Shown here one piece after another: positions 1 through 64,000 of a stretch of 64,000 nucleotides of DNA. The notes under the pieces were generated by a model. It had not been told where the DNA came from and did not search any database. It saw only the letters and a list, made by a program, of their open reading frames with translations. The position numbers and the translations under genes are program-made. Source of the DNA: Paenarthrobacter sp. DKR-5. GTDB taxonomy: Bacteria; Actinomycetota; Actinomycetes; Actinomycetales; Micrococcaceae. Each line of letters begins with the position of its first letter. The stretch's first letter is position 1. The stretch covers positions 434,001 to 498,000 of the forward strand of contig NZ_JAHBOI010000003.1 in NCBI RefSeq assembly GCF_018531425.1. Reading direction: 5' to 3'.

Positions 1-324
1 GCGGGCCACCACGGTCCCGGACAGATCCAGCAGGACGAAGGTCATGACCGAGGGGTCGAGGTGGATTCCGACGGCGTATCTGCTGTTCGGGTCGATGTTG
101 AGCACTGTCCGCGGTTTGCCCGTGCCGCCGGACACCTTGCCCGTCTCGTTGATCAATCCCAGGTCGAGCAGCTTGCGCACGATGTTGGAAACCGTCTGGG
201 TGGAGAGCCCCGTGGCTTGGACGAGCTCGACGCGGCTGACGCCGCTGTCCGACCGCCGGACGATGTCCAGGATGACGGCCTGGTTGAACGTGCCGACCCG
301 TTCAAGATTTGACCCACGCGACAT
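1..324 (-). CDS. ROK-family transcriptional regulator (partial, N-terminal part)
   Basis: The visible 108 residues form the N-terminal winged helix-turn-helix of a ROK repressor (about residues 12-60, with LSTQTVSNIVRKLLDLGLI as the recognition region), followed by the start of the sugar-kinase-like domain (GIHLDPSVMTFVLLDLSG, phosphate-loop region). The C-terminal two thirds lie beyond the left edge. It is transcribed away from the sugar ABC operon. ROK proteins usually repress adjacent sugar genes until a sugar or sugar phosphate binds, so it probably controls the divergent operon. The ATG at 324 is the first start before the palindromic intergenic region. Confidence 0.85.
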   Translation of the reverse strand, partial: MSRGSNLERVGTFNQAVILDIVRRSDSGVSRVELVQATGLSTQTVSNIVRKLLDLGLINETGKVSGGTGKPRTVLNIDPNSRYAVGIHLDPSVMTFVLLDLSGTVVAR

Positions 325-337
325 GGGACCCCCTAAC

Positions 338-377
338 TCAACTAAGTTGACTAAGTCTATCCTGTCGTTGTTATAGT
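338..377 (+). promoter_or_regulatory. Candidate promoter with ROK operator for the sugar operon
   Basis: A palindrome TCAACTAAGTTGA lies at 338-350. It overlaps a -35-like TTGACT (347-352), and a -10-like TATAGT follows at 372-377 with a long 19-nt spacer. The first operon gene starts at 468. A repressor on the palindrome would cover the -35 box. The palindrome is seen directly; promoter and operator roles are inferred from position. Confidence 0.5.
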
Positions 378-467
378 GGCTTGCGTCACACGACATTGTT
401 AGTAAGTGCGGACAATCTACCGATCATGCTTCGCTTCGCGGAGCCTTCACTCCAGGGGAACCCTGAT

Positions 468-1880
468 ATGACTGGGAAGAGAATTATTGCTGCAACGGCG
501 GGTCTGCTGATGGGCGCTGTGGCCCTGACGGCCTGCGGCGGCTCGGACTCCGGCGCTTCGAACGCCAACCAAAACGGGGATGCCAAGGACGTCACCCTGA
601 CCATCACCGGCAACGAGATTTCCGGCGGAAAGAACGCAGCGGGTGCGGACTGGATCACTAATTACGTGATCCCCAAGTTCGAGGAGGCGGAGAAGGCCAA
701 GGGCGTCAACGCCAAAGTGAACTTCCAGCCCAACGGCGTCGACGACGAGGCCTACAAGACGAAGATCTCCCTGGACCTGTCCACCGGCCAAGGCGCCGAC
801 GTCGTGGCGGTCGACGGCATCTGGTTGGGCGAGTTCGCCGATGCGGGCTACATCAAGCCGCTCAACGACGTCGTCGGCAAGGACAAAGTCCAGCAGTGGG
901 ACGGCTGGAAGCAGATCAAGCCCGCCGTCCAGCAGGTCACCACCTACGACGGCAACCTGTACGGCGTGCCGGACGGAACCGACGGCCGGGTGGTGTACTT
1001 CAACAAGAAGCTCTTCGCCCAGGCCGGCCTTCCCTCCGACTGGCAGCCAAAGAGCTGGAACGACATCCTGGACGCCGCCCGCAAGCTCAAGAGCCTCCAG
1101 GGCGTGACGCCGCTGCAGATCAACGCCGGAACCGCCATGGGCGAGGCGGCGACCATGCAGGGGTTCCTGCCGCTGCTGCAGGGCACCGGGCAGTCCATCT
1201 ACAAGGACGGGAAGTGGCAGGGCGACAGCCAGCAGGTCCAGGACGTCCTGAACTTCTACTCCAAGGTGTACGGGCCGGAGAAGCTCGGCGACCCGCTGCT
1301 GCAGCAGGACGCGAAGGGCCGGGACAAGTCCTTCCAGGAGTTCTCGCAGAACAAGCTCGGCATCCTGATCGAAAGCGACTACCTTTGGCGCTCGGTGATC
1401 AACCCGAAGACCGGCATCGACCCGATGGCCGACCGGGATTCCACGGTCGGCTGGGCCAAGATTCCTGCCGAATCCGCAGGCAAGGGCCCCAACGGTGCAG
1501 GGTTCGTCAGCATGTCCGGCGGGTCCGCGGAGGTCATCAATCCGAAGACCAAGTACCCGCAGCAGGCGTGGGAGCTGCTGCAGTTCATGAGCTCGGCCGA
1601 CGCCATCAAGGCCCGGATCGGGTCCAACCCGCAGATCTCCGCCCGCGACGACGTCAACGCCGAGATCCTGTCCTCTGACCCGCTCCTGAAGTTCATCTCC
1701 ACCGAAGTCCTCCCGATCACTGCCTACCGCCCTGCCCTGCCGGACTACACCCAGGTGTCGGCCGCGCTGCAGAAGGCCACCGGTGAGGTTGCCTCCGGAA
1801 AGTCGGCACAGGACGCTGGAAGCGGATACGAAAAGGCCTTGGAAGGAATCGTCGGTGGTAGCGACAAGATCTCCAAGTGA
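468..1880 (+). CDS. ABC transporter sugar-binding lipoprotein
   Basis: This 470-aa protein starts with a lipoprotein signal peptide (basic MTGKR, a hydrophobic stretch, then lipobox LTAC with Cys at residue 23), so it should be anchored to the outer face of the membrane. The mature part resembles family 1 solute-binding proteins for oligosaccharides and glycosides (GQGADVVAVDGIWLGEFADAGYIKPL, and GVPDGTDGRVVYFNKKLF). The ATG at 468 was chosen over an in-frame upstream ATG because it gives a proper signal peptide and has AGGGGAA about 9 nt before it. It is the first gene of the operon and delivers substrate to the two permeases that follow. Confidence 0.9.
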   Translation: MTGKRIIAATAGLLMGAVALTACGGSDSGASNANQNGDAKDVTLTITGNEISGGKNAAGADWITNYVIPKFEEAEKAKGVNAKVNFQPNGVDDEAYKTKISLDLSTGQGADVVAVDGIWLGEFADAGYIKPLNDVVGKDKVQQWDGWKQIKPAVQQVTTYDGNLYGVPDGTDGRVVYFNKKLFAQAGLPSDWQPKSWNDILDAARKLKSLQGVTPLQINAGTAMGEAATMQGFLPLLQGTGQSIYKDGKWQGDSQQVQDVLNFYSKVYGPEKLGDPLLQQDAKGRDKSFQEFSQNKLGILIESDYLWRSVINPKTGIDPMADRDSTVGWAKIPAESAGKGPNGAGFVSMSGGSAEVINPKTKYPQQAWELLQFMSSADAIKARIGSNPQISARDDVNAEILSSDPLLKFISTEVLPITAYRPALPDYTQVSAALQKATGEVASGKSAQDAGSGYEKALEGIVGGSDKISK

Positions 1881-2829
1881 CGAACTGAAGTCAACCCCTG
1901 CGGCCGCCGTTTCGGCGGCCGCAGGCCGGCCGGCCAGGAAGAAGAAAGTGGCCGACGACGGCGACGTGGCGGGCCTCGGAAAGGCCAGGGCCACCGCGTT
2001 CCTGGCGCCGGCCCTGCTGCTGATCTCGGTCTTCCTCGTCTTCCCCGCGCTCTGGACGCTCTACCTCGGGGTCACCAATTTCCGGCTCAGCGGCTCCGCC
2101 GCCCGCAACCCCAAATTCGTCGGGCTGGACAACTACATCAACGCCCTCTCCGATGACCGGTTCCTGAACTCGCTCGGGCTGACCATTGTCTTTGTCTTCG
2201 CCTCCGCTGTGGTCGGCCAGTCCGTCCTCGGCTTCAGCATCGCCTGGACGATGACCCGGGTCAGGAAGCCGGTGCGCGCCGTCGTGGAGTTCTTCGTGCT
2301 CCTGGCCTGGATCATCCCCAGCTCGGTCACGACCTTCCTCTGGTACGCACTGCTGGACCGCAGCAACGGCACCTTGAACGCGATGCTGTCGACAGGCCAC
2401 ATGGCCTGGCTGCTGCAGTACCCGCTGCAGAGCATCATCGTCTTCAACACCTGGGTGGGCACGGCGTTCTCGATGCTGCTGTTCAGCTCGGCGCTGGCCT
2501 CGGTGCCTCCGTCACAGATGGAGAGCGCCCGGATGGTCGGCGCGGGCACCTGGGCGCAGCTGCGGGACGTGGTCTTCCCGCACATCCGCGGGCATGCCCT
2601 GACCAACACGCTGCTGATCACGCTGTGGACGTTCAACACCTTCACCCCGTACCTGCTGACCGCGGGCGGCCCGGACGACCGCTCCAACATCCTTCCGATT
2701 TTCATCTACCGGCTGGCGCTGAACGACGGCGCGCTCGGACAGGGCGCGGCGATCTCGCTCATCATGATCGTCATCAACCTCGTCATTGCCACCGTGTACC
2801 TGCGCCTGCTCAAGGAGAGGAAATCATGA
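1855..2829 (+). CDS. Sugar ABC transporter permease (MalF/UgpA type)
   Basis: This 324-aa membrane protein has an extended polar N-terminus, about six transmembrane segments and the EAA loop of binding-protein-dependent permeases (ESARMVGAGTWAQLRDVVFP), which contacts the ATPase. The start is placed at GTG 1855, nine nt after GGAAGG. This makes it overlap the end of the binding-protein gene by 26 nt, consistent with translational coupling. An ATG further upstream would extend deep into the preceding gene. It pairs with the next permease to form the channel. Confidence 0.88.
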   Translation: MVATRSPSDELKSTPAAAVSAAAGRPARKKKVADDGDVAGLGKARATAFLAPALLLISVFLVFPALWTLYLGVTNFRLSGSAARNPKFVGLDNYINALSDDRFLNSLGLTIVFVFASAVVGQSVLGFSIAWTMTRVRKPVRAVVEFFVLLAWIIPSSVTTFLWYALLDRSNGTLNAMLSTGHMAWLLQYPLQSIIVFNTWVGTAFSMLLFSSALASVPPSQMESARMVGAGTWAQLRDVVFPHIRGHALTNTLLITLWTFNTFTPYLLTAGGPDDRSNILPIFIYRLALNDGALGQGAAISLIMIVINLVIATVYLRLLKERKS

Positions 2830-3692
2830 CCGCGGAACAGCGAGGTGCCACCCCGGCAAGGGAAGGCCGCAACATGCTGGGGCACTTCCTCGGCCTCATG
2901 GGCAAGACGGTGTTCACCGCCCTGGTGCTGGCCTTCTTCGTGATCCCGGTCCTGTGGCTGGTGTTCGCGCCCTTCGACGCGCACCCGAGCCTGAATGTGA
3001 AGCTGCCGGAGTTCACCTTCAACAACTTCAAGGTCCTGCTGGCGAACCCCAACGCCATCGGTTCCCTGGGCAACTCCCTGATCCTGGCGCTGGGGTCGAT
3101 GGTCCTGGTCCTGGTCCTGGGTTCGCTCGCCTCCTATTCGCTTTCCCGGGTACGGATTCCGGGCCGGGACGTGCTGCTGTACACACTGCTGCTGCTCTCC
3201 TCGATCATCACCGGCACGGCGGCGATGGTTCCGACCTTCCTGCTGATGGTCAAGCTCGGGCTGATCGACTCCCAGTTCGGGGTGATCCTCGTCCTCAGCG
3301 GCGGCATCCTGCCCACCGTCATCTTCATCCTCAAGGACTTCATGGACTCGACCCCGAAGTCCTACGAGGAGTCCGCCCGCCTCTACGGCGCCCGGCCGCT
3401 GCGGATCCTCTGGGATGTCGTCATCCCGCTGGCACGGCCGGGCCTGGCCACCATCGCGGTATGGGCCGTCGTGCAGGTGTGGGGCAACTTCCTCGTTCCG
3501 TACATCCTGCTGCGCTCGCCGTCGAAATCCCCGGCCGCCGTCGTGATGTACACCTTCTACACCGAAGGCGGCCAGCCGAACCTGGCGCTCATCTCCGCCT
3601 TCTCCCTGCTCTTTTCTGTTCCCGTGATCGCCATGTACTTCTTCGTCAACCGGCGCTACGGATTCCGCTTCCATGGAGGTATCAAAAGCTAA
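2826..3692 (+). CDS. Sugar ABC transporter permease (MalG/UgpE type)
   Basis: This 288-aa second permease subunit has about six transmembrane helices and an EAA loop (EESARLYGARPLRILWDVVIPLA). Its ATG overlaps the stop of the previous gene as ATGA and follows AAGGAGAGGAA, a strong ribosome-binding site. It ends one nt into the ATPase start codon. Fold and position identify it as the MalG-like partner of the upstream MalF-like subunit. Confidence 0.9.
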   Translation: MTAEQRGATPAREGRNMLGHFLGLMGKTVFTALVLAFFVIPVLWLVFAPFDAHPSLNVKLPEFTFNNFKVLLANPNAIGSLGNSLILALGSMVLVLVLGSLASYSLSRVRIPGRDVLLYTLLLLSSIITGTAAMVPTFLLMVKLGLIDSQFGVILVLSGGILPTVIFILKDFMDSTPKSYEESARLYGARPLRILWDVVIPLARPGLATIAVWAVVQVWGNFLVPYILLRSPSKSPAAVVMYTFYTEGGQPNLALISAFSLLFSVPVIAMYFFVNRRYGFRFHGGIKS

Positions 3693-4771
3693 TGGCCAGC
3701 ATCACCACGAACTCCCTCGTCAAGGAGTATCCGGGCGGGGTCCGCGGGGTCGACGAAATGGACGTGACCATCAACGACGGCGAATTCTTCGCCCTGCTCG
3801 GCCCCTCCGGCTGCGGAAAGACCACCCTCCTGCGCACGATCGCGGGCCTGGAGAAGTCCACGTCGGGCAGCATCCGGATCGGGGACCGGGAGGTCACCAA
3901 CCTGGAGCCGGGCCAGCGCCGCGTCGCGATGGTGTTCCAGGACTACGCGCTGTTCCCGCACATGTCGATCGCTGACAACATTTCGTACCCGCTGAAGATC
4001 CAGAAGGTCTCCAAGCAGGAACGCCGCACCAGCGCCGAGGATGTCGGCGGCAAGCTCTCCCTGCAGGGCCTCCTCGAGCGCCGGCCCGGCCAGCTCTCCG
4101 GGGGACAGCAGCAGCGCGTGGCCCTGGCCCGCGCGGTGAGCAGCCGGCCGGACGTGTTCCTGTTCGACGAGCCGCTCTCGAACCTCGACGCGCGGCTGCG
4201 CCTGGAGGCCCGGACATTCCTGAAGAAACTGCAGCTGGACCTGGGCGTCACCACCGTCTTCGTCACGCACGACCAGGCCGAGGCGCTCGCGCTGGCGGAC
4301 CGCATCGCCGTGATGCGCTCCGGGAAGCTGCAGCAGCTGGGCACGCCCCGCGAAGTGTTCCAGCGCCCCGCCAACACCTTCGTCGCCTCCTTCGTCGGAT
4401 CCACCCCCATGAACCTGCTGGAAGGAACCGTCCGGGACGGCCAGGTGCAGATCGGCAACTCCGCCGTTCCGCTGCCGCAGAGCGCCGCCGGGCTGGCCGG
4501 GGAGGGACAGACCGTCACCTGGGGCGCCCGGCCCGAATACCTGGACGTCGCGACGTCGACGAAGGCCGGCTCGCTCGCAGGATCCGTCACCGTCTCGGAG
4601 AACCTGGGGGCCGCGGTGCTGCTCACCGTCCAGCTCGACGGCCACGACCAGGACGTCCAGGTGGTGGTGGGCGAGGACTTCGAACCCGCCATCGGGACGT
4701 CCGTCTGGGTGACCTCCGAACCGCGGCGCACCCTGCTGTTCGACTCCGAAGGCCTGCGGATCGGGGACTGA
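3692..4771 (+). CDS. ABC transporter ATP-binding protein (MsmK/UgpC type)
   Basis: This 359-aa ATPase energises sugar import. It has Walker [10 protein letters not shown] (37-45), Q-loop FQDYALFPH, signature LSGGQQQR (135-142), Walker B VFLFDE (155-160) and the H-loop [10 protein letters not shown]-terminal regulatory domain of about 120 residues, typical of carbohydrate-type ATPases, follows. Many actinobacteria use one shared sugar ATPase encoded elsewhere, so a dedicated copy inside the operon is notable. The start overlaps the previous stop by one nt (TAATG). Confidence 0.92.
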
Positions 4772-4773
4772 GC

Positions 4774-5982
4774 GTGGACATCGTCAGGACGCTCACCCCC
4801 GAGGACAGGGCGGCCACGCCCTACCTCGAGGTGCCGTTCGAACTGGCCGCGGCGCGCTCGGTCGAGGTCCTGCTGGACTACGACACCTCGCGCGCCGTCA
4901 TCGATCTCGGCTGCATGGGCGCCGCGGGCTGGCGCGGCTGGTCCGGGGGCGCGAAGAGCCGCTTCGTGATCACGCCGGAGGCGGCGTCGGGTGGCTACTG
5001 CCCCGGTGAGCTCGAAGACGGCGAATGGAAGGTGGTTCTCGGGCTGCACAAGGTTCCGGCCGAGGGCGTCCGGGTGCAGCTGAGGATCAACACGCCGGCC
5101 ACCGGGCCGGTGGAGCCCGAGCCGGCGGCCGGCCGTCCGGCCGGGACGGTGCCCGCCAGCACCCGCCGCCAGCTGCCGGCGGCCCCCGGGCTGACGTGGT
5201 TCGCCGGGGACTGCCACGCCCACAGCCTGCACTCGGACGGAGCCCTCAGCCTGCCCCAGCTGGCCGCCTGCGCGGCGGGCCGCGGCCTGGACTTCCTGGC
5301 GGTGACGGACCACAACACGGTCAGCCACCACCCGCACCTGGCAGGCGTCGGCGCGGCCTACGGGATTTCCCTGCTCCCCGGGCAGGAAGTCACCACGGCG
5401 CGGGGCCACGCCAACGCGTACGGCCGGATCGGCTGGGTCGACTTCAGGCAGCACCCGGACCAGTGGGTCACGCAGACCGAAACGCGCGGCGGCTTCCTGT
5501 CCATCAACCATCCGGTCTCCGGCGACTGCTCCTGGCAGTGGCCGCTGGCCCGCAAGCCCTCGCACGCCGAAATCATGCATGAAAGTTGGCTCCCGGACCT
5601 CGCGGATACGAGCATCTGGGCCTGGTGGAACGCCTGGGGCACCGACACCATCCCGCTGGGCGGCGGAGACTTCCACCGCGAGTCCGGCGGCCACCCGCCC
5701 GGCCTGCCGACCACCTGGGTGGCAGCCGAGGAACCGGGTGAAGAAGCCCTGCTGGCCGCGATGGCCGCCGGCCGGACTGCCCTGAGCATGGGGACCGGCG
5801 CGCCGGTACTGCTGCGGGTCGACGGCGAGCTGGTGGCCATCGACGCGGAAGGGGCGCTGCTGGTGGATTTCGAAGGCCGCCGCCGCGTCATCCGCAGCGC
5901 GCGCGAATCCGTGGAAGCCGCCGCAGCAGGGCCCTACCGGCTGGAGACCGCCGACCGCGCGGTCCTCGCCCTCTGTCAATGA
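4774..5982 (+). CDS. PHP-domain metallohydrolase (CehA/McbA-like)
   Basis: This 402-aa protein has an N-terminal beta-rich domain (about 1-130) and a C-terminal PHP metal-dependent phosphoesterase or hydrolase domain. Metal-binding motifs are [12 protein letters not shown] (145-156), TDHN (178-181), INHP (244-247) and [11 protein letters not shown] near 298. CehA/McbA relatives hydrolyse carbamates, and others are predicted phosphodiesterases or amidases; the substrate here is unknown. It begins at GTG two nt after the ATPase stop, so it belongs to the operon. Its stop codon lies in the first copy of a four-copy tandem repeat. Placement beside transporter and glycosidase genes suggests it trims a substituent from the imported sugar, which is inference. 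Confidence 0.75.
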
Positions 5983-6031
5983 AGCCCTCTGTCAATGAAG
6001 CCCTCTGTCAATGAAGCGCTGTGCCAATGAA
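5968..6031. repeat. Four-copy 16-bp tandem repeat containing a stop codon
   Basis: The unit GCCCTCTGTCAATGAA occurs at 5968-5983, 5984-5999 and 6000-6015 with no change. A fourth, diverged copy (GCGCTGTGCCAATGAA) lies at 6016-6031. The TGA in copy 1 ends the PHP gene, and every further copy carries the same TGA. The repeat separates the PHP gene from the isomerase gene. Confidence 0.95.
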
Positions 6032-6082
6032 AAAGCCACTGAACACTTTGAACAACCTGAACAACATTGAAATGGAGACGGC

Positions 6083-6988
6083 ATGATTTCCCTTGCTGGC
6101 GCCCCCGTGAGCTTCGGCGTCTTTGAACTTGGACCAGCGGAGGGCGCCGTCCTGCCTGGTCCCGACGAATTGTGCGAGGTCCTGCAGCGCCGCGGCTACA
6201 GCGGCGTCGACCTGGGACCCATCGGGTTCCTGGGCCGGGACGAGGAACTGCGCGAGCGGCTGCGCCGCTACGGCCTGGCGCTCGCTGGCGGCTGGGTGGA
6301 CCTGCCCTTCAGCGACGACGACGCCTTCGCGCGGGCGCTGCCGGTGTTGCAGGAAGCCCTGGACAACTTCGTCGAGGCTGTCCCGGTCGATCCGGCGCGG
6401 CCGCCCAAGCCGACGCTCGCCGACAGCGGCTCGCAGAGCCGCCGGGCCAACCCGGGGGGCGGCCCCGGCCTGGGGCTGGACGACCGCGGCTGGGACGCCT
6501 TCGCGCGCAACATGGAAACGGCGGCCGGCCTGGTGCGCAGCCGCGGCCTGGAGCCCACCTTCCACCATCACGCCTGCACCTTCGTCGAGACACCCGAGGA
6601 AATCGACCGCTTCCTGGCCTGCACCGACGTCGGCATCACCCTGGACACCGGCCACCTCATCCTCGGCGGCGGTGATCCCTTGACCGGGCTGCGGCAGTGG
6701 GGCGCACGCATCAACCACGTGCACATCAAGGACGCCCGCGTCGACGTGCTGAACGCCGTCGTCCGGGACAAGGGCGACATGCGCGCCGTCTGGGCAGGGA
6801 AAGCCTTCGTTCCGCTCGGGGAGGGGGACCTGGACCTGGAGACTTTCATGGATGAGCTGCTGGCCGCCGGCTTTGACGGCTGGCTCGTCCTGGAACAGGA
6901 CAAGATCCCGGCAGCGGGGGAGACCATCGACTCCACTGACCGGGACCACGCCGCCAACCGCGAGGCCCTGCGGCGGTGGATCCCGTGA
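6083..6988 (+). CDS. TIM-barrel sugar phosphate isomerase/epimerase family protein
   Basis: This 301-aa protein belongs to the xylose-isomerase-like AP endonuclease 2 fold, which includes inosose dehydratases and ketose epimerases. Supporting stretches are LAGAPVSFGVFEL at the N-terminus, PTFHHHACTFVETPEEIDRF, GITLDTGHL and NHVHIKDA, the last two being metal-binding strands. GGAGAC lies 6 nt before the ATG. It sits between the PHP hydrolase and an oxidoreductase, a usual pairing in sugar or inositol catabolic operons. The exact reaction cannot be read from sequence. Confidence 0.8.
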   Translation: MISLAGAPVSFGVFELGPAEGAVLPGPDELCEVLQRRGYSGVDLGPIGFLGRDEELRERLRRYGLALAGGWVDLPFSDDDAFARALPVLQEALDNFVEAVPVDPARPPKPTLADSGSQSRRANPGGGPGLGLDDRGWDAFARNMETAAGLVRSRGLEPTFHHHACTFVETPEEIDRFLACTDVGITLDTGHLILGGGDPLTGLRQWGARINHVHIKDARVDVLNAVVRDKGDMRAVWAGKAFVPLGEGDLDLETFMDELLAAGFDGWLVLEQDKIPAAGETIDSTDRDHAANREALRRWIP

Positions 6989-8121
6989 GCGCGCCGCTGC
7001 GGATCGGCGTCGCCGGGCTTGGCGCGGTCGCCCAGTCCGTCCACCTGCCCCTGATCCAGCGCCGCTGGGACTTGTTCGAACTGGCAGCGGTGGCGGACCT
7101 TTCACCCTCCCTGCTGGCCCAGGTCGGCACCCAGTTCGGCGTCCCGGACGTCCACCGCTACGGCAGCCTCGGGGAGATGCTCGCGCAGGAGTCGCTGGAC
7201 GGCGTCGTCCTGCTGACCTCCGGCTCGCACGGGGCCGCGGCGCTGGAAGCCATCGAGGCGGGGGTGGCCGTCTTCTGCGAGAAGCCTCTCGCGTTCTCGC
7301 TGGGCGAGATCGATGCGTTGCGCAAGGCCGAGGCCGAGCAGGGCCGGCCGATGCTGCTGCTTGGCTATATGAAGGAGTACGACCCGGCGACGCGTGCGCT
7401 GAAGGCGTGCATGCCGGCGCCGGAAGACATCCGGTACGTCAACGTCGAGGTCCTGCACCCGAGCGGGGAATCCCAGCTTGCCTATGCCAACCTCCGTCCG
7501 CCGGCCGGGGACATCCCGGGCGAGGTGCTGGAGCCGCTGCTGGCCGCCGACCAGCGGTGCCTGGATGCGGCCCTGGGGGCGGACGCGCCCGCCCAGCTGC
7601 GCAAGCTCTACGCGAACGTGGTGCTGGGAAGCCTCATCCACGATATTGCGCTGCTGCGTTCGCTGTTCGGCCCGGTGCGCACGGTCGACGCCGCACACTA
7701 CTGGGCGCAGCAGGACAACCCGGGCTCGCTGGAAATCAGCGGCACCATCGGCGAGGGCGCCCGGGTTCACCTGAACTGGCATTTCCTGGCCGACTACCCG
7801 GCCTACCGGGAGACGCTGACCATGCACCACACGCGCGGCTCCGCCGAACTCGGGTTCACCGTCCCCTACCTGCTCAACGCCCCCACCACGCTGCGCCTGA
7901 CCGAGAAGGCCGGCGACGGCGAGTCCCGGCGGACCCTGCGGGAAGTGACCGAGGCCTTCGAACTCGAACTCGCCGCCTTCCACGCGCTGGTCCGGGACGG
8001 AGTCCCCGCGCCCACCGGCATCGCGGAGGGCTACGCGGATGTGCAGGTGGGCCAGCTCATTGCCCGCGCCCTCGCACGGTCCCTGGGCACCACCATCAAC
8101 GGAGAGGCTTCCGAGCTGTGA
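6985..8121 (+). CDS. Gfo/Idh/MocA-family NAD(P)-dependent oxidoreductase
   Basis: This protein of about 378 aa has an N-terminal Rossmann fold (IGVAGLGAVAQSVHLP) and the family motif EKPLAFS, followed by the C-terminal alpha/beta substrate domain. The family oxidises sugars, inositols or glucosides with NAD(P). The GTG at 6985 overlaps the previous stop as GTGA and is preferred; another GTG at 6976 would add three residues. The alpha-mannosidase starts inside its stop codon. It probably acts on the sugar released or isomerised by its neighbours. Confidence 0.83.
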   Translation: MSAPLRIGVAGLGAVAQSVHLPLIQRRWDLFELAAVADLSPSLLAQVGTQFGVPDVHRYGSLGEMLAQESLDGVVLLTSGSHGAAALEAIEAGVAVFCEKPLAFSLGEIDALRKAEAEQGRPMLLLGYMKEYDPATRALKACMPAPEDIRYVNVEVLHPSGESQLAYANLRPPAGDIPGEVLEPLLAADQRCLDAALGADAPAQLRKLYANVVLGSLIHDIALLRSLFGPVRTVDAAHYWAQQDNPGSLEISGTIGEGARVHLNWHFLADYPAYRETLTMHHTRGSAELGFTVPYLLNAPTTLRLTEKAGDGESRRTLREVTEAFELELAAFHALVRDGVPAPTGIAEGYADVQVGQLIARALARSLGTTINGEASEL

Positions 8122-10835
8122 ACCCCGAAAACGACCCCGGCATCGCGTTGGTGCCGCACACGCACTGGGACCGCGAATGGTACGAGCCGTTCCAGGTCTT
8201 CCGGTTCAAACTGGTCCAGATGTTCGACGCCGTGCTCGCCACGGCCGAAGCGGACCCCCGGTTCCGTTTCACGCTGGACGGGCAGACGGCCGCCATCGAG
8301 GACTACCTTGAAGTCCGCCCCGAGAACGAGAAGCGGGTCAGGGACATGGTGGCCCGGGGCCAGCTGGCCCTGGGCCCCTGGCAGATCCTGCTGGACGAAT
8401 TCCTCTGCTCCGGCGAAACCATTGTGCGGAACCTGCAGATGGGGATGGCGGGTGCGGATGCCCTCGGCGGGCACATGGACGTGGGCTACCTCCCGGACAT
8501 GTTCGGCCATGTGGCCCAGATGCCCCAGATCCTCCGGCGCGCGGGCATCCGGCACGCGTGCCTGTGGCGCGGTGTTCCCTCCAGCGTGACCGAGCACGCC
8601 TTCCGGTGGGAAGCTCCGGACGGCTCTGCCGTGCGCACCGAATACCTCTTTGACGGGTACGGAAGCGCGCTGGACATCCTGGCCATCCCCGAGCACATCC
8701 CGCAGAACATTGCGCAGTACCGCCAGGACACCGACACCCGGTACCACGGCGAGCAGATCCTGGGCATGGTGGGCACCGACCATATGGCGCCGGATCCCCG
8801 GCTGATGGAGCACGTGCGCCGCTTCGACGGCGTCCACGGGCCCATCGCGGTCAACACCCTCGAGGAATACCTGGGCCAGTTCGACCCGGAGGCTCCGCTG
8901 GCCACCGTCCGGGGCGAACTGCGCTCCCACCACCGGGGAAACATTCTCCCCGGCGTGTTCTCGATCAGGAGGAACCTGAAGATCGCCATGGCCCGGGCCG
9001 AGCGGACGGTGCTCGACGCCGAGAGGCTGGCCGCCGAGCACGGCCAGCAGGGCCTCGACCCCTATTTCCGGATGTCCTGGCGCCGCATCATCGAATCCAC
9101 CGCGCACGACTCGGTGGTCGGCTCCGGTACCGACGAGACCGTCGAACAGGTCGAGGCGCGGCTGCAGGAGGCCGCCCAGATCGCGCGGGCCGTCCGGGAC
9201 GAGGTCGGCCGGAGCCTGGCGGTGAAGGTGCCCAGCGATTCCTACGTCGCGGTCAACACGCTCACGACGGACCGGACCATGACGGTCGAACTCCAGGTCC
9301 CGGCCCCTGACCCGGTCGCCGCGGTCCTCGCGGAGACTGCGGACGGCGCGCGCCTGCCGGTGCAGGAGATCGGGGAGGCACCGACCCTGCTCGGCGACGA
9401 ATCGATGGACTCCGGCGTCCTGGTGGAGCGGATGCTGAACCGGATCCACGGGCGGGAACTCTTCGGCCAGCTGATCGACGGGTACCGGGTGACCCCGCAC
9501 GGGGTGGAATTCGACGTGGCCGAGGTACCGTCATCGGAGCAGTTCGACGTCGCGGTGTTCCGAACCGAACTGGAGGCCGCCGTCGAGCACCACCCCGGCG
9601 ACTGGAAGGTCCGGATCCAAGCCCAGCCGCGGCGCAAGGTGCTGGTCAGCGTGCCCGTGGCGGCCATGGGGACCACGCCGTTCCGTGTCTTTCAGGGCCC
9701 GGCACGGCCGGAACGGGAGGGAACCCGTGTCCAAGGGCGCGTCCTGCACAACGGACTCGTCTCCGCCGAGATCCTTGACGACGGCACAGTGAACCTCACC
9801 GGGCAGGACGGCACGGTCCTTCGCGGCATCGGCCGCCTCGTCGACGGCGGGGACCGCGGCGACAGCTACAACTACGGGCCCCCGGCGGCGGACCTGCTGG
9901 TGGAGGAGCCGGAGGAGACCGAGGTGCGGATCCTCGAATCCGGCCCGGTCCGCGCGCTGGCCGTGGTGAGCCGAAGCTACCGGTGGCCGGTCGCCCTGGG
10001 CCCTGACCCGGACCTGCGCAGCACCGAAACGGCCGAAGTGCGCACCAACACCTTCGTTGAGCTGCGGCAGGGCGAACCGTTCGTGCGGCTGCGCGTCCAG
10101 TTCACCAACGCTGCCGCGGACCACCGGCTGCGGCTGCACGTCCCGTTGCCCGAGGCGGTGACCTCATCGGCGTCGGAAGGGCAGTTCTCGGTGACGACGC
10201 GCGGCCTGACGGCCGAAGGCGGCGGCGGCGAATTCCCGCTGCCGACCTTCCCCGCCTACAGCTTCGTGTCCGCCGGGCCGGCGACGGTCCTTGTCCGCGA
10301 GGCCACGGAGTACGACGTGGTCGACGGGAAGGAACTGGCCCTGACCCTGGTGCGCGCGGTGGGGTCGATCAGTGTCAATGTGCACCCGCTCCGGGACGAG
10401 CCCGCCGCCTCGGAGATCCCGATCCCGGGCGGGCAGGAACCCGGCACCCTGGTGGACGTGGAACTGGCCGTCGCGGCCTCCTCCCGCGGCTACAAGGACG
10501 CCGGGGCAGTGCGCCAGGCCGAGCAGTTCAATGCTGAGCCGCTTGTTTTCCGCGGCACGGCGGAACGGAACAGCGCCCTTCCGGAACCGCGCAGTGGCCT
10601 GCGGGTGGCCGGAACGGACGTCGCGGTCACGAGCCTGAGGCCGGCGGGCCCGGCGGTGGAAGCGCGCGTCGTCCTGCTCTCGGACACTGCCGGGGACGTC
10701 GTCCTGGAGGGGGCCTTCAGCTCCGTCGCCACGGTGGACCTGCGCGGGGAGGAGATCGCCGCCGAGCGCGCTGCCGGCCGGTACCGCTTCACCTTGGAGC
10801 CGTGGGAGATCCGTACCCTCCGGCTGACCACGTAA
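8118..10835 (+). CDS. Alpha-mannosidase, glycoside hydrolase family 38
   Basis: This 905-aa protein has family 38 hallmarks: zinc-binding HTHWDREW (15-22) and the nucleophile region GYLPDMFGH (Asp at 127). A middle three-helix region and a large C-terminal beta-sandwich follow. No signal peptide is visible, so it should act in the cytoplasm on imported mannosides. The start is GTG overlapping the preceding stop (GTGA). Open frame continues far upstream of this GTG, but that region belongs to the isomerase and oxidoreductase genes. It is the clearest clue to the operon substrate. Confidence 0.9.
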   Translation: MNPENDPGIALVPHTHWDREWYEPFQVFRFKLVQMFDAVLATAEADPRFRFTLDGQTAAIEDYLEVRPENEKRVRDMVARGQLALGPWQILLDEFLCSGETIVRNLQMGMAGADALGGHMDVGYLPDMFGHVAQMPQILRRAGIRHACLWRGVPSSVTEHAFRWEAPDGSAVRTEYLFDGYGSALDILAIPEHIPQNIAQYRQDTDTRYHGEQILGMVGTDHMAPDPRLMEHVRRFDGVHGPIAVNTLEEYLGQFDPEAPLATVRGELRSHHRGNILPGVFSIRRNLKIAMARAERTVLDAERLAAEHGQQGLDPYFRMSWRRIIESTAHDSVVGSGTDETVEQVEARLQEAAQIARAVRDEVGRSLAVKVPSDSYVAVNTLTTDRTMTVELQVPAPDPVAAVLAETADGARLPVQEIGEAPTLLGDESMDSGVLVERMLNRIHGRELFGQLIDGYRVTPHGVEFDVAEVPSSEQFDVAVFRTELEAAVEHHPGDWKVRIQAQPRRKVLVSVPVAAMGTTPFRVFQGPARPEREGTRVQGRVLHNGLVSAEILDDGTVNLTGQDGTVLRGIGRLVDGGDRGDSYNYGPPAADLLVEEPEETEVRILESGPVRALAVVSRSYRWPVALGPDPDLRSTETAEVRTNTFVELRQGEPFVRLRVQFTNAAADHRLRLHVPLPEAVTSSASEGQFSVTTRGLTAEGGGGEFPLPTFPAYSFVSAGPATVLVREATEYDVVDGKELALTLVRAVGSISVNVHPLRDEPAASEIPIPGGQEPGTLVDVELAVAASSRGYKDAGAVRQAEQFNAEPLVFRGTAERNSALPEPRSGLRVAGTDVAVTSLRPAGPAVEARVVLLSDTAGDVVLEGAFSSVATVDLRGEEIAAERAAGRYRFTLEPWEIRTLRLTT

Positions 10836-10846
10836 GCGCACCGAGG

Positions 10847-10889
10847 CCTTCCCCCGGCTCTTTGTTGCCAGCAGGGAGCCGGGGGAAGG
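10847..10889 (+). terminator. Strong hairpin that also covers the next gene's ribosome-binding site
   Basis: A perfect 14-bp inverted repeat pairs 10847-10860 (CCTTCCCCCGGCTC) with 10876-10889 around a 15-nt loop. No T-run follows. The right arm contains GGGGGAAGG, the ribosome-binding site of the ATG at 10901. It may be an intergenic terminator or mRNA-stabilising hairpin, or it may restrict translation of the next gene. Confidence 0.65.
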
Positions 10890-10900
10890 AAGCTTGGGGC

Positions 10901-11977
10901 ATGAACTGCGATGTGCTGATCGTCGGCGGCGGGATCGCCGGGCTGTCCCTGGCGTCCGTGCTGGCCGGCCGCTGCTCGGTGATGCTCGTTGAGGCCGAGG
11001 CGGAGCTGGCCTACCACACCTCATCCCGTTCGGCCCGGCAGATGCAGCCCAGCTACGGTCCCGGACCGGTGAAGGAACTGACCCGGCGCACCATCGCCCG
11101 GGTCCAGGGGTTGAAGGCGGCCGCGGGCCTGGACATTCTGAGCCCGCGGCCGCTCATCTTCATCGGCTCCGGGCAGCAGGTGGCGGCGCTGACCGCAGCG
11201 AACAGCTTCCTTGCTCCGCTCACGCACGCGGAGGCGCTGCGGCTCAGCCCGGACCTGGCCCCGGGCTCCTTCGAAGCGGCCTGCCTCGACGGTTCGGCGC
11301 TGGAGGTGAAGGTCCCGGAGCTGCTGGGCTACTACGAGCGGCAGGCCGTGCAGGCCGGGGCGGCCATTCACCGCGGAAGTCCCGTGCACACCGCGCAGCG
11401 CACCGGTGCCGGGTGGAGCGTCGGGGCTGGACAGCTCGGGATCACCGCCGGCACCGTGGTGGACGCCGCCGGGGCATGGGCGGACCCGCTCGCGGTGCTC
11501 TTCGGCGTCGAAAACCAGGGCCTGCAGCCGCACCGCCGCACCGCCGCCATCGCGGCGACCGCCCGTCCGGCGGATCCGGCAGGTCCGATGATCGCAGCGG
11601 CCGACGACTCGTTCTACTACCGCCCGGATGGCACCGACCTGCTCATCTCGCCGTGCGAGTCCGTGCCCAGCATCGCCGAGGACGCCCGGCCCTTCCCGGG
11701 TGATGTGGAGAAGCTGGTGGCCCGGCTGAACCGCGTGACGACGCTGGGCATCAGCGGAATCCGCCGGGCCTGGACGGGACTGCGCACCACCCCGGCGGAC
11801 GGGCTGCCCGTGGTCGGATTCGATCAGGAAGCGCCGGGCTTCTTCTGGCTCGCCGGGCAGGGCGGTTACGGGATCCAGACTTCGGCGGCGATGGCCGACC
11901 TCGCGACCGGACTCATCCTCGGCGAGTCGGACGGCACCGACGAGGTCGCCGCGGCCCTCGCTCCCCGGCACCGCTGA
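10901..11977 (+). CDS. FAD-dependent amino-acid/amine oxidoreductase (DAO family)
   Basis: This 358-aa flavoprotein has an N-terminal FAD-binding Rossmann motif (DVLIVGGGIAGLSLASVL). Its HTSSRSARQMQPSYG region and the C-terminal AGQGGYGIQTSAAMADL resemble D-arginine dehydrogenase and related DadA-like enzymes, so D-amino-acid or amine oxidation is the likely chemistry. The ATG at 10901 follows GGGGGAAGGA; an upstream in-frame ATG lies inside the mannosidase gene. It may be read with the mannosidase operon, but the hairpin between them suggests separate control. Substrate unknown. Confidence 0.75.
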   Translation: MNCDVLIVGGGIAGLSLASVLAGRCSVMLVEAEAELAYHTSSRSARQMQPSYGPGPVKELTRRTIARVQGLKAAAGLDILSPRPLIFIGSGQQVAALTAANSFLAPLTHAEALRLSPDLAPGSFEAACLDGSALEVKVPELLGYYERQAVQAGAAIHRGSPVHTAQRTGAGWSVGAGQLGITAGTVVDAAGAWADPLAVLFGVENQGLQPHRRTAAIAATARPADPAGPMIAAADDSFYYRPDGTDLLISPCESVPSIAEDARPFPGDVEKLVARLNRVTTLGISGIRRAWTGLRTTPADGLPVVGFDQEAPGFFWLAGQGGYGIQTSAAMADLATGLILGESDGTDEVAAALAPRHR

Positions 11978-11987
11978 GCGGAACCCC

Positions 11988-12992
11988 CTAGACCGGGCGG
12001 CGGGCCCAGGACACCAGCCGGTCGCTGAGCTCCATGAACCCCTTGTCCACCGCCTGTTCCTCGGGGTGCTGCTCGTACCACTGGACGATCTCGCGCGCTC
12101 CCTCAGCGAAGGGGATCGTGGCGGCATAATCCGGGACCAGGGACTTGATCTTCGTGTTGTCGAAGATGACCGAGTGCGCCTTGTCCCCGACCAGGCCCGG
12201 CCCCCGCTCAGGGTCCGCCGCCGCAATGGTGTCCGAGGCGACGTGCACCAGTTCGGGCTCCGGCGCGCCGGCCGCCTGCGCGAAGATCCGGTAGATGGCA
12301 TCCCACGGCAGGTACTCGTCCGAGGTGATCGTGTAGGCCTCGCCGATGGCTTGCGGGCGAGCGAGCAGGCCGGTGAAGGCCTTGGCGAAGTCCCGGCTGT
12401 GGGTCAGCGTCCACAGTGACGTCCCGTCGCCGTGCACCACCACAGGGACACCTTCGCGCATCCGGTGGATATCCGTCCAGCCGCCCAGCAGCGGGATCTT
12501 CGTCCGGTCGTAGGTGTGCGAGGGCCGCACGATGGTGGCGGGGAAGCCATCGCGGCGGTACGCCTCCAGCAGCAGGTCCTCGCAGGCGATCTTGTCCCGC
12601 GAGTACTGCCAGAACGGGTTGCGCAGCGGCGTCGACTCCAGCACCGGCACCCGGCCCGGCGGCTTCTGGTACGCGGAGGCGGAGCTGATGAACACGTACT
12701 GGCCGGTCCGGCCGCTGAAGTGCCCGATCCCCGCCTGAACCTGGTCCGGCGTGAAGGAGAGGAAATCGGCGACGGCGTCGAACTCGCGGCCGCGCAGGGC
12801 GTCGCGGACGGCGGCCGCGTCGCGCACGTCCGCGGTGATCAGCTCCGCGCCGTCCGGCACCGGATGCTGCGCGGATTTCCCGCGGTTGAGGATGGTCAGC
12901 CGGTGCCCGTGCTCGATGGCGTGTTCGACGCACGCGGCGCTGATGACGCCGGTGCCCCCGACGAACAGGATGCTCGCTCCCACGGCGCTCAC
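11988..12992 (-). CDS. NAD-dependent epimerase/dehydratase (extended SDR)
   Basis: This 334-aa protein begins with a nucleotide-binding GGTGVISAACVEHAIEHGH motif and contains the SDR catalytic pair in YSRDK (YxxxK). The middle resembles NAD-dependent epimerases and mRNA-binding CSP41-like SDRs of actinobacteria (ADFLSFTPDQV, PSHTYDRTKIPLLGGW). It is convergent with the FAD oxidoreductase, ten nt away. Its start overlaps the stop of the aldo/keto reductase upstream (ATGA), so the two are co-transcribed. A sugar-nucleotide or sugar substrate is likely but not defined. Confidence 0.8.
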   Translation of the reverse strand: MSAVGASILFVGGTGVISAACVEHAIEHGHRLTILNRGKSAQHPVPDGAELITADVRDAAAVRDALRGREFDAVADFLSFTPDQVQAGIGHFSGRTGQYVFISSASAYQKPPGRVPVLESTPLRNPFWQYSRDKIACEDLLLEAYRRDGFPATIVRPSHTYDRTKIPLLGGWTDIHRMREGVPVVVHGDGTSLWTLTHSRDFAKAFTGLLARPQAIGEAYTITSDEYLPWDAIYRIFAQAAGAPEPELVHVASDTIAAADPERGPGLVGDKAHSVIFDNTKIKSLVPDYAATIPFAEGAREIVQWYEQHPEEQAVDKGFMELSDRLVSWARRPV

Positions 12993-13960
12993 CAGGCGTA
13001 GTCTTCGGGGGCGGTGCGGTGGCCGGGGAAGATCGCATCCAGGCGCTTGAGCGCGTCCTCGTCGAGCCGCACGTCGAGGGCGCGGAGCGCCGCGTCGAGC
13101 TGTTCCTGCGTGCGCGGGCCGACGATCGGCGCCGTCACCGCGGGCTGGTGCAGCAGCCAGGCGAGGCCGACGTCGCCGGGCTCGTGGCCGAGTTCGGCGG
13201 CGAAGTCCTCGTACTGCTCAATCTGCTCCCGGTGCGTCTTGAGGGTTTCCGCGGCGCGGCCCTCGGTGCGGCGGACGCCTTCGCGCTCCTTCCGCAGCAC
13301 ACCGCCCAGCAGGCCGCCGTGCAGCGGGGACCACGGGATCAGGCCGAGCCCGAATTCCTGGGCAGCCGGAATGACTTCCAGTTCGACGCTGCGGGTCAGC
13401 AGGTTGTAGATGGACTGTTCGCTGACCAGCCCGGTGTAGTTGCGCCGCGCGGCGGCCGCCTGGGCCTGCGCGATGTGCCAGCCGGCGAAGTTGCTGCTGC
13501 CGGAGTAGAGGATCTTGCCCTGCTGGACGGCCACCTCGATGGCCTGCCAGATTTCATCCCACGGGGTGTTCCGGTCGATGTGGTGGAACTGGTAGATGTC
13601 GATGTAATCCGTCTGAAGCCGCTTGAGGCTGGCGTCCAGCGCGCGGCGGATGTTCAGCGCCGAGAGCTTCGACTCGTTCGGCCGGTCCGTCATCGTGCCG
13701 TACAGCTTGGTGGCCAGCACCGTCTTCTCGCGGCGCTCGCCTCCTTTGGCGAACCAGCGGCCGATGATTTCCTCGGTCCAGCCGCGGTGCTCCACGCCGC
13801 CGTACACGTTGGCCGTGTCAAAGAAGTTGATGCCGGCGTCGTGCGCCGAATCCATGATCGAGTGGGCGGCGGCTTCCTCGGTCTGCGGCCCGAAGTTCAT
13901 GGTGCCGAGGCAGAGACGGGAGACGCTCAGGCCGGAACGGCCCAGATGGGTGTACTGCAT
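12989..13960 (-). CDS. Aldo/keto reductase (YghZ/Kv-beta-like)
   Basis: This 323-aa TIM-barrel oxidoreductase has the AKR active-site region FFDTANVYGGVEHRGWTEEIIG, the catalytic Lys region TVLATKLYG and the NADPH-binding C-terminus TAPIVGPRTQEQLDAAL. The full-length family architecture is preserved. The ribosome-binding site AAGGAAG lies just before the ATG. The 5' untranslated region runs through a four-copy 17-bp tandem repeat. It is the first gene of a two-gene unit with the SDR epimerase. Confidence 0.88.
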   Translation of the reverse strand: MQYTHLGRSGLSVSRLCLGTMNFGPQTEEAAAHSIMDSAHDAGINFFDTANVYGGVEHRGWTEEIIGRWFAKGGERREKTVLATKLYGTMTDRPNESKLSALNIRRALDASLKRLQTDYIDIYQFHHIDRNTPWDEIWQAIEVAVQQGKILYSGSSNFAGWHIAQAQAAAARRNYTGLVSEQSIYNLLTRSVELEVIPAAQEFGLGLIPWSPLHGGLLGGVLRKEREGVRRTEGRAAETLKTHREQIEQYEDFAAELGHEPGDVGLAWLLHQPAVTAPIVGPRTQEQLDAALRALDVRLDEDALKRLDAIFPGHRTAPEDYAW

Positions 13961-13975
13961 GTCAGTAACTTCCTT

Positions 13976-14043
13976 GTCGTTGATCCAGCAGAGTCGTTGG
14001 TCCAGCAGAGTCGTTGATCCAGCAGAGGCGTTGGTCCTGCAGA
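13976..14043. repeat. Four-copy 17-bp tandem repeat upstream of an aldo/keto reductase
   Basis: On the plus strand the unit is GTCGTTGATCCAGCAGA at 13976-13992 and 14010-14026. The copies at 13993-14009 (GTCGTTGGTCCAGCAGA) and 14027-14043 (GGCGTTGGTCCTGCAGA) alternate with it. It fills the gap between the reductase start and the end of the XRE regulator gene. Confidence 0.95.
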
Positions 14044-14057
14044 TGCGGTGGGTGGCG

Positions 14058-14960
14058 TCAGCGGCCGACGATGTCCTCCGGGAGGGCCTTGCGCTCGGCC
14101 GAGGACGGCCCGGAGGCGTCCCCGTCCCAGCTGCTGAGCAGCTTCAGGGCGTCGCTGGAAGGCGAGCCCGGCTTGGTCGAGTAGATGCGCAGGCTCTGGT
14201 CGGCGTCGTCGGGCAGCGAGAGGTTCTCGAAATCCAGCTCGATGTCGCCGACCACCGGATGGTGCAGGCGGACCGTTCCTGCCGCGCGCGAGGCGACGCG
14301 GTGGCCGGCCCACCAGTGCCGGAAGTGCTCGCTGTGCACGGCGAGTTCGCCCACCAGCTGGCTGGCCTGCGGGTCGTCGGGGTGCCGGCCGACGTCGACC
14401 CGCAGCGCTCCGGCGGCATCGGCTGCCACCGTCTTCCAGTCCCGGAACAATGTGCGGGCCTCCGGCTCGAGGATCAGCCAGCGGGTCAGGTTGCGTTCCT
14501 GCGCTGCCATCGCCGGGAAGTCCGCGAACAGCAGCCCGGCCATCCGGTTCGCGGCCAGCACGTCGGTGCGCCGCCCAAGCACCAGGGCCGGGACATCGCC
14601 GACGGCGTCGAGCAGCTGGCGCAGGGCCGGCCGGACGCGCTGGGCGGGGGTGGGCGTCTTGGTGGTGCCGGCGCAGTTCTGCAGCAGGTCCATCATGTGG
14701 GCGCGCTCGCCGGCATCGAGCCGCAGCGCCCGCGCCACGGATTCCAGGACCGCCCGTGAGGGGTGGATGTGCCGGCCCTGTTCAAGCCGCGTGTAATAGT
14801 CCGTGCTGACTCCGGCCAGCTGGGCGATCTCCTCCCGCCGCAGCCCCGGCACCCGCCGGGCGCCGGGCACGTCGACGACGCCGGCATCCTCGGGGGTGAG
14901 CCGCGCCCGCATCGCTTTGAGGAATCGTCCAAATTCTGCGCTCTGACCCATGGCCTTCAT
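14058..14960 (-). CDS. XRE-family regulator with MmyB-like ligand-binding domain
   Basis: This protein of about 300 aa has an N-terminal helix-turn-helix (RREEIAQLAGVSTDYYTRLEQGRHIHPS, about 40-70) and a C-terminal PAS-like MmyB domain (ADFPAMAAQERNLTRWL, LVGELAVHSEHFRHWWAGH). These actinobacterial regulators often control an adjacent short-chain or aldo/keto reductase. It lies upstream of and parallel to one such reductase and divergent from another, so it may regulate either. A second in-frame ATG three codons downstream (14951) is an alternative start. Confidence 0.87.
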   Translation of the reverse strand: MKAMGQSAEFGRFLKAMRARLTPEDAGVVDVPGARRVPGLRREEIAQLAGVSTDYYTRLEQGRHIHPSRAVLESVARALRLDAGERAHMMDLLQNCAGTTKTPTPAQRVRPALRQLLDAVGDVPALVLGRRTDVLAANRMAGLLFADFPAMAAQERNLTRWLILEPEARTLFRDWKTVAADAAGALRVDVGRHPDDPQASQLVGELAVHSEHFRHWWAGHRVASRAAGTVRLHHPVVGDIELDFENLSLPDDADQSLRIYSTKPGSPSSDALKLLSSWDGDASGPSSAERKALPEDIVGR

Positions 14961-15132
14961 TCTGCCCGGTCCGCGGGGTGCAACCTAGACCGAGGGTAGG
15001 ACTGCTGGTCCTAGGATCCGGTGGGAGAGCCTGGCTGCCTGCGGGCGAGACGGCGAGTGCCTAGGCTGGGACCAAGGCCGCCGTCGGCGGCCAAACCGCA
15101 TCAAGTGAACCACAACCCGGAAAGAGGCCGCC

Positions 15133-15978
15133 ATGTCCGCTTCGCCCAATGTGACCGTCCCGGAACTGACGTTGAACAACGGCGTCTCCATCCCGCAGCT
15201 CGGCTTCGGAGTCTTCCAGGTCCCGCCGGGGGAAACCCAGAAGGTCGTCGAGGACGCTCTGGAAGCCGGTTACCGGCACATCGATACTGCGGCCGCCTAC
15301 CGCAACGAAGCAGGCGTCGGCGCTGCCATCGCGGCCTCCGGCATTCCGCGCGAGGACCTGTTCATCACCACCAAGCTCCGCAACGGCGAGCAGGCCACCG
15401 CCGCTGAAGCGTTCGAGAACAGCCGCAAGGCGCTCCGCCTGGATGTCGTGGACCTCTACCTGATCCACTGGCCCGTCCCCTCCGCGGGCCTGTACGTCGA
15501 CGCGTGGAAGGCAATGGAGAAGCTGCAGGCCGAGGGTGCCGTCCGGGCGATCGGCGTCTCCAACTTCCTTGAGGACCACCTCGAGACCCTGCTGGCTGAC
15601 GCGTCCGTGGTGCCCGCCGTCAACCAGATTGAGCTGCACCCGACACTCCAGCAGGAAGCTGTGGCGGCCAAGAGCCGCACGCACGGCATCGCGGTGGAGG
15701 CATACAGTCCGCTGGGGCAGGGCGCGGACCTCTCGGCTGACGCCGTCACCGAGCTGGCGGCGAAGTACGACGCAACACCGGCCCAGATCGTGCTGGCCTG
15801 GCACCTCGGCACCGGCAACATCGTGATCCCGAAGTCCGCGGACTCCGGGCGCATGCGCCAGAACCTTGCCGCGGCCGCGCTGACGCTGACCAGCGACGAA
15901 CTGGCGAGCATCACCGCCCTCGAATCCGGGAACCGGATCGGCGCGGACCCGGCGACCGCTGCCTTCACCCAGATGTAG
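15133..15978 (+). CDS. Aldo/keto reductase (2,5-diketo-D-gluconate reductase type)
   Basis: This 281-aa AKR5-type enzyme has GYRHIDTAAAYRNEAGVGAAI (Asp and Tyr of the active site), FITTKLRN (catalytic Lys), IHWPVP (catalytic His) and the NADPH-binding end NIVIPKSADSGRMRQN. The ATG follows AAAGAGGCC. It is divergent from the MmyB-type regulator and ends before a strong hairpin, so it appears monocistronic. It reduces small carbonyl compounds with NADPH; the natural substrate is not evident. Confidence 0.9.
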   Translation: MSASPNVTVPELTLNNGVSIPQLGFGVFQVPPGETQKVVEDALEAGYRHIDTAAAYRNEAGVGAAIAASGIPREDLFITTKLRNGEQATAAEAFENSRKALRLDVVDLYLIHWPVPSAGLYVDAWKAMEKLQAEGAVRAIGVSNFLEDHLETLLADASVVPAVNQIELHPTLQQEAVAAKSRTHGIAVEAYSPLGQGADLSADAVTELAAKYDATPAQIVLAWHLGTGNIVIPKSADSGRMRQNLAAAALTLTSDELASITALESGNRIGADPATAAFTQM

Positions 15979-16011
15979 CAGCTGCGATCGTCATCGCGCA
16001 GGTTCCTCAAG

Positions 16012-16047
16012 CGGGGCCGGTGTCCGGAATGCCGGACACCGGCCCTG
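16012..16047 (+). terminator. Intrinsic-terminator-like hairpin
   Basis: A perfect 14-bp stem (16014-16027 with 16032-16045) encloses the tetraloop AATG, and TGCTTGTCTGT follows. It closes the aldo/keto reductase transcript before hutI. Confidence 0.75.
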
Positions 16048-16126
16048 CTTGTCTGTGCCGGCCCCGGCACCCGTACGCGGTTTACTTGGAAGCGGCCCCA
16101 TTCGCCCTTCCCGCCCAAGGAGCTCC

Positions 16127-17347
16127 ATGACCCCCCTACCGGAAGCGCCGGCGTCACTGCTGATCACCAACATCGGCGAACTGATGACGCAGGACCTGGA
16201 GCACCGCGTCCTGCACGGGGCCGCCGTCGTCGTCGAGCACGGGCGCGTCGCCTGGATCGGCCCCGCCGGGGAGGCGCCCGCAGCCGACAACCGGTTCGAC
16301 GCCGGCGGCGGGGCGGTGCTCCCCGGATGGGTGGACTCGCACTCCCATCTCGTGTTCGCGGGGGACCGCACAGCCGAGTTCGAAGCGCGGATGGCGGGGG
16401 AGAGCTACGCGGCCGGAGGAATTGCCGTCACCACCCAGGCCACGCGCGCCGCCTCGGACCAGGAGCTGGCGGACCTGCTCCGCGCCCGGGTCGCCGAGGC
16501 ACAGGCCCAGGGCACGACCTACCTGGAAACGAAGACCGGGTACGGGCTCACCGTGGCCGACGAACAGCGCAGCGCCCGCGTGGCCGCCGGGCTGGTGGAG
16601 CAGGTGACTTACCTCGGGGCGCACCTGGTGCCGCCGGGAGCGGACGCGGACGAGTACCTGGACCTGGTCTGCGGGCCGATGCTCGAAGCGGTCAAACCCT
16701 ACGCCCGGTGGGCGGACGTGTTCTGCGAGCAGGGGGCCTTCAGCGAGGACCAGTCCCGGCGCGTGCTCGCCGCCTGCCGCGAGGCCGGGCTCGGCCTGCG
16801 GGTCCACGGCAACCAGCTCGGCCCCGGCGCCGGGGCCCGGCTCGCGGTGGAATTCGGCGCCGCCAGCGTGGATCACGTGAACTTCCTCTCCGACGAGGAT
16901 GTGGCCGCGCTCGCCGCAAGCTGGCACGGCTGGGATCCGGCTACCGGCTCCGGCAGGCAGGGCACGGTGGCGACCTGCCTGCCCGCCTGCGACCTCTCAA
17001 CCCGGCAGCCGCTGGCGCCAGGGCGGCGCCTGCTCGACGCCGGGGTTCCGGTGGCACTCGCCTCGAACTGCAATCCCGGCACGTCCTACACCACGTCCAT
17101 GAACTTCTGCGTCACGACCGCGGTGCTGCAGATGGGCCTGAGCGTGCACGAGGCCGTCCGGGCCGCGACCTACGGCGGGGCGCTGGCCCTCGGCGTGCAC
17201 GCCGGATCCGGCGCGGTCGGTTCCCTCGCCGTCGGCCACCGGGCGGACCTGCAGCTGCTGCGGGCTCCGTCCGCCACCCATTTGGCGTACCGTCCAGGCG
17301 TGCCGCTGACGGCCGCTGTCTGGCGCGCAGGAGAACGCGTCGCCTGA
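16127..17347 (+). CDS. hutI: Imidazolonepropionase
   Basis: This 406-aa amidohydrolase carries the metal-binding DSHSHLVFAGDR motif, YLETKTGYGLTV, the substrate and zinc region RVHGNQLGPGAGARLAVEFGAASVDH and CNPGTSYTTSMNF. It converts imidazolone-5-propionate to N-formimino-L-glutamate in histidine degradation. The ATG at 16127 follows AAGGAGC; longer upstream reading frame passes through a terminator hairpin and is not used. The other hut genes (hutH, hutU) are not adjacent in this window. Confidence 0.88.
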   Translation: MTPLPEAPASLLITNIGELMTQDLEHRVLHGAAVVVEHGRVAWIGPAGEAPAADNRFDAGGGAVLPGWVDSHSHLVFAGDRTAEFEARMAGESYAAGGIAVTTQATRAASDQELADLLRARVAEAQAQGTTYLETKTGYGLTVADEQRSARVAAGLVEQVTYLGAHLVPPGADADEYLDLVCGPMLEAVKPYARWADVFCEQGAFSEDQSRRVLAACREAGLGLRVHGNQLGPGAGARLAVEFGAASVDHVNFLSDEDVAALAASWHGWDPATGSGRQGTVATCLPACDLSTRQPLAPGRRLLDAGVPVALASNCNPGTSYTTSMNFCVTTAVLQMGLSVHEAVRAATYGGALALGVHAGSGAVGSLAVGHRADLQLLRAPSATHLAYRPGVPLTAAVWRAGERVA

Positions 17348-17482
17348 GCCCGAATTCCCTTCTGCTGCGGCCCGGCCTCACCTATAGTGCGCTTAGGCAC
17401 CGCGGACCAAGCCGGCACACGCAGCGCCGATCCGGCAGGCGGAAGCCCGGCACAGCAGAATCCAGCACACGGAGGGCCAGCC

Positions 17483-18478
17483 ATGAGCATGCCAGGACAG
17501 CAGGAACCGCAAGCGGCCGACAGCTGGGAGCCGCGCGCGGGCTCCAAGCTCGCCGTCGTCGGGGCGGGCAGCGTCGGCACGTCGCTCGCCTATGCTGCGC
17601 TGATCCGCGGCTCGGCCCACGAGGTGGCTCTCTACGACGTCAACGCGGCCAAGGCCGAGGCCGAGGTGCTCGACTTGGCGCACGGCACCCAGTTTTCCGC
17701 GTCGTCAGGCATCACCGGAGGCGGGGACATAACGACGATGGCCGGGGCCGACGTCGTCGTCATCACTGCAGGCGCCAAACAGGCCCCCGGACAGACGCGC
17801 CTGGACCTGGCGGGCACCAACGTGCGCATCCTCGAAGACCTGCTGCCCCGCCTGCTGGAGCAGGCCCCGGACGCGGTGTATGTCCTGGTGACCAACCCGT
17901 GCGACGTGCTGACGGTGGCGGCGCGCCGGATTTCGGGACTGCCCGCCTCCCGCGTGCTCTCCTCCGGCACCGTGCTCGACACGTCCCGGCTGCGCTGGCT
18001 GCTGGCCCGGCGCGGCGGGGTCTCCACCTCCAGCGTGCATGCCTCCATCATCGGTGAGCACGGCGACACCGAGTTCCCCGTCTGGTCCAACGCCTCCATC
18101 GGGCCGGTGCCCATCCGTGAGTGGAAGGTTGCGGGGGAGAGGGTCTTCACCGAGGACTACCTCGGCTCGGTGGCCAGCGAGGTGACCAACGCCGCGTACA
18201 AGGTGATCGCCGGCAAGGGTGCCACCAACTACGCCATCGGACTGGCCGGCGCGCGGATTGTGGAGGCGATGCTGCGGGCGGAGAATGCCGTCCTGCCGGT
18301 CTCCACCATGCTGCAGGGCGAGTACGGGATCACTGATGTGGCCCTGTCGGCGCCGAGCGTGGTCGGGGCGCGCGGGGTGCATTCCGTGGTGGAAATGACG
18401 CTGGACGAGGCGGAGACGGAGGCGCTGCACCGCTCGGCCGGGGCCCTGCGGGAGTCGTTGGCAAAACTGGGGATCTGA
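17483..18478 (+). CDS. ldh: L-lactate dehydrogenase
   Basis: This 331-aa NAD-dependent dehydrogenase shows the dinucleotide motif VVGAGSVGTSLAYAAL, DLAHGTQF, the Arg-containing substrate loop GAKQAPGQTRLDL, VTNPCDVLT and the active-site GEHGDTEFPVWS with catalytic His. The Gln in the loop region fits lactate rather than malate dehydrogenase. The ATG at 17483 follows GGAGGGCC; its N-terminus has an extra tail of about 20 residues. It interconverts pyruvate and L-lactate. It stands alone, with a CPBP protein 20 nt downstream. Confidence 0.9.
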   Translation: MSMPGQQEPQAADSWEPRAGSKLAVVGAGSVGTSLAYAALIRGSAHEVALYDVNAAKAEAEVLDLAHGTQFSASSGITGGGDITTMAGADVVVITAGAKQAPGQTRLDLAGTNVRILEDLLPRLLEQAPDAVYVLVTNPCDVLTVAARRISGLPASRVLSSGTVLDTSRLRWLLARRGGVSTSSVHASIIGEHGDTEFPVWSNASIGPVPIREWKVAGERVFTEDYLGSVASEVTNAAYKVIAGKGATNYAIGLAGARIVEAMLRAENAVLPVSTMLQGEYGITDVALSAPSVVGARGVHSVVEMTLDEAETEALHRSAGALRESLAKLGI

Positions 18479-18497
18479 GGCGCGGCAGAATGGTGCC

Positions 18498-19253
18498 ATG
18501 ACTGTGGACACCGCCGCCCGGACGAGGCTGCGCACCGAGGTGCTGATCGTGCTGGGCCTCTCGCTCGGGCAGTCGGCCGTCTACTCCGTGGTGCAGCTGG
18601 CAGAGAAGATGACCCGCGGCCCGCTCGGGCAGGCCACCTCGACGCTCAACCAGCCGCAAAGCACCCGCGAGTACTTTGACTTGATGTACCAGCTGCTGGG
18701 GATCTTCTTCGCCCTGGTGCCCGTGGCGCTGGTCTTCTTCCTCCTCGCCTCCGGAGGTGTCAACGGCTTCAGGAAGTTCGGGTTCACCTTCGAGCGTCCT
18801 GGTTCGGACAGCCTGCGCGGCCTCGGGCTGGCTGCCCTGATTGGCATCCCGTCCCTGGGCCTGTACGCCGTCGGCAGGGCGCTGGGCATCACGACCTCGA
18901 TCATCCCCAGCGCCTTGGACGCTTACTGGTGGACTGTGCCGGTGCTGATCCTCTCGGCGGTGCGGCACGGCATCGTCGAGGAGGTCATCGTGGTGGCCTA
19001 CCTGCTGGACCGGCTGCCGCGCTTCGGGCTGCGGATGCCGGCGGTGATCCTCGTCAGTGCCCTGCTGCGCGGCAGTTACCACCTGTACCAAGGGTTCGGG
19101 CCGTTCGTGGGGAACGCCGTCATGGGCGTGGTCTTCGCCTGGGTGTACACCCGCACCCGTCGGGTCATGCCGCTGGTGATTGCTCATGCCCTGCTGGACA
19201 TCGTCGCCTTTGTCGGCTTCTCATTGTTCGGCAAGGCGATCGGTCTCGGCTGA
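18498..19253 (+). CDS. CPBP-family intramembrane glutamic endopeptidase homologue
   Basis: This 251-aa protein has about seven transmembrane segments and the CPBP (Abi/CAAX protease) motifs: EEVIVVAYLLDRL, RGSYHLYQG and HALLDIVAF. The second Glu of the EE pair and the two His are present; the usual Arg after EE is replaced, as in an actinobacterial EEVxVVxYL subgroup. Substrates of such bacterial members are mostly unknown. The ATG follows the lactate dehydrogenase gene by 20 nt, and it converges with an NlpC/P60 gene. Confidence 0.85.
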   Translation: MTVDTAARTRLRTEVLIVLGLSLGQSAVYSVVQLAEKMTRGPLGQATSTLNQPQSTREYFDLMYQLLGIFFALVPVALVFFLLASGGVNGFRKFGFTFERPGSDSLRGLGLAALIGIPSLGLYAVGRALGITTSIIPSALDAYWWTVPVLILSAVRHGIVEEVIVVAYLLDRLPRFGLRMPAVILVSALLRGSYHLYQGFGPFVGNAVMGVVFAWVYTRTRRVMPLVIAHALLDIVAFVGFSLFGKAIGLG

Positions 19254-19263
19254 TCCTTCTCCT

Positions 19264-20784
19264 TCAATTCCGGACGAGGAAGCTGGCCGAGAGGGCTGTC
19301 CAGCGGCTTGCCTGCTCCTCGCTGAGCGGCAGGGCCGCCGGTTTCAGCCATGCCCCGGGCACGTCGCCGTCTCCGCTCAGTCGCAGGCCCGCCGTGCCGA
19401 ACTCGTCGAGGCCGGCGCAGCCAAGCTGTACTCCTGCCGCGGAACCAGCGGCCAGGCAGAGCTCCCCGGCCGCCGTCGCTCCTGCAAAGTAGGCGACGCC
19501 GCCTGTGGTCCCCATCCGCCGGACGCTCCCTGCGACGACTCCGGCGCTGCGCAAGGCGGCGGCGACAGCGGACGGGGCCGCGTCCGCCGCGGTGGCGGGT
19601 GCTCCCAGTACCGGCACAAGGGCCTCGGCTGCACCGGCGGCGGTTTGCGGCGCCGCGCTGGTCGGGGACGGCGTCGGTGTGGCGGGGGAGGTCGGGGACG
19701 GCGTGGGCGCCGCTGTTGGCGACGGCGTGGGCGTCGCGGTTGGCGACGGCGTGGGCGTCGCGGTGGGCGACGGCGTGGCGGGGGCGGTCGGGGACGTGGG
19801 CTCAGGCGTGGGCGTCGCGGTGGGCGACGGCGTTGCCGGAGTGCTGGGAGCAGGCGTCGGGGTGGGAGAAGGTGTGCGGGTAGCGGTGGGCGTCGCGGTC
19901 GGTGTGGGCGTCGCGGCGGGGACCGGAGCCGGCTTCCGGATCTGCGTCGGTGCCGGTGCGGCGACGGCGGGCCGTGGCGGCACCGGTGCCGGCGGTGCCG
20001 GTGCGGGCGCTTCGGGTGCGGGCGCTTCGGGTGCGGGATCTGCCGGGATGAAGGGCGGAAGCACGGGTGCGACGCCGAGAGGGCCGGCGTTGACCGGGAC
20101 GGAGGCGCCGGGCTGGCCCAGTGTGAAGTAGGCGGAGGTTCCGGTGGCCCAGGTCGGCAACAGCACAGTGCCCACCGACGGGTTCAGGGCGCTGATCATC
20201 ATGCCGTCGCCCACGTAGATCCCCACATGGGACCAGTGACCGGGGCCGTCAGGATTCTGCACCACGAGGTCCCCGGGAGAGGGGGTGCTGGTCCGGGTGA
20301 GCGCCTCCCACTGTTCCGTGCGGGGAAGGTCGATCCCGGCCAAAGCGTATGCCCACTGCACGAACCCCGAGCAGTCCCAGCCGTCGGAGGGGCTGGTCCC
20401 GCCCCACACATACGTATGTCCGAGGCCCTCGTAGGCATTCGCCACGATCGACGACAGCGTGGTGCTGAGTGTGCCGACGGCGATGGAAGCGCGGATGGCC
20501 GGGCTGGTGCCGGAGCGCGTGCCGGGGCGGGCAACCGGGCTCTCGATGCGCACAAAAGGACGCGTGTCCGGCACAAAGGCCCGGGCGCTGACCCGCGGGT
20601 CGGGAAGGGAAACCCGGGGAAGGGAAGCCGGCGGCAGGGAAGCATGCCTCTCACCCTCAAGCGTCCGCGGGAGGGCACTGGCGGGCACCAGCAGCGCCGA
20701 ACCGGCTATGAGGCAGGCGGCTGCTCCCGCGGTTATCCGTCGTTGTCGTGCGCTGGTCCTGGCTGCAGCACTGCCACGGGTCAC
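19264..20784 (-). CDS. Secreted NlpC/P60 peptidoglycan hydrolase with Pro/Thr linker
   Basis: This 506-aa protein starts with a signal peptide ([23 protein letters not shown]). The NlpC/P60 domain (about 105-215) has catalytic Cys138 in [16 protein letters not shown] and His186 in [13 protein letters not shown] low-complexity linker (about 235-390) rich in [11 protein letters not shown] repeats follows. The last 115 residues form a small domain with two Cys ([19 protein letters not shown]), possibly disulfide-linked. Such enzymes cleave stem peptides of the cell wall, and the linker should span the wall. Most NlpC/P60 proteins place the catalytic domain last; here it comes first. Confidence 0.88.
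19660..20040. repeat. Degenerate tandem repeats coding the Pro/Thr linker
   Basis: On the plus strand, units such as GGCGTGGGCGTCGCGGT and GACGGCGTGGGCG recur with small changes. They lie in frame inside the NlpC/P60 gene and encode [13 protein letters not shown]-type sequence. Such arrays are prone to length change by slippage. Confidence 0.85.
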
Positions 20785-20950
20785 TATTGCCCCCTCTGAG
20801 CGTGTCCGGTTCGGCGGTCCGGGCGAAAGGCGATGTCCACAGACCGGCCACCGGTCCCTAGAGTATGGCCCTCATCGGCCAGGGGCACGAGGGGTGACTA
20901 CCTGTTTTGGGGACGCCGGGTACCGGGGCCCAGTATTGATGTCCGTAGAT

Positions 20951-21003
20951 ATTGACAGTCATCGATGAGCGCGGCAGACTCCTCTTTATCGATCATCGTC
21001 AAT
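20951..21003. promoter_or_regulatory. Long interrupted dyad upstream of a small gene
   Basis: Left half ATTGAC-N4-ATCGAT (20951-20966) mirrors right half ATCGAT-N4-GTCAAT (20988-21003). A -35-like TTGACA (20952-20957) lies in the left half. The ribosome-binding site AAGGAAGGG starts right after the dyad. It could be an operator or a 5'-leader hairpin; sequence alone does not decide. Confidence 0.5.
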
Positions 21004-21020
21004 AAGGAAGGGAAAGTGTC

Positions 21021-21269
21021 GTGAACCTCTTGTCAGCGGAAGATCTGCTCCGCCTGGACGGTCAGCACCGCGCCGAACTCACTGCCGCACTGGCCGCCGG
21101 TGCCGCCCAGGAGGCGCGCTTCCGCGCCGCGGCCAGCCGCGCCCGCAGCACGGGCAGCGCCATTCGCGCGGCTGCTGCTGTTGTCTTCCGCCCGGGCCGT
21201 CGGGTGGCGCAACGCAGGCGGGCCGCCGCACGGCCCAGGCTGGATGCCTGTGGCGCGGCCTGCGCGTGA
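21021..21269 (+). CDS. Small Ala/Arg-rich hypothetical protein
   Basis: This 82-aa protein is not recognised. It starts at GTG with AAGGAAGGG about 9 nt before it. The first 35 residues (LLSAEDLLRLDGQHRAELTAALAAG) look like an amphipathic helix. The rest is very basic and Ala/Arg-rich and ends with two Cys (CGAACA). No signal peptide or transmembrane segment is clear. A long dyad precedes it and a terminator follows, so it is a self-contained transcription unit, which supports it being real. It is divergent from the NlpC/P60 gene. Confidence 0.6.
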   Translation: MNLLSAEDLLRLDGQHRAELTAALAAGAAQEARFRAAASRARSTGSAIRAAAAVVFRPGRRVAQRRRAAARPRLDACGAACA

Positions 21270-21301
21270 CGGCGCGGGTGCAGGGCGCGCCGTTAACGCA
21301 G

Positions 21302-21336
21302 ACGGCGCCGCGGTCCGCGGGGACCGGGCGCCGTTT
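21302..21336. terminator. Terminator between converging genes
   Basis: A GC-rich stem pairs 21302-21316 with 21321-21334 (14 bp with one bulged G, loop GCGG), followed by TTT. It lies between the small Ala/Arg gene and the oppositely oriented VOC gene, so it may serve both. Confidence 0.7.
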
Positions 21337-21353
21337 GACGACACGTAAGGGGA

Positions 21354-21992
21354 CTAGATCGTGACGGTTCCGCGAGGGCTTTCGAAGGTCACGGACATGA
21401 TGCCGGGGGTGCCCTTCGGGGATACCCACTCCACGGACACGTCCTCCAGCGGCTTCTCCACCGGCTCACCAAGCCACTCGGTGACCCGCTCGGCGGACCC
21501 GGCGATCGTCAGCTTGGCCAGGCGGACGTCGCTCGGCCGGGCATTGGACGGGTGCAGGGCCGGGTCGCCCTCCCACTTGAGCATGTAGGGGACCTGCGGA
21601 TCGGCGATGAGGCCCTTGATGCCGATCTGCTTCCAGACCAGTTCCTGGCCGTCGGGGAACTTCCGGTTGCCCGGGACGGAGGACCTGCCGAGGCGCTGCT
21701 CGAACGGGCCCAGGTCGTCAACTTCGACGCACCAGCCCATCCAGCCGCCGCCCGCCTGGGAGCGGGCCCGGACAGCCTGTCCGAAGGGGGCCTTGTCCGA
21801 TGCGGGGTGGTCAAGAACCTCTACTACCTCAACGTAGTGGTGGTCCGTGAGCGGGATGATCATATTGCGGGTGCCGAAGCGGGGGTGTACCCCGCCCTTC
21901 ACTGCCTCGATGCCGAGGGCAGACGAAATACGCTCAGTTGTGGCGGCCAGGCCGTCGTTTTCACAGGCGTAAGAAACGTGATCCATGCGCAT
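21354..21992 (-). CDS. VOC-superfamily (glyoxalase-like) protein
   Basis: This 212-aa protein begins MRMDHVSYACENDGLAATTERI, the first beta-alpha-beta unit of the vicinal oxygen chelate fold. HYVEVVEVLDHPAS and a second repeat (RLAKLTIAGSAERVTEWLG) follow, fitting the glyoxalase-like group 3 architecture. The ATG at 21992 has AAGG about 8 nt upstream; a start further out would be poorly supported. Members bind metal and act on small organic substrates, but the reaction cannot be named. It stands alone next to a cation transporter. Confidence 0.75.
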   Translation of the reverse strand: MRMDHVSYACENDGLAATTERISSALGIEAVKGGVHPRFGTRNMIIPLTDHHYVEVVEVLDHPASDKAPFGQAVRARSQAGGGWMGWCVEVDDLGPFEQRLGRSSVPGNRKFPDGQELVWKQIGIKGLIADPQVPYMLKWEGDPALHPSNARPSDVRLAKLTIAGSAERVTEWLGEPVEKPLEDVSVEWVSPKGTPGIMSVTFESPRGTVTI

Positions 21993-22038
21993 GGGCCCAT
22001 CCTTGCACTTTGTGATCTGCAACTCGACTTAGGGTTGC

Positions 22039-23043
22039 CTAACCGCGTGAGGAGCCTGATTTGGCGCCTGATCGCGAGCCCAGCGTGGGCTGATCCGGGG
22101 TCGACAAGGTCAGCACGGCCTCTTCAATCAGGTGCTTTTCCTCGATCTCCTTCTCCACCCGGCGCAGCGCCACCGCGACCTCATCCTCGGGCTGGTTGCC
22201 GGTCATGTCCACGGCGGCGACCAGGAAGAGTTTGCCCGGGCCGATGAACTCCAGATGCAGGTAGGTGACCCGTTCGATTTCGGGGTGGGTGAGCAGTTCC
22301 TCCACGGCGAGCTGTTCAATTTCGTCATCGGGCTTTTGGCCGACCAGGAAGCGACGGTTCTGTTCAATGAGGACGACCGCGATGACGCCCAGCAGCAGGC
22401 CCACGAGGATCGAGCCGATCGCGTCCGGCACCGGAGACCCGGTGAGCTGGTGGGCCGCGATGCCGGCGACGGCGATCAGCAGGCCCACCAGGGCGGCCGC
22501 GTCCTCGGCGAACACCGCACGCAAGGTGGGATTGGACCCCCGCACCACGAAGTCGAGGGTGTGTCGGCGGTAGCGCGCCGCGGTGGAGCGGGCCTCGCGC
22601 AGCGCCTGGGTGAAGGAGACCCCCTCCAGCACGAATGCGATGCCCAGCACGATGTAGGCGATGAGGAAATCCTGGGCAGGTTCGGGCGCAATGAGGCCTT
22701 GGATGCCGTGCATGATCGACACGACGGCCCCGGCAGTGAACAGGCCGAAGGCGGCGAACATGGACCAGACGTACGCCTCGCGGCCGTAACCCAGCGGGTG
22801 GTTCTTGTCCCGGGGCTTGCGCGAGCGCTTGTCGGCCACCACCAGGAAGACTTCGTTGCCGGCGTCGGCCCAGGAGTGGGCGGCCTCGGCCGTCATTGAG
22901 GCTGAGCCGGTGAGCAGCGACGCGACGGTCTTGGCGACGGCGATGGCGAGGTTGGCTGCCAGCGCCAACACCACAGTCACGGTGCTGGACTTCTTGCCCT
23001 CCTCCGGCGGTGCAGCGTCGAGCGCTGCGCCGGAGCTCGTCAT
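22039..23043 (-). CDS. Cation diffusion facilitator family transporter
   Basis: This protein of about 334 aa has six transmembrane segments and CDF metal-site motifs (EAAHSWADAGNEVFL in helix 2, FAEDAAALVG in helix 5). A cytoplasmic His/Arg-rich loop (ADKRSRKPRDKNHPLGYGREAY) and a C-terminal cytoplasmic domain (LEFIGPGKLFLVAAVDM) are present. Such proteins export Zn, Fe, Mn or Co in exchange for protons. The start is uncertain: ATG 23043 has no clear ribosome-binding site, and in-frame GTG codons at 23076 and 23088 are alternatives, the latter possibly leaderless. Confidence 0.85.
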   Translation of the reverse strand: MTSSGAALDAAPPEEGKKSSTVTVVLALAANLAIAVAKTVASLLTGSASMTAEAAHSWADAGNEVFLVVADKRSRKPRDKNHPLGYGREAYVWSMFAAFGLFTAGAVVSIMHGIQGLIAPEPAQDFLIAYIVLGIAFVLEGVSFTQALREARSTAARYRRHTLDFVVRGSNPTLRAVFAEDAAALVGLLIAVAGIAAHQLTGSPVPDAIGSILVGLLLGVIAVVLIEQNRRFLVGQKPDDEIEQLAVEELLTHPEIERVTYLHLEFIGPGKLFLVAAVDMTGNQPEDEVAVALRRVEKEIEEKHLIEEAVLTLSTPDQPTLGSRSGAKSGSSRG

Positions 23044-23096
23044 GTTTGCGTCATATTGTTTGCGCGAATCGGCCACAGTACCCAACACTAGACCTA

Positions 23097-23215
23097 GGTC
23101 ATGAGTGCCAGTAACAAGCCCCGGCTTACTGGCCGGCAACCCTCCGCCGCGGCGGGGTGCCCCGGGTGAGGACCTGGCTTTCCGCCACCCGGCGGACGGC
23201 AAGCGCGGGCCTGAC
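23097..23215 (+). ncRNA. SAM-IV riboswitch
   Basis: The segment beginning GGTCATGAGTGCCAG and running through CCGGCAACCCTCC, GGGGTGCCCCGGGTGAGGACC and GGCAAGCGCGG matches the conserved core and pseudoknot layout of the actinobacterial SAM-IV riboswitch as known from Streptomyces, Mycobacterium and Arthrobacter. It lies 44-160 nt before the methionine genes metY and metX. S-adenosylmethionine binding would lower their expression. The match is from recognised consensus, not a covariance search. Confidence 0.88.
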
Positions 23216-23258
23216 GGCTGACCATGGACACGTGGGCCCCTGAAAATAGGAGTCGACA

Positions 23259-24575
23259 ATGTCCAATGCCTGGTCCTTCGAAACCCGCCAGATCCACGCA
23301 GGCCAGACGGCCGACGCCGAAACCGGCGCTCGTGCCCTGCCGATCTACCAGACGACGTCGTTCGTTTTCCCGAGCGCGGAGAGCGCCGCCAACCGTTTCG
23401 CCCTCGCTGAACTGGCGCCCATCTACACACGCATCGGCAACCCCACGCAGGACGTGGTGGAGCAGCGCATCGCCAACCTCGAAGGGGGCGTGGGCGCGTT
23501 GCTGCTCGCGTCCGGCCAGGCTGCCGCCACCTTCGCGATCCTGAACATTGCGGAGGCCGGGGACCACGTCGTCGCGAGCCCGAGCCTGTACGGAGGCACC
23601 TACAACCTGCTGGCCCACACGCTGCGCAAGCTCGGCGTCGAGGTCACCTTCGTGGCGGACCCCGACAACCTCGAGCAGTGGCGGGAGGCGGTCCGGCCGA
23701 ACACCAAGCTTTTCTTCGGCGAGGTCGTCTCCAACCCGCGCCAGGACGTGCTGGACATCGAGGGCATCTCCGCCGTCGCGCACGACGCCGGGGTGCCGCT
23801 GATCGTGGACAACACGCTGGCCACTCCCTACCTGATCCGGCCGATCGAGTGGGGCGCGGACATCGTCGTGCACTCGGCCACGAAGTACCTCGGCGGCCAC
23901 GGCACTGCGATCGCCGGCGTGATCGTGGACTCGGGCAAGTTCGACTTCGGCAAGGACGCGGCCAAGTTCCCGGGCTTCAACACCCCGGATCCGAGCTACA
24001 ACGGCCTGGTGTACGCGCGGGACCTGGGGGAGGGCGGCGCGCTGGGCGCGAACCTGTCCTACATCCTCAAGGCGCGGGTGCAGTTGCTGCGCGACCTCGG
24101 TTCAGCCGTTGCCCCGTTCAACGCGTTCCTGATCGCCCAGGGCCTGGAGACACTCAGCCTGCGCGTGGAGCGCCACGTGGCCAACGCGCAGAAGGTTGCG
24201 GAATGGCTGGAGGCGCACGACGACGTCGAGGCGGTCGCCTACGCCGGGCTTCCGTCCAGCCGCTGGTACGAGCGCGGCCGCAAGTACGGTCCGCGCGGGA
24301 CCGGGGCCGTTATCGCGTTCCACATTGCCGGCGGCCTCGAGGCGGGCAAGCGCTTCGTGGACGGCCTCGAACTGCATTCGCACGTGGCCAACATTGGCGA
24401 CGTTCGCTCGCTGGTGATCCACCCGGCGTCGACCACCCACAGCCAGCTGACCGCCGAGCAGCAGGAAATCGCCGGCGTCGCGCCCGGCTTGGTCCGGCTG
24501 GCCGTGGGTATTGAGAACATCGACGACATCATCGCCGACCTGGAAGCCGGATTCCGGGCGGCCAAGGGAGCCTGA
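23259..24575 (+). CDS. metY: O-acetylhomoserine aminocarboxypropyltransferase (sulfhydrylase)
   Basis: This 438-aa PLP enzyme forms homocysteine from O-acetylhomoserine and sulfide. Cys/Met-metabolism motifs include PIYQTTSFVF, YTRIGNPTQDVVEQRIANLEGG, the cofactor pocket VDNTLATPYLIRP and the PLP-lysine stretch HSATKYLGGHGTAIAG. A length near 430 separates it from shorter cystathionine synthases. It is preceded by the SAM-IV riboswitch and AGGAG, and followed after 6 nt by metX, which supplies its substrate. Confidence 0.95.
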   Translation: MSNAWSFETRQIHAGQTADAETGARALPIYQTTSFVFPSAESAANRFALAELAPIYTRIGNPTQDVVEQRIANLEGGVGALLLASGQAAATFAILNIAEAGDHVVASPSLYGGTYNLLAHTLRKLGVEVTFVADPDNLEQWREAVRPNTKLFFGEVVSNPRQDVLDIEGISAVAHDAGVPLIVDNTLATPYLIRPIEWGADIVVHSATKYLGGHGTAIAGVIVDSGKFDFGKDAAKFPGFNTPDPSYNGLVYARDLGEGGALGANLSYILKARVQLLRDLGSAVAPFNAFLIAQGLETLSLRVERHVANAQKVAEWLEAHDDVEAVAYAGLPSSRWYERGRKYGPRGTGAVIAFHIAGGLEAGKRFVDGLELHSHVANIGDVRSLVIHPASTTHSQLTAEQQEIAGVAPGLVRLAVGIENIDDIIADLEAGFRAAKGA

Positions 24576-24581
24576 GCGAAG

Positions 24582-25772
24582 GTGACCGTGGAGTTGACGC
24601 ACGCAACGCACCGCTTGTACGGCCTGCACCACCCCGCCGGCGCCATCCAGCAGGCGGACCCGGCCCCCGCACGGGCCAACGCCGGCACCGACGGCCACCT
24701 GCGCACGATCGGCATCGGCTCGCTGCAGCTCGAGGCCGGTGGAGCGCTGCCGGAGGTTGAGCTGGCCTTCGAAACCTGGGGCACGCTCAACGCCGACGCA
24801 TCCAACGCGGTGCTCATCGAGCACGCGCTGACCGGCAGCACGCACGTGACCCAGGGCGACACCGACGAGCCCGGCTGGTGGGAGACGCTGGTGGGGCCCG
24901 GTATGCCCGTGGACACGAACAAGTATTTCGTCGTCGCGCCGAACATCGTCGGCGGCTGCTACGGCAGCACCGGGCCGGCCTCGCCGGACCCGGACGGCGC
25001 TCCGTGGGGGTCGCGCTTCCCGCTGGTCACGATCCGGGACTCGGTTCGCGCCGAGGCCCGGCTGGCGGACAGGCTCGGCATCCGCCGCTGGCACGCCGTC
25101 GTCGGCGGCTCGATGGGCGGCGCGCGCGCCCTGGAATGGGCGGTCATTCATCCGGGCCGGGTGCGGCACTGCGTCGCGGTCGCCATCGGCGGGTACAGCA
25201 CTGCGGAGCAGATCGCGCTGGCGCAGGCCCAGATCCTTGCCATCCGGCAGGATCCGCACTTCGCCGACGGCGATTACTACGGCGGCCCGCAGCCCGAGGC
25301 CGGGCTGGGGCTGGCGCGCCGGATCGCCCATCTGAGCTACCGCTCCGAGCCCGAGCTGTCCTTTCGCTTCGGGCGGCGGGCGCAGGGAGCCGAGAACCCG
25401 CTCGAGGCACCGGCGCTCGCCGCCCGCGGCCGGTACCAGGTGGAGAGCTACCTGGACCACCAGGCCCGCAAGCTGGTGGACCGGTTCGACGCCAACAGCT
25501 ACCTCGCCATCACCGAGGCGCTGATGAGCCACGACCTGGGACGCGGACGCGGAGGCCTGCCGCAGGCGCTCGCCGGCACCAAGGCGGAGTTCTTCCTCGC
25601 CGCGGTGAACTCGGACAGGCTGTACTTCCCGGAGCAGTCCGAGGAGCTGGCACGGGCCCTGCCGGGAGCCGTCGAGGTGCACAGGATCGACGCCGCGATC
25701 GGCCACGACGGGTTCCTGACCGAGATCGGCCAGCTCGGGCCGGCCCTGCGCCGGGCCGTGTTCACGGCTTAG
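24582..25772 (+). CDS. metX: Homoserine O-acetyltransferase
   Basis: This protein of about 396 aa is an alpha/beta hydrolase-fold acyltransferase with nucleophile Ser in VVGGSMGGARALEW, the Asp region NSDRLYFPEQSEEL and the His in IGHDGFLTE. It acetylates homoserine with acetyl-CoA, feeding MetY. The start is GTG 24582; GTG 24588 has better spacing from GCGAAGG and would remove two residues. It shares the riboswitch-controlled transcript with metY. Confidence 0.95.
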   Translation: MTVELTHATHRLYGLHHPAGAIQQADPAPARANAGTDGHLRTIGIGSLQLEAGGALPEVELAFETWGTLNADASNAVLIEHALTGSTHVTQGDTDEPGWWETLVGPGMPVDTNKYFVVAPNIVGGCYGSTGPASPDPDGAPWGSRFPLVTIRDSVRAEARLADRLGIRRWHAVVGGSMGGARALEWAVIHPGRVRHCVAVAIGGYSTAEQIALAQAQILAIRQDPHFADGDYYGGPQPEAGLGLARRIAHLSYRSEPELSFRFGRRAQGAENPLEAPALAARGRYQVESYLDHQARKLVDRFDANSYLAITEALMSHDLGRGRGGLPQALAGTKAEFFLAAVNSDRLYFPEQSEELARALPGAVEVHRIDAAIGHDGFLTEIGQLGPALRRAVFTA

Positions 25773-25803
25773 CCGCCCCCCGCGCAGGCCGGCCGGCCGG
25801 GGC

Positions 25804-26646
25804 CTATACCCCGGCGCCGGGCGGCATTCCGGGACCGAACACGGGCCCCGCTGTCGGCCGCTTGGGCAGGATTCCGTCGCCGGAGGACCGGCGGCGGATG
25901 CGGCGGACCACCCAGGGGACGAAGAATTCGCGGGCCCAGACCAAATCCTCGGCGCGCGCTTCGCGCCAAGGACGCGCAGGCAGAGGCTTGGGCTGCAGCG
26001 GCTCGAGGGTGTGCGGTACGTTCAGCGAATCCAGGGCCATCGCGGCGATCGTGTGGTGGCCGAGCGGGGAGAAATGGAGCCTGTCGCTGGCCCACATCCG
26101 CGGATCCATGAGCTCGCGCAGCGCCCACATGTCCGCGATCACGGCGTCGTGCCGCGCGGCGATGATGCGCAGGTTCTCGTTGTAGATGGCGGTTTTGCCG
26201 CGGATCCGGCCCAGCACGGGGGTGTCCCGGATGTCGGGGCCGTTGAAGAGCAGGACTGTCGCGCCGCCGCGGGTGAGTTCCTCCACGGCGGGATCCAGTT
26301 TGGCGGCAAGAATGTCAGGATCGCCGCCGGGCCGGATCAAATCGTTTCCTCCGGCGGAGAGCGACACCAGGTCCGGTTTCAGGGCCAGCGCCGGGGCGAG
26401 CTGCTCGTCGAGGATCTGCTGCAGCAGCCTGCCGCGGATTGCCAGGTTGGCGTACGCAAAATCGCCGTGGCCGCGGCTGAGCTCCTCTGCGACGCGGTCC
26501 GCCCAGCCCCGGTGGCCGCCCGGGCTGGTGGGCTCGGGGTCGCCGATGCCCTCGGTGAACGAGTCGCCCAGGGCGACGTAGCGGTTCCACGGGTGGCCAG
26601 GGGAGGCAATCTCCTCATCGGTACTGTTGATACGCAGCTCACTCAC
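25804..26646 (-). CDS. SGNH/GDSL-type esterase
   Basis: This 280-aa hydrolase has block I YVALGDSFTEGIGD (catalytic Ser), block III SAGGNDLI (oxyanion Asn) and block V SDRLHFSPLGHHTIA (catalytic Asp and His). It lacks an obvious signal peptide, so it is probably cytoplasmic. The start GTG at 26646 follows GGAGG by about 8 nt. A much longer upstream open frame is antisense to the next gene and was not used. It is divergent from a second hydrolase; substrate unknown. Confidence 0.88.
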   Translation of the reverse strand: MSELRINSTDEEIASPGHPWNRYVALGDSFTEGIGDPEPTSPGGHRGWADRVAEELSRGHGDFAYANLAIRGRLLQQILDEQLAPALALKPDLVSLSAGGNDLIRPGGDPDILAAKLDPAVEELTRGGATVLLFNGPDIRDTPVLGRIRGKTAIYNENLRIIAARHDAVIADMWALRELMDPRMWASDRLHFSPLGHHTIAAMALDSLNVPHTLEPLQPKPLPARPWREARAEDLVWAREFFVPWVVRRIRRRSSGDGILPKRPTAGPVFGPGMPPGAGV

Positions 26647-26704
26647 TGCTTCATCCTCCACCCGGGGCGGCTGGCTACGCCACCGTAGGTTCATGGCGGC
26701 AATT

Positions 26705-26720
26705 ACTTTAATCTTCAAGT
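26705..26720. promoter_or_regulatory. AT-rich palindrome in a divergent intergenic region
   Basis: ACTTTAATCTTCAAGT is a 16-bp near-perfect palindrome (arms match 6 of 7) in one of the few AT-rich spots of the chromosomal part. It lies between two divergent esterase genes and is a plausible operator. Confidence 0.3.
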
Positions 26721-26742
26721 TTTGGTATGCGAGAATGGGCTC

Positions 26743-27393
26743 ATGGCTGCGAAGATTCCTGACACTGAGCCCACTGTTCTCTGGTCCCGGCCCGAATCCG
26801 AGCGTGAGGGCACCGATCTGCTGGTGCTCTTCCACGGTTACGGCGCGAACGAGGAGGACCTGTTCGGCCTCGCGTCGATGCTGCCGCCCGAATTCACGGT
26901 GGCGGCGATCCGCGCCCCGCTGCCGGCAGGGGCCGGATACTCCTGGTTCCCGCTGACGGCGTCGATCGAATACAGCGTTGATGCTGTGAAGGCGGCCGCC
27001 GATTACGTCCTTGGCTGGCTCGACGGGGTCCGCGGCACCTTCCGCAGCGTGACGCTTCTCGGGTTCTCCATGGGCATGGCGTTGGCGACGACCCTCGCCC
27101 GGCACCGCCCCGGCGACTTCGCCGCCGTCGTCGGGCTCTCCGGCTTCGTGGTGGACGCTGCCGGGGACGACTACTTCAAGGACGACCAGCTCGACGGCAC
27201 ACTGCAGCTCTTCTGGGGAAGGGACCAGCAGGATCCGGTGATCACACCGGACAAGGTCGAGTACTCGCTGGCCTGGTGCCGTTCCCATGTGAAGCTGACC
27301 AAGGTCCTCTACACGGGGATGTGGCACGGCATCAACGCGCAGGAACTCGGCCACGTCAACGAGTTCCTCACGCACCACGTCCTGAACAAGTAG
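26743..27393 (+). CDS. Carboxylesterase/phospholipase-like alpha/beta hydrolase
   Basis: This 216-aa protein has the small esterase layout: oxyanion-hole LVLFHGYGANEEDL, nucleophile elbow LLGFSMGMALATTL and a catalytic His in YTGMWHGINAQEL. Length and motifs match the YpfH/carboxylesterase group that hydrolyses short esters. The ATG at 26743 fits family N-termini; another in-frame start 21 nt upstream lies within the palindrome-containing leader. It is divergent from the SGNH esterase, and the two may share control. Confidence 0.85.
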   Translation: MAAKIPDTEPTVLWSRPESEREGTDLLVLFHGYGANEEDLFGLASMLPPEFTVAAIRAPLPAGAGYSWFPLTASIEYSVDAVKAAADYVLGWLDGVRGTFRSVTLLGFSMGMALATTLARHRPGDFAAVVGLSGFVVDAAGDDYFKDDQLDGTLQLFWGRDQQDPVITPDKVEYSLAWCRSHVKLTKVLYTGMWHGINAQELGHVNEFLTHHVLNK

Positions 27394-27499
27394 CGCCGAA
27401 CGGCCAATTTCGGCGGGCTCCGGCGCGATCAGGCCGCCGCAACTGGCCGCTCGCGCGGGAGGGACGCCTCACCGGGCGCGGAGGCGACGGGTCCGCGGG

Positions 27500-27727
27500 T
27501 CAGCTTTGGCGTTCGACGACGACGGCCTGCCCGTTGACGGTGACGCTGTCGCCGGGGCGCACCTGGCGGCCGCGGCGGGTTTCGATTTCGCCGTTGACCT
27601 GGACAAGGCCGTTTTCGATGAACTCCTTCGCCTGGATTCCGTCTTCGGCGAGGTTGGCGAGCTTCAGAAGCTGGCCAAGGCGGATGGATTCGTCGCGGAT
27701 CGGAACGGACTCGGGCTCAGGGGTCAT
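27500..27727 (-). CDS. S4-domain RNA-binding protein (YbcJ-like)
   Basis: This 75-aa protein is essentially one S4 domain: IRLGQLLKLANLAEDGIQAKEFIENGLVQVNGEIETRRGRQVRPGD. Single-domain S4 proteins of this size bind structured RNA and are linked to ribosome assembly in other bacteria. It is convergent with the esterase gene and divergent from a DMT transporter. Its small size and clear domain make it a confident gene despite no defined function here. Confidence 0.9.
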   Translation of the reverse strand: MTPEPESVPIRDESIRLGQLLKLANLAEDGIQAKEFIENGLVQVNGEIETRRGRQVRPGDSVTVNGQAVVVERQS

Positions 27728-27809
27728 GCACCCATTCTGCCTCCTGCCGGGCGGTCCGCCCCGCGGGAAGCGTTAACCGACCCCGGCGGCGGCGTCGTAG
27801 ATTGGAGCC

Positions 27810-28901
27810 GTGTCTGCTCCGGCGAGAATCCCAGCCCTGCTCGGCCTGCCCATTGCGGTGGCCGCGGGCGTCCTGATGCCCCTCCAAGGCCGCGTCAACG
27901 GCGCCCTGGGCGCCAAACTCGGTGACAGCTTCGCTGCTGCCCTGGTCAGTTTCACCACCGGGCTGCTGCTGGTGGCGGTGCTCAGCGTGGTGCTGCCGAA
28001 GGGCCGTCAGGGCCTGAAGACCCTGCGCGGCGAACTGCGCACCCGTGAGCTGCCGGCGTGGTACCTGCTCTCCGGGGTGATCGGCGCCTTCTATGTGCTC
28101 GCCCAGGCCGTCACGATCGGACTCCTGGGCGTGGCACTCTTCACGGTCGCTGTCGTGGCGGGCTCCATGCTCGGCGGGCTGGCTGTCGACCGGATCGGCT
28201 TCGGACCCATCGGCCGGCGCCGGATCACCTTTGCCCGCGCCCTCGGAGCGGGGATGACGCTCGCCGCCGTCGCCTGGGCCGTGTCGCCGCGGCTGGGCGC
28301 GGTCGCCGGAATCGCAGTACTGGCAGGGCCGCTGCTCATGCCGTTCATCGGCGGCCTGCTGCAGGCTCCGCAGCAGGCCATGCTCGGCAGCATGGCGGCG
28401 GCAGCCCGCACGCCGCTGACCTCGACTTTCCTGAACTTCCTTGGCGGCGCGATTGTCCTGCTCGCCGCGTGGCTGGTGAAGCTCGCGGTCGCCGGTGCCG
28501 GTGCGCCGCTGCCGGGGGAGTGGTGGTACTACCTCGGAGGTCCGCTCGGCTGCCTCTTCGTGGCGGTCAGCTCAGTCCTCGTGCGCGCGATCGGGGTGCT
28601 GCTGATGGGCTTGGGCATCATCGGCGGCCAGCTGCTGGGCTCCCTTGCGCTCGACGCCGTGCTGCCGGTGCCCGGGACGGTGATCTCGCTGCCGACGGTG
28701 CTCGGTACCCTGCTCACCCTGGTGGCCATGGTGGTCGCCACCCTGCCGTGGCCGAGGGGCGCCCTGCGCCGCTCCGGGTCCCGCCGCCCGGCACCGCAGG
28801 CGCAGGGCGGCGCTGCCCGGTCCGAAGGCCGCACGGAAAACAGCGCGGCTCGCACCGCGGACGGGAACACCGAAGACAGCGCGGAGGACGCGCGGCGCTG
28901 A
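27810..28901 (+). CDS. DMT-superfamily transporter (YdcZ/DUF606 type)
   Basis: This 363-aa protein has about ten hydrophobic segments in two internally similar halves (LLGLPIAVAAGVLMPLQGRVNGALG, then GPLLMPFIGGLLQAPQQAMLGSM), matching fused two-domain YdcZ-type DMT transporters. A polar C-terminal tail of about 40 residues rich in Arg, Ala and Gly is not part of the domain. It starts at GTG. The transported solute is unknown. Confidence 0.82.
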   Translation: MSAPARIPALLGLPIAVAAGVLMPLQGRVNGALGAKLGDSFAAALVSFTTGLLLVAVLSVVLPKGRQGLKTLRGELRTRELPAWYLLSGVIGAFYVLAQAVTIGLLGVALFTVAVVAGSMLGGLAVDRIGFGPIGRRRITFARALGAGMTLAAVAWAVSPRLGAVAGIAVLAGPLLMPFIGGLLQAPQQAMLGSMAAAARTPLTSTFLNFLGGAIVLLAAWLVKLAVAGAGAPLPGEWWYYLGGPLGCLFVAVSSVLVRAIGVLLMGLGIIGGQLLGSLALDAVLPVPGTVISLPTVLGTLLTLVAMVVATLPWPRGALRRSGSRRPAPQAQGGAARSEGRTENSAARTADGNTEDSAEDARR

Positions 28902-29002
28902 GCCTGCCGGTAGGCTGGTAGGCGGCACTAGCGCCCTAGAGCCCGACGAGAAGCCTGGCGGACCGCACCCAGCGGCCCCGTAGATATCTGGAGTAGCCCC
29001 AC

Positions 29003-30391
29003 ATGGCAGCAGCAAAATCCAACCTGGACCCGATCATCTCCCTGGCCAAGCGCCGCGGCTTTGTCTTTCAGGCTGGTGAAATCTACGGCGGTTCCCGCTC
29101 GGCCTGGGACTACGGTCCCCTCGGGGCGGAGCTGAAGGAGAACATCAAGCGCCAGTGGTGGCAGTCGATGGTCCGCGGCCGCGAAGACGTCGTCGGTCTT
29201 GACTCCTCCGTCATCCTGCCCCGCCAGGTCTGGGAGGCCTCCGGCCACGTCGAGGTCTTCAGCGACCCGCTGGTGGAGTGCCTGAGCTGCCACAAGCGGT
29301 ACCGCGCGGACCACCTCGAAGAGGAATACGAGGAGAAGAAGGGCCGTCCCGCCGAGAACGGCCTGGCCGACATCGCCTGTGCCAACTGCGGCACCAAAGG
29401 CCAGTGGACCGAGCCGCAGAACTTCTCCGGGCTGCTCAAGACCTACCTCGGCCCGGTCGAGAACGAGGAAGGCCTGCACTACCTCCGCCCGGAGACCGCC
29501 CAGGGCATCTTCGTGAACTTCAACAACGTGCTCACCACGAGCCGGAAGAAGCCGCCGTTCGGCATCGGTCAGATGGGCAAGAGCTTCCGCAACGAAATCA
29601 CGCCCGGCAACTTCATCTTCCGCACGCGCGAGTTCGAGCAGATGGAGATGGAGTTCTTCGTCGAGCCCGGCACGGACGAGCAGTGGCACCAGTACTGGAT
29701 CGACACGCGCCTGCAGTGGTACAAGGACCTGGGCATCCGCGAGGAAAACCTGCGCCTGTTCGTGCACCCGCAGGAAAAGCTCAGCCACTATTCCAAGGGC
29801 ACCACCGACATCGAATACCGCTTCGGCTTCCAGGGGTCGGAGTGGGGCGAGCTCGAGGGCGTCGCGAACCGCACCGACTTTGACCTGAGCACCCACTCGA
29901 AGCACTCGGGCACCGACCTGAGCTACTTCAACCAGGCCACCAACGAGCGCTACACGCCGTACGTGATCGAACCGGCCGCCGGCCTGACCCGCTCCTTCAT
30001 GGCGTTCCTCGTGGACGCCTACACCGAGGACGAGGCGCCGAACGCGAAGGGCGGGGTGGACAAGCGCACTGTCCTGAAGCTGGACCCGCGCCTGGCCCCG
30101 ATCAAGGCCGCGGTGCTGCCGCTGAGCCGCAACGAGGACCTCTCGCCCAAGGCACGCGATCTCGCCGCCCAGCTGCGCCGGAACTGGAACATCGAGTTCG
30201 ACGACGCCGGCGCCATCGGCCGCCGCTACCGCCGCCAGGACGAGGTCGGAACCCCGTTCTGCATCACCGTGGACTTCGACACCCTCGAGGACCAGGCGGT
30301 GACCATCCGCGAACGCGACACGATGAGCCAGGAGCGCGTTGGCCTGGACAAGGTCGAAGGCTACCTCGCCGGCAAGCTCATCGGGGCCTAG
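29003..30391 (+). CDS. glyS: Glycine--tRNA ligase (dimeric type)
   Basis: This 462-aa class II synthetase charges tRNA-Gly. It starts [25 protein letters not shown] and has zinc-binding Cys pairs (CLSCHKRY and CANCGTKG). Motif 2 is [22 protein letters not shown], motif 3 is [11 protein letters not shown], and a C-terminal anticodon-binding domain follows. GGAG lies about 10 nt before the ATG. A GNAT protein follows after 6 nt. Confidence 0.96.
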
Positions 30392-30397
30392 GCACCG

Positions 30398-31297
30398 ATG
30401 GCCGAGCTGAACTACCGCCCGTGGCGCGAGGGCGATGACCGCGCGCTGAACGAAATCTGGTCGGATGCGCCCTCCGCGGCGGCTGCCGGCCGGGAACTGT
30501 TCCGCCCGGCGTCGGACACGCCATGGTCGCGCACCATCGTCGCCGAGGACCAGGGCATCCCGGTGGCCGCCGGCGTCGTCGGGGAGGCCAGTGTCCACCC
30601 CGAGCGCCTGTGGGCGTATGTCGAGGTGGCCAAGGACCACCGGCAGGCGGGTGTCGGTTCGACCCTGCTCGCCATGCTCCGGCGCGAGGCGGCTGCGGGC
30701 CCGCAGGCCGGGAAGCCGCTGCGGGCCAAAGTGGCCACCGGTTCCGCCGGGGCTGCCTTCGCGGCCTCGGCCGGCCTGAAGCCGATCCAGCGTTCCCGGA
30801 TCGTGCGGGTCCGGCCCGGTGCGCTGCGGCTTGGCGGCCTCGCCGAGGACAGCGGCCAGCAGGTGGAGGATCTGGCGACCGGTTCGGTCGAGCTCACGCG
30901 TGCCCTGTGGGACTTCTACACCGCAGTGCACACCTGGGATCCGCCGGCCGACCTCGGCCTGGGCCGGGTCAACCAGCTGTTCCTCAGCGAAGGCGCCGGC
31001 GCGCACGGAGCGGTGGTACTGCGGGAGCAGGGCGCCATCAAGGCCTTTGCCATCAGCTACAGCCTGCCGGCGGCGGACGCGCCCGAGGACGCAGCGGCCG
31101 ACGTCCTGCTTGGCTACGACACCACGGCGCCGGGCACCGAAGCGGCGGTGGAGAAGCTGCTGGCCCTGCTCGTGCACCGGTACCCGGTCGAGCTCGAACT
31201 GGACGATTCGATGACCGCGCTGGCCGCCGTCGTCGACCCGCTCATCGCCGCCGGGACCGCCGATGTGCTCAGCGAAACCCTGGTCGTCAGCGAATAG
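30398..31297 (+). CDS. GNAT-family N-acetyltransferase
   Basis: This 299-aa protein has one clear GNAT domain at the N-terminus with acetyl-CoA-binding VEVAKDHRQAGVGSTLLAMLRREA (about 75-100). A second, degenerate GNAT-like half follows (TALAAVVDPLIAAGTADVLSETLV). Two-domain GNATs of this type are common in Micrococcales, often with unknown acceptor. It is probably co-transcribed with glyS. Confidence 0.82.
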   Translation: MAELNYRPWREGDDRALNEIWSDAPSAAAAGRELFRPASDTPWSRTIVAEDQGIPVAAGVVGEASVHPERLWAYVEVAKDHRQAGVGSTLLAMLRREAAAGPQAGKPLRAKVATGSAGAAFAASAGLKPIQRSRIVRVRPGALRLGGLAEDSGQQVEDLATGSVELTRALWDFYTAVHTWDPPADLGLGRVNQLFLSEGAGAHGAVVLREQGAIKAFAISYSLPAADAPEDAAADVLLGYDTTAPGTEAAVEKLLALLVHRYPVELELDDSMTALAAVVDPLIAAGTADVLSETLVVSE

Positions 31298-31309
31298 CCA
31301 GGCCAGGGC

Positions 31310-31975
31310 TCAGGCGTCGCGGTAGCGCTTCGCCTGGGCCAGGGCGTGCCGCAGGCCCTCCGCGTCGTACCGGTCCACGTACGCTTCGGTGTCGCGCTGG
31401 TAGCGCCAGCCCTCGCTTAGCGCACCGGCGTCGACGACGTCGAAGCCGAAGTCCTCGATCAGTGCCGCGGCGACCCGGCGCGCGTCTTCGCTGTTGCCGG
31501 CGATGGCCAGGGCCCTGCGGCCGGGGGTGCCGGCGGGCGTGCCCTGGCTGGCGAGGTCCTTGAAGTGGATGTGGTTGAAGGCCTTCACCACGAAGGACCC
31601 CGGCAGGTGCGCCTGCAGCAGTTCGCTGGTGGTGGTTTCCTCCGCATCGAGCTCCGGGAAGTTGCCGTCGCGCTGCGGGTAGTAGTTGTTCGTGTCGATC
31701 ACGACCTTGCCGTCCAGCGGGGCAACCGGGACCTGCCGGTAGTTCTTCAGCGGAATGGTGACGACGACGACGTCGCCGGCCGAGGCTGCTTCCTCGGCGG
31801 TGGCGGCCCGGGCGCGCGGGCCGAGTTCTTCAACGAGGCCACTCAGCGTCTCGGGGCCGCGCGAGTTGCTCAGGACGACGTCGTAGCCGTGGTCCACGGC
31901 CAGTCTCGCAAGCGTGGAGCCGATGTGGCCGCTGCCGATGAATCCGATGGTGCGGGGAGCTGCGAAGTTTGTCAT
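31310..31975 (-). CDS. NADP(H)/F420-type oxidoreductase
   Basis: This 221-aa Rossmann protein has an N-terminal nucleotide-binding GFIGSGHIGSTLARLAVDHGYDVVLSNSRGP and downstream KVVIDTNNYYPQRDGN and VVKAFNHIHFKDLASQG. It matches the F420-dependent NADP reductase-like family, whose bacterial members often act as NADPH-binding dehydrogenases. The full short-family length is present. It converges with the GNAT gene and lies 28 nt after the acyltransferase gene on the same strand. Confidence 0.82.
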   Translation of the reverse strand: MTNFAAPRTIGFIGSGHIGSTLARLAVDHGYDVVLSNSRGPETLSGLVEELGPRARAATAEEAASAGDVVVVTIPLKNYRQVPVAPLDGKVVIDTNNYYPQRDGNFPELDAEETTTSELLQAHLPGSFVVKAFNHIHFKDLASQGTPAGTPGRRALAIAGNSEDARRVAAALIEDFGFDVVDAGALSEGWRYQRDTEAYVDRYDAEGLRHALAQAKRYRDA

Positions 31976-32002
31976 GCCCTTCCCAACGCCCGCGGCCCGG
32001 GA

Positions 32003-32851
32003 TTATTCCGCGCCGGCTCCCCGGGCGGCAGCACGGCCGTGGTGGCGGGAGGCGAAACGGCGTGCGTCCTCGGCGTCGAGCCGTGCCTGTTCCTCGACCG
32101 TGACGGCGCCGCCGCCAAGAGCGGCGGGCATCCACCACGCGCCGGGCTCGGGCCGGAGCGGGAAGTCCGCCATGCCGGCGTCGATCCCCTCCTGCAGCAG
32201 TGCGCGCAGGTCCGCGGTGGCCGCGGCGGCGTCGACGTCGGCCGGGTAGTGCTGCGGCGGCCCGATGTGCACCCGGACGGGCGCACGCCAGCTGCGCCGG
32301 AGGGAGAACGGGTGGCCGCGGCTCATCAGCCGGTGGCTGCCCCAGACGGAGACCGGGATCAGCGGCACCTGCGCCTCGGCTGCCATCCGGACCGCGCCGG
32401 TTTTGCATTCGCGCACCGTGAAGGACCGGCTGACCCCTGCCTCGGGCAGTACTGCCACGAACTCGCCGGCGCACAGCTTCTGCACCGCGTGGCGGTAGGC
32501 CCCGCTGCCGTCGGCACGGTCGACCTCCACGTGGCCTGCCGCCGTCACCGCCGCGCCGGTCAGCCAGTGGTCAGCGGCGGCCTTGGTGATGAGGAACCGC
32601 AGGTGAGCGCGCAGACACCGCCAGAACACCAGCTCGGTGACAGCGAAGTCGAGGTAGCCGAAATGGGTGATGGCCACGACGGCGCCCCGCCCGGGAACCG
32701 GAACCCGCTGCCGCCCGTCGGTGGGGTCGGGCGCCGGGAGGTGTTCCTCGCCGCTGGACAGGATGGCGATCCGGAACAGCCCGCGCAGGATCATCCCGGT
32801 GCGGATGAGGCAGCGGTAGAAGGTGTTGTTCTGCGGGGGGCGCCAGGCCAT
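32003..32851 (-). CDS. Lysophospholipid acyltransferase (PlsC family)
   Basis: This 282-aa protein carries the acyltransferase motif HFGYLD (HxxxxD) and the substrate-binding stretch LPEAGVSRSF in place of the classical EGTRS. An N-terminal hydrophobic region is followed by IPVSVWGSHRLM, typical of actinobacterial PlsC-like enzymes. It should transfer acyl groups to lysophosphatidic acid or a related lipid at the inner membrane. It lies four nt after the DUF1295 membrane protein gene on the same strand. Confidence 0.82.
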   Translation of the reverse strand: MAWRPPQNNTFYRCLIRTGMILRGLFRIAILSSGEEHLPAPDPTDGRQRVPVPGRGAVVAITHFGYLDFAVTELVFWRCLRAHLRFLITKAAADHWLTGAAVTAAGHVEVDRADGSGAYRHAVQKLCAGEFVAVLPEAGVSRSFTVRECKTGAVRMAAEAQVPLIPVSVWGSHRLMSRGHPFSLRRSWRAPVRVHIGPPQHYPADVDAAAATADLRALLQEGIDAGMADFPLRPEPGAWWMPAALGGGAVTVEEQARLDAEDARRFASRHHGRAAARGAGAE

Positions 32852-32854
32852 GTC

Positions 32855-33670
32855 TCAGGAGGCCTTCCGGCGCGGCGGGAGCGGGAAGAAGCCGCTGGTG
32901 GCTTCGATGTACTCCCGGTAGCCGGGGCGCTCATTCATGCGCTGCTCGGTGAGCGGTTTGCCCGTGCGCCCGGCCAGTGCCCAGATCATCAGGGCGGGCG
33001 AGAGGACCGTCAGCACGCCGGGCCAGGAGTCGGCGGCGACCAGGAACAAGCCCGCCCAGACCGCCGCATCGCCGAAGTAGTTGGGGTGCCGGGTATAGCG
33101 CCAGAGCCCGGTGTTGAGCACCGTGCCTTTACGGGCCGGATCAGCCTTGAATCGCGCGAGCTGCCAGTCGCCGACGGCCTCGAAGAACAGGCCCACCGCC
33201 CAGGCCGCAACGCCCAGCCACGCCAGCCAGCCGACGGCGCCGGTGGAGAACATTGCTACCTGGATGGTGAGCGAGACGAAGAACAGCACCACCGCCTGCG
33301 GCAAGTAGACGCGCCGGATGGCGTACGTGTTGCGGGAACCCGGCGCTGCCGAGAGCATTTTCTCGTAGCGGGGGTCCTCCTCGCCGCCGCGGGCGCGCCA
33401 GCCGATGAACCCCGCCAGCCGCAGGCCCCACAGGGCGGTCAGCACCAGCATCAGGGTGCGCCGGCCGGCGTCGCCGTGGCCTGAACTGAGCATCCACGAC
33501 ACGACGGCGACGACCACAAAACCGAGTCCCCATGCCGTGTCGATCACCGAGTGCCGCCGCTGCGCGACACCGAGCGCAAAAGTGGCCGCCAGCAGCACCA
33601 GCAGGGCAGCGGCCGTCCAGGGGAGGCTGGCGGCGAAGGCTCCAAAGTTGAAGAAGGGCACGGCGGTCAC
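32855..33670 (-). CDS. DUF1295 family membrane protein (steroid 5-alpha-reductase-like)
   Basis: This 271-aa protein has about seven transmembrane segments and the DUF1295/isoprenylcysteine methyltransferase-like C-terminus (GLWRYTRHPNYFGDAAVWAGLFLVA, then ERPGYREYIEATSGFFP). Relatives reduce or methylate lipid-like substrates with NADPH or SAM; the reaction here is unknown. The GTG start overlaps the stop of the upstream hydrolase gene (GTGA). Together with the hydrolase and the PlsC-like gene it forms a probable lipid-related operon. Confidence 0.82.
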   Translation of the reverse strand: MTAVPFFNFGAFAASLPWTAAALLVLLAATFALGVAQRRHSVIDTAWGLGFVVVAVVSWMLSSGHGDAGRRTLMLVLTALWGLRLAGFIGWRARGGEEDPRYEKMLSAAPGSRNTYAIRRVYLPQAVVLFFVSLTIQVAMFSTGAVGWLAWLGVAAWAVGLFFEAVGDWQLARFKADPARKGTVLNTGLWRYTRHPNYFGDAAVWAGLFLVAADSWPGVLTVLSPALMIWALAGRTGKPLTEQRMNERPGYREYIEATSGFFPLPPRRKAS

Positions 33671-34422
33671 ATCACCATCGGGAGGACGGGCGGCTGCTCG
33701 AACAGCCGGTCCGAGTGCCGGCGCACGGCGGCCGGGATCTCGGTCCCGGTCTGCTCGCCGAACGAGCGCAGCACGTAGGAAACGGTCAGCCGGTGCCAGA
33801 TGCCGATCTTGCTGAGCATGAAGTGCCCGACCCCGTCCAGCAGCACGTAGCGCACCTCTTCGGCGATCGGCTCCGCACGGCGGGCGTAGCGCAGCGACTC
33901 GGTCGGGCTGGTCCAGCGGTCTTTGTCGCCATGGATGATGAGCACCCGGCGCTCCGTCACGCTGGTGGTGTCCGAGGACGGATTCAGCCACGGTGCCAGC
34001 GAGACGACGCCTTTGACCCGGTCATCGTCGGCCACCGCCAGGGCGACCGAGCCTCCCATGGAGTGCCCGACGAGGTAGACCGGCAGGCCCGCGTGGGTTT
34101 CACGGATCTTCTCCAGCGCCCAGCGCGCGTCCTGGACCGGGGACTGTTCCGCGCCGTTCCACCCGCGGACCCGGTTGCGCAGCGACCAGACCTCCACACC
34201 GAGGTCCGAGCCCCAGCGGGAGAGCAACCGCGCAAACGGGACCATCCGTGCCGGGCTCAGGTGCCGCGCCCGGACGGGGTCGTAGCTGTTCGCCCGGCCT
34301 CCGTGCAGTACCAGGACCACTGCCTTGGCCTGGACGCTGGAGGCGCGCACCGTCAGCACCGGGGCGTGGGCGATTTCGGCGGGGCCTGCTTCGTCGGCCT
34401 CATCGATCTTGCGGTTTGACAC
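33667..34422 (-). CDS. Alpha/beta hydrolase
   Basis: This 251-aa hydrolase has oxyanion-hole VLVLHGGRANSYDP, nucleophile elbow YLVGHSMGGSVALAV (Ser), an Asp region LIIHGDKDRWTSP and a His in LDGVGHFML. Lipase/esterase or lysophospholipase-like activity is likely. The GTG at 34422 follows GGAAAGG by about 8 nt; the longer open frame upstream is antisense to dusB. It heads the three-gene lipid-type operon. Confidence 0.85.
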   Translation of the reverse strand: MSNRKIDEADEAGPAEIAHAPVLTVRASSVQAKAVVLVLHGGRANSYDPVRARHLSPARMVPFARLLSRWGSDLGVEVWSLRNRVRGWNGAEQSPVQDARWALEKIRETHAGLPVYLVGHSMGGSVALAVADDDRVKGVVSLAPWLNPSSDTTSVTERRVLIIHGDKDRWTSPTESLRYARRAEPIAEEVRYVLLDGVGHFMLSKIGIWHRLTVSYVLRSFGEQTGTEIPAAVRRHSDRLFEQPPVLPMVM

Positions 34423-34599
34423 GTCGTTGGCCTTTCCGGGGCTGGCAGCGTTGCGATGATCAGCGTTGGGATTATGGTGGCACACAAGGTTCGGAGCCGG
34501 TGAGGGTCCGGATGGGCGCCGGCACGGCAGTTGCACCAGGCACGGCAGCCTGCGGACCCGCCGTGAGGCCGATTTGCCCCGCTTTGCGACAATGGAACC

Positions 34600-35784
34600 G
34601 TGAGTTCTGTCGTATCCGAAGCGCCCCCGCAGACCAGTCCGGGGCTGCCGCCGCTGAAACTGGGCAACATCACGGTGGACACCCCCGTGGTGCTGGCCCC
34701 GATGGCCGGCATCACCAACAATGCCTTCCGCCGCCTCTGCCGCGAGTACGGCGGCGGCTTGTACGTGTCCGAGATGGTCACCTCCCGTGCCCTGGTCGAG
34801 CGCACGCCGGAGTCGCTGCGGATCATCAAGCACGACGACGACGAGAAGGTTCGCTCGGTCCAGCTGTACGGCGTCGAGCCGGTGACCGTGGGCGCCGCCG
34901 TGCGGATGCTGGTCGAGGAGGACCGCGCGGACCACATCGACCTGAACTTCGGCTGCCCGGTGCCCAAGGTCACCCGGCGCGGCGGGGGAGCGGCGCTGCC
35001 TTGGAAGCTGGACCTGTTCACCTCGATTGTGCAGACCGCCGTCCGTGAGGCCTCCAAGGGCGGGCTGCCGCTGACGATCAAGATGCGCAAGGGCATTGAC
35101 GAGGACCACCTCACGTACCGTGAGGCCGGCCGGATTGCGCGCGACAGCGGCGTGGCAGCGGTCGCGCTGCACGGCCGCACCGCCTCGCAGTTCTACTCCG
35201 GCCAGGCGGACTGGAACGCCATCGCGGACCTGCGCGAAGCCCTGCCGGACATCCCGGTGCTGGGCAACGGCGACATCTGGTCCGCGGAGGACGCCGTCCG
35301 GATGGTCCAGCAGACGGGCGTCGACGGCGTCGTCGTCGGCCGCGGCTGCCAGGGACGGCCCTGGCTCTTCGCGGACCTGATGGCGGCCTTCGAGGGCAGC
35401 GACCGCCGGATCCGGCCCGGGTTGAAGGAGGTCGCGGATGCGGTCTACCGGCATGCCGAGCTGATGATCGACACCTTCGGCGAGGAACCGAAGGCCCTGC
35501 GCGACATCCGCAAACACATGGCTTGGTACTTCAAGGGCTATGTCGTCGGCGGGGACCTGCGGGCCCGGCTGGCCACCGTGTCAACGCTCGTCGAACTGCG
35601 CGGGCTGCTCGATGAGCTGGACCCGGCCGCGCCGTATCCGGGCGCGGGAGCGGAGGGCCCGCGCGGCCGCGCGGGCTCGCCCAAACGCACCGCCCTGCCG
35701 GACGGATGGCTCAAGGAGCGCACCCTGAACACCGCGCAGCAGGCCGACATCGCGGCCGCCGAGCTGGATGTGTCGGGTGGCTGA
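34600..35784 (+). CDS. dusB: tRNA-dihydrouridine synthase
   Basis: This 394-aa flavoenzyme reduces uridines in the tRNA D-loop. Motifs: VVLAPMAGITNNAFRRLC (FMN site), the catalytic Cys in NFGCPVPKVTRRGGGAAL, LHGRTASQFYSGQADW and GNGDIWSAEDA. The start is GTG. The last codons overlap the dgt start. The dusB-dgt-dnaG order is shared by many Micrococcales. Confidence 0.93.
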   Translation: MSSVVSEAPPQTSPGLPPLKLGNITVDTPVVLAPMAGITNNAFRRLCREYGGGLYVSEMVTSRALVERTPESLRIIKHDDDEKVRSVQLYGVEPVTVGAAVRMLVEEDRADHIDLNFGCPVPKVTRRGGGAALPWKLDLFTSIVQTAVREASKGGLPLTIKMRKGIDEDHLTYREAGRIARDSGVAAVALHGRTASQFYSGQADWNAIADLREALPDIPVLGNGDIWSAEDAVRMVQQTGVDGVVVGRGCQGRPWLFADLMAAFEGSDRRIRPGLKEVADAVYRHAELMIDTFGEEPKALRDIRKHMAWYFKGYVVGGDLRARLATVSTLVELRGLLDELDPAAPYPGAGAEGPRGRAGSPKRTALPDGWLKERTLNTAQQADIAAAELDVSGG

Positions 35785-37054
35785 GCCGGCGGCAGCGGCC
35801 GCCTACACCGGGCATGACAGCGAGCGCTGGGCCGCGGAGGCGCCGAAAAAGCCCTACCGCACCCAGTTCGAACGCGACCGCGCCCGCGTGCTGCATTCCT
35901 CTGCGCTGCGGCGCCTGGGTGCCAAGACCCAGGTGGTCGCCCCTGACACCGACGACTTCGTCCGGACCCGGCTCACCCACAGCCTTGAGGTCGCCCAGAT
36001 CGGGCGCGAACTGGGCCGCACGCTCGGCTGCGACCCCGACGTCGTCGACGCGGCCTGCCTCTCGCACGACCTGGGGCACCCGCCGTTCGGTCACAACGGT
36101 GAATCGGCGCTGAACGATCTGGCGCACCGCATTGGCGGGTTCGAGGGCAACGCCCAGACGCTGCGGCTGCTCACCCGGCTCGAGCCCAAAATCATCGCGG
36201 CGGACGGTTCTTCCGCAGGATTGAACCTCACCCGGGCCAGCCTCGATGCTGCCTGCAAGTACCCGTGGGCCGCCGAGGATGCCCCGCTGATCCACGGGCA
36301 CCGCACCAGCAAGTTCGGCGTCTACCAGGACGACCTCCCGGTCTTTGACTGGTTGCGGCGCGGCGCCCCGGAAAGGCATTCCTGCATCGAGGCGCAGATC
36401 ATGGACCTCGCCGACGACATTTCCTACTCGGTGCACGACGTCGAGGACGCCATCGTTGCCGGCCACCTGCAGCTGGGCACCCTGGCCGACAAGGACGAGC
36501 GGGCCCGCGCCATCGGCTACACCCAGCAGTGGTACCTCCCGCACAGCGACGCGGCAGCGGTGGACGCGGCGCTGTCCCGGCTCGAGGCAACCAGCGTGTG
36601 GGTGCGGCATGCGGACGGCTCCCGCCGGTCGATGGCGGCGCTGAAGGACATGACGAGCCAGCTCATCGGCCGGTTCTGCCAGAGCGCGCTGGAAACCACC
36701 CGGGAGCTGTTCGGCCCGGACCCGCTGACCCGCTACGCGGCCGACGTGGTGGTGCCCGAGGAAACGATTCTGGAGATCGCGGTGATGAAGGGCCTGGCCA
36801 CGACGTTCGTGATGACGACGGACCAGCGGGTGCCGATCTACGAGCGCCAGCGCGAGGTGCTCACCGAACTCGTGACCGCGCTGGCCGCGACGGGCGACCG
36901 TCATCTGGAGACCATGTTCGCCGCGGACTGGCAGAACGCGGCCGACGACGATGCCCGGCTGCGCGTGGTCATCGACCAGGTCGCCTCGCTCACTGACGCC
37001 TCCGCCCTCGCCTGGCACAGCCGGCTGGTCCGCAAGGTGCCCGCCACGACCTGA
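35768..37054 (+). CDS. dgt: Deoxyguanosinetriphosphate triphosphohydrolase-like protein
   Basis: This 428-aa HD-domain enzyme shows FVRTRLTHSLEVAQIGRELG and CLSHDLGHPPFGHNGESAL (the HD metal ligands), with DIMDLADDISYSVHDVEDA-type downstream His/Asp residues. It hydrolyses dNTPs to deoxynucleosides and triphosphate. The ATG at 35768 lies inside dusB; a GTG at 35777 is an alternative. It is coupled to dusB and followed by dnaG. Confidence 0.92.
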   Translation: MCRVAEPAAAAAYTGHDSERWAAEAPKKPYRTQFERDRARVLHSSALRRLGAKTQVVAPDTDDFVRTRLTHSLEVAQIGRELGRTLGCDPDVVDAACLSHDLGHPPFGHNGESALNDLAHRIGGFEGNAQTLRLLTRLEPKIIAADGSSAGLNLTRASLDAACKYPWAAEDAPLIHGHRTSKFGVYQDDLPVFDWLRRGAPERHSCIEAQIMDLADDISYSVHDVEDAIVAGHLQLGTLADKDERARAIGYTQQWYLPHSDAAAVDAALSRLEATSVWVRHADGSRRSMAALKDMTSQLIGRFCQSALETTRELFGPDPLTRYAADVVVPEETILEIAVMKGLATTFVMTTDQRVPIYERQREVLTELVTALAATGDRHLETMFAADWQNAADDDARLRVVIDQVASLTDASALAWHSRLVRKVPATT

Positions 37055-37108
37055 CCCGCTGGCCCTGGGGACAGGCGCTGTGCTGTCGGCGTCGTCCCAT
37101 AGACTGGC

Positions 37109-39004
37109 ATGGTGGCTGGTTTAATCAAACGCGAGGACATTGACGAGGTCCGCCAGCGCACGGACATCAAGGAAGTCGTGGACGGCTACGTCACGCTCAA
37201 GTCCGCGGGCATCGGCTCCTTCAAGGGGCTGTGCCCCTTCCACGACGAGCGGTCGCCGTCGTTCCACGTCCGGCCCCAGGTGGGCACCTACCACTGCTTC
37301 GGCTGCGGCGAGAGCGGTGACGTGATCTCTTTCGTCCAGAAGCTTGACCACACCAGTTTTGCCGAAACGGTCGAGAAACTCGCAGCCCGGATCGGCTTCG
37401 AACTGCACTACGAGGACGGCCAGGGCCCCAGGCGCGAGGAGGTCGGCAAGCGCCAGCGGCTGCTGGACGCGCACAAGGTGGCCGCCGAATTCTTCCGCGA
37501 CCAGCTCCTCACCCCGGGCGCCGCGCCGGGCCGCCAGTTCCTGGCCGAGCGCGGCTTCGACCGGGCCGCTGCTGAGAAGTTCGGGGTGGGCTTCGCGCCG
37601 CAGGGCTGGGACGGGCTGCTCAAGCATCTGCGCGGCCGCGGCTTCCGCGAGGATGAACTCAAGCTCACCGGCATGTTCTCCGAGGGCCAGCGCGGCCTCT
37701 ACGACCGCTTCCGCGGCCGGCTGATCTGGCCGATCCGCGACATCGCGGGGGACACGATCGGATTCGGCGCGCGGCGGCTGCTGGACGAGGACCAGGGCCC
37801 CAAATACCTGAACACACCCGAGACAGTGCTCTACAAGAAGTCCCACGTGCTCTACGGCATCGACCTGGCCAAACGGCAAATCGCGCGCCAGCGCCAGCTC
37901 GTCGTGGTCGAGGGCTACACGGACGTCATGGCCTGCCACCTCGCGGGGGTGGACACAGCCGTCGCCACCTGCGGCACCGCGTTCGGCGCGGACCACATCA
38001 AGATCGCGCGCCGGCTGCTCTCCGACGACGGAAGCGGCGGCGAAGTAATCTTCACCTTCGACGGCGACGAAGCGGGCCAGAAGGCGGCCCTGCGGGCGTT
38101 CGAGGAGGACCAGCGGTTCGTCGCGCAGACCTTTGTCGCCGTCGAGCCGACCGGAGCCGATCCCTGCGACCTGCGCCAGCATTCCGGGGACGAGGCCGTC
38201 CGCGGCCTGATCCAGAGCCGGCGGCCGCTCTTCGAATTCGCCATCCGGGCCACCTTGAAGAAACACGACCTGAGCACCGTCGAGGGCCGGGTCGGCGCCC
38301 TGCGCGAGAGTGCTCCCGTCGTCGCCCAAATCCGTGACGCCGCCATCCGTCCGGCCTACGGGCGGCAGCTGGCCGGTTGGCTGGGCGTCCCGGTGGAAGA
38401 CGTGCTGCGTGCCGTCGCCGCAGCGGGCAAGCGCACCGACACCCAGCCCGAGCCGCACGGCCGGCGCCCGGAGCGGGAGCAGCATGCCGACCCGCGGGCC
38501 GGCAGGGAACGGCCGGCGCCGGCGCTGTTTTCCGAGCCCGACCCGAGGGACCCGGTGACGCGGATGGAGCGCGAGGCGCTCGAAGTGGTGCTGCAGCAGC
38601 CTGGCATGCTCAGCAAGGAACAGTGGGAACGGTTCGCCGGGGCCCGGTTCGCCGCGCCTGCGCACCTGGCGGTCTTCGAGGCCATCCAGGCCGCCGGGGC
38701 GGCGGACACGTCGCCGGCGCAGTGGGTGGAGCGGGTCCGGCAGGAGGTGCCCGAACCGCTCCGCGGCTTTGTCTCGCGGCTCGCGGTGACGCCCCTTCCC
38801 GCCACCAACGCCGACTCGCTGCGCAAGTACTGCCAGGCGATGCTCTCGCGGCTGTTCGAGCTGCAGATCACGCACCAGAAGGCGGAGAAGATGGGCCAAC
38901 TGCAGCGCACCGACCCGGCCGGGGATCCGGAGGCGTACCAGCGGATCCAGCGGGAACTCCTCGAGCTGGAGATGCAGCGCCGTGCCCTGCGCTCCGAGGG
39001 CTGA
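37109..39004 (+). CDS. dnaG: DNA primase
   Basis: This 631-aa primase makes RNA primers at the replication fork. It has the CHC2 zinc motif (CPFHDERSPSFHVRPQVGTYHCFGCGESG), an RNA-polymerase-like core with TOPRIM residues (VVVEGYTDVMACHLAG; FDGDEAGQKAALRAF) and a C-terminal DnaB-binding region after a Pro/Arg-rich linker (about 440-480). Full family length. It ends 75 nt before tRNA-Asn. Confidence 0.96.
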   Translation: MVAGLIKREDIDEVRQRTDIKEVVDGYVTLKSAGIGSFKGLCPFHDERSPSFHVRPQVGTYHCFGCGESGDVISFVQKLDHTSFAETVEKLAARIGFELHYEDGQGPRREEVGKRQRLLDAHKVAAEFFRDQLLTPGAAPGRQFLAERGFDRAAAEKFGVGFAPQGWDGLLKHLRGRGFREDELKLTGMFSEGQRGLYDRFRGRLIWPIRDIAGDTIGFGARRLLDEDQGPKYLNTPETVLYKKSHVLYGIDLAKRQIARQRQLVVVEGYTDVMACHLAGVDTAVATCGTAFGADHIKIARRLLSDDGSGGEVIFTFDGDEAGQKAALRAFEEDQRFVAQTFVAVEPTGADPCDLRQHSGDEAVRGLIQSRRPLFEFAIRATLKKHDLSTVEGRVGALRESAPVVAQIRDAAIRPAYGRQLAGWLGVPVEDVLRAVAAAGKRTDTQPEPHGRRPEREQHADPRAGRERPAPALFSEPDPRDPVTRMEREALEVVLQQPGMLSKEQWERFAGARFAAPAHLAVFEAIQAAGAADTSPAQWVERVRQEVPEPLRGFVSRLAVTPLPATNADSLRKYCQAMLSRLFELQITHQKAEKMGQLQRTDPAGDPEAYQRIQRELLELEMQRRALRSEG

Positions 39005-39078
39005 AAACCCCTGAAATCCGGCGTTTTCCGCCCGATTTCGCACCGGCGAAAACCTTTGTTATTCTTGTAGAGCTTCAT

Positions 39079-39151
39079 TCCCCCGTAGCTCAATTGGCAG
39101 AGCATTCGACTGTTAATCGAAGGGTTACTGGTTCAAGTCCAGTCGGGGGAG
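39079..39151 (+). tRNA. tRNA-Asn (anticodon GTT)
   Basis: The 73-nt gene folds as a full cloverleaf: acceptor TCCCCCG with CGGGGGA, anticodon arm TTCGA-CTGTTAA-TCGAA, T-loop GGTTCAAGTCC and discriminator G. CCA is not encoded. A strong terminator follows. Confidence 0.97.
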
Positions 39152-39157
39152 CGGACA

Positions 39158-39195
39158 AAAAGGCGGTTTTCCGGTACACCGGAAAGCCGCCTTTT
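39158..39195 (+). terminator. Intrinsic terminator after tRNA-Asn
   Basis: A 17-bp stem (39158-39174 with 39179-39195) of the type AAAAGGCGG/CCGCCTTTT encloses loop TACA and ends in a T-rich run (TTTTCTTTTA). Confidence 0.92.
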
Positions 39196-39320
39196 CTTTT
39201 ACGGTGGTTTTGCCTGCCTTCAGTGGCAACTGCATCTTTCCTGCCGGCGCCGCTGGCACTATTCTCAGGAGTGCCGCGGGGGCCCTGGGCAGCAGCACGG
39301 ACACCAAGGGAATGGTTCGG

Positions 39321-40988
39321 ATGGCAACTGATCTCAGTGCTAGGACACACGGCGGGAAACCACTGAAGCGGGTGGTCGGCTTCTGGGGTCTCACATTCGT
39401 TTCGCTCGGCTCGATCATCGGCTCCGGCTGGCTGCTGGGGGCCCTTGGCGCCGCCCAGGCGGCCGGCCCGGCGTCGATCATCTCCTGGCTGCTTGCCGCC
39501 GTGCTGCTCCTGGTCCTGGCACTCGTCCATGCAGACCTGGGCGCCGCCTATCCCGTCGCCGGCGGCACGGCACGCTACCCGCACTATGCTTTCGGCGCGC
39601 TGGCCGGCTTCACCGCCGGGTGGGCGGGCTACCTGCAGGCGGTGACCATCGCGCCGATCGAAGTCGAAGGCAGCATCACCTACCTTGAGAGCGCCCCGTG
39701 GGCCTCCGGCATCAAGATGGTGAACCCGGATTCAACGTTGACGCCGCTGGGCCTGCTGATCGCGGCCGCCGCCCTTGCCGTCTTCACCGGCATCAACCTG
39801 CTGGGCGCGAAATGGCTCTCGGACAGCAACATCATCCTCGTGATCTGGAAGACCGCTGTGCCCGTGCTGACGATCGTGGTGATCATCATCCTCAGCTTCC
39901 ACCCGCAGAACTTCACGCAGGCCGGGGGAGGGTTTGCGCCCGACGGCGTGCACGGCATCTTCGCTGCGCTTCCGCTGGGGGTCATCTTCGCCCTCCAGGG
40001 CTTTGAGCAGGCTGCCCAGATGGCCGGCGAGGCCCGCAACCCGAAGAAGGACGTGGCCCGGGCGATCATCATCGCGATGTTCATCGGGGCGGCGATCTAC
40101 ATTCTGCTCGAGGTTGCCTTCATCGGGGCCCTCAACCCCGCCAACATTGCGCAGAACTGGAAGAACCCGCTCGGGGCCGGTTCCTTCGGCCCGTACTACG
40201 CGCTGGCGGTCTCGGTGGGCGCCGGGTGGCTGGCGACCATTCTCCTCATCGATGCGGTGGCGTCCCCTGCCGGGACCGGGTTGGTGTACATCGGAACCTC
40301 CGCACGCATCTCCTACGCGCTCGGGGAGGACGACGCCCTGCCCTCCGCCCTCACGACGGTGAGCAAGCGCGGGGTGCCATTCGGCTCCATCGTCCTGTCC
40401 TTCATCATCGGGATGATCGCGTTGTTGCCCTTCCCGAGCTGGCAGGCCCTGGTCGGGCTGGTCACGGATGCGACGGCAATCATGTACGCGTTCGCTCCTG
40501 TCTCGCTCGAGGCGCTGATCCGCCAGCATGCCGGCCGGGAGCACCCGTACCGGATTCCGTGGCCCGGCTTCCTGACGCCGCTCGGTTTCGTGGCCGCGAA
40601 CCTGATCATCTACTGGTCGGGGTTCGAGTCCATCTGGAAGCTGCTCACGGCGATCCTGCTCGGCCGCATCATCTTCGAGATCGCGCTGCGCCGGTCCAAG
40701 ACCTTGCGGCTGCGCCGTGACATCGACTGGCGGGCGGCGTCGTGGATCTGGCCCTGGCTGATCGGCATCCTGGTCATCGGGCTGCTGGGCCGCTACGGAA
40801 AGGGCTCGCTGAGCATCTTCCCGGACTGGATCGACATCCTCGTCGTGGTCCTCTTCAGCCTCGTCATGTTCTACTACGCGGTGAGCCTGGCGATGAGCCC
40901 GGAGGACATCGCCGCAGCCGTCGAGGAGGACGAGTTCGAATTCGAGGCCGTCGACGAGCAGGCGCCCGGTCCCCGGACGCAACGCTGA
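39321..40988 (+). CDS. APC-superfamily amino acid permease
   Basis: This 555-aa protein has about 12-14 transmembrane segments. The first includes the substrate loop GLTFVSLGSIIGSGWLLGAL, and later segments contain FALQGFEQAAQMAGEARNPKKDV, typical of amino acid-polyamine-organocation transporters. The acidic C-terminal tail (EEDEFEFEAVDEQ) is cytoplasmic. The ATG at 39321 lies about 10 nt after CAAGGG; another ATG nine nt upstream is too close to that site. Substrate unknown. Confidence 0.88.
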   Translation: MATDLSARTHGGKPLKRVVGFWGLTFVSLGSIIGSGWLLGALGAAQAAGPASIISWLLAAVLLLVLALVHADLGAAYPVAGGTARYPHYAFGALAGFTAGWAGYLQAVTIAPIEVEGSITYLESAPWASGIKMVNPDSTLTPLGLLIAAAALAVFTGINLLGAKWLSDSNIILVIWKTAVPVLTIVVIIILSFHPQNFTQAGGGFAPDGVHGIFAALPLGVIFALQGFEQAAQMAGEARNPKKDVARAIIIAMFIGAAIYILLEVAFIGALNPANIAQNWKNPLGAGSFGPYYALAVSVGAGWLATILLIDAVASPAGTGLVYIGTSARISYALGEDDALPSALTTVSKRGVPFGSIVLSFIIGMIALLPFPSWQALVGLVTDATAIMYAFAPVSLEALIRQHAGREHPYRIPWPGFLTPLGFVAANLIIYWSGFESIWKLLTAILLGRIIFEIALRRSKTLRLRRDIDWRAASWIWPWLIGILVIGLLGRYGKGSLSIFPDWIDILVVVLFSLVMFYYAVSLAMSPEDIAAAVEEDEFEFEAVDEQAPGPRTQR

Positions 40989-41131
40989 GGGGGCCGCCGG
41001 CGCGGCTGCGCGGGATGAGGGTGATAGAGTCGAAAGACAAGATGCTCGCCGGGGCGCTCTAAAGCCGGCCGAGGGTTTTTGCTCCGTCGAGCAGAAGGCG
41101 GACAACCCCGCACAACTGATTGGGGGCCTCC

Positions 41132-41428
41132 ATGGCCACCGCCCGCTACTCCCACAATTTTTCCGCTGACGCAGACGGCCCTCTTGAGCCCGCTGCCGAG
41201 GACCTCGCCCTCCTGAATGTCTGGACCGCTTCGGCGTACCAGGAAGGCGCCGAAATCGAATACGACCGTGCCAACCGCCAGCTGCTGGATGCGGTCCTGG
41301 CAGCAGCCAAGGGAAAAACCAGCCTCTCGCGCGTGGCGACGGCCGCCAACCTGACGGTTCAGGAAGTCGTCACCCTGCTGGCAGGCAAGAACCCGGGACC
41401 CCGGCAGCTGGACCTCGAGGCCGGATAA
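41132..41428 (+). CDS. Small hypothetical protein with HTH-like C-terminus
   Basis: This 98-aa protein is not recognised. The C-terminal half (DAVLAAAKGKTSLSRVATAANLTVQEVVTLLAG) resembles a helix-turn-helix of the type found in small regulators. The N-terminus is acidic. The ATG follows GGGGGC. It lies between an APC permease and a convergent deacetylase gene, with a 140-nt leader that contains no clear structure. A DNA-binding role is only a guess. Confidence 0.7.
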   Translation: MATARYSHNFSADADGPLEPAAEDLALLNVWTASAYQEGAEIEYDRANRQLLDAVLAAAKGKTSLSRVATAANLTVQEVVTLLAGKNPGPRQLDLEAG

Positions 41429-41440
41429 ACGCCTCCGCGG

Positions 41441-42334
41441 TCACAGCACGCCGAGGAACTCCTCGAGCAGCACGACCTCAAGCCCTGCGGCGAGATGGGC
41501 TTGGCGGAACGCCGCCAGGTCGGCGGCGAACTCCGGCCGGAAATGCATCAGCACGATGTCCCCTGGCCGCAGCGCATTGCCGACCTGATAGTCCATTCGC
41601 CCGGCATTGGCTTTCGCTTTCCAGTCCACAACGGCTTTCAGGCCCGCAGCGGCTGCCGCCCGGCGCATCGTCGTTGAGTAGGCGCCGCCCGGCGGCCTGA
41701 ACAGGGCAGGACTGCGCCCGTACACTTGGCGGGCGTAGTCCTGCATTCCGGCTATCTCGGCCAGTTGTCCTGCGTAGTCGAGCTCGGCCACCATGGCCGT
41801 GTTGTGGCTGACTGTGTGGTTCTCAACCACGCTGCCCAGCGAGGTGAGTTCGCGGAAGAAGTCCGGGTTTCCTCTGACAAAGTTCCGTGTCAGGAACAGC
41901 GAGGCCCGGTACCCGTGGGACTTCATCAAAGCGACCATCGCGGGATTCTTGGTGATGCCGTCATCGATGGTGAGGAACACCACCGGGTGCCGGGTCGGGA
42001 CGCTGGTCAGCACCGGCGCGAGTCCGTCGCGCACCGGCGGCAGCTGGAAATCCGGCACGTACGGCTTGGCGACCTTGGGCGCAGCAGCTGAGGGGCGGCT
42101 CACGGGGCCAGCCGACCCGGCGGACAGGCCTGCTCCCGGAGGCAGCGGACCGGCGGCAAACCCTGGGCCCGTCCGGGACGGTTGCGTTCCGCTGCCCGAG
42201 CAGGCCGTCAGTCCCAGGACCAGTGATGCCGCCAGCGCGCCCAGCGCCTCGCGGCGGTTCGGAGCATGCACGTACCCGGACCCCCGCGTCGCCGGGCCGG
42301 CTGGAGAGGAAGCGTTGTCGCTGGTGTCGCTCAT
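41441..42334 (-). CDS. Polysaccharide deacetylase lipoprotein (NodB domain)
   Basis: This 297-aa protein has an N-terminal signal with twin Arg (NRREALGALAASLVLGLTAC) and a lipobox Cys, then a Pro/Gly linker. Its NodB domain has motif 1 TIDDG, motif 2 NHTVSH, motif 3 RPPGGAYSTTM, the Trp motif DWKAKANAG and the catalytic His in LMHF. It should remove N- or O-acetyl groups from cell-wall glycans outside the membrane. The ATG at 42334 suits AAGGA spacing better than GTG 42343. Confidence 0.88.
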   Translation of the reverse strand: MSDTSDNASSPAGPATRGSGYVHAPNRREALGALAASLVLGLTACSGSGTQPSRTGPGFAAGPLPPGAGLSAGSAGPVSRPSAAAPKVAKPYVPDFQLPPVRDGLAPVLTSVPTRHPVVFLTIDDGITKNPAMVALMKSHGYRASLFLTRNFVRGNPDFFRELTSLGSVVENHTVSHNTAMVAELDYAGQLAEIAGMQDYARQVYGRSPALFRPPGGAYSTTMRRAAAAAGLKAVVDWKAKANAGRMDYQVGNALRPGDIVLMHFRPEFAADLAAFRQAHLAAGLEVVLLEEFLGVL

Positions 42335-42500
42335 GCTGTGCACCGTCCTTGGCGCGGAATGTCTTTCCCATCATTGTGCCCCCGCCGCCGCCCGCTCCGG
42401 GGACGAATCACCGGCGAATGCCGCGAAAATCTCTGGCCACCTGGAGCGGACGCTGCGAAGATTGGCGCCAGTGGCATAAGCGGCGCGTAGGGCAGGGCGG

Positions 42501-43331
42501 ATGATGGGCAGGATCTCGACCGTTGTCACCGGAATCGGCATGGGCGAGTCCGCACGGTGGCACAACGGCACCCTCTGGTACGCCGACTGGATGGCCCGGA
42601 CGGTCTCGGTCCTCGGATCCGGCGGGGCGGCGTCCGTTGTCGCCACGGTGCCGTCATTCCCGATCTCCTTCGACTGGTTCGACGACGGCCGCATGGTGGT
42701 GGTGTCCGGCGGCACTGCCGAGGTGCTCGCCGGTTTCGGCGGCCGGCTGGCCCGGATAGCGGGCCTTGGGCACCTCTCACCGGATCCCTGGAATGAACTG
42801 GCGGTGCACCCTGGAGGCGCGCTCTACGTCGACGGGATCGGGTATGACTTCGCGGGGCCGCCGCGGGCGGAAGGCCTGATTGCGAGGGTCGCCCCGGATG
42901 GGACGGCAACCCGGGTGGCCGGCGGACTCGCCTTTCCCAATGGCATGGTCATCAGCCCGGACGGTGCCTTGCTGGTCGTGGCCGAATCCCACGCCGGCCG
43001 GTTGACCTGCTTCGACATCGGGGATGGCGGGGCGCTGGCGAACCGCCGGGTTTGGGCTGCGGTGGAGGGCAGCGCGCCGGACGGGATCTGCTGGAGCCCC
43101 GACGGCGGGATCTGGTACGCGGATGTACCCAACCGCCGGTGTGTGCTCGTGCGGGAAGGCGGCGAGGTCGCCGACGCCGTGCAGTTTCCCCAGGGCTGCT
43201 TTTCCTGTGCTGTCGGCGGAACGGCCGGCGACCTGCTCTTCGCGACGGCCGCGGACTGGCCGGGCGCGATGGACGCGGCCGGCCCTAAGTCTGGCCGCGT
43301 CCTGGCCGTTCAGCTCGCACAGGGCGGGTAA
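42501..43331 (+). CDS. SMP-30/gluconolactonase-like protein
   Basis: This 276-aa beta-propeller protein has GMGESARWHNGTLWYADW (metal ligand Glu), WNELAVHPGGALYVDGIG, AFPNGMVISPDG and PDGICWSPDGGIWYADV, all typical of SMP-30/regucalcin-type lactonases. It hydrolyses sugar or other lactones with a divalent metal. The ATG at 42501 is followed directly by another ATG at 42504, and either could be used. It is divergent from the deacetylase gene. Confidence 0.85.
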   Translation: MMGRISTVVTGIGMGESARWHNGTLWYADWMARTVSVLGSGGAASVVATVPSFPISFDWFDDGRMVVVSGGTAEVLAGFGGRLARIAGLGHLSPDPWNELAVHPGGALYVDGIGYDFAGPPRAEGLIARVAPDGTATRVAGGLAFPNGMVISPDGALLVVAESHAGRLTCFDIGDGGALANRRVWAAVEGSAPDGICWSPDGGIWYADVPNRRCVLVREGGEVADAVQFPQGCFSCAVGGTAGDLLFATAADWPGAMDAAGPKSGRVLAVQLAQGG

Positions 43332-43355
43332 CCGCCCCGTCCGGGCCCGCACGGA

Positions 43356-44966
43356 CTACTGTCCCCTGACGACGGCCAGCAAAGCGGCGCCATCGGGGCT
43401 GCCCAGGCCGGTGCAAGGGTCCCAGCCGGTCGCGGCCTGGTACGTGCCGTTGCTGCCGCTGGTGATATCGCGGAAGGCAGCGGACGAGCCTGCTGCCGGA
43501 CGGTACAGCAACGGCTGGAGGAGTCCCAGCGGACGGCCTGACGCCTGGGCCAGCCGTGCCACCAAGGCGGCCCAGAGCGGCGCGACTGCACTCGTTCCGC
43601 CGATCACCATGTCTTTGCCGTCCACGCGGACCTTGTAACCGGTTTGGGGGTCGGCCACGGCGCTGACGTCCGGCACGCCCCGGCCCTGCCGGGCCGCCGG
43701 CCCGGAAGGCCGCCGGTGGCGGCCGTGCGCGGCCAGCCCGGACTGCCAGGCGGGAGCGGGGAACACGTCGCTGTAACCGCCGCCGGTGGCCGACCGCGGC
43801 CCGTCGTTCCAGACGGTTTCCGCCCTGACCGAGCCGGTGCCCGGGTCCGCATCCAGCCGCGTTCCGCCGCAGGCAAGTACATGGGGACTTGAGGCCGGAA
43901 AATCGGCGTGGTCCTTGCCGTCGCCCGCGCCGTCCGTGCTGCCGTTGTCGCCCGCGGCCGCCGTTACCGTGACACCGAGTGCCGCCGCGTCGGCCAAGGC
44001 CTGGTCGAAGACGGTCCGGGCCTGCGCGGTCCACGCATCCTCGCTCTGGCCCCAGCTGATGCTGATGGCGGCCGGCGCAGGGGTCGCGTGGGAGGCAGCG
44101 GCAATAGCATCCAGGAAACCGGCATCGGTGTTGGGCGCGAAGTAGACCATCAGTTCCGCGGCCGGTGCCAGTGCGCCGACTACTTCGACGTCGAGCAGCA
44201 CCTCGCCATCGGCCCCTCCGGGATCCTGGCCTGGCTGGTTGGCGCCCCCGTCCACCCCGACGGCTTTCACTGCAGGCGTCTTCAGGCCCAGGCCGCTGAA
44301 GTAGGCGTCGAGGTCCTGCTGGCCGTACCCGCCGCCCAGTTCGATGATCGCCACCTGCTGCCCGGCGCCGTCAGTGCCTTGCGGGAAGTTGTAGATCTTT
44401 CCGAGCTCGGGCGGGGTGTAGCTGGTGCCGGCGGACGCCAGCGGGATGGCCCGGAACTGGGCGCGCGCCTGCGGCCGGTCATCGAGGCCCAGGACGGCAG
44501 TGACGACTCCGTCAAGGACCGCAGGAACCCGCAGGCCCCCGGTGCGGTGCCGGTGCGTCACCGTGCCCCCATGCGGCCCGCTGCTGGTCACATCGTCCAG
44601 GCTTGTTCCGAAGATCGTGCTCAGCAGTTCCACCGTGCCGCCCAGCCGGATCCGCCGGGACGGCTGGTCCGCCGCGAGGACCTCGGCACCGAGACGGGTG
44701 AACGTCTCGACCGCCAGCTGCAGGTCAGCGGGCGAGGCGCCGTGCGCCGCCGCGAATTCCTCCCGGCTCATTGGCGCGGCAAGCGCTTCCTCGGGAAGAT
44801 CCGCCTGCCGACGCAGCACCACCGTGACTTCGATGGGCCGGGACGGGTCCGCCGGACCGTGCGCGGCACTGATGCCGAGGAAGGCGGACCGCTCCGAGCC
44901 GGGCAGTGCGACGGTGGGTTCCTGGGCCGCGGGCGTGCTTCCGGGCTGACTGCCTGAGGGGGTCAT
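43356..44966 (-). CDS. S53 family peptidase (sedolisin/kumamolisin-like)
   Basis: This 536-aa protease has an N-terminal pro-kumamolisin activation domain (about 25-165). The catalytic domain follows, with Glu and Asp four apart in GEVLLDVE, oxyanion Asp region AAGDNGSTDG, nucleophile Ser in GTSAVAPLWAALV and the calcium site GWDPCTGLGSPDG. It is a serine-carboxyl peptidase active at acid pH in known relatives. No signal peptide is visible at the ATG used (GGAG lies 5-6 nt before it), so export is unexplained. It converges with the lactonase gene. Confidence 0.88.
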   Translation of the reverse strand: MTPSGSQPGSTPAAQEPTVALPGSERSAFLGISAAHGPADPSRPIEVTVVLRRQADLPEEALAAPMSREEFAAAHGASPADLQLAVETFTRLGAEVLAADQPSRRIRLGGTVELLSTIFGTSLDDVTSSGPHGGTVTHRHRTGGLRVPAVLDGVVTAVLGLDDRPQARAQFRAIPLASAGTSYTPPELGKIYNFPQGTDGAGQQVAIIELGGGYGQQDLDAYFSGLGLKTPAVKAVGVDGGANQPGQDPGGADGEVLLDVEVVGALAPAAELMVYFAPNTDAGFLDAIAAASHATPAPAAISISWGQSEDAWTAQARTVFDQALADAAALGVTVTAAAGDNGSTDGAGDGKDHADFPASSPHVLACGGTRLDADPGTGSVRAETVWNDGPRSATGGGYSDVFPAPAWQSGLAAHGRHRRPSGPAARQGRGVPDVSAVADPQTGYKVRVDGKDMVIGGTSAVAPLWAALVARLAQASGRPLGLLQPLLYRPAAGSSAAFRDITSGSNGTYQAATGWDPCTGLGSPDGAALLAVVRGQ

Positions 44967-45194
44967 CTGGCTCTCCGATCGTTGGTTCGCGTGACGTAAG
45001 GAGGATTATGCTCCTGCGGACCGACAAACACGCCGGTCGCCGGCGTGTTAAGCACATGTTCATGTTCTGAGCCGGTGCCGGCGGCAGGGGCGTCCGGGGC
45101 CGAAAGACTGTGGCTGGCCGGACCGGCGCCCGGCATATCATTGGTGGCAAGAAGGCCGCCGGCGTCGTCCGTCGGCTGCAACCGGAGGTGTGCG

Positions 45195-45614
45195 ATGGCG
45201 CAGGAACCGGCCCGCGAGCCCGGCGGGCGCCAGCTCCCGGAGGGCTGGCGGCGCTACCGCGGGGCGCTGCTGACGATTTGGAAGGACCGGCACGAGGAAC
45301 TGCACGGTCCCGGATCCGCCGCCACGTTCGCTGACGGACTCTTCGTGCGCGATCACCGGCGTCCGATCGCCCAATGGGTCAACGTCGGCGAGCGGGCCGC
45401 GCTGCTCGTGGCGCCGGAGACATCAGCGGACTGGCCGGTCCAGCGCTTCGCAATCTACTACGCACCGCCGTCAGGAGGGCTGGTGCAGGTCCGCTCGAGC
45501 CCCCACGAATGGCGGCCCTTTTCCGCGTCCGGTGCCACTGACCGGGATGCCTTCCAGGCCGCCATCGACGCGGCCGAGGAATTCCTCGTGCTGGAGGCAG
45601 GCTTCGCAATCTGA
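45195..45614 (+). CDS. Hypothetical protein
   Basis: This 139-aa protein is not recognised. It is mostly polar and mixed alpha/beta (GWRRYRGALLTIWKDRHEELHGPG; RFAIYYAPPSGGLVQVRSSPHEWRPF), without signal peptide or membrane segment. The ATG follows GGAGG by a normal distance, whereas the open frame upstream has no ribosome-binding site. It precedes a flavoprotein gene; a 19-nt palindrome overlaps its stop codon. Confidence 0.7.
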   Translation: MAQEPAREPGGRQLPEGWRRYRGALLTIWKDRHEELHGPGSAATFADGLFVRDHRRPIAQWVNVGERAALLVAPETSADWPVQRFAIYYAPPSGGLVQVRSSPHEWRPFSASGATDRDAFQAAIDAAEEFLVLEAGFAI

Positions 45615-45631
45615 GCAGGCACTGCCTGCTC
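45613..45631. promoter_or_regulatory. 19-nt palindrome between a hypothetical and a flavoprotein gene
   Basis: GAGCAGGCA and TGCCTGCTC flank a single C. A one-base centre is unsuited to an RNA hairpin unless inner pairs open, so a protein-binding site for the downstream oxidase is possible. It overlaps the TGA stop of the upstream gene. Confidence 0.4.
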
Positions 45632-45737
45632 CCGCGAGTACGTTACGCGGAATTAACCCGGCCGGTCCCGGCGCGATACGGCATTGCGGGTAGCGTGCAG
45701 TAGCTCCTATCAACACCGCGGCCGCCGGGAGGAAGCA

Positions 45738-46865
45738 ATGCTGCAGACCAAGTATGCGGTGATCGGTGCGGGACTGGCCGGAGCAGCCACCGCCTGGCAA
45801 CTGGCGCGTGCCGGCCACGAGGTGACCGCCATCGAGCAGTACGACGTCGGCCACCCTTACGGCAGTTCGCACGGCAGCGCGCGGATTTTCCGACGGGTGT
45901 ACCCGCAAGCGTTCTACGCCCATCTCACCGGAAGGGCCGAGGCACTCTGGCACGAACTGGCCGCCGAGAGCGGCGCGAAGGTGCTCACTACGACGGGGGG
46001 CCTTGATTTCGGGGCGCAGCGCAACCCGCGCAAGCTGGCCCGTGTGCTCGAATCGCTGGGCATCTACAGCAGGCTCTACGGCGCCGAGGAAGCGCGCAGC
46101 CTCTGGCCGCAAATCAATTTCGACACCGAGGTGCTGTACCAGCCGGACGCGGGAGTGATAGACGCCGATCTCGCCGTGCGGGCCATGCTTGACCTTGCCT
46201 GCGCGTCCGGTGCCCAGTTGCTCTCCGGCTGGCCCATCGGCTCCGTCACGCCGAGCGCCAGGGGCTACACCCTCAAATCCCCGGGACGGCCGCTTGTGCA
46301 CGCGGAGACCGTGGTGGTCTGCGCGGGAGCGTGGCTGCCGGAGATGCTTCCGGAGTTGCCGCTGCCGGACGCGGCGCTGCGGGCCCTTCCGCGGCTGGCG
46401 GTCACCCAGCAGCAGGTCCTCCATTTTCCGGTGCGGGACCTGGCCGACTGGCCCGTTTTCGTGCACATGGGCCCGCTGCAGGTCTACGGCCTGCCCGGCG
46501 GACGGGACGTCGACGGGCTCGCAATGAAGGTCGCCGAGCACGACGGCGGCAGGCCGACCACGGCCAGCGGGCGGGACGGGATCGTGGACCCGGCCGCACG
46601 CGACCGGTTGATCGACTACGTCCGCACGTATCTGCCCGGGCTGCGGCCCACCCCGGTGGCGGAGGACACTTGCCTCTACACGAGCACGCCCACGGAGGAC
46701 TTCCTGATCGACAGGATCGGGGGGATCGTGCTGGTCTCGCCCTGCTCGGGCCACGGCGCGAAGTTCGCGCCCCTCGTTGGCAAGCTTGCCGCGGGCCTTG
46801 CCACCGGTCGGGGGCGCGTGCCGGCCGAATTCACGCTGGCCGGATCAGCCTTGGGAGCTCTCTGA
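45738..46865 (+). CDS. Sarcosine oxidase/N-methyltryptophan oxidase-type flavoprotein
   Basis: This 375-aa FAD oxidase has Rossmann motif VIGAGLAGAATAWQLARAG, the MSOX signature SSHGSARIFRR, and DTCLYTSTPTEDFLID, in which Cys312 matches the residue that covalently binds FAD in monomeric sarcosine oxidase. PCSGHGAKFAPLVGK completes the active-site signature. It should oxidise a secondary N-methyl amino acid, releasing hydrogen peroxide. The ATG follows GGAGGAAG. The gene appears single. Confidence 0.87.
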   Translation: MLQTKYAVIGAGLAGAATAWQLARAGHEVTAIEQYDVGHPYGSSHGSARIFRRVYPQAFYAHLTGRAEALWHELAAESGAKVLTTTGGLDFGAQRNPRKLARVLESLGIYSRLYGAEEARSLWPQINFDTEVLYQPDAGVIDADLAVRAMLDLACASGAQLLSGWPIGSVTPSARGYTLKSPGRPLVHAETVVVCAGAWLPEMLPELPLPDAALRALPRLAVTQQQVLHFPVRDLADWPVFVHMGPLQVYGLPGGRDVDGLAMKVAEHDGGRPTTASGRDGIVDPAARDRLIDYVRTYLPGLRPTPVAEDTCLYTSTPTEDFLIDRIGGIVLVSPCSGHGAKFAPLVGKLAAGLATGRGRVPAEFTLAGSALGAL

Positions 46866-46886
46866 CGCCGTCCCGGCCGGCCTCCG

Positions 46887-47063
46887 TCAGCGCCGGCGGC
46901 GGCCGGGGTTGACCCGGTACATCGCTGCCCCCAGCACCACCGCGCCGAGCAGCGCACCGAACACGGGGTTGCCGATGAAGCGGCCCAGGATGAAACCGAG
47001 GACGGCGCCGAGGACGGCTCCGACGAAAAGGCCCCGGCCGTTGCGGTTATCTTTGACAGCCAT
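46887..47063 (-). CDS. Small glycine-zipper membrane protein
   Basis: This 58-aa protein has two short hydrophobic helices with regularly spaced Gly (GLFVGAVLGAVLGFILGRFIG; VFGALLGAVVLGAAMY) and a basic C-terminus (NPGRRRR). It could span or dimerise in the membrane. It is not recognised beyond that. The ATG at 47063 lacks a strong ribosome-binding site. It lies between an oxidase gene and a drug exporter gene, with no clear link to either. Confidence 0.65.
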   Translation of the reverse strand: MAVKDNRNGRGLFVGAVLGAVLGFILGRFIGNPVFGALLGAVVLGAAMYRVNPGRRRR

Positions 47064-47103
47064 GAACCCCACGCTACGGGATCCGCGGCTCGGCCTCCGA
47101 ACG

Positions 47104-48327
47104 CTACTGAAGCGCCGGGACGGTCCGCGGCCTGACCAGCAGCCACAGCCCGGCAATAGCCACCGCCATGCAGATGGACATGACCAGGCCCATCGGGGCG
47201 GCCGAGCCGACCCCGAGCAGCCCCACGACGGGGGAGACCAGGCCCGCCATCCCGAAGTTCACCGCGCCCAGCAGGGAAGCCGCGGTGCCGGCCTGGGCGC
47301 CGTGGTTGGCCAGCGCGAGGGCCTGGACGCAAGGGAAGGTGAAGCCGGTGGCACAGATGTAGAGCCAAAGCGGCACCAGTACGCCCCACAGGCCGAAGCC
47401 GAGCGAGTCGAAGAGCATGATCAGGCACGCCATGGCGAGCATGGTCGCCGTCGCCGCCGCAATCACCCACTGCGGTCCGACGCGCCGCACCACGCGGGCA
47501 CTGATCTGCACACCCGCCACGATGCCCAGGGAATTGATCCCGAAGAGCAGACCGTACTGCTGGGCGCTGAAGCTGTACACGTTCTGGAACAGGAACGGCG
47601 ACGCCGAGAGGTAGGTGAAGAGCCCGCTGAAGCTCATCCCGCCGACGACGAGCATGCCGACGAAGATCCGGTCGGAGAAGACCGCTTTGTAGCGCTGCGC
47701 GACGGTCAGCCCGTGACGGCCCCGGTTCTCGGCGGGCAGCGTCTCGATGATCAGGAACAGCGCGGCGAGCAGCACCAGGACCCCGTAGCCGGCAAGGAAC
47801 CAGAACACCCCCGGCCACGCCATCACGAGCAGCAGCTGCGAGCCGATGACGGGGGCGAGGATGGGGGCCATTCCGTTCACGAGCGCCATCCGCGAGAACA
47901 TCCGGACCAGGGGGTAGCCGCTGAACAGGTCGCGCACCATGGCCATCGCCACGACGCCGCCGCCCGCCGCGCCGACGCCTTGGAGCACCCGGAAGAAGCC
48001 GAGCATGGTGATGTTGTCAGCCGACGCCGCCCCTACCGAGGCGAGCACGTGCAGCGCCGTCGCCAGGATCAGGGGAAGCCTGCGTCCCACCTTGTCGCTG
48101 AAGGGGCCCATCAGCAGCTGACCGGTTGCGAAACCCAGCGTGGTCCCCGTCAGGGTGAGCTGCACAGCGGTCGCGGATACCCCGAGATCCTGCTCCAGGG
48201 CGGGGAAGGCGGGCAGGTACAGGTCGATGGTGAACGGACCCAGTGCCGTCAGGGCGCCGAGCACGAGGACGTAGACGAGCTTCTGGTTCCGGCTGAGAGC
48301 ATCGCCCGGATGCGTGGTGGTGCTCAA
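47104..48327 (-). CDS. Bcr/CflA-type multidrug exporter (MFS)
   Basis: This 407-aa transporter has 12 transmembrane segments. The Bcr/CflA pattern is visible near the N-terminus (LGALTALGPFTIDLYLPAFPAL), with the MFS loop motif GPFSDKVGRRLPL and helix-4 motif GVGAAGGGVVAMAMVRDLF. Such proteins export drugs or sulfonamides by proton antiport. It starts at ATG 48327 after GGACCTCTC. It is on the same strand as the small glycine-zipper gene downstream. Confidence 0.9.
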   Translation of the reverse strand: MSTTTHPGDALSRNQKLVYVLVLGALTALGPFTIDLYLPAFPALEQDLGVSATAVQLTLTGTTLGFATGQLLMGPFSDKVGRRLPLILATALHVLASVGAASADNITMLGFFRVLQGVGAAGGGVVAMAMVRDLFSGYPLVRMFSRMALVNGMAPILAPVIGSQLLLVMAWPGVFWFLAGYGVLVLLAALFLIIETLPAENRGRHGLTVAQRYKAVFSDRIFVGMLVVGGMSFSGLFTYLSASPFLFQNVYSFSAQQYGLLFGINSLGIVAGVQISARVVRRVGPQWVIAAATATMLAMACLIMLFDSLGFGLWGVLVPLWLYICATGFTFPCVQALALANHGAQAGTAASLLGAVNFGMAGLVSPVVGLLGVGSAAPMGLVMSICMAVAIAGLWLLVRPRTVPALQ

Positions 48328-48611
48328 GAGAGGTCCTTTATGGCTGGTGCGGTGAGGGGAAGCTGTGCCGGGGCGGAAGCAAACCGGCTCCGGGGGCGCT
48401 AACGCGGCCCGCGCGCGTGCTATTCCATCCTAGGGTCGCAGGCGGCCCCGGACGCGCAGAAACGGCAGCAGTTGCCGCGTCGGGTAGGGCGGGTAGGCGG
48501 GCGGGAAGTTCCTCAATGGTAATTTTATTCAGTAAGCGTGCTTCCTTCCGCGTTCTGTCGGGCGCGAGGGGCCACGCGGCACTGCAGGAACCATTGATGG
48601 AGGCGGTACCC

Positions 48612-49475
48612 ATGGCAACTTCCCGACGCGCCGGAGCCACTCAGGCCACCGGACAGCCTTCGCTTGTCGGCGCCGTCAAGCTGGTGTCCCGGCTCGCGCC
48701 GAAGCAGCTTGCTGACGAGCTGGAGCTCGCAAAGACCGAACTCAAGCGCAAGGGGATCCAGGCGGGGATTGCCTCGGCGTTTTTCGTGGTCGCGCTGTTG
48801 TTTGTCGCGGCGCTGGCGGTGGCCCTGATCATTGCCGCCGTCATGGCCCTGGCGACCGTGATGCCGGCGTGGCTCTCCGCGCTGATCTTCGGCCTGCTGT
48901 TCGTGATCATCGCGGGGCTCGGCGCCATGCTTGGCCTGTCGCGGTTCAAGAAGGCCATGCCGCTGCTGCCCGAGCAGGCGATCCGCGGCGTGAAGTACGA
49001 CATCGGCGTGCTGAAGGAAGGCCGCCGCTTCGACCCGTCCACGCTGGACAAGAAGTCTCCGGCTGACGAAAACAAGGACAAGGCCAAGCAGGAAGAAAAG
49101 GCCAGGGCGAAGGCGGAGAAGGCCGCCCAGCCGCCGGCTCCCTCGGAATCCGAGCTGCAGACCCGCACCGGCGAACGCCGCGAGCACCTCACGGGCCTGC
49201 GCGAAGACCTCGGTGAGGAACTGGACGTCAAGAAGAAGTTCGAGGAGCTCATGGTGGCAGTGAAGGGCACCGCGGGCGCCCGCCTTTCCGGCGCAGGGGC
49301 CACTTCCTCCGGCCGGCGCGCCGCCGGCCAGCCCGCCACGGCGGGGGAGGCCAAGCCCGTTATCCTGCCTGAGGACGTCATCAACACCGTGATGGACCGC
49401 TGGAAGCCGCTGTCTGTCCTCGGCGCCTCGCTGGCCGCGGTTGCGGTTCTGGCGCGTAAGCTGGGCAAGTCCTAG
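48612..49475 (+). CDS. Phage holin-family-like membrane protein
   Basis: This 287-aa protein has an N-terminal amphipathic helix (APKQLADELELAKTELKRKGIQAGI) and two to three transmembrane helices (about 60-120: FFVVALLFVAALAVALIIAAVMALATV and LSALIFGLLFVIIAGLGAMLG). A long charged Lys/Glu coiled region follows. The N-terminal part matches the actinobacterial holin superfamily III/DUF1469-like proteins found in chromosomes without phage context; a lysis role is not implied. The ATG at 48612 has GGAGGCGG upstream. Confidence 0.8.
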   Translation: MATSRRAGATQATGQPSLVGAVKLVSRLAPKQLADELELAKTELKRKGIQAGIASAFFVVALLFVAALAVALIIAAVMALATVMPAWLSALIFGLLFVIIAGLGAMLGLSRFKKAMPLLPEQAIRGVKYDIGVLKEGRRFDPSTLDKKSPADENKDKAKQEEKARAKAEKAAQPPAPSESELQTRTGERREHLTGLREDLGEELDVKKKFEELMVAVKGTAGARLSGAGATSSGRRAAGQPATAGEAKPVILPEDVINTVMDRWKPLSVLGASLAAVAVLARKLGKS

Positions 49476-49534
49476 AACCGGGGCGCCGGGACGGTGGCCC
49501 CGGAGGCGGCATTCTGGCTACGCAAGGGGAGGAC

Positions 49535-50164
49535 ATGAGGCTCAGCGGCGCAAGCGGCCGGTCCGAGCAGCCCGACCCTGACCGGGATGACGTGCTGACG
49601 GTACCGAACCTGGTGACCGTGCTGCGCTTTTGCGGCGTCCCCGTCTTCGTCTGGCTCGTACTTTCCGCCCGGGACTATGGCGCTGCGGTCGTGGTGCTGG
49701 CCGTGATGGGCAGCACCGACTGGGTGGACGGCTATCTCGCACGCCGGTTCAACCAAACGTCCAGGCTGGGGCGCATCATGGACCCGATAGCGGACCGGCT
49801 GGCCCTGATCGTGGTGTTCATCACGCTGGCCGTGGCCGGCATCGCTCCGGCCTGGCTGCTGTATGTGGTGTTCGTGCCCGACGCCGTCCTGGTCGCGACC
49901 TCGCTGTGGCTCTTCCACAGCCACCCCGACCTGCCGGTGCTCTGGATCGGCAAGATCCGCACGGCCCTGTTCCTGGTCGGCACGCCGCTGCTGCTGCTCT
50001 CCGCTGTCACCTCACCCGCCGCGCCGGTGCTGCGCGCGCTCGCCCTGGGGATCCTCATTGCGGGCTGCGCGCTGCACTTGGCCGCCGCCGTGGTGTATTT
50101 CCGTGCGATCCTCGCCAAGTACCGCAGCCTTGGCCGGCGCGGGGCCGGAACGGGAGACGCCTGA
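49535..50164 (+). CDS. CDP-alcohol phosphatidyltransferase
   Basis: This 209-aa membrane enzyme carries the complete CDP-OH-P motif, D-x2-DG-x2-AR-x8-G-x3-D-x3-D, in DWVDGYLARR through GRIMDPIAD, with about five to six transmembrane helices. It swaps CMP from CDP-diacylglycerol for an alcohol; family members make phosphatidylglycerol-phosphate, phosphatidylinositol-phosphate or cardiolipin. The acceptor cannot be told. GGGGAGG precedes the ATG; the DMT transporter gene begins at its stop codon. Confidence 0.88.
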   Translation: MRLSGASGRSEQPDPDRDDVLTVPNLVTVLRFCGVPVFVWLVLSARDYGAAVVVLAVMGSTDWVDGYLARRFNQTSRLGRIMDPIADRLALIVVFITLAVAGIAPAWLLYVVFVPDAVLVATSLWLFHSHPDLPVLWIGKIRTALFLVGTPLLLLSAVTSPAAPVLRALALGILIAGCALHLAAAVVYFRAILAKYRSLGRRGAGTGDA

Positions 50165-51066
50165 TGGAGTGGCTTGCCGTAGCCTGCGCGGTCGCCGCCT
50201 CCTTCTTCCTCGCGGTCGGCGCGCAGCGGCAGGGCAGCGCGGTCCGCGCCAACACCGGGGGCCTGACACTGAGCTCGCACGGTTTCCTGCGTCTGCTCGC
50301 CAACGGCCGGTGGGTCTTCGGCCTGGTCCTGCTGATCACCGGGATGGGTTTGAATGTCATCGCCCTGGCCACCGCTCCGCTGACCGTAGTCCAGCCGATC
50401 GGGGCCATCGCCTTGGTCATCACAACGGTGGTGAACTCCCGGGACCAGGGCATCCGGCTGAACCGCATGACCGTTGTCGCGATCGCGCTGTGCGTGACCG
50501 GGTCGGCCTTGTTCGTGCTGCTGGCGGTGAACGTGACCAACGAGAACAACCACGTCGGGGTCCCGCAGGAACTGACCATCGTGCTGCTGCTCGCGGTCGT
50601 CGTCGGCTTCTTCGGCAGCCTGGCGGTCCTCCTGCGGCACCGGATCAGCGCCTTCGTCTACATTCTGGGCGCCGGCATGCTCTTCGGGTTCGTCGCGGTG
50701 CTCACCCGCATCATCGCCAAGCACCTGCTGGACCCGAACGGCCGGTTCCTGCTCAATGTGTCCTGGTATTCAGTGGTGGCGATCGCCGTCGCCGGCCTGC
50801 TGGGATCCTGGTTCGTGCAGAACGCCTACTCCAACGGGCCCCCCGACCTGGTCATCGCCGGCCTGACAGTGGTCGACCCGATGGTGGGCATCGCGATCGG
50901 CATCTCCATCCTCGGCGAGCTGCGTCCGGACGTCCACGCCGTGACCGCGATTGCCATGGGCGCCGCGGCATTGGTTGCTATTGTGGGGGTCGTTGCCTTG
51001 TCCCGTCACCACCCCGACGTCGTCAAGGCCGCCAAAGACCCGCGTACAGAGGGTCGACGCCGCTGA
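50164..51066 (+). CDS. DMT-family transporter
   Basis: This 300-aa protein has about nine to ten transmembrane helices and the NIPA/EamA-like fold (LTVVQPIGAIALVITTVVNSR; GPPDLVIAGLTVVDPMVGIAIGISILGE), found in actinobacterial DMT family members related to magnesium/NIPA transporters. Its ATG shares an A with the stop of the phosphatidyltransferase gene, so the two are coupled. The substrate is unknown; co-expression with a lipid enzyme and a glycosyltransferase hints at envelope biology. Confidence 0.83.
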   Translation: MEWLAVACAVAASFFLAVGAQRQGSAVRANTGGLTLSSHGFLRLLANGRWVFGLVLLITGMGLNVIALATAPLTVVQPIGAIALVITTVVNSRDQGIRLNRMTVVAIALCVTGSALFVLLAVNVTNENNHVGVPQELTIVLLLAVVVGFFGSLAVLLRHRISAFVYILGAGMLFGFVAVLTRIIAKHLLDPNGRFLLNVSWYSVVAIAVAGLLGSWFVQNAYSNGPPDLVIAGLTVVDPMVGIAIGISILGELRPDVHAVTAIAMGAAALVAIVGVVALSRHHPDVVKAAKDPRTEGRRR

Positions 51067-51128
51067 CGCGCGCTGCGCATCGCAGGCTGCCGCCGTTGGC
51101 AGCGGACCCACCGACCAGGAGTTAATGA

Positions 51129-52325
51129 GTGAGCTTGCCCGACGACCACAAGCCCCTGACCATCTTGATCGCAGCGGACACCTACCAGCCGAACATCAAC
51201 GGTGCGGCGCAATTCGGCCTGCGGCTGGCCAAGGGCATGACGGCCCGCGGGCACGACGTGCACGTGCTCGCCCCGCGCGGGGACAAGGGCGGCCCGTTCA
51301 CGGAGTCCCGGCCGGAGGGGACAGTGCACCGGCTCAGGTCCCGGTCCGTGCCCACCCACCCTTACTTCCGCATCTGCCTGCCGTGGGAGATCAAGAAGCA
51401 CATCAGCATGCTCTTCGACCGGATCCAGCCCGACGTCGTGCACATCCAGTCGCATTACATGATCGGCGAGTACACGCTGTACGAGGCGGTCAAACGCGGC
51501 GTGCGGGTCGTCGCCACGAACCACTTCATGCCGGAAAACCTTGCACCGTTCCTGCCGTTCCCGCAGTGGTTCCTGGACATCGTCGCCAAGAACTCCTGGC
51601 GCGACATGGGCAAGGTCATGGGCAAGGCCGACGTCGTCACGACGCCGACCCCGCTGGCCGCAAAGGCGATGCACGACCACGCGTTCCTGCACAAGGTGCT
51701 GCCGATCTCCAACGGCATCGACGCCTCCGTCTACGAACTCCGCGAAGGCGAGACGGTGGAGAAGCACACGTTCCCGACAGTGCTCTTTGCCGGACGGCTG
51801 GCCGAGGAGAAGCACATCGACGTGCTCATCGACGCGGTTGCCAAGACGGACCGCGCCCTGAATGTGCACCTGGAGATCGTCGGCGGCGGCGAAGTGAAGC
51901 CCGCCCTGGAGGCCCAGGTGGCGCGGCTCGGGCTTGAGGACCGGGTGAAATTCCTCGGACTCGCCAGCGACGAGGACCTGAGGACCGCCTACATCCGGGC
52001 CGACCTGTTCTGCATGCCCGGAACCGCCGAACTGCAGTCCCTGGTCACCCTCGAAGCGATGTCCGCGGCGACGCCGGTGGTTCTCGCCAACGCGATGGCA
52101 CTGCCGCACCTGGTGCGCGAAGGAGAAAACGGCTACCTCTTCACCCCGATGAACAGCACCGAACTGGCGGAGAAGATCACGAAGATCCTGTCCCTGCCGG
52201 CGGAGGAGCGCGAAGCCATGGGCCGGGTCAGCAGGGAGATGGTGGGCAAGCACAGCATGGCCTCCACGCTGGACACTTTCGAGGGCCTCTACCGCGGCGA
52301 AAGTTACGAGGACCACGCGGTTTAG
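51129..52325 (+). CDS. GT4-family glycosyltransferase
   Basis: This 398-aa protein has a GT-B fold: N-terminal domain ILIAADTYQPNINGAAQFGLRLA, linker DVVTTPTPLAAK, then the C-terminal donor domain with LFAGRLAEEKHIDVLIDAV, EIVGGGEVKP and the ExxxxxE region FCMPGTAELQSLVTLEAM. It resembles mannosyltransferases and GT4 enzymes of lipid glycosylation (PimB-like). GTG start after AGGAG. It is the last chromosomal gene before the tRNA and mobile element. Acceptor unknown; proximity to a CDP-alcohol transferase makes lipid glycosylation plausible. Confidence 0.87.
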   Translation: MSLPDDHKPLTILIAADTYQPNINGAAQFGLRLAKGMTARGHDVHVLAPRGDKGGPFTESRPEGTVHRLRSRSVPTHPYFRICLPWEIKKHISMLFDRIQPDVVHIQSHYMIGEYTLYEAVKRGVRVVATNHFMPENLAPFLPFPQWFLDIVAKNSWRDMGKVMGKADVVTTPTPLAAKAMHDHAFLHKVLPISNGIDASVYELREGETVEKHTFPTVLFAGRLAEEKHIDVLIDAVAKTDRALNVHLEIVGGGEVKPALEAQVARLGLEDRVKFLGLASDEDLRTAYIRADLFCMPGTAELQSLVTLEAMSAATPVVLANAMALPHLVREGENGYLFTPMNSTELAEKITKILSLPAEEREAMGRVSREMVGKHSMASTLDTFEGLYRGESYEDHAV

Positions 52326-52368
52326 CCGCTACCATAGCTGTGGCGCGGCGGAACCGCGGCGCCCGAAG

Positions 52369-52442
52369 GGGGCTGTAGCTCAGCCGGTTAGAGCAGCGGA
52401 CTCATAATCCGTCGGTCGTGGGTTCAAGCCCCACCAGCCCTA
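52369..52442 (+). tRNA. tRNA with anticodon CAT (elongator Met or lysidine-modified Ile)
   Basis: The 74-nt gene folds fully: acceptor GGGGCTG/CAGCCCT with a G-T first pair, D-arm GCTC...GAGC, anticodon loop CTCATAA and T-arm GTGGG-TTCAAGC-CCCAC. The anticodon stem lacks the initiator GGG/CCC pairs, so it is not initiator Met. Met and Ile2 cannot be told apart here without comparison. Its 3' end faces the integrase-bearing element and is the likely attachment site. Confidence 0.92.
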
Positions 52443-52446
52443 CAAT

Positions 52447-52485
52447 AACCGCAGGTCAGAGGCACAATGCCCCTGGCCTGCGGTT
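52447..52485 (+). terminator. Terminator after the CAT-anticodon tRNA
   Basis: A 17-bp stem with one mismatch (52447-52463 with 52469-52485; core CCGCAGG/CCTGCGG) encloses loop ACAAT and ends in TTGTTTCGTT. Confidence 0.85.
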
Positions 52486-52498
52486 GTTTCGTTGGCAC

Positions 52499-52519
52499 GG
52501 ACCCAACGTTTACCCAACG
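52499..52519. repeat. 21-nt repeat, left copy (inverted partner at 58252)
   Basis: The sequence contains two direct ACCCAACG octamers separated by TTT, preceded by GG. Its exact reverse complement occurs at 58252-58272. It lies about 60 nt inside the tRNA end, where arm-type integrase or excisionase sites are usually placed. Confidence 0.9.
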
Positions 52520-52567
52520 AAATCAAATCGATAAGCGACGCGGACGGCTCAAGAGAGTGTTAGCTTC

Positions 52568-53068
52568 TCAAACGTGTGCGAATACGGAGTGCCAAGACGG
52601 GACTCCCAGATCACACGGCCGCTGGAATGGGACCCGCAAGGGCATCACAGGAAGCCCGTTATTCGCCGCCCGCAGACTTTGCGACAGGTCGACCCAACTT
52701 TCGAGAAGGTCGAAGTCGTACGACACCAAGCTCGGAATAGTCCCCGCTTCCTCCACGCGGCTTCCCCCCAGGAAATCCACCACGAAGACAACCTTCTCAG
52801 CGTCGTCTGAACCCTTGTTCCTCATCTTCAGGACCTTTTTCGTTCGATCCCATTCGAGGCCCCAGACGACATCGTGGCGCTCGATCTGGCGTTGCTCGAC
52901 CCGTTCCGCGATGTCCGATGAACGGGCAGCCTCTTCCGCCGAACGCCTGGCCGCCTCGGACGACGCCTCCGCATGCCTGTTGGCAGTACCCGCGCGCCTC
53001 CACATCAGAAAGCTGAAGATGGATGCCGCGACAGCCACCGCGATAGCCACCCAATCCGAGCTAGACAT
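52568..53068 (-). CDS. Small single-pass membrane protein of the integrase operon
   Basis: This 166-aa protein has one N-terminal transmembrane helix (DWVAIAVAVAASIFSFLMW), then an Ala/Glu/Arg-rich probable coiled coil (about 25-65) and a cytoplasmic beta-rich domain (HDVVWGLEWDRTKKVLKMRNKG). It is not recognised. The ATG at 53068 has AAGGAG 5-6 nt upstream; it overlaps the integrase gene by 8 nt, so it is coupled to it. Base composition is lower in GC than the chromosome. Expressed with repressor and integrase, it could act in exclusion of other phages or lysogenic conversion; this is inference. Confidence 0.75.
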   Translation of the reverse strand: MSSSDWVAIAVAVAASIFSFLMWRRAGTANRHAEASSEAARRSAEEAARSSDIAERVEQRQIERHDVVWGLEWDRTKKVLKMRNKGSDDAEKVVFVVDFLGGSRVEEAGTIPSLVSYDFDLLESWVDLSQSLRAANNGLPVMPLRVPFQRPCDLGVPSWHSVFAHV

Positions 53069-54263
53069 CAAGTCTCCTTCTCACCGCTTGATCGAGGACC
53101 TCCGCTACCTCCACATGCGTAGTTTTCCGTCCGTGGTAGCGGTCCTGAGTCATGGACACATTCGCATGCCCTAACTGATCCGCGCCCACACGGGCCGACA
53201 GCCCCTGCGCATCAATCATGGTCGCCACCGTCTTCCGGAACGTGTGGGACGTTACCCAGTCGAATCCGAGCCGGTCCCGCACCTTCCGCCACTGCTTCGA
53301 CACCGCCGACGGGTCCCGCAGCGACCCCGTAGACGACGGGAACACGGCGTTGTGCAGGTTCGGCACGGACTCGACCTGCCGGCGCAGCAGCATGGCCACA
53401 GCGAAACCGGGCAGGGGCAGGGTGCGTTCACCGGCCTCGCTCTTGAGGAAACCTTCACGGATCATGCCCTGGCCCTTGGTGCGGCCGACCTTCCCGCTGA
53501 TCGCCACCGTCTTGGCGTCGAGGTTGATGTCTTCCCACCGGATGCCCAGCACCTCGCTGATGCGGGCCCCGGTGCCGGCGAACATGGTGACGACGTCCGC
53601 GAGGTCAGCCTCCGCGCAGTACTCCGCCAGGGTGAGGCCGGGACGGACCTTGTTGCCCGGGTTGATCGGAATAGGGGAGTGGTGCACGGCGTCGAGAATG
53701 CCGCGGAGCTCGTCGACGGTGAGGGCGCGGGCTTTCTTCACGGGGGCGGTGCGCACATTGCCGACGTCGCGGACGGGGTTGTGTGTGATCGCGTCGTAGC
53801 GGACGGCGAGCCCGAACATGCCGGAGAGGATGACGCGGGCCGTAACAGCGACGGAGGGGCCGCTGTTGGCCGCCAGAGCCTTCAGGAACCCGTCGAGGCG
53901 CTGAGTGGTGGCTTCGCGGATTCTGAGCCCTCCCAGGCCCTTCACGACGTACCCGGCGACGTACTCGTACCTCTCGAATGTCCTGGGGGAGCGGCCTTCG
54001 GTGCGCAGGTGCCCCAAATAGGCGTCCCAGAGGGCGGTGAGCCTCGTGTTGGGGCTGAGGTCTTCGGTGGTGGGGGCGGTGCGTTCGGTGAGGGCGGCGA
54101 CGAGGTTTCGTTCGGCTGCGGCCCCGGTACGCCCCGACCGTTCGACCAGGCGGGTGATGCCGTCGAGGTCACGCACGCGGGCTTTCGCCACCCAAGCAGC
54201 GTTGCCCTGCTGTGTGCGGGTGATTTTCCCCCAGGAGCCGAGGGGCAGGGCCGGCCTAGGCAT
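53061..54263 (-). CDS. Tyrosine recombinase/integrase
   Basis: This 400-aa integrase has an N-terminal arm-binding region with RGDGxxx-like basic residues, a SAM-like core-binding domain (about 75-165) and a complete catalytic set: Arg234 (GTGARISEVLG), His340 and Arg343 (SHTFRK), His366 (QLGHANV) and Tyr376 (DRYHGR). The element should therefore be able to integrate and excise if other parts work. The ATG shares one base with the stop of the XRE gene upstream (TAATG). It lies close to the tRNA attachment site, as usual for tRNA-targeting integrases. Confidence 0.95.
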   Translation of the reverse strand: MPRPALPLGSWGKITRTQQGNAAWVAKARVRDLDGITRLVERSGRTGAAAERNLVAALTERTAPTTEDLSPNTRLTALWDAYLGHLRTEGRSPRTFERYEYVAGYVVKGLGGLRIREATTQRLDGFLKALAANSGPSVAVTARVILSGMFGLAVRYDAITHNPVRDVGNVRTAPVKKARALTVDELRGILDAVHHSPIPINPGNKVRPGLTLAEYCAEADLADVVTMFAGTGARISEVLGIRWEDINLDAKTVAISGKVGRTKGQGMIREGFLKSEAGERTLPLPGFAVAMLLRRQVESVPNLHNAVFPSSTGSLRDPSAVSKQWRKVRDRLGFDWVTSHTFRKTVATMIDAQGLSARVGADQLGHANVSMTQDRYHGRKTTHVEVAEVLDQAVRRRLDV

Positions 54264-54739
54264 TACCGGGCACCCTTCCTTGCGTCGCCTTCGCTCAGCT
54301 CGTGCGCTGAAGCTGGGACCTCATTTCCCATCTCATCAATATCAGCAGCAGTCGGTCCTAGCTGGGGCGTCAGGACGAGGTTGATATTTATCGCTCGGAG
54401 TTCCTGCCGCATCTGAGAGAGCGTACGGATGACCTGATCCGACATGTCATCTACGGCCTTGAGCCGGTTGATGACGTCCACCAGCGTGGCATTCAGATCG
54501 TCGACGGGCGTGGTCAGTAGCTGATCGATCGTAGACCCCAACGCCGACGCAAGTGCCGGTGCTTCGGTTAGCTTGACGGCGCGGTCTCCATTCTCAACGC
54601 GTGACAGTGTTCCTTGTGTCCACGGGACGCCGCGTGACCGGAGTGCTTGCGCCAGTTCTGACTGGCTCAAGCCTGTCTCCTCGCGCAGGCGGGCCACGGC
54701 TCGTCCAACTGCTCGGTTATTTTCTTGGTCCTCACTCAT
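54263..54739 (-). CDS. XRE-family repressor-like protein
   Basis: This 158-aa protein has an N-terminal helix-turn-helix (LREETGLSQSELAQALRSRG, then WTQGTLSRVENGDRAV, about 18-55) and a C-terminal helical region (about 75-125) that may dimerise. No LexA-type peptidase domain is present. It is the first gene of the leftward operon with integrase and faces the excisionase-like gene across an operator-rich gap, the position of an immunity repressor. Confidence 0.87.
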   Translation of the reverse strand: MSEDQENNRAVGRAVARLREETGLSQSELAQALRSRGVPWTQGTLSRVENGDRAVKLTEAPALASALGSTIDQLLTTPVDDLNATLVDVINRLKAVDDMSDQVIRTLSQMRQELRAININLVLTPQLGPTAADIDEMGNEVPASAHELSEGDARKGAR

Positions 54740-54751
54740 GCCATTGAAGAT

Positions 54752-54789
54752 ACAGCAATATGTAGTGGCGTACTATTGCGTATTGCTGT
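54752..54789. promoter_or_regulatory. Divergent operator region of the element switch
   Basis: ACAGCAATA (54752-54760) mirrors TATTGCTGT (54781-54789). A third hexamer TATTGC lies at 54774-54779 directly before the second arm. The 106-nt gap between divergent repressor and excisionase-like genes is AT-rich compared with flanks. These are probable XRE operators controlling both promoters. Confidence 0.6.
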
Positions 54790-54802
54790 TACTCTGTTTA
54801 CG

Positions 54803-54816
54803 GATGGAAGTCCATC
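54803..54816. promoter_or_regulatory. Short inverted repeat upstream of the excisionase-like gene
   Basis: GATGGA and TCCATC are separated by AG in the leader of the excisionase-like gene. It could be a second operator type or a small hairpin. Confidence 0.35.
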
Positions 54817-54845
54817 GTAAAACGAGATAGAGAAAGGCCCCTCCC

Positions 54846-55046
54846 ATGAGCGCTATCGACACACCGGAGCGTCACCTCACCCCCCAGGACCTGGCTGACC
54901 GCCTCGGCGTCCCTCTACAAACCGTCCGTCTCTGGCGGCACAAAGGCGTAGACCCGCAGGCCATGAAGCTCGGCCGGCACGTCCGCTACCGCCTTTCCGA
55001 CGTCCTCGCATGGGAGCAAGCAAAAGTCGAGGCAGGCAGCAAGTGA
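54846..55046 (+). CDS. Excisionase-like HTH protein
   Basis: This 66-aa protein is a single MerR/excisionase-type helix-turn-helix (LTPQDLADRLGVPLQTVRLWRHKG, then MKLGRHVRYRLSDVLAWEQAK). Proteins of this size next to an integrase commonly direct excision or act as early regulators. It starts the rightward operon; GAGAAAGG lies before the ATG. It is divergent from the repressor. Confidence 0.85.
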   Translation: MSAIDTPERHLTPQDLADRLGVPLQTVRLWRHKGVDPQAMKLGRHVRYRLSDVLAWEQAKVEAGSK

Positions 55047-55072
55047 CCCAGCACGCCCACTGTCCAGGCACG

Positions 55073-55102
55073 AAAAAGGGAGCCGGCACCACCCGACTCC
55101 CT
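55073..55102 (-). terminator. Leftward-facing terminator in the early region
   Basis: A hairpin (55077-55086 with 55093-55102, one mismatch) reads on the minus strand as AGGGAG...CTCCCT followed by TTTTT. It would stop transcription entering the switch region from the right, although no minus-strand gene lies there. Confidence 0.6.
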
Positions 55103-55144
55103 CAACACCAAACCCCCACCCACCAAAAGGAAAAGAGTCCAGTG

Positions 55145-55633
55145 ATGTCCACTGTAACCGACCACGTCTCGACCACCTACAGTGACCGCCCCAATCAGTT
55201 CCTCTTCCAGGACGACGGGCCCCGGCACCCCGACTGCGCGGAATTTTGCGTCTGCCACGCCGGCGACGAGTGTGTGGGTCCGCAGACCCTCACCGCCCCG
55301 GGAATCGAGGACGACGAGGGCGCCGCCCAACCCGACCATCTGGTCGTTTATCCGTTCCACCGCGAGGACATCGATCAGGGCGGAGTGTTCCTCGGCCCGG
55401 AACGCGGCGGCGACGGTCAGGCGGGCACCTATCTGACCGAGGCCGCGGCCTTGCAGCTCGCGGCCGACCTCCTCGCCGCGGTCGAGATCCGGCACGCCGA
55501 CGAAATCAGGGAAATCACAGTCGACTACGGTATCGACGTGTCGATCATCGACATGATCACGCTGTCACACAGCCTCCTCGACACCAGCATCCTCGCCCGC
55601 CGTATCCAGGCCGCCGGGGATGCAGACGAGTGA
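55145..55633 (+). CDS. Small Cys/His-containing protein (DUF6907-like)
   Basis: This 162-aa acidic protein has a Cys/His cluster (HPDCAEFCVCHAGDECVG) and a helical segment YLTEAAALQLAADLLAAVEI near the C-terminus. It resembles small actinobacterial proteins grouped as DUF6907, which occur often on mobile elements; this assignment is tentative. A GTG three nt before the ATG is an alternative start. Its stop overlaps the start of the primase-helicase gene (GTGA). Confidence 0.6.
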   Translation: MSTVTDHVSTTYSDRPNQFLFQDDGPRHPDCAEFCVCHAGDECVGPQTLTAPGIEDDEGAAQPDHLVVYPFHREDIDQGGVFLGPERGGDGQAGTYLTEAAALQLAADLLAAVEIRHADEIREITVDYGIDVSIIDMITLSHSLLDTSILARRIQAAGDADE

Positions 55634-57177
55634 ACACCGGCCCGTACTTCATGCAGCTGCCGGAAAAGCAGCGGGCACCATTCCTCAAAGAGTTTGGGCG
55701 GCGCGCAGGTGAATGGAAGCAAGACAACCCCGGCAAAAACATGCCCCCCGACGTGCGCACACACCTCGAAGCAGCTGCCACGGCTGCCACCAGCCCGGTA
55801 GATGCCGCCCCGACCCAACCCGCCACCGGCGCGGACACCACCGAACACCGCGGCCAGGCGCTCATAGCGACAACGCTCGTCCACAACTGGCCGGACAAGC
55901 TACGGCACGTTTACAACCTCGGCTGGCGCCACTGGGACGGGAAGCGCTGGGCGGCCGACGAACACGGCCACGCCAAAAGGGCCGTCCTCGAAACCATCCT
56001 CTCCGCGAAACACAAAGCCATCGATGACGACGACAAGGGGCTCATGCGAGACGCCGAACGCTGCGAAAGCGCCGCCGGCATCGCAGGCGTACTGGACATC
56101 GCAGCAGCGCTCCCGCCCTACGCCATCACCGTCGCCGACCTCGACGCCGACCCATACCTCCTCAACGTCGCCAACGGAACCCTCGACCTGCGCACAGGTG
56201 AACTCAGGCCTCACGACCCGGCGGACAACATCACCAAGCTCGCGGCGGCCGCTTACGACCCGGATGCGCCCTCAAAAACGTGGGATGCCTTCCTGGCCAG
56301 GAGCCTCCCCGACGAAGCCGTGAGGGGCTTCCTGCAACGCTTCATCGGGCAAGCCCTCGTCGGCCTCACCCTCGAACACCTCCTGGCCATCCTCACCGGC
56401 ACCGGCCGCAACGGCAAAAGCGTCCTCTGGGCCACAATCTCCGCCGCGCTCGGAGACTACGCCGCCATGGCAGAACCCGACCTGTTCATGCACCGCGAGA
56501 ACGCCCACCCAACCGGCGAAATGGACCTCCTCGGCCGCCGCCTCGTCGCTGTCTCCGAATCTGACCAAGGCCGCCGGCTAGCCGAAGCGACCGTCAAACG
56601 CCTCACAGGCGGTGACAAAATTCGTGCCCGGAAAATGCGGCAGGACTTTGTCGAGTTCACACCTTCGCATTCGGTCGCGCTCATCACGAACCACCTGCCC
56701 AAAGTCAGCGGCGACGACCCCGCCATTTGGGCTCGCATCCGCGTCGTCCCGTTCGGCGTCGTCATTCCCCGCGCCGAACGGGATCCCAAGCTGCCGGAGA
56801 AACTCCACCTCGAGCTCGACGCCGTCCTGACCTGGGCTGCTTGTGGCTGGAGGGAATACCAAGCGCACGGGCTGGCGGAGCCGGACGCGGTCATGGTGGC
56901 CACGGAGCACTACCAGGCGGACAGCGATGCGCTCGGCAGGTTCCTGGAGGAATGCTGCGAAACCGGGCCGGGCCTGTCAGCGCTCACCGAGGCCTTGCAC
57001 CGGGAATGGAGCACCTGGGCTTTCCAGGAAGGCGCCTCACCAATGGGCAAAAAAGCCTTCGGCGAGGCGCTTGAGGCGCGCGGATTCCCCGTGAAGCGAG
57101 GTACTGGCGGCATCCGATCGAGGCTCGGAATCACTCTGAAAACGCCGGCTTACGGCAACGGCTTGGACCAACAGTGA
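55630..57177 (+). CDS. P4-family phage/plasmid primase-helicase (D5-like)
   Basis: This 515-aa protein has a D5 N-terminal-like region (about 130-230: LNVANGTLDLRTGELRPHDPADNITKL) and an SF3 helicase domain with Walker A GTGRNGKS (257-264), Walker B-like LLGRRLVAVSES, and sensor/motif C VALITNHLPKVSGDDPAIWARIRVVPF. A C-terminal winged region follows. It lacks an evident N-terminal primase zinc domain. P4-type elements use such proteins for autonomous replication. The GTG start overlaps the preceding stop; AT-rich mirrored repeats follow. Confidence 0.92.
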   Translation: MNTGPYFMQLPEKQRAPFLKEFGRRAGEWKQDNPGKNMPPDVRTHLEAAATAATSPVDAAPTQPATGADTTEHRGQALIATTLVHNWPDKLRHVYNLGWRHWDGKRWAADEHGHAKRAVLETILSAKHKAIDDDDKGLMRDAERCESAAGIAGVLDIAAALPPYAITVADLDADPYLLNVANGTLDLRTGELRPHDPADNITKLAAAAYDPDAPSKTWDAFLARSLPDEAVRGFLQRFIGQALVGLTLEHLLAILTGTGRNGKSVLWATISAALGDYAAMAEPDLFMHRENAHPTGEMDLLGRRLVAVSESDQGRRLAEATVKRLTGGDKIRARKMRQDFVEFTPSHSVALITNHLPKVSGDDPAIWARIRVVPFGVVIPRAERDPKLPEKLHLELDAVLTWAACGWREYQAHGLAEPDAVMVATEHYQADSDALGRFLEECCETGPGLSALTEALHREWSTWAFQEGASPMGKKAFGEALEARGFPVKRGTGGIRSRLGITLKTPAYGNGLDQQ

Positions 57178-57260
57178 CGTTAGTGACCTGTTCAAGTGTT
57201 CCCCCTACGCACACACACATACGGGAGATAACACTTTCCCGCGTCACAAACGTCACTAAC
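57174..57260. repeat. Mirrored GTGAC/GTCAC pairs, candidate replication origin
   Basis: GTGAC occurs at 57174 and 57183; GTCAC occurs at 57243 and 57252, each pair 9 nt apart, giving mirror symmetry. Inside lie a second inverted pair, AAGTGTT (57194-57200) and AACACTT, and an ACACACACA run. The segment begins at the stop of the primase-helicase gene and is AT-rich for this element. An origin is a reasonable inference from position next to a P4-type primase. Confidence 0.5.
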
Positions 57261-57299
57261 CTCCAAAAACCCAACCCACCAACACACCTAGGACCCAAA

Positions 57300-57668
57300 A
57301 TGGCAGCCACCACCAATGCCACCAACACCCAAATCAGCTTCCTGACCGTCCCCATCAAAGTTCTCGACATCGCCGGCGAACGCCTCACCAAAAGAATTTA
57401 CTGGCAACTCGACTACGTCCCGGCCGAGAAATGGGAGCATTTCGAACCCATCGGCCGCGTCAACGGCATCGACACCGGACACTTCTTCTCGCTTTGCCTG
57501 GTCGGCCTCTGGAAACCCACCGGAGAGCTCTGCCGCCTACACCTCCACTCCACCCGCCATCCAATCCTCGGCAAGCCGGAAGACCCCAGCCACACCGACC
57601 CGATCCTCGCCGCCCTCTACGACGAGTACGCCCGCCTGCCCCTCATCATCCTCGGGAGCAACAAATGA
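57300..57668 (+). CDS. Hypothetical protein of the element
   Basis: This 122-aa protein is not recognised. It is mixed alpha/beta (IYWQLDYVPAEKWEHFEPIGRVNG; FFSLCLVGLWKPTGELCRLHLHSTRHP) with no membrane segment. The ATG at 57300 follows AGGA; a longer frame would run through the mirrored repeats. It ends in the start codon of the XRE gene (ATGA), so it belongs to the rightward operon. Confidence 0.65.
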   Translation: MAATTNATNTQISFLTVPIKVLDIAGERLTKRIYWQLDYVPAEKWEHFEPIGRVNGIDTGHFFSLCLVGLWKPTGELCRLHLHSTRHPILGKPEDPSHTDPILAALYDEYARLPLIILGSNK

Positions 57669-58261
57669 ACAACGAGGCGACCGGTCGATCGGCCGGCCCC
57701 GGTGGGCGTGCGGGCGTTACGCGACGCGACCGGCGCGGGGAGGTGGGCGACGTCGAGCGGGAGCGGCTGGCCGCTGGTTTCGGTGCTGAACTGTCCCGGC
57801 TGCGGGCTGCCGCCGGCCTCACGATTGACCGGGCCTCGGAGCTGGCCGGCTTGAACCGTCAGAGCCTGTCCCGACTCGAGCACGGGCGCACCCGTCCCAC
57901 CGTGGACAGCATCAACGCCCTCGCCGCCGTCCTGGACCCGGTCACGACCACGGTCAGCGTGGACAGGTTGAGGGCGTTGGCGGGTCCGAGCTTACGGACG
58001 CATCACCGTCGGCGGTCGCCGGCCCGGAAGGCGCTCACCGTGTCACAGGCGGAGTGGGCGTTGCGGTCCCTGCTCCGCACCCAGGAGGACAACCGCAGGG
58101 CCGCGAAGGGCCTGCCGGCGGCGTTGGTGGAGCGGGAGGCTGCGATCCTTGCACCACTGATCGAGCAGGCGCGGGAGGACTTGGCCAGGGCGGAGGCGCT
58201 CGCCGAGGTCGAGGTCACGGTCCGTCGCAACCGGGGTGAATCGGGTGAAAGCGTTGGGTAA
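57665..58261 (+). CDS. XRE-family regulator
   Basis: This 198-aa protein has a basic N-terminal tail, a canonical helix-turn-helix (LRAAAGLTIDRASELAGLNRQSLSRLEHGRTRPTVDSINALAAVL, about 45-95) and a helical C-terminal half. It is the second XRE protein of the element and the last gene of the rightward early operon. Its stop codon lies in the inverted 21-nt repeat. A late regulator or an additional repressor is likely. Confidence 0.85.
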   Translation: MNNEATGRSAGPGGRAGVTRRDRRGEVGDVERERLAAGFGAELSRLRAAAGLTIDRASELAGLNRQSLSRLEHGRTRPTVDSINALAAVLDPVTTTVSVDRLRALAGPSLRTHHRRRSPARKALTVSQAEWALRSLLRTQEDNRRAAKGLPAALVEREAAILAPLIEQAREDLARAEALAEVEVTVRRNRGESGESVG

Positions 58262-58272
58262 ACGTTGGGTCC
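58252..58272. repeat. 21-nt repeat, right copy (inverted partner at 52499)
   Basis: Two direct CGTTGGGT octamers separated by AAA and followed by CC make the exact reverse complement of 52499-52519. The copy overlaps the stop codon of the XRE gene. Confidence 0.9.
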
Positions 58273-58345
58273 TGTCGTCGCCCGGGCGCTCAGTGCCGCT
58301 GCTTTCCCAGTGCTGGCGCGGGAATGTCCGGGTTCGATCCATGGA

Positions 58346-58678
58346 ATGCGTGGTTATGAGTCAGTCCCAAGGGCCCTCGTGACCGGCGAGGATCGGGCGG
58401 CCGTGACCGGCGTCTTCATCGTCAGCAACCCTGCTCGCTTCGGCCTACCCGACACGTCAGGCGGGTGGGGGCTGGTTGATCTCGTCTGGCCTGCGTCGGG
58501 TACCCGGGCCACTGCGGCCGTGGACCGGGCGTTCACGGTCATGGTGAAGGAAGCTTACGACTTGGGCATGGAGGTCGATCTGCCGTCCAGGCACTTCCGG
58601 CTCATCCGGGGCGGCCACATCCTCGACTGGGAACGGGTGGACGACCCGGCCGCCTGGGCGGAGGTCAACCATGGTTGA
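58346..58678 (+). CDS. Hypothetical protein
   Basis: This protein of about 110 aa is not recognised (RAAVTGVFIVSNPARFGLPDTSGGWGLVDLVWPASG; AFTVMVKEAYDLGMEVDLPSRHF). The start is uncertain: ATG 58346 has no good ribosome-binding site, and a TTG at 58265 would add 27 residues. It overlaps the WhiB gene by 8 nt, which supports co-translation with it. Confidence 0.5.
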   Translation: MRGYESVPRALVTGEDRAAVTGVFIVSNPARFGLPDTSGGWGLVDLVWPASGTRATAAVDRAFTVMVKEAYDLGMEVDLPSRHFRLIRGGHILDWERVDDPAAWAEVNHG

Positions 58679-58973
58679 GCCGGAGCTGCTCGAACATGGA
58701 CGTGCCCCGTTGTCCATGCTGGGCGTCCCGCACCACGCCATGGCCGCGTGGCGGGCCCTGCTCGACGCACTGGAGGCGAACCCGGTCACCCCGTGCAGGA
58801 CCATGCTCACTCCGGAGCAGTGGTTCACCCCATCCAGGCCGCAACGCAAAGCAGCGGCCGCCGCGTGCGCAGGCTGCCCCGTGCTCCTCCAATGCCAGGC
58901 ATACGCGTACGCAGCCCCGGAGCGCACAGGGATCTGGGGCGGGATGCTGCCGGAGGAGCGCCGCAATGGCTGA
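58671..58973 (+). CDS. WhiB-family iron-sulfur transcription factor
   Basis: This 100-aa protein has the four cluster Cys of WhiB proteins (Cys42, Cys66, Cys69, Cys75 in ACAGCPVLLQC) and the turn motif GIWGG (87-91). WhiB proteins are restricted to actinobacteria and their phages and act with sigma factor to control genes. The C-terminal basic tail after GIWGG is very short, so DNA binding may be weak. Some phage WhiB proteins mimic host WhiB2 to interfere with it; that role here is only possible. Confidence 0.87.
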   Translation: MVEPELLEHGRAPLSMLGVPHHAMAAWRALLDALEANPVTPCRTMLTPEQWFTPSRPQRKAAAAACAGCPVLLQCQAYAYAAPERTGIWGGMLPEERRNG

Positions 58974-59364
58974 TCTGGTGCCCTTGGGCGCGCTCGTACG
59001 CGGACCGATCGCCCACGCGATGCTGCGCTCTCTCATGAGAGACCTAAACGCCCAGGCCCGGCTGAACGGTGCCCCGATCCCGGCCTGGGCGCTGCCCGTG
59101 TACCAGGCGCTGGAGGCTGCGTCGGGCGAGGCCGTGCTGAGACCTTCGACGGTCATGTCCGCTAGCGGACCTCCATTTGAGACTGTGAAGGTGTCAGGTG
59201 ACGACTGGGTTCCAGTTGCTGCTGCTGCCGCCCAAACCGGCCTGAGCGAGCGCCACATTCGGCGCCTCGCTCAGGCCGGCCAGGTACGCGCTGAGCGCTT
59301 CGGAGGACGCACCTGGCGCATAGACCTAAATTCACTTACCAACGTCCTTAGGAGGGCGGCATGA
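58966..59364 (+). CDS. HTH (MerR/excisionase-type) protein
   Basis: This 132-aa protein has an N-terminal helical part and a C-terminal helix-turn-helix (DDWVPVAAAAAQTGLSERHIRRLAQAGQVRAERFGGRTWRIDLNSL, about 80-125). It is similar in type to the small excisionase-like protein at 54846 but longer. It overlaps WhiB by 8 nt and the next gene by 4 nt (ATGA), placing it in a tight operon that leads to the tape-measure gene. Confidence 0.78.
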   Translation: MADLVPLGALVRGPIAHAMLRSLMRDLNAQARLNGAPIPAWALPVYQALEAASGEAVLRPSTVMSASGPPFETVKVSGDDWVPVAAAAAQTGLSERHIRRLAQAGQVRAERFGGRTWRIDLNSLTNVLRRAA

Positions 59365-60149
59365 CCACAACACCAACCGAAGACCCGGACGCGATCATCG
59401 CCTCCGCCGAGCAGGAAGCCCAGGAGGCCGCCCAGCTCGTCGAAACCCTCGAGGGGAAGGTCCGGTCCGGCGACGACACGGTGACCCACGAAGAGATTTC
59501 CAACGCCCGGCGACTGCTGGACTTCGTGAGGCTCCGCAGGGAGGGGGCAGCGGTCAAGGCTGCCAAAGCCCGGGAACAGGCCCGCCGGCAGGCCTGCGAA
59601 GCGCTCAAAGCCGAAATCGACGCCCACACTGCGGGTGAGGGTGAAGTCCTGGCGCAGCATCTCGGCGGCGCCCTGGACAGCCTGCGGGCCTTCGTCGCCG
59701 CCGTCAACGAGCACAACGAGCGGGTGTACGGGTGGCGGGCCCGGGCCGAGGAGCTCGGCGTGCCCGTGCACCTGCACCCGACGACCCCGCCAGCGGAGCA
59801 TGGACGGCTTGGGCTGGCGAAGAACGGGTACACCGGGTGGACGGGAGCCGGCATCATCGCCGGCCGCCGGCAGATCGACAACCTGGATGCCAACCACTTC
59901 ATCAGCAGGGCGTTCGAGCTGCTCCGCGCAGAAGGACTCTTCCGCCCAGTGGAAGGTGTCCAGGCCGGCGACCTGCTAGCCGACGTCGCGAACGTCGACT
60001 TCGACCGGGCACCCGCCGACGGCGCCCTCTTCTTCTACAGGAACCAGGAGACCGGTGCCGTGTTCCGTTTCGACAAGCCCAAGGACCAGGACTTCCTCAC
60101 CCGAGGCAACCTGGTCGCGATCAGCCGGCAGGAAGCGTGGGGCGAATGA
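59361..60149 (+). CDS. Coiled-coil protein of the element (phage-like, function unknown)
   Basis: This 262-aa protein starts with a charged coiled coil (about 8-125: AEQEAQEAAQLVETLEGKV; AAVKAAKAREQARRQACEALKAE). A globular C-terminal half (GWTGAGIIAGRRQIDNLDANHFISRAFELL) follows. Scaffold or head/tail assembly proteins can look like this, but there is no specific match I recognise. It overlaps both neighbours by 4 nt. Confidence 0.65.
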   Translation: MTTTPTEDPDAIIASAEQEAQEAAQLVETLEGKVRSGDDTVTHEEISNARRLLDFVRLRREGAAVKAAKAREQARRQACEALKAEIDAHTAGEGEVLAQHLGGALDSLRAFVAAVNEHNERVYGWRARAEELGVPVHLHPTTPPAEHGRLGLAKNGYTGWTGAGIIAGRRQIDNLDANHFISRAFELLRAEGLFRPVEGVQAGDLLADVANVDFDRAPADGALFFYRNQETGAVFRFDKPKDQDFLTRGNLVAISRQEAWGE

Positions 60150-60280
60150 GCGCCGACCAGTTGCCCGAGTCGTGGTTGAAGACCGCCTCCCCGGAGGAGA
60201 TCGTGAAAGCGCAGAAGGAAGGCCGGCTCGACGACGTCCTCGCCGGCCGCTCGGAGAAGAAGCCTGGAGGCGGTAACTGA
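60146..60280 (+). CDS. Very small phage-like protein
   Basis: This 44-aa protein (ADQLPESWLKTASPEEIVKAQKEG) is too short for most gene finders but is bounded by overlapping start and stop codons (ATGA upstream, TGATGG downstream). The pattern of Trp-Leu followed by PEEIVxAxxxGxLDD recurs in small proteins beside structural genes of actinophages. Function unknown. Confidence 0.6.
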   Translation: MSADQLPESWLKTASPEEIVKAQKEGRLDDVLAGRSEKKPGGGN

Positions 60281-60651
60281 TGGCACGGACTCTCATCCCG
60301 TACACCAACCTCCTCACGGACGCGAACCTCGTTGACGTGACGGGGACGACCGCTGACCCGGTGAACGGGCACGTCATTCGCGACACGGCCGTCCCGTCGC
60401 GTTCCTGGCCCGAACAGACCGTGCTCCGGGTGCAGAACACCGCGGGCACCGCCCAGTCGCTCACCGTCCTCGGCGGGAAGCTCATGTTCGCCGCCGACAC
60501 GGGGATTGCGGTGAGTATCGGCGCCGGCCAGACCCAGTGGATCGGGCCTTTCACGTCCGCCCACGTCAAGCAGGCTGACGGCAGTATCTGCCTCGACCTG
60601 GGCGCGGGTTTCACCGGGACCATTACCGCGTTCCGCGTTCCCCGCCACTAG
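60280..60651 (+). CDS. Small phage structural-like beta protein
   Basis: This 123-aa protein (MARTLIPYTNLLTDANLVDVTG, then NGHVIRDTAV; TVLRVQNTAGTAQSLTVLGG; CLDLGAGFTGTITAFRVPRH) is predominantly beta and resembles small accessory structural proteins next to phage capsid or tail genes that begin MARTxIP and contain NGHxI. The resemblance is from memory and unverified. It starts at the stop of the 44-aa gene and precedes the tape-measure gene by 18 nt. Confidence 0.6.
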   Translation: MARTLIPYTNLLTDANLVDVTGTTADPVNGHVIRDTAVPSRSWPEQTVLRVQNTAGTAQSLTVLGGKLMFAADTGIAVSIGAGQTQWIGPFTSAHVKQADGSICLDLGAGFTGTITAFRVPRH

Positions 60652-60669
60652 ACGCGAAGGAGACTTGCC

Positions 60670-63474
60670 ATGTCGGAAGAGACCGAAGTTGGTTCTATTG
60701 TCGGTCGGCTGCGCATCGACTCCTCTGCCTGGAACGCGGCACTTGACGCCGCTGAGGCCAAGGCCCGCGAGCTGGAGTCGGTGGACCCGAAGGTCAAGAT
60801 CGAAACCACGGGCGCGGCTGACGCTTCCGCGAAACTGGACGCGGTCGCCGCGGCCGAGCACCGCCTGGATGTAGCCAGCCGGCAAGCGGCTAACGCTGCG
60901 TCCACTGCCTACGTCGCCTCCGAACGACTCAAGGTAATGCGCGAGCGCGGAAGTGCGACCACCCTGCAGTTGACGGCCGCGGAGGAAGCCCTCGCCAGAG
61001 CGGACCGCAACGCGGAAGGCGCGGAACTCCGCCATTTGGCTGCCACTGAGGCGCTCAACAAGGCCAAGGAAACCGCGGTAGCAAGGACGGTGGAGGACGC
61101 GGCCGCCACCGAGACCGATACGGCGGCCAAGAAAAACAACACCCAGGCCACCCAGAACAACGCGGGCGCGATGGGACTCCTCTGGAGTGCCCTGGCCATG
61201 ATCGCCCCCGCTGCGGTGCCGATCGCAGCCGCTGCCACCGCGGGCGGCGTCGCGCTCGCGGGGATGGGCGCCGCCGGCATCCTGGCCATCAAAGGTATCC
61301 ACGACGAAATGGCGGCTGGCACGTACCAGGGCAACCAGTACGCGGCCGGCCTGTCCGTGCTGAAGGACGACCTGGATGGGCTGTCGCGGACCGGCGCGTC
61401 CGCGTTCCTGAACACCTTCCAGGGCGGGGTGGCCACCCTCAACGGTGTCATGCCGCAGCTCACCAGCGACGTGTCCGTGTTCGGCGCGGAAATGGGCAAC
61501 ACCGTCACCCACGGGCTCGGATTCGCTCTCGGTGCGATGCAGGCGCTGCAGCCCGCGGCTGTGATCTTCGGTGCCTGGCTGACGAACGTCACGGCGAAGC
61601 TGGACGCGTTCGGCCACTCACAGGGCATGAAGGACTTCGCCGAGTACGCCATGCAGGCAATTCCCCCGGTGACCGCGACCATCGAGTCCCTGGTGACGGC
61701 GGCGTTCCACCTGCTGCAGGGACTCGCACCCATCGGCAACGTCGCACTCACCAGCCTGAAGGTCCTGGCTGACGCGATCAACGCGCTGCCGGTGGAAGCC
61801 ATCACGGTCCTCGCCCCCGCGGTGTCCGGTGCTGTTGGGGCGTTCATGCTCTTCAAGAACGTGATCCCCGTCCTGGAGGCATTCGGTATAGCCGAGAACA
61901 TCGCGTTGGGTCCTGTCGGCCTCATCGTCGCTGGCGTGGGCCTGCTCGCCGGGGCGCTGGTGGGCATGTCCGCCGCCACCCAGACCAACACCGGGGACGT
62001 CACCAGCTGGACCACCGCCCTGGAGCAGTCCAACGGTGCGATCGACGCGAACATCCAGAAGATGGCCGCGAAGAAGGCGGAGGACGGCGGTTTGCTCGAC
62101 GCCGCTAACCAGCTGGGGATATCCCTGCCGCAGGTCACCGACGCGATCCTCGGCCAGGGTGACTCCCTTGACCAGGTGAAGGCGAAGGCCGAGCAGGCCA
62201 TCGACGCTTACGACAACAGCGCGGTCAGTGTGGACAACATGGGCCGGGCCACCCACCTTGTCACCCAGCAGCAACAAGACCAGTACGATGCGGCGACCAA
62301 GCTCTTGAGCGGCATCAGCAGCTTGAATGGCGGCCTGCAGCAAGGGGAGCACAACTACAAGAACTACACATCAGCGATCACCAGTAGTTCAACGGCTTCC
62401 ACAGCGCAGGCATGGGCCACGCAGCAGGCCGCTAACGCTGCTCACATGTCGGTGGACGCGTATTTGGCGGCGGGTAAGGCAGCGGACGCCCAGGCGGCCC
62501 AACAGCAAGCGGCCGCTAACGCCATGTACCGGGAGAACGACGCCGGCGGGCTTCTCAAAGTCACCCTCGATGCGCTGAACGGCAAAACCATCAGTGCGGC
62601 TCAGGCCCAGAACACATTCGATTCGGCCATCGCCAACAGCGATAAGCACGTGGATGCGACGGGAAAGACCATCAACCGGGCCTCGACGTCGCTCGACGGC
62701 ATGTCGGCGGCGGCGGTGAAGAACCGTGGCGAGCTCATCAACCAAGTCACGGACCTGAACAGTGTGGCTGAGGCCATGCGCAACAACGGGGCCAAGACCG
62801 ACGAGACCCGCAACAAGATGATCGCCATGCGCAACGAAATCATTGATAATGCGGTCGCGCACGGCGAAAACAGGGACTCTGTCATCCGGTACCTGGACAG
62901 CCTGTTCAAGATTCCGAGGTCCATTCCGCCCACGCAGCTTGAGGTCGATAACGCTCAGGCCGTCGCGGCAATTGCCGCGGTCAAGGCGGGCCTGGACAAC
63001 CTGCACGACAAGGTCATCTACACGACCATCATGGAATCGACCATGAACAGCGGGAACACGGGGCTGACGTCCGGTGTGGGAACACATGGAGGGGGAACCC
63101 GTTTCGCGCAGCGTGAAGGCGGTCTCGTGCCCCGGCACCTCGCCAGCGGCGGGTGGGCCGACATCACCGGTGGCGGCCTCCTGCACGGCGCCGGGGGACC
63201 CACCCAGGACCTGGTGCCGATCATGGGATCCCCGGACGAGTTCATGACCAAAGCCTCCTCGGTCAGGTCCATCGGTCCCGACGCGTTCGAGTACATGAAC
63301 CGCACCGGGCAGCTGCTCACACAACCCGTCCCCGTCCCATCCGGGCCGGCCCCGGCGCCGGTCGTGCACGTGTACATCGACGGCCGGGAAATGCGGTCCG
63401 ACATGGTCAATGTGGCCGTCCAGCAGATTGGTAATTGGGTCGCTGACCAGAACCGACGGCGTCCGGGCGCCTGA
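60670..63474 (+). CDS. Phage tail tape-measure protein
   Basis: This 934-aa protein has an N-terminal heptad-rich helical region (about 20-150) and hydrophobic segments at about 168-208 and 370-440. Long Ala/Gln/Asn helical stretches follow, then a C-terminal Gly-rich end (GGGLLHGAGGPTQDLVPIMGSPDEFMTKASSVRSIGPDAFEYMN) of the kind that closes many tape-measure proteins. Tape measures set tail length; at about 0.15 nm per residue this one would fit a tail near 140 nm. AAGGAGA precedes the ATG. No tail tube, assembly chaperone or baseplate genes flank it. Confidence 0.9.
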   Translation: MSEETEVGSIVGRLRIDSSAWNAALDAAEAKARELESVDPKVKIETTGAADASAKLDAVAAAEHRLDVASRQAANAASTAYVASERLKVMRERGSATTLQLTAAEEALARADRNAEGAELRHLAATEALNKAKETAVARTVEDAAATETDTAAKKNNTQATQNNAGAMGLLWSALAMIAPAAVPIAAAATAGGVALAGMGAAGILAIKGIHDEMAAGTYQGNQYAAGLSVLKDDLDGLSRTGASAFLNTFQGGVATLNGVMPQLTSDVSVFGAEMGNTVTHGLGFALGAMQALQPAAVIFGAWLTNVTAKLDAFGHSQGMKDFAEYAMQAIPPVTATIESLVTAAFHLLQGLAPIGNVALTSLKVLADAINALPVEAITVLAPAVSGAVGAFMLFKNVIPVLEAFGIAENIALGPVGLIVAGVGLLAGALVGMSAATQTNTGDVTSWTTALEQSNGAIDANIQKMAAKKAEDGGLLDAANQLGISLPQVTDAILGQGDSLDQVKAKAEQAIDAYDNSAVSVDNMGRATHLVTQQQQDQYDAATKLLSGISSLNGGLQQGEHNYKNYTSAITSSSTASTAQAWATQQAANAAHMSVDAYLAAGKAADAQAAQQQAAANAMYRENDAGGLLKVTLDALNGKTISAAQAQNTFDSAIANSDKHVDATGKTINRASTSLDGMSAAAVKNRGELINQVTDLNSVAEAMRNNGAKTDETRNKMIAMRNEIIDNAVAHGENRDSVIRYLDSLFKIPRSIPPTQLEVDNAQAVAAIAAVKAGLDNLHDKVIYTTIMESTMNSGNTGLTSGVGTHGGGTRFAQREGGLVPRHLASGGWADITGGGLLHGAGGPTQDLVPIMGSPDEFMTKASSVRSIGPDAFEYMNRTGQLLTQPVPVPSGPAPAPVVHVYIDGREMRSDMVNVAVQQIGNWVADQNRRRPGA

Positions 63475-63482
63475 GGTTATGG

Positions 63483-63531
63483 GGTGGCCCCGCCAGGATG
63501 AGGATGAGGTAGTCGCTCCGGCGGGGCCACC
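63483..63531 (+). terminator. Hairpin after the tape-measure gene
   Basis: GGTGGCCCCGCC (63483-63494) pairs perfectly with GGCGGGGCCACC (63520-63531) over a 25-nt loop. It begins 9 nt after the stop and probably ends the rightward transcript, though it lacks a T-run. Confidence 0.65.
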
Positions 63532-63897
63532 GACCACAGCCTAAACCCGGGTGGAAGTGGCCGTGAAGAGGTCACTGTGCTAGATTCTGGGGGCCGGCCA
63601 GATTGCCCCCATGATCGGGCCGGCCTCGCGAGCTGGTGGGTATCGCCTCGAACCCAACCCTGCTAGTGTGCACACCGAGAGGCCTTGCCGGTCGTATCCC
63701 CCAATCAACCGGCAGGGCCTCTCTTGTGCCCCTGTCCATCCCCCAAAGCGAGACCAGACAGGATGTTAGGGAGCCTAAACCGGATTTCTGACAGACGCAA
63801 TGGGAGATCGAAGGCTCTCCGTCGCCCCTACTCTGTGTCGGCGGCTCGCCGTACTCTATGCACACCAGCTTTCAAACAAACAAACCTTGGGGGAATC
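63532..63897. other. Gene-poor stretch between tape-measure and lipoprotein genes
   Basis: No convincing gene is seen. It holds a strong hairpin at 63677-63723 and an AT-richer leader before the lipoprotein gene (CAAACAAACAAACC). A minus-strand reading frame crosses it but spans the hairpin and is not accepted. No tRNA remnant identical to the left end was found. Confidence 0.6.
63677..63723. terminator. Long hairpin, probable bidirectional terminator
   Basis: A 16-bp stem with one G-T pair joins 63677-63692 (GAGAGGCCTTGCCGGT) to 63708-63723 over a 15-nt loop, followed by TTGTG. It may mark the end of element transcription. Confidence 0.7.
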
Positions 63898-64000
63898 ATG
63901 AAACCTGTCCTACTGCCCTTCGCCGTCTCCACGCTCCTTCTCACAGGCTGCGGCACCAACGACCAAGCCGCACCGGCGACGCCTTCACCAACCATCCGTC
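63898..64000 (+). CDS. Putative lipoprotein (partial, cut by the window edge)
   Basis: Only 34 residues are visible. They are a lipoprotein signal: short basic start MKP, hydrophobic LLPFAVSTLLLTGC with lipobox LTGC, then a polar Ala/Pro/Thr linker ([14 protein letters not shown]). TTGGGGGA lies 5-8 nt before the ATG. The function is beyond the edge. It could be element cargo or the first chromosomal gene after the element. Confidence 0.75.
   Translation, partial: MKPVLLPFAVSTLLLTGCGTNDQAAPATPSPTIR

Follow-up and report, generated by a model that had tools for sequence, protein, structure and literature searches.

A predicted integrase arm-type site with a conserved, inverted internal copy in tRNA-integrated, satellite-like islands of Paenarthrobacter and its relatives

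A 21-nt sequence that occurs twice, in opposite orientations, in a stretch of DNA from Paenarthrobacter sp. DKR-5 is probably the arm-type site of a heterobivalent tyrosine integrase, present as an arm of attL, as an arm of attR and as a conserved, inverted internal site. Integrase arm sites are usually regarded as parts of att alone. The place of the repeat beside att, the conservation of the internal site and the covariation of the motif with the integrase, each seen by comparison, are the grounds on which we infer that the integrase binds these sites. The enzyme would recognize two direct ACCCAACG repeats with an 11-bp period at attL and attR, and the internal site would lie, inverted, at the border between the integration and replication genes and the cargo (the WhiB, g11, g12 and tape-measure genes). 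Throughout, the window is the whole 64,000-nt stretch that was analysed (positions 434001-498000 of contig C9), W is the window's own element, and L-numbers denote the related loci with which it was compared.

Copies of the repeat and the ends of the island

The preliminary description had reported an exact 21-nt inverted repeat with copies 5.7 kb apart, and both its coordinates and its identity proved exact: positions 52499-52519 and 58252-58272 are 100% complementary over 21 nt and lie 5732 nt apart in the window. Each copy contains the two octamers with three-base spacing that had been described, ACCCAACG-TTT-ACCCAACG, which gives an 11-bp period. The pattern ACCCAACGN3ACCCAACG has two exact matches within the 64,000-nt window. 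When up to three mismatches are allowed, there are 3 matches in the window versus a shuffle mean of 0.85, and 8 of 100 shuffles reached 3; so the informative part is the exactness of the double octamer. The genome-wide search that had been proposed found three exact double octamers among 15 contigs (3,777,200 bases), all within W, so the scatter of exact copies over the chromosome that had been named as counterevidence is not seen. On C9 they lie at 486501 (+), 492252 (-) and 498441 (+), equivalent to window positions 52501, 58252 and 64441. The third copy (window-equivalent 64441-64459) starts 441 bp past the window end at 64000 and has the orientation of the left copy.

GC-rich DNA commonly contains short repeats, and a repeat that arose by chance was therefore considered. 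We rejected this explanation, whose probability we regard as negligible, on the basis of the three genomic copies that all fall in W, the conservation of the repeat in relatives L027 and L028, a Markov control and a blind search for arms (see below). Separately, the tape-measure gene holds a single octamer that belongs to a 15-nt match (61904-61918) to the inner site plus flanking bases; both the octamer and the 15-mer were treated as probable chance.

W is a 12.2-kb island within a gene for tRNA-Met(CAT) (52369-52443, + strand; ARAGORN), which is the integration target. Exact 48-nt direct repeats at 52397-52444 (+ strand; the attL core) and window-equivalent 64569-64616 (the attR copy, past the window) carry the 3' part of this tRNA. 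In attL, the predicted arm pair (52499-52519, + strand) lies 93 nt past the CTCATAA of the core. The intervening sequence holds a terminator-type hairpin (52444-52488, + strand; inverted repeat I21), and hairpin-like sequence also occurs in the attL of relatives. The attR carries the matching arm at 64441-64459, along with further single octamers at 64471 and 64544. Arm pairs composed of direct repeats of about 11 bp are found on both sides of the core, in attL and attR, in W and its relatives, and a comparable attL, with ATCCAACGGAAACCCAAC or ACCCACCGGAAACCCACCG, is present in integrase relatives inserted at tRNA-Met, tRNA-Lys and tRNA-Asn. The left copy thus occupies the attL position where the preliminary description had expected arm-type sites. 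On these comparisons, we interpret it as the arm-type site in attL for the tyrosine integrase of W, and the third copy as the attR arm. The suggestion that the two window copies bound an inner 5.7-kb unit was rejected: judging by the third copy at attR and by the relatives, the left copy is an end arm. The right copy lies internally, and W continues beyond it to attR.

The integrase gene (53061-54263, - strand; PF00589 at 4.4e-20, phrog_1) encodes a protein whose AlphaFold2 model (mean pLDDT 84.7, pTM 0.66) has a predicted N-terminal b-b-b-a unit of arm-binding type at residues 15-61. A Foldseek search with this model returned Tn1549 Int and lambda Int among its matches, with query-length TM-scores of 0.42-0.58 for the best ten listed. 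Residues R234, R343 and Y376, which we take to be catalytic, are invariant in 20 of 20 integrase sequences. The N-terminal domain would contact the arm pair and the catalytic part the core-like sequence. In the available part of a study of Cluster K mycobacteriophages, arm-type sites are predicted as pairs of 11-bp repeats that flank the core, and arm-site specificity is attributed to the N-terminus of the integrase (PMC3203893). The arm-type sites of L5, Giles and Cluster K phages are alike in being 11-bp repeat pairs flanking the attP core, but as presented there they lie within attP, whereas W has a further inverted pair 5.7 kb away (PMC3203893).

The remaining genes suggest that W is phage-satellite-like. 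Downstream of the integrase gene is a small gene (52568-53071, - strand) with no Pfam or PHROG match. On its other side are the genes for the XRE-type regulator Xre1 (54263-54739, - strand; HTH_31, HTH_3), the excisionase-like HTH_17 protein Xis (54846-55046, + strand; PF12728, phrog_66), a D5_N primase/helicase (55630-57177, + strand; PF08706, phrog_2478) and the XRE-type protein Xre2 (57665-58261, + strand), which is the last gene before the internal site. The cargo comprises genes for a WhiB-like regulator (58671-58973, + strand; PF02467), the HTH protein g11 (58966-59364, + strand; weak phrog_66 match), the marker protein of this satellite group, g12 (59361-60149, + strand; no PHROG match), and a tape-measure-like protein (60670-63474, + strand; phrog_6090 'tail length tape measure protein' at 1.6e-5 over residues 827-911). 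By tblastn, g11 is also found in the cargo module of several tRNA-Tyr satellites. A small gene after the tape measure spans the window end. Among 15 ORFs of W, ten of which were compared with Pfam and PHROGs and five with PHROGs alone, none was assigned to a capsid, portal or large terminase family; a terminase-small-subunit PHROG is matched marginally (2.4e-4) by the excisionase-like protein. Capsid-forming PICIs and the Streptomyces satellites MulchRoom and MiniFlayer are likewise small; they depend on a helper, and MulchRoom has a tyrosine integrase, according to the accessible text of PMC10690885. Those elements encode capsid and packaging proteins, whereas the 15 ORFs of W gave no capsid, portal or large terminase family and W carries the tape-measure-like protein.

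Islands of about 12-16 kb that carry the tape-measure gene and appear satellite-like were found in the same family (W, L027, L028, L050, L052, L183-L186, L202-L205 and L207), and most also have g12.

The internal copy and its association with the integrase

The internal pair (58252-58272, - strand), a predicted arm-type pair, lies outside att, at distances of 5.7 kb from the arm of attL and 6.2 kb from that of attR, and is inverted with respect to the end arms. As had been described, it overlaps the stop of an XRE gene: the TAA at 58259-58261 closes the xre2 frame (57665-58261). In L027 and L028, which are also inserted at tRNA-Met and whose integrases are 66% and 60% identical to that of W, an inverted pair lies at the same place with the xre2 stop inside it. 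The arrangement is therefore found in 3 of 3 tRNA-Met satellites with both xre2 and the tape-measure gene, with constant orientation, and the W-type internal site is known from these three elements. Xre2 is only 42% identical in the relatives with the conserved inner site. The left and inner copies of L027 and L028 read ATCCAACG in the outer octamer, and their attR copies read ACCCAACG, as in W. The preliminary description had named loss from otherwise conserved relatives as evidence against its reading. The inverted copy is kept in L027 and L028, which share xre2 and the tape-measure gene; no internal copy was seen in integrase relatives without these genes, either where the two ends are known (L172, L030) or within the 20 kb examined (L170, L171, L029).

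On the minus strand of W, 83 nt before the inner arm, is the sequence GACTCATAA (58354-58362), which contains the CTCATAA of the att core in attL order (the attL spacing is 93 nt). A weaker match, CTGATAA, occurs 93 and 105 nt from the inner arm in L027 and L028, and the attR of these elements reads TTTGATAA. Counting the site itself, 3 places in W, 30 in L027 and 155 in L028 score as well against a 14-mer core. The evidence for a core-like part of the internal site, a single 9-mer in W, is therefore suggestive there and weak in the relatives. Two other candidate features were dropped. The internal site lies near the element midpoint in W, L027 and L028 (0.48-0.49, by hand), and this idea was abandoned because the internal sites of tRNA-Tyr satellites sit elsewhere. 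A string near 58330 resembling a tRNA T-arm was noticed by eye, in W only. Searches of IMG/VR gave no partner for the exact pair of W, searches with xre2 and g9 in phages gave nothing, and neither did a search with xre2 in viral contigs.

Satellites that have other integrases and a match to the xre2, g12 or tape-measure gene of W were found by xre2, g12 and integrase searches of 395 family genomes, 396 order genomes and selected genera. A single-protein search of genome contigs gave no integrase relatives. An internal pair of the type belonging to the element's own integrase is present in 12 of 15 satellites, a count that includes L186 (an inexact pair) and L207 (a GTGCACAC pair) on a looser form, and such a pair is missing from L184, L185 and L204. 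In tRNA-Tyr satellites the arms are GTGATCAC/GTGAGCAC-like pairs, and the internal copies are of the same type. These copies lie at 12068 in L050; 10370 and 13041 in L051; 10638 and 15095 in L052; 8063 in L183; 8531 and 12849 in L202; 8147 and 12792 in L203; and 7216 and 14371 in L205. Since satellites with other integrases carry their own version of the arm inside, we regard the extra internal site as real.

Two of the exceptions have features of their own. L185 has TCCCTAC arms of its own integrase at both ends, and on its reverse strand GTG-type pairs at 11248 (one mismatch) and at 16348, the latter near attR; these orphan pairs are a likely trace of integrase replacement. In L204 (reverse strand, 9281-13475), the tape-measure match is split over several frames with a second integrase-like match inside, and a site1 core, of the kind described below, is kept while its arm has decayed.

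The arm types ACCCAACG, ACCCACCG, GTGNNCAC, GTGTGTGC and TCCCTAC sort by integrase relatedness and not by Xis or Xre. W and L186 have Xis (61% over 56 aa) and Xre1 (50% over 68 aa) in common and differ in motif; W and L027 have the motif in common, with Xis at 33% over 46 aa and no Xre1 match; and L170-L172 have the motif without an xre2 match. Across the lineages compared, the motif thus appears to follow the integrase rather than Xis, Xre1 or Xre2. This covariation bears on the proposal that the repeat is a site for another protein (Xis, Xre1, Xre2 or a replication protein) that lies beside att by coincidence. The internal copy is near regulator genes, and excisionases also bind repeats about one helical turn apart. 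The motif, however, goes with the integrase and is found to either side of the core, an arrangement that matches predicted arm-type sites; we consider this proposal very unlikely. Of the possibilities raised initially, paired recombinase sites agree with the arm position in attL, the matching attR arm and the tracking of the integrase, and this tracking also makes excisionase or regulator sites less likely. Transcriptional control exerted by the integrase itself may still apply and is taken up below.

Several controls address how often such pairs arise. Exact interior pairs number 14 in 13 elements for the GTG pattern and 3 in 5 elements for the ACCC pattern, and order-2 Markov sequences gave 0 in 20 rounds; this control omitted the outer 400 bp at each end and used patterns taken from sites already seen, and the 14 GTG pairs include the foreign-type pair of L185 and the looser pair of L207. 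A blind search that derived arms from att flanks alone recovered arms in 19 of 20 elements and interior copies in 9 of 14 satellites. It missed the inner site of L027, because the best word pair was shifted, and gave no arms in L051; both were counted from separate comparisons.

Elements with both ends known and no match to xre2, g12 or the tape measure provide a comparison. In the blind search, five of six (L034, L037, L040, L172 and L030) have no interior copy, and the sixth, L206, has one match with 2 mismatches inside its integrase gene that is probably due to chance. Among phages with related integrases, the arm pairs of Mbo4 are confined to the surroundings of its annotated attP, and those of REQ3 to the neighbourhood of the integrase gene and the opposite end of the genome. 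Phage Andrew yielded no pair of such form and so provides no control. Integrase relatives of at least 44% identity outside the group of W showed no internal inverted copy of the left-flank pair, many of these loci being without an att flank. Excluded from the counts were L053 (a weak xre2 match and no tape-measure match) and L029, L031, L058, L075, L170 and L171, in which no attR lies in the stretch examined. In those stretches, no pair beyond that of attL was seen in L029, L031, L058, L170 and L171, and none at all in L075. L190, part of a 60-kb contig, has one attL arm and no other pair in the 21 kb examined.

att-like modules in tRNA-Tyr satellites

The internal pairs of the tRNA-Tyr satellites are preceded, in site orientation, by a GTGAGCTGA-N7-TCAGCTCAC-like core, and the same scan finds the tRNA-Tyr core, whose overlap is CTGTAAA. 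In each module, a core-like inverted repeat, whose overlap is 7 bp long, is followed by a spacer and then an arm pair. The core-to-arm span is 83 bp for most of these sites (6 of 7 modules at the first position, site1, and 5 of 6 at the second, site2) and 72 bp, one repeat period shorter, in L050 and L185; the arm has decayed in site1 of L204 and site2 of L183. In a core scan of 12 elements at a threshold of at least 13 of 18, 26 of 36 matches fall at att cores or internal sites (two with a decayed arm) and 10 elsewhere, where the consensus was drawn from the same sites that it scores and the 26 were counted by hand.

Conservation was compared for 5 of the 7 site1 and 4 of the 6 site2 modules, with random 80-mers as the background for flanks (median 0.14, 95% level 0.53). 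Site1 modules are conserved at 0.75-0.88 in 10 of 10 pairs from five elements, and the outer flank exceeds the random 95% level in 3 of these pairs (0.60-0.65). For site2 (four elements), the values are 0.88-0.94 in 6 of 6 pairs, and none of the six has an outer flank above background (0.04-0.46). In site1 (four elements), invariant positions account for 0.94 of the core arms, 0.86 of the overlap and 0.89 of the arm pair, against 0.36 of the spacer; the site2 fractions are 0.94, 0.86 and 0.95, against 0.72 of the spacer. By this comparison, the 83-bp module is an island of conservation. An additional box resembling GGGAACTTTC precedes the arm pair by about 5 bp in site1 of L202, L203, L205, L052 and L183, and is less exact in site2.

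In L052, L202, L203 and L205, site1 and site2 flank g11, g12 and the tape-measure gene with their arms facing inward and their cores outward. About 2.5 kb separates site1 from g11 in L205, and L051 has other genes between its sites. The overlaps differ, being of TTGGGGA type in site1 and TTCCGTA type in site2, and both are unlike that of the tRNA core. As a result, site1 and site2 should not recombine with each other or with att, and a simple site1-site2 inversion is unsupported. BLASTN blocks between L202 and each of L203, L205 and L052 stop at the outer edge of the site2 core (three pairs), and one L202/L205 block spans just the site1 module, starting at the site1 core. The L202/L203 and L202/L052 blocks run through site1, the former from about 1.3 kb upstream, and mosaic joints also occur elsewhere.

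Other arrangements were seen in single elements. A 90-bp site1 module in L183 (reverse strand, 8063-8152) is inverted and relocated relative to L052 (82% over 90 bp). In L050 (reverse strand, 17171-17280), a second attL-like arm with one mismatch and an att-like flank come right after attR, in a tandem-like arrangement at tRNA-Tyr. Partner sites were sought without success for site2 of L202 (in phages) and for the GTG module pattern (in IMG/VR). In one host chromosome (genome G412), the core pattern matched the two internal sites and one further place, again with no partner.

If internal copies were relics, they would be fossil att sites left by tandem accretion, integrase replacement and deletion. 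The orphan pairs of L185 beside the arms of its present integrase at both ends, the extra arm past attR in L050, and a string near the internal site of L207 that resembles half of the W attL hairpin are all of the kind that such events would leave. However, the core-like and arm parts are conserved as islands whose flanks are often unrelated, an inverted orientation is not a product of tandem accretion, and the site occupies the same place in W, L027 and L028. We consider a relic origin unlikely.

Possible roles of the internal site

The internal sites may be regulatory, with the integrase at the xre2 end blocking or bridging cargo transcription in the integrated state, much as a stoperator would; we regard this as possible but tentative. 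Many internal sites are at gene borders: they cover the xre2 stop in W, L027 and L028, precede the next gene by 25 bp in L051 and by 39 bp in L052, and follow the tape-measure stop by 2-8 bp in L052, L202, L203 and L205. A precedent is MrpR of SPbeta, a repressor with the tyrosine-recombinase fold that has dispersed intergenic sites (SPBRE), and in the accessible text its authors also mention integrases that repress their own synthesis (PMC10516654). Furthermore, a PDB entry with the phi3T repressor SroF appeared at Foldseek rank 37 for the W integrase. Mycobacteriophage stoperators, in the source text available, are dispersed sites of a large phage group that are bound by the immunity repressor.

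Other observations fit a purely regulatory site less well. A conserved 7-bp overlap is not needed for binding alone, and in four elements the site1 overlap is far more conserved than the spacer (0.86 versus 0.36). The place relative to genes varies between groups, and the L050 site is inside the 3' end of an open frame. In contrast to MrpR, which has lost recombinase function (PMC10516654, as far as its text is available), the W integrase looks intact, R234, R343 and Y376 are kept in 20 of 20 integrase sequences, and the internal sites match the element's own att. Unlike stoperators, the arm motif goes with the integrase, and there are one or two internal sites per element.

A second possible role, to which we give qualified preference while holding it short of probable, is as a junction for joining or exchanging modules. 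The internal sites would then be junctions recognized by the integrase, and satellites with an equal site and overlap could join or exchange modules through them. A function other than junction or exchange, control or relic seems to us quite improbable.

A more specific proposal is that these are natural cassette-exchange sites, in which one integrase recognizes the end att sites and internal att-like sites with heterospecific 7-bp overlaps; we find this conceivable but rate it as rather unlikely. In the laboratory method of recombinase-mediated cassette exchange, cargo lies between heterospecific sites of one recombinase. Several tRNA-Tyr satellites are alike in anatomy alone, with cargo between two sites that have different overlaps. 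Their cores face outward from the cargo, so that co-resident satellites could swap cargo while the integration ends stay undisturbed, and the inverted repeat of W would represent a single-site version.

Arm-type sites are a known kind of element. Within the open-licence literature, as far as its text is accessible, we found no description of internal arm-type sites or of a conserved att-like copy in satellites. That the internal copy is conserved and changes in step with the integrase suggests that selection has maintained an additional location for the enzyme within the element. If this is a recombination site, it would offer a concrete route to the modular mosaicism of satellites; if it is regulatory, an ordinary integrase would be a regulator of satellite cargo. 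The internal site may mark a junction where parts of these elements join, swap or are controlled.
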